18,089 nt of DNA, from positions 1-18,089 of the forward strand of contig JADYZI010000329.1 of NCBI GenBank assembly GCA_020853255.1. The letters are read 5' to 3'. This DNA comes from Acidobacteriota bacterium. Lineage in GTDB: Bacteria; Acidobacteriota; Blastocatellia; Pyrinomonadales; Pyrinomonadaceae. Positions within the stretch are counted from its first letter, which is position 1, and each line of letters starts with the position of its first letter. The position numbers and the translations under genes are program-made. The notes under the pieces were generated by a model. The model had not been told where the DNA came from, did no database searches, and saw only the letters and a program-made list of their open reading frames with translations. Below are positions 1 through 18,089 of this stretch, piece after piece.

Positions 1-552
1 AAAGCAGAGAGCGCGAAGCACACACACAAGAATCGCGACTTTTGATCTGACGACTGGCTGCAGTAACTTCTTTGCCACACCTACGAGGTTAGCTGCCGGG
101 CTAGGAACGAAAGATTATCCCCGCGGCGTTTGCCGCTTCGCCCCCCGCGAACCGCATCCAACGATGCACATCCGCGAATTGGTTCCCCCGCGCCGTTTTC
201 GGAGATCGACACGGCTTCGGTGATCAACTTTTCAACACTCATAAGATACCACAGGCCCCAAAAAGGTTTCAACAAAAAACTGCAAAACAGCCCGAAAATC
301 GAAAAAAAGTTCAAAAAACTTATTCTATATACGGGAATGTGTACCGTTGCCGCAACACGCGGCCGATCATCGGATCGATGCGCGTCGGCATAGCTCCTCA
401 CGGCGGACGGCCGCCACGATCTTGCGAATACAGGACTGTCGGATATTGATACCCTTTTGTCAGCTTAACCGGGAATAGACTGAAAATGCCGATAAACATT
501 GCCTATACACGCACTTACGCGGCTGACCCCAAATCGATCCGCGCTCGGCGGA
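1..552. other. Gene-poor stretch at left edge
   Basis: I see no gene here that I can support. Open frames on both strands are short and match no family I recognise. The longest plausible small one is on the minus strand, 81-242 (53 codons), and lacks a ribosome binding site. On the minus strand, T-rich tracts around 256-320 follow a weak promoter-like pair (TTGCGG, 18-base gap, TATATA, about 330-359). No T-tailed terminator is visible just downstream of the DUF420 stop at 553. The stretch may be a 3' untranslated region plus the promoter area of a gene outside the window. Confidence 0.4.
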
Positions 553-999
553 CTACCTTGCCGGATAAAGATGATAGAGCATCACATATACCGCAACACC
601 CGTCACAGAAACGTACAGCCAGACCGGATAAACCAGCCGGGCGAGCCGTCTGTGAGCGTCAAACCGGCCTTTCAAGGCCCGCCAAAGCGTTGCCATAATG
701 AACGGACCTACCAGGGCCGCAAGTATCGTGTGCGAAGTAAGGATCGTGAAATAGATCGGCCGAGCAAGGCCTTCGCCCGTAAACTTTGTCGGGCCGAGGC
801 CGTACACGGAAGTCCTAAGCGTATGGTATGTAATGTAGCATACCAAAAAGAGCACCGAAAATGAGCTTGCGCCTAACATACATGCCCGATGAGCGTGTAC
901 CTTCTTTGCCAAAATAAAACAGAGCCCAAGAATCAGAAATATGCCGCTTGATGTATTAAGGGCGGCGTTGACATGCGGAAAGATCTGGAGGAATTCCAT
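553..999 (-). CDS. DUF420 membrane protein, cytochrome oxidase assembly (CtaM/YozB-like)
   Basis: This 148-residue integral membrane protein has about four membrane segments, near residues 8-30, 42-62, 82-105 and 121-143. It shows the DUF420 hallmarks: NAALN near the start, YHT around residue 58-60, an Arg-rich G-x-R-x-x-Y-F-x-I-L-x-S-H stretch (His90), RFDAHRRLAR around 112-121, and a final WLYVSVTG helix. DUF420 proteins such as Bacillus/Staphylococcus CtaM take part in aa3 oxidase maturation, and that role is inferred here from the neighbours. I chose the ATG at 999, 13 bases after the subunit III stop. The frame stays open upstream to 1125, but that part overlaps subunit III and does not look like the family. 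It is the last gene of the ctaB operon. Confidence 0.85.
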   Translation of the reverse strand: MEFLQIFPHVNAALNTSSGIFLILGLCFILAKKVHAHRACMLGASSFSVLFLVCYITYHTLRTSVYGLGPTKFTGEGLARPIYFTILTSHTILAALVGPFIMATLWRALKGRFDAHRRLARLVYPVWLYVSVTGVAVYVMLYHLYPAR

Positions 1000-1012
1000 C
1001 GAACAGGTCGGC

Positions 1013-1738
1013 TTATTTCCAAAAGCCGAGCATGAGAAAAAGTACGACCCAAAGGGCGCCCATAAAATGCCAGTACCAACCGACCGATCGTGCCAATTGT
1101 CGCCGTCTGGTCCATTCGGCGTCATTTCGCGCCGGGTACCATGAGTTCAGAACTATTGACCCAAGCGCCACGACACCACCGGCAACGTGGACGGCATGGG
1201 CGGCCGTGAGTATATAAAAGAAACCTCCATAAGGGTTTCCGCTCAAATAATAGCCGCGATTTACAAGTTCCAGCCAAAGCACAAGCTGCGATGAGATGAA
1301 CAAGGCTCCAAGCACGGTCGTGACCACCAACCATTTTCTGGCATCAAGGAATGAGCCTTGATCAACGCCTCGCTTGGCTAGAGAATATGTGGCGCTGCTC
1401 GCCAGTATGATCGCCGTGCTGATCCAGATCTGAAACGGAAGGTCGAATGGTTTCCACTCAACATCCCGGTTTGTCGAGATCATCAGATACGCGCCGACCA
1501 GGCCGGCAAACGTCATCCCAACGGCCATCATCAGGAACCAGGCAATGTATTTCGACTTGTCACCATCTGATGGATCTTGCGGTTCAAGCAACGACGGGTC
1601 CAGCCAGTCGCCGCCATTATTTCCAAGCGGCCCGCCACCGCTTCCGCTACCGGCCAAACCGCCGACGCCTGCAGCCACCCGCGAACGAATATCGGATCCT
1701 CGGACCTCAGAGATGGTTTGGGTGGTACCCAGTTCCAT
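1013..1738 (-). CDS. ctaE: Cytochrome c oxidase subunit III
   Basis: This 241-residue haem-copper oxidase subunit III has about five membrane helices (residues 64-86, 102-120, 136-157, 171-196, 219-239). The family signature HAVHVAGG lies at 181-188 and the closing YWHFMGALW at 222-230. Subunit III stabilises the proton-pumping oxidase in the cytoplasmic membrane and carries no metal centre. The first 60 residues are an unusual Gly/Ser-rich hydrophilic extension (residues 21-44). The ATG at 1738 lies 4 bases after the ctaB stop and is preferred over an in-frame TTG at 1771 that overlaps ctaB. Tight spacing with ctaB and the DUF420 gene indicates one transcript. Subunits I and II are not in the window. 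Confidence 0.92.
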   Translation of the reverse strand: MELGTTQTISEVRGSDIRSRVAAGVGGLAGSGSGGGPLGNNGGDWLDPSLLEPQDPSDGDKSKYIAWFLMMAVGMTFAGLVGAYLMISTNRDVEWKPFDLPFQIWISTAIILASSATYSLAKRGVDQGSFLDARKWLVVTTVLGALFISSQLVLWLELVNRGYYLSGNPYGGFFYILTAAHAVHVAGGVVALGSIVLNSWYPARNDAEWTRRRQLARSVGWYWHFMGALWVVLFLMLGFWK

Positions 1739-1742
1739 AAGA

Positions 1743-2645
1743 CTAACGATGGTCGATAACAGCAAGGGCAAGTACCAACGGCAGATAAAGGACCGACACC
1801 ATCAGCAGTCGGCGGGCCCGTTCGGTTGTTTTCACTCTTGCCATTAAGATGCTTTCAAAAAGGAACCAGAGGCCCAGGGCCGTTGCCCCAACCAAAAATA
1901 TAGGCCCGGCAAAGTCGAGAAAGAACGGAGCGAGGCTGACCGGGACAAGCATCACGGTAAATAGCACTATCTGCCGCGCCGTTAGCCGTCCGCTTGGCTC
2001 TACAACCGGCAGCATCTTTATCCCCGCCTTTGCATACTGCTCCCGGTACATCCACGCGATCGCAAGAAAGTGCGGAAACTGCCACAGAAACAGCATTGCG
2101 AACATTGCCCAGGCCCCGAGGCTTACGTGATCGGCCGCAGCCGTCCAACCCATCAATGGCGGCATTGCCCCCGGAAAAGCACCGATCGCCGTCGAAGCAG
2201 AGGTTCGGGTCTTCAGCGGTGTGTATACCAGAACATAGCCGACGATAACCGTTAGGCCCATCGCCGCGGTCAATGGGTTAACGAGAAAATAGAGATACGC
2301 TTCAGAGGCGACGCACTGGATAATTCCGAAGATCAATGCTTCATTCGGAGAGACGCGATTCGTCGGCAGCGGCCGCTTTGCCGTCCTATCCATCAAAACG
2401 TCGGTGCGGCGTTCGATGTACTGATTCAGGGTGGCAACGCCAAACGCGAGCAGCCCGATCCCGACCATGGCGTTGACAAACAGGACGAAGTTAAAACTTC
2501 CTTCCGTGCCAAGGTAGAACCCTGCGGCAGCCGTAATTACGAGCATGGCGGCGATTCGCGGTTTCGTCAGCTCGCCAAAAGCAGCCAGGCGTTCGCGAAA
2601 TCCTGTCGCTTGATTCTCCTGAAGTTCGGCCGCGGTCACGTTCAT
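1743..2645 (-). CDS. ctaB: Protoheme IX farnesyltransferase (haem O synthase)
   Basis: This 300-residue UbiA-family polytopic membrane enzyme transfers a farnesyl group to the haem B vinyl, giving haem O, the precursor of haem A for aa3-type oxidases. The prenyl-diphosphate/Mg motif is clear: NQYIER from residue 74, D82, then MDRT and KRPLP at 85-94. A YTPLKTRT segment follows at 141-148, GAFPGAMPPLMGW at 155-167, and WQFPHFLAIAWMYREQY at 188-204 before KMLPVV. Length is normal for the family. It is the first gene of the minus-strand operon and starts at the ATG at 2645. There is no clear Shine-Dalgarno, since the bases before the start are pyrimidine-rich. A good promoter lies about 30 bases upstream. 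No ctaA (haem A synthase) is present in the window. Confidence 0.96.
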   Translation of the reverse strand: MNVTAAELQENQATGFRERLAAFGELTKPRIAAMLVITAAAGFYLGTEGSFNFVLFVNAMVGIGLLAFGVATLNQYIERRTDVLMDRTAKRPLPTNRVSPNEALIFGIIQCVASEAYLYFLVNPLTAAMGLTVIVGYVLVYTPLKTRTSASTAIGAFPGAMPPLMGWTAAADHVSLGAWAMFAMLFLWQFPHFLAIAWMYREQYAKAGIKMLPVVEPSGRLTARQIVLFTVMLVPVSLAPFFLDFAGPIFLVGATALGLWFLFESILMARVKTTERARRLLMVSVLYLPLVLALAVIDHR

Positions 2646-2675
2646 AAAGAGGTGAAATATTGGAACTGTTCGATA

Positions 2676-2704
2676 AGGATAGTCTTTTTAGCTCAGATTT
2701 CCAA
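2676..2704 (-). promoter_or_regulatory. Candidate promoter of the ctaB operon
   Basis: Read on the minus strand there is a -35 box TTGGAA (2699-2704) and a -10 box TATCCT (2676-2681) separated by exactly 17 bases. This predicts a start near 2669 and a leader of about 25 bases before the ctaB ATG. The -10 lies in the sequence gataaggatag (2672-2682, plus strand), which recurs inverted at 2784-2794 before resB. Confidence 0.5.
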
Positions 2705-2761
2705 CCTTTCCAAAAGGCGGAACGCTTTTGCACGGCGAAAGCGATTCTAATTTGGCGCAGG

Positions 2762-2800
2762 ATGACAAACTACTTTCGCTGGGCTATCCTTATCTATAAT
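2762..2800 (+). promoter_or_regulatory. Candidate promoter(s) of resB-ccsA
   Basis: An ATGACA (2762-2767), 17-base gap, TATCCT (2785-2790) pair would start transcription about 10 bases before the resB ATG. A consensus TATAAT also lies at 2795-2800, and if used it would give an essentially leaderless mRNA. No Shine-Dalgarno precedes the ATG, which agrees with a very short or absent leader. Confidence 0.45.
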
Positions 2801-2806
2801 TAATTC

Positions 2807-4387
2807 ATGTCTGCCGCAGAAAGATCAATTAAAGTCGGCGGAGCAGCCAAGGCCGCCACCCCAATAATCGACCGGATACTCAATTTTCTGAGCTCGGTCC
2901 GGTTCGGCGTTGTCCTGCTGTGCGTGCTCGTTGGCCTTTCAATGATCGGAATGCTGATCATACAGCAGAACGTCGACGGGTTCGATGCATACTATGCCTC
3001 GCGCACGCCGGCCGAAAAGATCATTTACGGGGCCCTTGGCCTGTTCGATATTTACCACAGTTGGTATTTCAACTTTCTCCTGCTTGTCCTCTCGCTGAAT
3101 ATTGTACTCGCATCGATCGACCGGTTCCCGAGTGCCTGGAGCTACATCAGATCCCCGAAAACCACGGCGACCAAGGATTTTCTGCTCGAGCAGAAATATC
3201 ATCAGGAATTGCACACCGCAACCTCGAATACGGACGACGTGATCGCATCAGTTCGGAATGCATTTGCGTCAAACCGGCTTAAGCCGACCGTTTCACAGAA
3301 AGAAGTCATTTCTTATGAGGTGGATGAGAACGGCAAAAAGAACTTTGACCGAACGATCCGCTCGACCGACTTTTTCGTATTTGCCGAGCGGGGTCGAATG
3401 AACCGCCTCGGAGCGTATATCGTTCACGTTGCGCTTCTGACGCTGTTTCTGGGACATTTTGTTGCGCTGCAAACCGGCTTTGATGCGGACGTGCAGATGG
3501 TGCCGGGCAACGGGACGGACAAGATCCAAAAGATCATCTATGACCTGGATAAGAAGGAGAAGTTCGACGTCCAGCTTCCCTTCACGATGACGTGTACGGA
3601 CATTCAGCAATCGCTGATCGATCCGGGCGGCGCGATCGATGTGACGAACACGCTCGATTGGCGCACGCAGCTTAGGATAGACGATCCTGAATATGGAACG
3701 ACAGTTGCCGACATCAGCCTGAACCGGCCGTTCTCCTATCGCGGCTATCGCTTTTTCCAGGCCCAGACCATTCCGGTCGGCAACGCGCGAACGATCAAGC
3801 TTCAGCTCACACCGCAGAGTGGCGGCGAGCCGACGATGCTTGATATTCCGCGTCTCGGTTCCGCCACGCTGGCTGACGGAACGCTGGTCGAATACGATGA
3901 ATTCCTGCCGGATTTCTCGTTCAACGCCGAAGGCAAACCGGACACACGGTCGGGCGAATATAACAATCCAGTAGCCGTCTTGAACGTTACGCCGCCTGGG
4001 GGCCAACGGACACGGGTCTTTGCGTTTGGTACCGCGATGGGAGACAACATCCCGGTCGGTGCCCCAAAGCTTGGCTACAAATGGCGTCTGTCCGAATTTG
4101 AGAAATCACCGTTGGCCCATGTCCTTTCGATCAAATACGACCCGTACAGCGGAGCATTTATTGCCTGGTATTTCGGCGGATTCGGTCTGATCGCGGCACT
4201 CATCTTTGTCTTTTTCCTTTCGCATCGGCGTGTATGGGCCTTGATCCGGCCGTCGGCGAATGGCGGTACCGATGTTGTTCTCGGCGGCAACACCAACCGC
4301 AATCCCGCGGGTTTTGAGACGAGGTTCGAGAAACTCATCATCGATGTGCGAACCAAATTGAATGCGGCCGATCCTCAAGAAAACTGA
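2807..4387 (+). CDS. resB: System II cytochrome c biogenesis protein ResB (Ccs1)
   Basis: This 526-residue membrane protein is of the ResB/Ccs1 family. With CcsA it forms the System II haem-delivery and cytochrome c synthase complex, which attaches haem to CXXCH motifs outside the cytoplasmic membrane. Four membrane segments are visible: 28-52, 86-104, 201-221 (with His207 and His217) and 449-472. A large extracytoplasmic domain lies between the third and fourth. The IYHSWYFNFLL stretch (82-92) and the SHRRVWA end of the last helix (472-478) are typical. The ATG at 2807 has no Shine-Dalgarno. ccsA follows 18 bases later, so the two are almost certainly co-transcribed. A lipoprotein cytochrome c at 15425 is one local client. 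Confidence 0.93.
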   Translation: MSAAERSIKVGGAAKAATPIIDRILNFLSSVRFGVVLLCVLVGLSMIGMLIIQQNVDGFDAYYASRTPAEKIIYGALGLFDIYHSWYFNFLLLVLSLNIVLASIDRFPSAWSYIRSPKTTATKDFLLEQKYHQELHTATSNTDDVIASVRNAFASNRLKPTVSQKEVISYEVDENGKKNFDRTIRSTDFFVFAERGRMNRLGAYIVHVALLTLFLGHFVALQTGFDADVQMVPGNGTDKIQKIIYDLDKKEKFDVQLPFTMTCTDIQQSLIDPGGAIDVTNTLDWRTQLRIDDPEYGTTVADISLNRPFSYRGYRFFQAQTIPVGNARTIKLQLTPQSGGEPTMLDIPRLGSATLADGTLVEYDEFLPDFSFNAEGKPDTRSGEYNNPVAVLNVTPPGGQRTRVFAFGTAMGDNIPVGAPKLGYKWRLSEFEKSPLAHVLSIKYDPYSGAFIAWYFGGFGLIAALIFVFFLSHRRVWALIRPSANGGTDVVLGGNTNRNPAGFETRFEKLIIDVRTKLNAADPQEN

Positions 4388-4405
4388 TCAGATACGGAGA
4401 ATTCT

Positions 4406-6019
4406 ATGTCACAAGTACTAACCGCCAACGACATATTCGAATCCAAAACAAGCCCGGCCTGGATGTCGTACCTTCCCGCTACACTTGCCATCGGCGGGGC
4501 CCTGGCCATGTTGGGCCTGCGGCTCCAGATCGGCGACGGGTTTATCAGTGACGGAGCGCTGATGATGATCGCTCTCGCGGCCTATATCTTTGCCGCCCTG
4601 TTTCAACTGACAAATCTCTATGCACCGTCGGAGATGGCAAGGAAACTCGGCCTCTGGGCGGCGACGCTCGGGGTTTTCTTCAACCTTTCAAGTTGGCTTG
4701 TCAGATGGGTGGCAGCGTACGATCACGAGATCCTAAAGATGCGGGCCGTCGGAAACCTGGAAAGCCCGTGGATCTTTCGCTACATACCGTTCGCGAACCT
4801 TTACGACCTGAGCCTCGCATTCGCGTTTGGTGCCGGCATTGCAACATTGCTTTTGGCACGGCGGCGAAATGTCCAGATATTGACCGCCTTCACGCTGCCG
4901 CTTGCGGCGATAATTTTGACCCTTGCCCGCTTCATCGGCGGCGAGTTCGTTGATCTGCCGCCGGTCCTTGATTCGTACTGGCGGCCGATTCACGTCGGTG
5001 TAGCGTCACTCAGTTACGGCGTCGCGCTCGTCTGTTTTGCGGTCGCCGTTATCTATCTGCTGAAAGATAAGGCCAAAGTCGAGGCGATGGCGGTGTGGTC
5101 GAGTATTTTCGCCCTGGCAGTTATCGCAACTGTCAGCAAATTCTCGGTTCTGACGGACTTTGTGTACCGGGCCGGCATCTTTCTGCAGAATCCGACTGGT
5201 GGAAAGGCTTTCTCGGCCCCGTTCCGCCTTGACATTCCTTACGTCGGGCCCGCTCTGCTCGTCGCGGCGTTACTGTTGCTGGGCGTGATCGTCGCCTTTC
5301 TCCTATATCTGTATCAAGAGAATGGAACAGCCCGGACGGTGGGCCATCTGTTGTTAAAATTATCCCTGGTCGCACAGATCATCGCTATTGTGCTTTTGGT
5401 CTCAGGGATCAAAGGTACGTCTGATGTTCAGGCAAGGCTGCAGGCCCAACTCGTCGCTGAACCCGTCCAGTACGCTATTGCGGGCCGTGCGGTCGCGGAA
5501 CGGCAGCAGATGTCAGCAAAGGAGTTCGCTGCTTTGACCCAGCCTCAACTCGAACAGGCAGGCCGCAATTATTTTCAGACAAACGGGGACAAGATGTATC
5601 TTAGCCTCGGGACCAATCCGGTCGAGCTGGCCGGCCTGTTGACCGGCCTTGCGGGGACCTTCTTTGTACTGCTATTTTCCTTCAGGACAGAAAAACTGCG
5701 TGAGCGACTGCCGAGTTTGGATACACTTGACGGGCTGATGTACAAGACGGCATGCCTTGCGTTTGCGGGCCTCGCCATGCTGTTGATCACCGGTGCGATC
5801 TGGGCCAACGAATCATGGGGCAGGCCGTGGGGTTTCGATTCAAAGGAGACAGGGGCACTGGTTGCGTGGCTCACCTACGCGGCGTTTCTTCACACTCGAA
5901 TTTCTCGCGGCTGGTCGGGCAGAAGCTCAGCCTATTTTGCGCTCGTTGGCTTCCTGCTCGTGATCTTTACGTATTTGGGCGTCAGCTATCTTCTGCCGGG
6001 GCTTCACAGCTATGCCTAA
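4406..6019 (+). CDS. ccsA: System II cytochrome c synthase CcsA/CcsB (haem handling protein)
   Basis: This 537-residue polytopic protein is the partner of ResB. The haem-handling WWD region is intact in outline: W466, W471, W475, D478 and E481, in the sequence WANESWGRPWGFDSKE. Candidate haem-ligand histidines are His196 (RPIHVGVASLSYG), His496 (FLHTR) and His534 (GLHSYA at the C-terminus). It is longer than usual CcsA. Roughly 200 residues (about 222-433), with extra membrane helices and a soluble loop near 336-400, separate the His196 region from the LDGLMYK...WWD region, which are usually close together. A ribosome binding site (ggaga, 4396-4400) lies just before the ATG. The gene is co-transcribed with resB and converges on the next gene with only 12 bases between stops. 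Confidence 0.93.
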   Translation: MSQVLTANDIFESKTSPAWMSYLPATLAIGGALAMLGLRLQIGDGFISDGALMMIALAAYIFAALFQLTNLYAPSEMARKLGLWAATLGVFFNLSSWLVRWVAAYDHEILKMRAVGNLESPWIFRYIPFANLYDLSLAFAFGAGIATLLLARRRNVQILTAFTLPLAAIILTLARFIGGEFVDLPPVLDSYWRPIHVGVASLSYGVALVCFAVAVIYLLKDKAKVEAMAVWSSIFALAVIATVSKFSVLTDFVYRAGIFLQNPTGGKAFSAPFRLDIPYVGPALLVAALLLLGVIVAFLLYLYQENGTARTVGHLLLKLSLVAQIIAIVLLVSGIKGTSDVQARLQAQLVAEPVQYAIAGRAVAERQQMSAKEFAALTQPQLEQAGRNYFQTNGDKMYLSLGTNPVELAGLLTGLAGTFFVLLFSFRTEKLRERLPSLDTLDGLMYKTACLAFAGLAMLLITGAIWANESWGRPWGFDSKETGALVAWLTYAAFLHTRISRGWSGRSSAYFALVGFLLVIFTYLGVSYLLPGLHSYA

Positions 6020-6028
6020 ACCCTTCGA

Positions 6029-6074
6029 GCGTTACTCGATCGTCAACCGAGCAACATCGACGATCGAGTAACGC
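6029..6074. repeat. Perfect 16-bp hairpin at convergent gene ends
   Basis: The arm gcgttactcgatcgtc (6029-6044) is repeated exactly inverted at 6059-6074, with a 14-base loop. It spans the stop codon of the minus-strand gene and lies 10 bases after the ccsA stop. No T-run follows on either strand, so it is not a textbook intrinsic terminator. It could still work as a bidirectional 3'-end structure or mRNA-stabilising hairpin. Confidence 0.85.
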
Positions 6075-7168
6075 GATATCGAACCATCTTTTAGGATTAC
6101 GGTCAGCACACCTTTATCTACGCTGAATTTGAATACCTCATTCATTTTCTTCTCCAGCGAGCTTCCGTCTTTGAATCGAATGACCAGGTTGATCGATTCC
6201 AAAGGATCGCGCTTTGCTTCAACAGATGTCTTCGGCAGATCGTCCTTGTCAGTCAGCGTACGAAAACCCGGTGATCGATCTCGCTTCTGTTTTTCCACGA
6301 CCGCTACCTTGGGCGGTGCCTTTTCAGTTTTCGCGTTAGGTTCGGCTTTTTCCGCTACCGTCTTGTCGTCCGGTTTCTCCGCATCCTTCCTTGGCGGCCC
6401 CATCCGCTTTGACTGGCGGCTGGCGGCAGATGCAGTGCGTCCTGCGGTCGTCGTCTTTGGTTTTTCTGTGGCTTTGATCGGATCGGATACTACAACTTCC
6501 GGCTTTCTCTCCGCTATTTCAGCATCAACCGGTTTGTCCTGTTGCTCCGTCGTTCTTTGAGGTTTATTCTCCGGCTGATCTTCGGTTTTGGCATCCGACT
6601 TTGCAACCGTTACCTCAGGTTCGGGCCGCCGTGTAGGGATGATGGTTCCGGCCGAAGTTACTCTTATTCCGCCGCGCTCAACGCCGGCAACCTTTGGCAT
6701 CTCGGGAGCGTTGGGGACATCATCAACGCGCAGAGCGGCAAAGCTGCCGGCAAATTTCAGCCGAAATGTTGCCGGATCGTCATTCGGCGTCCTGCCCTGT
6801 ACCCGAAGAAGCAGCCGCTCCGGTTTGCGAAGATAGACCGCTCGGCCGGTTTCCGCCTCACCATAGTCTGCGTAAACCACGATCTTCGTTACCGGACGCA
6901 ATCCGCTTGCGGTAAAGACATCGATGTCGCCGGTAAAATTTCGGGTCACCAGATTTATGAAAAGATCGCCTTGCTCGGCGCCGAGGGCGTAGTAATAAGT
7001 GGTCAGCCGTGAGTCTCCGAGGTCACGGGCATTTATAGTGCCGGATATCTCGTTTGAGGTGATCGCCGTAGGAAAATCCTGACTATTCGACTGCGGGTGG
7101 ACGAGCGCCGCCATACCGAGGGTAAAGACCGCTCCTAGAAGAAAAGCTCTGGCATAGGTTATCCGCAT
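6032..7168 (-). CDS. Secreted protein of unknown function with charged Pro-rich linker
   Basis: I do not recognise a named family over the whole of this 378-residue protein. From the ATG at 7168 it starts with a signal peptide (MRITYARAF, then a hydrophobic core ending near HPQS). Residues of about 35-150 form a beta-rich domain whose ISGTINARDLGDSR...YYYALGAEQGD pattern resembles bacterial pre-peptidase C-terminal (PPC) beta-sandwiches, which is a weak similarity call. Residues of about 170-325 are low-complexity, rich in Lys, Glu, Pro, Thr and Ala, and probably disordered. The last 55 residues form a small beta-rich module (VIRFKDGSSLEKKMN... to VARLTIE). The frame stays open upstream to 7255, but that part crosses a palindrome and lacks signal-peptide character. 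It lies downstream of the S41-like gene on the same strand, about 240 bases away. Confidence 0.75.
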   Translation of the reverse strand: MRITYARAFLLGAVFTLGMAALVHPQSNSQDFPTAITSNEISGTINARDLGDSRLTTYYYALGAEQGDLFINLVTRNFTGDIDVFTASGLRPVTKIVVYADYGEAETGRAVYLRKPERLLLRVQGRTPNDDPATFRLKFAGSFAALRVDDVPNAPEMPKVAGVERGGIRVTSAGTIIPTRRPEPEVTVAKSDAKTEDQPENKPQRTTEQQDKPVDAEIAERKPEVVVSDPIKATEKPKTTTAGRTASAASRQSKRMGPPRKDAEKPDDKTVAEKAEPNAKTEKAPPKVAVVEKQKRDRSPGFRTLTDKDDLPKTSVEAKRDPLESINLVIRFKDGSSLEKKMNEVFKFSVDKGVLTVILKDGSISRYSIVDVARLTIE

Positions 7169-7237
7169 CGTGATAAGACCGATCGGCCCGTAAGATTCAC
7201 ATACGATTCTAACAGGCTTTTGACGTGCCGCAATACT

Positions 7238-7274
7238 TAAATGGCCGGCATCCATTCCTGGCGCCGGCCATTTA
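7238..7274. repeat. Perfect 12-bp inverted repeat
   Basis: taaatggccggc (7238-7249) is repeated exactly inverted at 7263-7274 around a 13-base loop. It lies between the S41-like gene and the secreted-protein gene. No T-run follows on the minus strand, so terminator function is uncertain. Confidence 0.7.
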
Positions 7275-7300
7275 GTAAGTACTTTTGTGCACTTTGGGTC

Positions 7301-7358
7301 TTCACCTTCGCGCCCTGTGTGTTAAAAATCCATTAACACAAAGCCGCAAAGGGCTGAA
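7301..7358. repeat. Imperfect intergenic palindrome, third dispersed type
   Basis: The left arm 7301-7324 (ttcaccttcgcgccctgtgt onwards) pairs imperfectly with 7334-7358 (taacacaaagccgcaaaggg onwards), around a loop of about 9 bases. The arms resemble the ctttgcggctttgtgtt-type palindromes scattered in many bacterial genomes. It lies about 50 bases beyond the stop of the S41-like gene. Confidence 0.6.
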
Positions 7359-7407
7359 GAGATCGCCAAGAAACCCACTTGCGAACTATCTCTTACAGGC
7401 CACTAGC

Positions 7408-8703
7408 TCATTTTGCACCGGCGGCCTTGGCGGCTTCGACCTTGTCCTGCAGTATCTCGATGGCCTTTTTCATCTGAATGTCCTCAACCGTCTTCTTCAC
7501 CTCGGCCTGCGGCGTTGGTGTCGGCTGCGGATTCTGTTTCTGGTCTTCCTGATCACCGATCATATCTTCGACCTCGACCGGTTCCGGGGTATCAGGACGC
7601 TTTACCTCGACCGTTGGCTTTACGCCGGTCGTATTTCTGTCTTCGCCAAGAAAAGGCACCCCGCTCGGCGACGCCCATTTTGCGGTGGTCAGCAGCAGGC
7701 CGTCGCCGGCGCGAAGAGTGAAAAGCTGCTGCTCGGTACCCGAACCAAAGCTGCGTTCACCTACGACCTCACCGCGTTTGCGGTCGAGGACCGCCGCGGC
7801 AACGACTTCGCCCGGCCCAGCCGTGCCAAGATCGATCACGACCGCAAGTTTGCCGTCAAAGGCCGCTTTCGCCGGATCAGCGGCAAATGTCTTCGTGACC
7901 TGGTTGTCCTTGCCGATGATCTTCGCCAGATCGCCGCTGTTTATAAACAGGTTAGCTGTGTTCACCGCCTCATCGATGGTGCCCGTCGCCACACCTCGAA
8001 GATCAAGAACGATCTTTTGCACGCCCTGCTTTTTCAGATTCTCGACCTGAGTTTTGATCTGGTTCGCCTGACCTGATTCGAGACTGTAAACCTTTATAAC
8101 ACCTACTTTTCCGGCCTCGACACGAGATTCAGGATTAGGTATTTTGTAATCGCCCCGCGTCACTTTCAGGGTCATCGGCTTTGCGCCTGAACGCAGCACG
8201 CGCAAGTTGACGGCGGTTCCCGGCTGGCCGTATATCATCTGCTTTGCGTCATAGAGCGATATGTCGCGCGTCGCCTTGTTCTCAATATACTCGATCACAT
8301 CGCCCGCTTTTAACCCGGCCCGGTCTGCGTCAGAATCCTTCATCACCGAAACCACATACAGATATAGCGAGACTTGCGAAAACTCGGCCCCGATGCCTGT
8401 CTTTTTCGTGTTCTTGGCCGCGTTATAATCGGTTACCTGCTGCGGCGTCAGATACGACGAATAAGGATCAAGCCCGCCGACAAGCCCGCGCAAGGCTCCG
8501 AACCGCACCTTTTCAAGATTTGGCTCGTCAACATAATCGTTCTGGATGTGCTGGAGGACCGATTCAAATATCCTGACCTGCGCGCCGGCATCGTTTATCG
8601 GCTGCTGGGCACGCGTCCACGGGCTGAGAATGCCGCCGATCACGGCATATAGGCCAACGGCTGCCGAGATCATCAGGATCGAGAGCTTTCCGCGAAATGA
8701 CAT
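7408..8703 (-). CDS. S41 C-terminal processing peptidase homologue, probably catalytically inactive
   Basis: This 431-residue protein has an N-terminal signal anchor (residues 7-27), a helical segment, a PDZ domain (about 100-185, TGIGAEF to VLRSG) and an S41 core (about 198-365). CtpA/Tsp enzymes cleave exported proteins at the C-terminus with a Ser/Lys dyad. Here the GSASASE nucleophile motif reads GTAGPGE (293-299), so the Ser position is Gly296. The general-base Lys of the FGKG motif is Ser321 (SFGSG). Asp307 and the surrounding VVGERSFG fold motif remain. By these residues it should not cleave peptides, and a binding or scaffold role is an inference. A Pro/Gln/Glu-rich tail (about 370-410) ends in a helical, Lys/Ala-rich segment. 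The ATG at 8703 has a GAGG ribosome site 8 bases upstream. Confidence 0.88.
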   Translation of the reverse strand: MSFRGKLSILMISAAVGLYAVIGGILSPWTRAQQPINDAGAQVRIFESVLQHIQNDYVDEPNLEKVRFGALRGLVGGLDPYSSYLTPQQVTDYNAAKNTKKTGIGAEFSQVSLYLYVVSVMKDSDADRAGLKAGDVIEYIENKATRDISLYDAKQMIYGQPGTAVNLRVLRSGAKPMTLKVTRGDYKIPNPESRVEAGKVGVIKVYSLESGQANQIKTQVENLKKQGVQKIVLDLRGVATGTIDEAVNTANLFINSGDLAKIIGKDNQVTKTFAADPAKAAFDGKLAVVIDLGTAGPGEVVAAAVLDRKRGEVVGERSFGSGTEQQLFTLRAGDGLLLTTAKWASPSGVPFLGEDRNTTGVKPTVEVKRPDTPEPVEVEDMIGDQEDQKQNPQPTPTPQAEVKKTVEDIQMKKAIEILQDKVEAAKAAGAK

Positions 8704-8773
8704 AGATTACCTCGTATAATAAAGACCGACTTCTGTATTACGTTTCCGCCCGCCAAATGGTTTGCCGAAGTCG

Positions 8774-9274
8774 ATGCAAACAAGCGATTATATAATTTAC
8801 GTGCAGGATAAGGAAACAATTAATCCCGAACATATTGCAGAACCGGCCGAGGTTCCGCGCGGCGGCCGGATCGTCGCCCTTGACCCGGGCACGAAACACA
8901 TTGGCGTCGCAATTTCCGATGAGACGCAATCCATTGCAACGCCTGTCAAAACCATACGGCGGCGAAGCTGGAAAAAGACCCTTCTGGATGTCAAAGACAT
9001 TCTTGGTCAGTTCGATGCCGTCGCTCTCGTTATTGGTTTGCCGCTTAACACCGACGGAACCGAAAGTGAGATGTCGGCCGATGCGCGCCGTATCGCCCGG
9101 AACCTATCCCTTTCTGTCGATATTCCCGTCTTTCTCCAGGACGAACGCGTTACATCTTACGAAGCACGCGGCCGCCTGTGGGACCGCGGCATCGATCCGC
9201 GGAACACAAAAAGCCTGGTTGACAGCGAGGCGGCAGCGATCATCCTGACCGATTTTCTCGCGGCCCGGAACTAA
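8774..9274 (+). CDS. ruvX: Putative pre-16S rRNA nuclease / Holliday junction resolvase-like RuvX (YqgF)
   Basis: This is an RNase H-fold protein of the YqgF/RuvX family, 166 residues from the ATG at 8774. Family motifs appear in order: ALDPGTKHIGVAISDE (35-50, with Asp37), VIGLPLNTDGTESEM (86-100), PVFLQDERVTSYEA (118-131, with Asp123-Glu124) and VDSEAAAIIL (149-158). Family members process the 5' end of 16S rRNA precursors, and some act on DNA or RNA branch structures. About 30 residues before the first beta-strand are an unusual extension. An in-frame TTG at 8762 is an alternative start, and neither start has a clear Shine-Dalgarno. It is divergent from the S41-like gene, with 70 bases between. 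Confidence 0.92.
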   Translation: MQTSDYIIYVQDKETINPEHIAEPAEVPRGGRIVALDPGTKHIGVAISDETQSIATPVKTIRRRSWKKTLLDVKDILGQFDAVALVIGLPLNTDGTESEMSADARRIARNLSLSVDIPVFLQDERVTSYEARGRLWDRGIDPRNTKSLVDSEAAAIILTDFLAARN

Positions 9275-9340
9275 AAATGTGGCGAGGACGCGACTTAAAA
9301 ATCCTTGAATGTCGAGCAGTTCCCCGTTTTCGTGAGTTTC

Positions 9341-9410
9341 GTTCTTGTTCCGGGCGTTTCGTGGTGACGAAGCCTGACTATTAGCCACGAAACGCGCGAA
9401 ACAAAGGCCG
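9341..9410 (+). repeat. Dispersed palindrome, family B, copy 1
   Basis: The arms 9344-9364 and 9385-9405 are inverted copies of each other with few mismatches (core cgtttcgtgg / ccacgaaacg). The asymmetric 17-base string tttcgtggtgacgaagc (9357-9373) recurs exactly, in the opposite orientation, in the copy at 16059-16136. It lies between ruvX and the M1 gene. Confidence 0.8.
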
Positions 9411-9447
9411 AACAAATGCCCGAAATCAAATCTTCCTCAGGCAAACT

Positions 9448-9475
9448 TTCACACCGGGCCGTGCAACAATATGAC
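9448..9475 (+). promoter_or_regulatory. Weak candidate promoter of the M1 gene
   Basis: TTCACA (9448-9453), a 16-base gap and TATGAC (9470-9475) lie 47 bases before the preferred ATG. The fit is modest and no other signal supports it. Confidence 0.25.
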
Positions 9476-9522
9476 CTGATAGAACAACTTATTAACGCAT
9501 GCCCTTACTGAAACCTTCTCAC

Positions 9523-12500
9523 ATGAAAAGAATTCTTTTTGCGATCATCCTCGCTATGCCGATCTTCTCCTTTGCTCAAACCCCGCCGATCGAACCGGGC
9601 GTTTCGCTCGAACTGGCAAAATGGCGGGCCGCACATTATTCGGACGCACGATACAAACTCAACCTGACGCTAGAAAAAATGTCGCCGGTGCTAAAAGGAA
9701 CGATCGAGATACGAGTCAAGCTGTCAGGACCGCCTGCGTCAGCGGGCGGCCAGACTCTCAAGCTGTCAGAACCGCCTGCGTCAGCGGGCGGCCAGACACT
9801 CGGCAGCGGGGCAGAAACACGACCGGTAGGGAGTGTGCCCCAAATCATCCTCGACTGGCGGAAGCTCAAAGGCTATGAGGAGACGTCGACCATCTCGAAT
9901 GTTTCCGTGAACGGCCAGGCGGCCGCAGCCCAGAACCACCCCGTCGCCGAAGCGGCGACACCCCTCCTTCGTAAGGAGGGGAACCAGATCGCGTCGCTTA
10001 CCTATGTCGAGCAGAACGAACACCTGATCTTCAGCGACGGCGTGGTCGCGGGCGAGAATGTGATCAAGCTCGATTTTACCTCGCCGATACTGACAAGCGG
10101 CTCGGCGGTCACGCGGTATGTGGACAAGGAGGACGGCGCGGAGTACATCTACTCGCTCTTCGTCCCGTCGGACGCCAGCACCGCGTTTCCGGTGTTCGAT
10201 CAGCCGGATCTGAAGGCGCGGTTTAGCCTCGCAGTCGACAGCCCTAGCCGATGGAGCGTGGTATCGAACTCTAGAATTGATTGTGAAGGTGCTAATGAGA
10301 CTTACCCTAATGAGGCCGATCTTTTTAGGAAGAGAGAAATCTCTAATTTGGTTAAAAAAGGAGCTACGAAGGATCGGATTCGTGAAGCTGAGAGGTGTCT
10401 TGAGCATTTTCCAGACGAACAATGGGTAAAATATGCGTCATTTAAAGAAACCAAACCGATCAGCACCTACGTATTCGCATTCGCGGCCGGGCCATTCGAG
10501 GCGTTCGCAGACCAAGGCGGAAACCTGAGCGGTAGCGGGGGTGCCGCTAAGCACAAAGGCAGCTCGCAGCCGGGCACACTCCCTACCGGTCGTGTTTCCG
10601 CCTCTGGCGATGACGGCTCGATCTACGTCCGCAAATCACAGGCCGCGAAGTTCAAGCCTCATGCCGCCGAGGTCTTTCGGCTCAATCGCGAGGCGGTCAA
10701 GTATTTCGAGCAATATTTCGATTACAAATTCCCATTCCCGAAGTACGATCTGGTTTTGATACCGGAGTTTCCGTTCGGCGGAATGGAGCATGCGGGGGCT
10801 ACTTTCCTCAGGGAATCGTCAATCATCTTTCCGCAGGAACCCACGAAGAACGATTACATCTCGCGGGCGACGTTGATCTTTCATGAAACGGCGCATCAGT
10901 GGTTTGGCGACACGGTGACGATGCGTTGGTTCGACGACCTTTGGCTCAAAGAAGGTTTTGCGACCTTTATGGCATACAAGGCACTCGAAAAGATAATGCC
11001 CGAAATGAACGCCTGGAAGGTCTTTTACGAACGCGTCAAACAGGGCGCCTACGCAACCGATTCTACAAAAGGCACAACGCCGATCTATCAGGAGATCAAA
11101 AACCTTTCCGCCGCAAAATCGGCATACGGCAACATTGTTTACAACAAAGCCCCGGCGTTTCTGCGCCAAGCAGAGTTTTATCTCGCCGAAGACAAATTCC
11201 AAACCGCCGTGCGGGCGTTTTTGAAGAAGCATGAGTTTGGGAATGCGGGTTGGGAAGGCTTGGTTGGCGAGCTTGAAAGGGCGAGTCAACAGGATCTCAA
11301 GGAATGGGCGCAACGTTGGGTCAAGACGCCCGGAGTGCCCATGTTCTACGCAAATCTGTCAGACGTGAAAAACTCGAAAAATGGCTTCAGCTACGGGATC
11401 GTTCAGGAGCCTCCGAAAAGTACGAAGCTCATTTGGCCCATGCGCACCAAACTACTAACTAGGACACATGCGGACCGTATTGCCGAAGAATACGACTCGA
11501 CGCTTGCGTTTAGTCTCAGACGGCAGGGCGAGTTCGAAGGCGCAACAATGGTTTGTGACCACTGCAGAACGTTTCGCTCGGACTTTATCTTTGCGAACTA
11601 CGGCGACTACGGCTACGGCATTTTTCTTCTCGACGAGAAAAGCCGCGATTATGTTCTCAAGAACATCCAGAACGAGAAAGATCCGTTCCTGCGGGCGATG
11701 ATGTGGGGAGCGCTGTGGGACAGCGTCCGCGAGGGCGAATTGGACCCGCGGGTGTTCGTGGAGCTGGTGGTTAAAGTTTGGAGTCCCGGCTTTAGCCGGC
11801 AGCCGCCTATAGCCGGGACTCCAAACTTGCAGAAGCCCGCACGAAGTAAGGGCGAAACACTCGATCTCGCCCTTGCTGACGCGCGGGCTTCCGCATTGGA
11901 TGACGAATCTACCGTAGCATTGCTGCTCACCCGCGTCGGGACGGCGATGAACTATTATATCTCGACGCCCAATATCGCCCTTACTAGCGTGCGGGCTTCG
12001 GCATCGGATGACTTGCGCACCCGCGTAGAGGATATGCTCATCGAACAGATGCAAAACGCTCCGACGCTTGGTCAGCGGATCACATTTTATCGGGCATTCC
12101 TGAATATCGCAGCGAGCGAGAACGCTCGAAGACTGTTAAAGACTCTGTTGACGACAGGCGGAAACCTGAGCGGTAGCGATGGTGCGCCACTCAATAAAGA
12201 CCAGAAGGGCACACTCCCTACCGGTCGTGTTTCTGCCTCGGTGCCGAACATTCCGTTAAAGACCAAGGACAAATTCGACATTGTCACGCGGCTGCTGATC
12301 CTCGGCGACCCCGATGCGCCAAAACTGCTGGCGGAACTTGAAAAGACAGAGACGAGCGACGATGCGAAGCGTTACGCATACGCCGCAAAGGCAGGCATCG
12401 GAACAGTCGAGAACAAGGCGAAATACTGGAACGATTTCATCGACAACAAACAGATCAGCGAAAGCTGGGTCGAAGCCGCGATGGGGCCGTGGAATTCGAT

Positions 12501-12759
12501 CCGACAAAGCGAGCTGACGCTGCCGTATTTGCAGAAAGCACTCCAGGAGCTGCCAAACCACAAACGCAGCCGTAAGATATTTTTTATAAACGGCTGGCTC
12601 GGTGCCTTCATCGGCGGCCAGCGTAGCGAGGAGGCATTGGCGACCGTAAACAAATTCCTCGCCGACAACCCAAACCTCGACAACGACCTGCGACTGAAGA
12701 TTCTGGAGAACGTTGACCTGATCGAACGCGCCGTGAAGATCAGAAAGCGATTTCCGTGA
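9523..12759 (+). CDS. Secreted M1-family zinc aminopeptidase homologue, expanded by inserted repeats
   Basis: This 1078-residue exported protein starts with a signal peptide from the ATG at 9523 (MKRILFAIILAMPIFSFAQ). An upstream in-frame ATG at 9499 would add eight polar residues. M1 enzymes remove N-terminal amino acids from peptides using one zinc ion. The zinc site HETAH (454-458) with Glu477 (LWLKEGFATF) is intact, Tyr540 (IVYNKAPAF) fits the catalytic tyrosine, and the substrate motif GxMEN reads GGMEH (419-423). An ERAP1-like helical C-terminal region follows. The usual size is about 850-900 residues. The excess comes from palindromic segments read through in frame near residues 66-106, 141-153, 332-360, 751-790, 818-826 and 879-905, plus an AT-rich insert near 250-306. 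Whether the protein still folds as a peptidase is inferred from the intact core. Confidence 0.92.
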   Translation: MKRILFAIILAMPIFSFAQTPPIEPGVSLELAKWRAAHYSDARYKLNLTLEKMSPVLKGTIEIRVKLSGPPASAGGQTLKLSEPPASAGGQTLGSGAETRPVGSVPQIILDWRKLKGYEETSTISNVSVNGQAAAAQNHPVAEAATPLLRKEGNQIASLTYVEQNEHLIFSDGVVAGENVIKLDFTSPILTSGSAVTRYVDKEDGAEYIYSLFVPSDASTAFPVFDQPDLKARFSLAVDSPSRWSVVSNSRIDCEGANETYPNEADLFRKREISNLVKKGATKDRIREAERCLEHFPDEQWVKYASFKETKPISTYVFAFAAGPFEAFADQGGNLSGSGGAAKHKGSSQPGTLPTGRVSASGDDGSIYVRKSQAAKFKPHAAEVFRLNREAVKYFEQYFDYKFPFPKYDLVLIPEFPFGGMEHAGATFLRESSIIFPQEPTKNDYISRATLIFHETAHQWFGDTVTMRWFDDLWLKEGFATFMAYKALEKIMPEMNAWKVFYERVKQGAYATDSTKGTTPIYQEIKNLSAAKSAYGNIVYNKAPAFLRQAEFYLAEDKFQTAVRAFLKKHEFGNAGWEGLVGELERASQQDLKEWAQRWVKTPGVPMFYANLSDVKNSKNGFSYGIVQEPPKSTKLIWPMRTKLLTRTHADRIAEEYDSTLAFSLRRQGEFEGATMVCDHCRTFRSDFIFANYGDYGYGIFLLDEKSRDYVLKNIQNEKDPFLRAMMWGALWDSVREGELDPRVFVELVVKVWSPGFSRQPPIAGTPNLQKPARSKGETLDLALADARASALDDESTVALLLTRVGTAMNYYISTPNIALTSVRASASDDLRTRVEDMLIEQMQNAPTLGQRITFYRAFLNIAASENARRLLKTLLTTGGNLSGSDGAPLNKDQKGTLPTGRVSASVPNIPLKTKDKFDIVTRLLILGDPDAPKLLAELEKTETSDDAKRYAYAAKAGIGTVENKAKYWNDFIDNKQISESWVEAAMGPWNSIRQSELTLPYLQKALQELPNHKRSRKIFFINGWLGAFIGGQRSEEALATVNKFLADNPNLDNDLRLKILENVDLIERAVKIRKRFP
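9718..9801 (+). repeat. 42-bp tandem duplication inside the M1 gene
   Basis: Two adjacent 42-base units (9718-9759 and 9760-9801) differ at only two positions and preserve the reading frame. Each encodes PPASAGGQTL within a 14-residue unit. Each unit contains the imperfect palindrome ccgcctgcgtcagcgggcgg, similar in style to REP sequences. Confidence 0.92.
9808..9840 (-). repeat. Family C palindrome, half element, inverted
   Basis: The reverse complement of these 33 bases matches the right part of the family C copies at 10572-10604 and 12207-12239 with a single mismatch or so (core ctaccggtcgtgtttctgcc). It directly follows the 42-bp duplication, in the same coding frame, and encodes AETRPVGSVP-type residues. 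Confidence 0.85.
9943..9981. repeat. Double hairpin inside the M1 gene
   Basis: Two adjacent hairpins occur: gtcgcc/ggcgac (9943-9948 with 9954-9959) and the perfect 9-bp stem cccctcctt/aaggagggg (9961-9969 with 9973-9981). They encode VAEAATPLLRKEGN, which is atypical of M1 proteins at this place, suggesting another small inserted element. Confidence 0.65.
10516..10602 (+). repeat. Family C palindromic element inserted in frame in the M1 gene (copy 1)
   Basis: This is an 87-base imperfect palindrome with 20-base arms: ggcggaaacctgagcggtag (10516-10535) and ctaccggtcgtgtttccgcc (10583-10602), pairing at 17 of 20 positions. It is 29 codons long and encodes a Gly/Ser-rich peptide starting GGNLSGS and ending GTLPTGRVSA. 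The second copy at 12157 is read in the same frame. Confidence 0.92.
11774..11828. repeat. Perfect 18-bp inverted repeat inside the M1 gene
   Basis: The arm aagtttggagtcccggct (11774-11791) recurs exactly inverted at 11811-11828 around a 19-base loop. It encodes VWSPGFSRQPPIAGTPNLQ in the helical C-terminal region. It directly abuts the family A element that starts at 11832. Confidence 0.92.
11832..11891 (+). repeat. Family A palindrome inside the M1 gene (copy 1)
   Basis: The arms run from gaagcccgc (11832) to agggcga (11855) and from tcgccctt (11867) to gcgggcttc (11891), pairing imperfectly. At 60 bases (20 codons) it keeps the frame and encodes KPARSKGETLDLALADARA-like residues. Related copies lie at 11975, 12771 and 14545. 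Confidence 0.85.
11975..11999 (+). repeat. Family A palindrome, right half only
   Basis: This stretch matches the right arm of the family A element (tcgccctta...gcgggcttc). The similarity extends past the arm: 11883-11904 and 11991-12012 agree at 20 of 22 positions, which suggests a local duplication within the gene. Confidence 0.7.
12157..12237 (+). repeat. Family C palindromic element inserted in frame in the M1 gene (copy 2)
   Basis: This 81-base element (27 codons) has arms ggcggaaacctgagcggtag (12157-12176) and ctaccggtcgtgtttctgcc (12218-12237). The left arm is identical to copy 1 and the right arm differs by one base, while the loop is different. It is read in the same frame as copy 1 (GGNLSGS ... 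GTLPTGRVSAS). Confidence 0.92.
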
Positions 12760-12770
12760 ATTCGATCAAA

Positions 12771-12846
12771 TGCGGCAGCCCGTACGCAGTAAGGGCAATA
12801 CACGCAACGCTGGAGGTATCGCCCTTACTGTGTGCGGGCTTCCGCA
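12771..12846. repeat. Family A palindrome between M1 and acylase genes
   Basis: The 31-base arms 12771-12801 and 12816-12846 region (tgcggcagcccgtacgcagt / tgcggaagcccgcacacagt when both are read outward) differ at about four positions. It fills most of the 118 bases between the two convergent stop codons and may also act as a 3'-end hairpin for both transcripts. Confidence 0.88.
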
Positions 12847-12877
12847 ATGATGTGGACCCTATTTTGCGGGGTTCCTC

Positions 12878-15262
12878 CTAACGCGGGTTAAACGTTGTCT
12901 TGCCCTTCGCGGCGGCCTCGACGGCCGATCTCGAGAATGGAAAAACGGCCGGGGTTCTCGAATTCCACAACTCGAATTGATCGCGGAAATGCGGCGATCG
13001 GTTGTCGCCGCTTTGGCCGAGCGGGATCACGAACCTTGTCGCGTCCCAATTTCCGGGGCTTGCGATGTGCCGCATTGAAACGAACATCCCAACATCCGGT
13101 GTTTGCCCGGACCCATTCACGCCCTTTGGCTCAACCAGGAATTGTCCGCCGATCAGCGGTGCCGCCGACAGCGGGTGATAGAACCGTGTGCGGTAAACAT
13201 TCTCCCAACGCCAGTTTGATTCGTCCGCCCCGAGCCGTTTTGCTATGTCCGCCCGCCCGGCCTTATCGCACGCGCCGATCAGTTCGTTCCACGTCTTAAA
13301 ATCAGGCGGCAGCCATTTCGAGCCTTCCTTTCCAACGGCCCAGAACAAGATCCGCTCACGAACAGCGGCGGCGGGTACAGGCTTGTTCGCTTCGGCGATC
13401 CGGTTGGCAATGCAGTTTCTGATCTCGTTGACCAGGACCGGCGGTTTTGCATCGGCACGCATCATACCGTCCCAATCCTTCAACGCGGCGATGGTTTCAG
13501 GCGAGACCGCGCTTGACCTGACTATCTCTTTTGCCAGCATTGAGAACGGCAGATTAAAGATGTCGTACTGCACATCCCGCACATCGTCCATCGTCAGCTT
13601 TGTCCGCCCCGAAAGCCGGTCAAAGATGCGGCGTGCGCGCCACGGCGTCGCTGCGTCGCGCGAGATCTGCGGATATTTGTACGATGTACCTACAATACGC
13701 TGATTGGCGGTGACGATCAGGCCGGTCGCAGGGTTGTACAAGTTCGGCAGTTCATCGAACGGAATATACCCGGTCCACTCGCCATCGTCGCTCGAACCGT
13801 CGTAAGGTAATTCACCGCTTAGCGTTTTGCGGATAGGGATTCGGCCCGCGGCGTACCAGCCGATATTTCCGCTCGTGTCGGCATATACAAAATTCTGCGT
13901 CGCGCCGCCATACGTCATCAAGGCGCGCTTGAAGTCATCCCAATTCTTGCCGCGGTTCAGATTGACGAATGCTTCAAACTCGCTGTTTTGCGGATCAAAT
14001 GCCGTCCATTTCAGAGCGTACCTCTTTCCGCCGTCGTCAAGAATAATAGGGCCGTGGCGCGTTTCAACAACCTCGAAGGAAACGGTATCGGTATCCGTTT
14101 TCACAAGGCCTTTCCGGACCTTTATCTGTTCGGTACGAACCGTGGCGGGTGCCCAACCGGACGGAGTTTTGTAACGCAGCGGTGAAGCGGCGGTGCCCTG
14201 TCCGTCAAACGTTTCGACAAAAACATCCTGTACATCCGGCCCAACGTTGGTCGCTCCCCACGCGAAATATTCGTTGTGGCCCAGCACTACGCCGGGAACA
14301 CCGGGAATCGTCACCCCCGCAACACGCATCGTCGGCGCGGTCAGCTGCGACATATACCAAATGCCGGGCGCGGTCGCCGCAAGATGCGGATCGTTTGCAA
14401 GCAGCGGCTTGCCGTCCGCCGTCAGCTTGCCCGCAATGACCCAGTTGTTGCTTGCCGCCAGATCTTCAGCATATAGCCCGATCTCCGCCAGCGAGCGGCT
14501 GCGGATATTCTCTACACGGTCGGCAGCAGCAAGCAGCGAATCTTGCGGAATCCCGCGAGTGCGCGAGGGCGTGTTGCCCGGCATTCCGTTCCGCCCTTGC
14601 TCACGCGCGGGCTTCTGCATTTGATCGGAACCGAACAGGATAACGTCATACGGCGTGACCTGATTCGTCAGGTCTTTGACCTTATCCGCCGGGAGCGACG
14701 CGGCAGCAGCACGCTGAAGATCAAAGCGCCACGTAGAGCTGAGCGCGTCCGCGAGGATCTTGCCGATAACTATCGTGTCAGACGGCTGCCACGGCGACGG
14801 CTTGTATTGAAGAATTCGGAATTCGGTCGGCAGCGTCTCGGGAGTTAGCGTGGCAATATAGGCATTGACGCCGGCGGCATAGCTTTCAAGCACCCGCCGC
14901 AGTTCGGGCGAAAGATATTTAAGATTCTCTTCGGCTACCCGTGCAAATCCATATCGCCGCCAAAGCTTGTCATCCTCAAGCGCCGGCGAACCGAATATCT
15001 CGGCCGTCTCGCCGCGTGCCCGCCGCCGCATCAGGTCCATCTGCCACAACCTGTCCGACGCGGTGACGTAGCCCTGCACAAAGTATAGGTCGGGTTCATT
15101 CCGCGCTTCAATATATGGAATGTCGCGGGCATCTCGCCGCACAGTGACCGGCTCGGAAAGGCCTGAGACATTTATTGTCTTCTGCGACGGCTGTGCAAAC
15201 GTTGTGGCCGACGCCACCCAGATCACGGCGAGGAAACAGAGCTTTCGGGGTTGGATATGCAT
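12878..15262 (-). CDS. Secreted penicillin acylase family (S45) Ntn-hydrolase
   Basis: This exported amidohydrolase has about 794 residues from the ATG at 15262, which gives a good signal peptide (MHIQPRKLCFLAVIWVASATTFAQ). A longer in-frame ATG at 15313 adds 17 basic or polar residues. Penicillin acylase-type enzymes hydrolyse amide bonds of penicillins, acyl-homoserine lactones or peptides, and the substrate cannot be told here. They mature by autocatalytic removal of a spacer, freeing a Ser at the start of the beta chain. That Ser is Ser271 in AASNNWV, followed by GKPLLANDPHL. N-terminal DARDIPYIEA and QGYVTASDRLWQMD and C-terminal HFRDQFELW are typical. A family A palindrome adds a peptide of about 25 residues (near 215-240), roughly 30 residues before Ser271. 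Confidence 0.92.
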   Translation of the reverse strand: MHIQPRKLCFLAVIWVASATTFAQPSQKTINVSGLSEPVTVRRDARDIPYIEARNEPDLYFVQGYVTASDRLWQMDLMRRRARGETAEIFGSPALEDDKLWRRYGFARVAEENLKYLSPELRRVLESYAAGVNAYIATLTPETLPTEFRILQYKPSPWQPSDTIVIGKILADALSSTWRFDLQRAAAASLPADKVKDLTNQVTPYDVILFGSDQMQKPAREQGRNGMPGNTPSRTRGIPQDSLLAAADRVENIRSRSLAEIGLYAEDLAASNNWVIAGKLTADGKPLLANDPHLAATAPGIWYMSQLTAPTMRVAGVTIPGVPGVVLGHNEYFAWGATNVGPDVQDVFVETFDGQGTAASPLRYKTPSGWAPATVRTEQIKVRKGLVKTDTDTVSFEVVETRHGPIILDDGGKRYALKWTAFDPQNSEFEAFVNLNRGKNWDDFKRALMTYGGATQNFVYADTSGNIGWYAAGRIPIRKTLSGELPYDGSSDDGEWTGYIPFDELPNLYNPATGLIVTANQRIVGTSYKYPQISRDAATPWRARRIFDRLSGRTKLTMDDVRDVQYDIFNLPFSMLAKEIVRSSAVSPETIAALKDWDGMMRADAKPPVLVNEIRNCIANRIAEANKPVPAAAVRERILFWAVGKEGSKWLPPDFKTWNELIGACDKAGRADIAKRLGADESNWRWENVYRTRFYHPLSAAPLIGGQFLVEPKGVNGSGQTPDVGMFVSMRHIASPGNWDATRFVIPLGQSGDNRSPHFRDQFELWNSRTPAVFPFSRSAVEAAAKGKTTFNPR
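14545..14618 (-). repeat. Family A palindrome inside the acylase gene
   Basis: The arms 14545-14571 and 14591-14618 pair imperfectly and match the other family A copies (agggcg and gcgggcttctgc cores). On the coding strand it encodes KPAREQGRNGMPGNTPSRTR-like residues. It lies where the alpha chain or autocleaved spacer should be, shortly before the nucleophile Ser. Confidence 0.82.
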
Positions 15263-15424
15263 TAAGGAACGATAACCAAATTGCCCCCGTGTGGCAACTC
15301 TCCTGCGGCCCATCGTATCTACAATTTAGCAGTTGACTCGTGGTTTATTTTTGCCGTTCATTTCAGTGTGGGGTACACTCAACCTGATTTGCATTTGAAT
15401 CTGGATCGCTTCGCGTCATAACTT

Positions 15425-15871
15425 ATGAAAACGAGGATATTTGTAATGGCAACCGCGGCGGTATTTGCTCTTGCGGGGTGTTCCGGTTCGCAAACCACGA
15501 ACCAAAATTCGACGAACTCAGATCGCGTCACCGCATCGCCGACAGCCGCTCCTACCGCCGACGTGATGGCCGCTGGCAGGCAGCTTTTTCTCGACAACTG
15601 CTCCGATTGCCACAAAGAAAGCGGAAAGGGCGGCCCAATGGAGATCGAGGGCAAAAAGATCGAGCCGGACGACCTTACATCGGACAAGCTCCGCAAGTTG
15701 CCGGACGACAAGCTCTATCGCTACATTTACAACGGCGTCGAAGATGACGGCATGCCCGCGTTCAAAGATAAATTGAGCGAGGCCGAGATACGCGAGGTCG
15801 TCCGATACGTGCGTTCCGAACTTCAGGGAATGCCGCTCGTCGCCCCGACAAAAGGCCTCGGTGTCGATTGA
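15425..15871 (+). CDS. Lipoprotein mono-haem cytochrome c
   Basis: This 148-residue exported electron carrier has a lipoprotein signal with lipobox LAGC (Cys19), so it should be anchored to a membrane by a lipid. A Ser/Thr/Asn/Pro linker of about 25 residues follows, then a class I cytochrome c domain. The haem site is CSDCH (59-63), and Met110 in DGMPAF is the likely sixth ligand. The terminal helix EAEIREVVRYVRSEL is typical. Haem attachment would depend on a System II pair such as resB-ccsA upstream. It may pass electrons to an oxidase such as the one whose subunit III is at 1013-1738, which is an inference. There is no Shine-Dalgarno before the ATG, and it is divergent from the acylase gene. 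Confidence 0.92.
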   Translation: MKTRIFVMATAAVFALAGCSGSQTTNQNSTNSDRVTASPTAAPTADVMAAGRQLFLDNCSDCHKESGKGGPMEIEGKKIEPDDLTSDKLRKLPDDKLYRYIYNGVEDDGMPAFKDKLSEAEIREVVRYVRSELQGMPLVAPTKGLGVD

Positions 15872-15874
15872 TAT

Positions 15875-15903
15875 TTGCAATCACGCCCACAGAACACTAA
15901 ACT
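15875..15903 (+). promoter_or_regulatory. Candidate promoter of tRNA-Arg
   Basis: TTGCAA (15875-15880), a 17-base gap and TAAACT (15898-15903) place a start near 15910, four bases before the mature tRNA. It begins just after the cytochrome c stop codon. Confidence 0.55.
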
Positions 15904-15913
15904 CTCATTTCGA

Positions 15914-15990
15914 GCACCCTTAGCTCAGTTGAATAGAGCGTCTGACTTCGGATCAGAAGGTCGCAGGTTTGAGTCCTGCAGGGTGTACCA
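15914..15990 (+). tRNA. tRNA-Arg (anticodon UCG, reads CGA)
   Basis: This is a complete 77-base cloverleaf. The acceptor stem gcaccct pairs with agggtgt (one G-U at the end), the D stem is gctc/gagc, and the anticodon stem is tctga/tcaga with loop cttcgga. The variable loop is five bases, the T stem is gcagg/cctgc with loop tttgagt, and an encoded CCA closes it. The anticodon TCG with G37 fits an arginine CGN tRNA. Confidence 0.96.
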
Positions 15991-16023
15991 GGATCATTTT
16001 GTAAGTCAATATTGTCAGGAAGC

Positions 16024-16052
16024 AAGGCGGCCACGGAGTCCGCCTTTTTTTT
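16024..16052 (+). terminator. Rho-independent terminator after tRNA-Arg
   Basis: The stem aaggcgg/ccgcctt (16024-16030 with 16040-16046), a 9-base loop and a run of eight T lie 34 bases after the tRNA end. Confidence 0.88.
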
Positions 16053-16058
16053 CGTGTG

Positions 16059-16136
16059 TTTCGTTCTTTGTTTTGCGTGTTTTGTGGTCCGGGTTTCTGC
16101 TTCGTCACCACGAAACAACACGAAACAAAGAGCGAA
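16059..16136 (-). repeat. Dispersed palindrome, family B, copy 2
   Basis: The arms 16061-16087 and 16108-16135 pair imperfectly. The string gcttcgtcaccacgaaa (16099-16115) is the exact reverse complement of 9357-9373 in copy 1, so the two elements are in opposite orientation. It begins a few bases after the tRNA terminator. Confidence 0.8.
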
Positions 16137-16311
16137 TCACAGGAAAAATGAGACCGGGTTCAACTGAAAAGCGGACACCGAATCACCGTGTCGTTGGCCG
16201 GCATTTAGACAACGTATTTTTCGGTGAAGAGTCGTATCGAATGTACCCTCAAATGGACTTTTCGGTAGCTCTGTGCGTCTAAAGCAGATGACGCAAGTAG
16301 GTTGCCGCCGA
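16137..16311 (+). other. Leader region of the hydrolase gene
   Basis: I find no gene and no convincing promoter in these bases. An in-frame GTG at 16273 could lengthen the hydrolase by 13 residues, but the ATG at 16312 gives the better signal peptide. Confidence 0.4.
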
Positions 16312-17463
16312 ATGAGATCGCTGTTTTGTCTAACCTGTCTTATCCTGATCCTTATTCCTGTCGCTGTTTCAGCTCAAACCAAGTTGACCGTTACTAACGG
16401 GAGCAAGAACATCGGCAAGGCACGGGACCGGAAGGCTTTTGTCTGGGCGAACCCGAACGCGCCGAATATGGTCTTTGACCGGTGGGTGGGCAACACGGCC
16501 CTTGTCGAAGACGCTTATTCGGCATCGACGCCCGTAAATCCGCTCAGCAAGAACATTGATCTGACGGCCACCTATAAAGCGGCCCCGAGTTGGAGCCTGA
16601 CCGAAGAGACGATCAGCGGCGTGGATGTGCTTTATTACATTCCGCAAAACCCGGTCGCCGTCATTTTTCGGCTTCACGGCACGGGCGGCAGTGCCCAATC
16701 AACTTTATCCAGTGTAGAAAGCCGACTTTTCTCGAACGATGCCGTCGCCGCCGGATACGGCATTATCGCATTGGACAGTGTTGACCGGGTAAACGGCGAA
16801 TGGAGCCTCGCCCCGCCGCCGAACAACACGGATATCAGCAACATCCAGGCGATCATCGCGAATTTGCAGCAGCGTGGATTGTTATCGGCGAACACGTCGC
16901 TTGTTGCTCAGGGCACTTCTCGCGGCGGCATATTCTCGTCACTTGTTGTGTATTACCTTAATTTCCGGGCAGATGCGATCTATATCGCCTACGGCGCCAA
17001 TTTGATCATGCCTCAAACGACGGTTCCAACGATCTTTTGCCTGGCTGCGAACGACGACCAGGCGATGGTTGGCGATGCGGGAAATCAAAACGCCTACAAC
17101 CAGGTCCTGAATCTGCAAGGCCGCGGCATAATGGCAAGCTACAACCTGCACCCGTCATCGCCGGTCTATCCTGAAAGGTTTTGGCGAATAGCGAATCTGA
17201 CCGTTGATGATTCGCATGCGATCTATAACGCTCTCAAGGCCAATGGCTTTCTAGACAGCCGCGATTTTCTGATCCAAAATCCGAGAGAGTCAAATTGGCA
17301 ATCTGTAATTCCTTCACAATACCAGTTATACATGAACGGTATCAGCACGGTCCTCGGTGCCGCTTACGCGAACCATAGTTTTTACAGCGACTACAACAGC
17401 CGCGTCCTGCGATTTTTCTCAGATGCCGTGAGTGCGTCTAAACAAACTCGGCATCAACGATGA
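16312..17463 (+). CDS. Secreted alpha/beta hydrolase with N-terminal beta-repeat module
   Basis: This exported protein is 383 residues from the ATG at 16312, with signal peptide MRSLFCLTCLILILIPVAVSAQ. Residues of about 22-93 resemble a bacterial surface beta-repeat (FDRWVGNTALVEDAYSAST ... DLTATYK), as in the Listeria-Bacteroides/InlB-type repeats. The hydrolase domain follows, with an oxyanion-type motif HGTGG (122-126), the nucleophile elbow GTSRGG (Ser203), a possible acid at Asp248 or Asp249, and a likely catalytic His355 (YANHSF). It is probably an esterase or lipase-like enzyme, and the substrate is unknown. It stands alone on its strand between a tRNA and a convergent TPR gene. Confidence 0.82.
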   Translation: MRSLFCLTCLILILIPVAVSAQTKLTVTNGSKNIGKARDRKAFVWANPNAPNMVFDRWVGNTALVEDAYSASTPVNPLSKNIDLTATYKAAPSWSLTEETISGVDVLYYIPQNPVAVIFRLHGTGGSAQSTLSSVESRLFSNDAVAAGYGIIALDSVDRVNGEWSLAPPPNNTDISNIQAIIANLQQRGLLSANTSLVAQGTSRGGIFSSLVVYYLNFRADAIYIAYGANLIMPQTTVPTIFCLAANDDQAMVGDAGNQNAYNQVLNLQGRGIMASYNLHPSSPVYPERFWRIANLTVDDSHAIYNALKANGFLDSRDFLIQNPRESNWQSVIPSQYQLYMNGISTVLGAAYANHSFYSDYNSRVLRFFSDAVSASKQTRHQR

Positions 17464-17508
17464 ACGCTTCACCTGGCGTTTCGCACTCATTGGATCAAAA
17501 GCCCCGTT

Positions 17509-18089
17509 TCACCGCGGCAGGCCCATTCGTTCGAGAATATCGTTGTACCGCGGGTCAGAGTGAAGCGGGATAAATCGCCTGTCGGATTTAATGAGGACCA
17601 TTTCCGCATCGCGGCGGGCGAGTCCCTTTTCGAGATATTCGAACGCTTCGTCATTTTCTCCGAGCAGGACATGAAATATTGCAATGTTTACGAACGGAAC
17701 GGTCTCGCCGCGTTTCGCTTGGGCGCGATAGTCCGCAAGTTCCTTCCGGTAGATCCCTTTCAGTCCCTCGTTTGACGCAGTCGCGCGCGTGGCTGCGATC
17801 TCGCCCGCCGATCTGCCTTGCAATTCCTGCAGTTTCAAATACGATTCGATCGAGGCCGTTTCGTTATCAAGGAGCGCATAGGCGATGAACCGATGTACAA
17901 AGACCATTTCAAAAGCGGGATCGAGCTCAAGCGTCCGGTCCCATTGCCGCAAGGCCTCGTCATACCTGCCTGCGTTTGCGAGCAGCACTCCGACATCAGT
18001 GTTGATAACAAGATTTAGCGGGTCGAGGTCACGCGCCCGTTCAATTGCCAAGAGCGCCTCCTCTTGTTGCCCCAGCGTCGCGAAAGCGA
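17509..18089 (-). CDS. TPR-repeat protein, C-terminal part (cut by window edge)
   Basis: The frame is open to the right edge of the window, so the N-terminus is missing; an internal TTG at 18051 is unlikely to be the start. The visible residues read AFATLGQQEEALLAIERARDLDP at the edge, then NTDVGVLLANAGRYDEALRQWDRTLELDP, which are classic tetratricopeptide repeats. Another pair follows around FVNIAIFHVLLGENDEAFEYLEKGL. The ending SDRRFIPLHSDPRYNDILERMGL is common at the C-terminus of acidobacterial TPR proteins that carry an N-terminal winged-helix or kinase domain. That domain cannot be seen here. TPRs mediate protein-protein contacts. Confidence 0.85.
   Translation of the reverse strand, partial: AFATLGQQEEALLAIERARDLDPLNLVINTDVGVLLANAGRYDEALRQWDRTLELDPAFEMVFVHRFIAYALLDNETASIESYLKLQELQGRSAGEIAATRATASNEGLKGIYRKELADYRAQAKRGETVPFVNIAIFHVLLGENDEAFEYLEKGLARRDAEMVLIKSDRRFIPLHSDPRYNDILERMGLPR

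Follow-up and report, generated by a model that had tools for sequence, protein, structure and literature searches.

REP-like hairpin repeats of several families at common sites of an M1 aminopeptidase gene in Pyrinomonadaceae

Rickettsia and Wolbachia are the best-known hosts of palindromic repeats within protein-coding genes; elsewhere, intragenic REPs are scattered. The available parts of the Rickettsia and Wolbachia descriptions report palindromic elements (RPE-1 to RPE-7 in Rickettsia) of 100–150 bp that lie in pre-existing ORFs and leave the frame intact. As far as the accessible text of their description goes, intragenic REPs with a GTAG/CGTC end tag occur in Opitutus terrae, Rickettsia conorii and others as monomers and dimers within genes; more than half are in dimers or groups, encoding 20–30 residues, and the recB genes of X. 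campestris and X. oryzae carry different REPs at about the same site (PMC3733652). Different repeats at about one site had been noted earlier in a biotin ligase gene as well. Two inverted REPs can form one unit, the REPIN, and clusters are described too in the accessible text (PMC3116915). A further paper, PMC11778308, mentions palindromes for CRISPR alone, and we found no report of coding palindromes in Pyrinomonadaceae in the literature, judged by titles and abstract openings. As far as these sources extend, coding palindromes (Rickettsia, Wolbachia), intragenic REPs and differing repeats at about one site are already known; the number of families, the fixed common sites, the repeated exchange, the core enzymes and the lineage look new.

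The repeats described here are pervasive in this other lineage. They follow the rickettsial precedent, which a sequence-only reading of this DNA had rightly named, in that a palindrome lies within a pre-existing ORF whose frame stays intact, a likeness drawn from descriptions. Pyrinomonadaceae are free-living. Against the RPEs of Rickettsia and Wolbachia as described in the available text, the elements of these Pyrinomonadaceae are small (family C pairs in the M1 gene span 78–87 nt, single arms ~30 nt), and the families that replace one another at set sites of a single gene are more numerous. The arms are short stem-loop units (20–40 nt) present in many copies, two features that define REPs and REPINs. 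Pyrinomonadaceae are not among the lineages named in the accessible description of intragenic REPs (PMC3733652), and GTAG, an end tag there, lies here inside the arms of families A, H and C, where it is not established as an end tag, element ends not being set by insertion junctions. Relatives at 85–90% identity make the swaps readable base by base, and the building of protein segments by selfish DNA becomes testable; the rates, the choice of frame, the sites that tolerate an element and the mover are all open to measurement.

The window, the whole 18,089-nt stretch of DNA that was analysed, contains a gene whose product is an exported M1 aminopeptidase, probably from a member of the Pyrinomonadaceae (Acidobacteriota). 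Three C copies, together with A, D, E and F repeats that come in addition to the palindromes listed in the sequence-only reading, occupy six sites of this protein (S1, S2, S3, S4a, S4b and S5; Table 1). That reading's account of family C is largely borne out: the two full copies lie in one open frame and are read GGNLSGS..GTLPTGRVSAS, their right arms differ by one base, and comparison of C elements confirms that conservation lies in the arms while the loops vary. The left arms are identical as claimed, over 22 bases and not 20, and the third, inverted half copy is present, starting at 9810 and not at 9808. A 22-base exact repeat has an expectation of ~2e-5 in DNA of the window's length (simple arithmetic, equal base use), and in the first C element the two arms show 81% complementarity across 31 nt. 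A single hairpin arm forms the basic unit; it is found on its own, tandemly repeated or paired in inverse orientation. C belongs to a set of at least six REP-like hairpin repeat families, several of which are common to the same M1 sites.

Table 1. Coordinates of the M1 gene and of the repeats in and beside it (L001 is a locus of a close relative, collinear with the window)
Feature	Position	Strand	Remark
M1 aminopeptidase gene, 1086 aa	9499..12759	+	open frame; alternative ATG at 9523; signal-like N-terminal segment; Peptidase_M1_N, Peptidase_M1, ERAP1_C
Two tandem 42-nt family A hairpin copies (SGPPASAGGQTLKL SEPPASAGGQTL), site S1	9716..9799	+	L001 has one copy
Single inverted C arm, site S1, read AETRPVGSVP	9810..9840	-	97% complementary to 10572-10602
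Family E, two hairpins, site S2, read ..VAEAATPLLRKEG	9943..9981	+	H half-element there in L001
Full C element, 87 nt, site S3, GGNLSGSGG..GTLPTGRVSA	10516..10602	+	family A pair there in L001
Family F palindrome (VWSPGFSRQPPIAGTPNL), site S4a	11774..11828	+	11778-11825 (48 nt) is a clean in-frame extra relative to L001
Family D inverted pair, QKPARSKGE..LADARASA, site S4a	about 11827..11904	+	L001 has it too
Family D half-element (NIALTSVRASAS), site S4b	11965..12012	+	family A pair there in L001
Full C element, 81 nt, site S5	12157..12237	+	family A pair there in L001
Family D inverted pair, intergenic between M1 gene and amidase gene	12771..12846	.	
Family D half-element in adjoining penicillin-amidase gene, QKPAREQGRN	14581..14628	-	diverged QKPAVAQGRN in L001

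Of the 30 genomes of relatives searched, 28 have matches to the C pattern (three or fewer mismatches), whose reversed control gave 0, and 27 have matches to the A pattern, whose reversed control gave 1. Across the class, C arms are present in 57 of 162 genomes, to a maximum of 108 per genome (reversed controls 0). The C pattern has 92 matches each in G001 and G110. The closest collinear genome has 92 C half-sites, as the proposal made from the window alone led one to expect. The repeat is a hairpin unit at the level of DNA, and its arms covary: of 326 distinct C arms, 312 have complementary bases at positions 3 and 18, which the search pattern did not constrain (155.1 expected if independent), and 153 of 164 A arms have them at positions 10 and 25 (74.4 expected if independent). 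Examples of A, D, E, F, H, I, J, K, M and O fold into hairpins, P moderately and N weakly, all judged without a shuffled control. Third codon positions of C arms at S3 and S5 are 71–89% identical, compared with 58.6% and 47.9% in the downstream flank, in a sample of six plus five elements with at most six mismatches to the consensus, a limit that raises the arm figure. Upstream-flank identities were left unused because indels misaligned these flanks. The families were defined from M1 loci because a k-mer search of 400-kb stretches yielded few.

The M1 protein has 6290 homologues. The organisms named among the best 120 of 6290, which were taken for study, are Pyrinomonadaceae, Blastocatellia, Chloracidobacterium and Acidobacteria(ota), with one given just as 'bacterium', and the relatives collinear with the window belong to the same groups. 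When 120 proteins are aligned (the window's and 119 listed homologues, leaving out P0002, which is the record of the window itself), their length varies strongly in 17 regions, and the six that hold repeats are S1 to S5. Occupants were assigned by peptide patterns, which match the used frame alone and have no bearing on frame bias. The same peptide in all M1 orthologues would have told against a mobile family, but the orthologues are mixed: S5 holds C in 39/120, A in 20, E in 6, H in 4 and D in 1. The other sites are similarly mixed: S1 (A 20, inverted C half 14, H 11), S2 (E 12, A 10, F 9, H 4), S3 (C 28, A 27, H 7, F 1), S4a (D 24, E 11, F 11) and S4b (A 25, D 10, C 8, H 5). The rarer patterns G, I, J, K, M and N contribute up to 11 in sum per site, I being the E hairpin in the other reading direction. 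Rows of the 120 with no family were scored as 'other' or short (64/2 at S1, 57/28 at S2, 58/2 at S3, 50/26 at S4a, 47/14 at S4b and 37/9 at S5), and the many unmatched 'other' occupants, 37–64/120 per site, weigh against the reading favored below. Outside the six sites, with 20 columns masked on each side, the 120 proteins gave three family matches.

On a FastTree phylogeny of 756 core columns, with two-family rows scored as their first family, the minimum number of family changes relative to family-bearing rows is 27/54 at S1, 14/35 at S2, 24/60 at S3, 15/44 at S4a, 29/59 at S4b and 25/74 at S5. The six sites hold different families in orthologues, with repeated switching apparent on the tree. 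Even close pairs differ: P0090 and P0108 (core identity 90.5%) have A versus H at S4b, and P0064 and P0065 (89.1%) have A versus C at S5. Long non-palindromic segments (e.g., VRPELKEAF.KWLNNDIS..EDAARM) are also seen at S3, exchanged there in P0025, P0037, P0094 and L019.

L001 is collinear with the window from 513 to 18089 at 85–87% nucleotide identity (one 47-nt piece reaches 96%), and every break between the aligned blocks falls inside the M1 gene. Within the blocks, gaps of 9 nt or more give the window an extra 42 nt at 9757 (tandem A) and 48 nt at 11778 (the F palindrome). Both have lengths divisible by three and directly abut conserved flanks (86% identical); the 48-nt palindrome and the 42-nt repeat are clean in-frame extras relative to L001. 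The remaining gaps are 9 nt at 17483 and, extra in L001, 16 nt in S4b and 11 nt in S5, both swapped sites. The occupants of S2, S3, S4b and S5 differ between the two loci (Table 1). A second relative, L377 (= L032), has half an H element at S1 versus the window's A, A and inverted C, with nearby blocks 85–88% identical. No insertion or excision event was observed in these comparisons, and target-site duplication is not established.

A structure model of the window's M1 protein built from 76 sequences (pTM 0.82, mean pLDDT 77.7) replaced a poorer 30-sequence model (mean pLDDT 55). In it, each of the six repeat sites has at least one stretch predicted to be disordered (pLDDT <50): 79–107 (S1), 151–158 (S2), 341–370 (S3), 765–792 (S4a), 825–836 (S4b), and 889–899 and 902–914 (S5). 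Additional short stretches of this kind are 1–6, 267–270, 523–525 and 675–681. The low-pLDDT stretches of the sites fall between predicted strands or helices; at S4a, however, the model gives the last part of the D element as a low-confidence helix (786–800), not a loop. RPEs encode a segment described as solvent-exposed; for the M1 sites, one model predicts disordered stretches. Elsewhere in the M1 gene, 10263–10446 has a GC content of 39% (window 55%), is predicted to encode a two-helix insert (SRIDCEGANETYPNEADLF..), and is absent or different in L001 and L377.

The 163 distinct C clusters divide into 30 with both flanks coding in a common frame, 46 with a coding flank on one side, 2 whose flanks code in differing frames and 85 with no coding flank, by a score that is conservative (96/104 M1 test windows were recovered, and the window's own three C clusters scored as one-flank). 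By a later count, coding flanks surround 71 of 300 distinct C arms; for A arms the figure is 33 of 157. Both samples include M1 loci and were partly chosen for holding arms. REPs and REPINs are seldom in coding sequence; here a sizeable minority of arms appears to be. The earlier description of C as a mobile or amplifying protein-coding palindrome family is supported, with the refinement that the family, at 71/300, is not mainly protein-coding; the elements have probably moved. Stretches not centred on arms comprised 400 kb each from one contig of G029 (known from the match list) and of G004, and 20 G001 contigs, four of them chosen for Y1 genes, with the M1-bearing L194 excluded. There, gene calls contain 6/19 C arms (four of the six in one valine–tRNA ligase (ValRS) gene), 14/27 A (2/15 without L196), 8/13 H (4/9 without L196), 1/10 D and 2/5 E, some of the A and H matches being one place. 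L196 (G001 C321) has, at 2000–14500, a run of look-alike genes of ~600 codons with in-frame A and H elements.

We scanned 16 host proteins with in-frame C arms, naming ten further with NCBIfam. They are aldehyde dehydrogenase (2), 4-alpha-glucanotransferase, an Mpl-type Mur ligase, transhydrogenase PntA, a pyridine-nucleotide oxidoreductase with Fer4 domains, aspartate carbamoyltransferase, S9 and M14 peptidases, MutS2, ValRS, methionine synthase MetH (2), glycine dehydrogenase GcvPB, saccharopine dehydrogenase and an AMP-binding acetate-CoA-ligase-like protein (below the family cut-off). Judging from their known roles, some of these enzymes are presumably cytoplasmic. With the frame set from flanks or gene calls, 32 of 33 A arms keep to one frame per orientation (21 same, 11 reverse, 1 exception), and C arms use reverse frame 2 (24), reverse frame 0 (25) and same-orientation frame 0 (21/22); these counts include tandem and orthologous copies and are not independent events. 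The exceptions are an A arm in L343 (phase 0) and a same-orientation C arm in phase 2, at a locus fetched for M1. Stop codons are absent from all three frames of the C right arm and from two or more of the A arm, so the frame bias is not merely a stop-codon effect, unused frames being open as well.

Other genes show the exchange seen in M1. The MetH loop CLADYF|DVVAFQLVTMGR (DVVAF side) holds A in 12 and H in 8 of 120 proteins and no family in 100, its length having a minimum of 4 residues and a median of 7 (e.g., SVESGKI). The MetH linker preceding EDLVGEDAKLG (n = 120) holds A in 9, inverted C in 8, D in 4, H in 3 and none in 96. In PntA, 89% identical between G110 and G001, one of the two proteins has inverted C after LLEEL where the second has A, and the acetate-CoA-ligase-like pair L089/L329 (72%) likewise has inverted C versus A. 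By sequence comparison, then, same-site exchange of families appears in four genes: M1, methionine synthase, PntA and the acetate-CoA-ligase-like gene.

The reading we favor, with a probability of about 0.8, is that REP-like hairpin repeats amplify in Pyrinomonadaceae genomes, that copies in genes are retained where the protein tolerates them, and that tolerant loops are re-used. Copies (single arms, tandem arms and inverted pairs with a variable loop) would multiply within these genomes, probably formed by a single-strand or recombination process, and insertion would be widespread. Survival within genes would be limited to hosts that tolerate a flexible linker of ~10–30 residues, and to frames that yield a Pro/Ala/Gly/Ser/Glu-rich peptide; the element would thus be a DNA unit filtered by protein tolerance. 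A tolerant loop would then be used again as elements are replaced, nested or tandemly multiplied, a re-use perhaps aided by sequence that families have in common (A and H share GTCAGAACC, and A, H and C all contain GGTAGCG). Host benefit would be unnecessary.

The alternative that fares best holds that these are ordinary REP doublets (REPINs) mobilised by Y1/RAYT transposases outside those examined, which we consider conceivable, if somewhat doubtful. Y1_Tnp genes occur in 30/30 genomes (3–21 each, a part of which was examined for arms), and 41 of 163 C clusters are inverted pairs whose loop varies, an arrangement that fits REPIN architecture. REPINs are RAYT-linked, whereas no RAYT is linked to the families here: C arms were found at 0 of 50 Y1-transposase loci (48 distinct). 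The tests comprised an arm scan (30 loci, one per genome), high-copy 13-mers, CAGAA-headed hairpins and the 50-locus scan. A was matched four times in 148 kb of Y1 loci, compared with 4 and 6 per 400 kb and 24 per 169 kb in background stretches, and A, H, E and F matches at Y1 loci are few and inside the background range. The hairpins that do lie beside Y1 genes, at L116, L133 (940–2576), L135 and L312, belong to a different family, CACTAGCT, which is likely a RAYT-linked REP family of the lineage. A further G001 Y1 gene (L198) has a C half-arm ~580 nt away, but this arm sits inside an aldehyde dehydrogenase gene. A RAYT link of the C and A families is therefore unsupported so far. As to carriage by other replicons, an exact 18-mer had 0 matches in viral_contigs, and the 87-mer had no match at E 1e-3 in plasmid and phage collections.

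It is also unlikely, in our view, that recombination among M1 alleles or paralogues spreads variable segments in which the palindromes are passive passengers. Two long non-palindromic M1 segments, about 10225–10446 and 11201–11596, are replaced too relative to L001; other homologues have long unrelated segments at S3; and two M1 copies occur in one genome (L012, L034). The second segment fails to align to L001 despite flanks that are both 86% identical, which suggests, at the level of sequence, that the M1 gene is a mosaic. Homologous recombination of whole M1 segments could be the source of part of the pattern. As a full account, however, it has to contend with the same elements in unrelated genes and intergenic DNA, and with 48-nt and 42-nt differences that are flush with 86%-identical DNA.

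Two further claims can be set beside the amplification reading. One, which we put forward speculatively and think improbable, is that the hairpin repeats of an entire bacterial family evolved to be translatable, with each repeat family read in one or two frames that yield flexible linkers, and that the repeats serve as exchangeable linker pieces, under constant turnover, in set loops of housekeeping enzymes, among them valyl-tRNA synthetase, MetH, MutS2 and aspartate carbamoyltransferase; were this true, selfish DNA would be a steady supply of new protein segments. The other, that selection keeps the peptides as linkers or surface tags with a role in protein function, would account for the confinement of frames to hydrophilic Pro/Ala/Gly/Ser-rich peptides and for the use of the same loops by several families. 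It seems to us quite unlikely, as the arms covary as DNA hairpins with third positions kept, unrelated families replace each other, most MetH CLADYF loops (100/120, median 7 residues) have no family match, and enzymes that are cytoplasmic by their known roles are among the hosts. Linkers are frequently rich in Pro, Ala, Gly and Ser, but a chance or composition-driven convergence of low-complexity linkers is effectively refuted by conserved arms in many genomes, by the reversed controls and by the hairpin covariation.

For annotators, the length variation of M1 proteins is explained in part by repeat inserts. An ADTLVRMS..FAGGTGDADNSVRAPF-like coding segment is found in two unrelated genes, at M1 site S2 of P0007 and in MetH from column 666 onward of P0125 and P0126.
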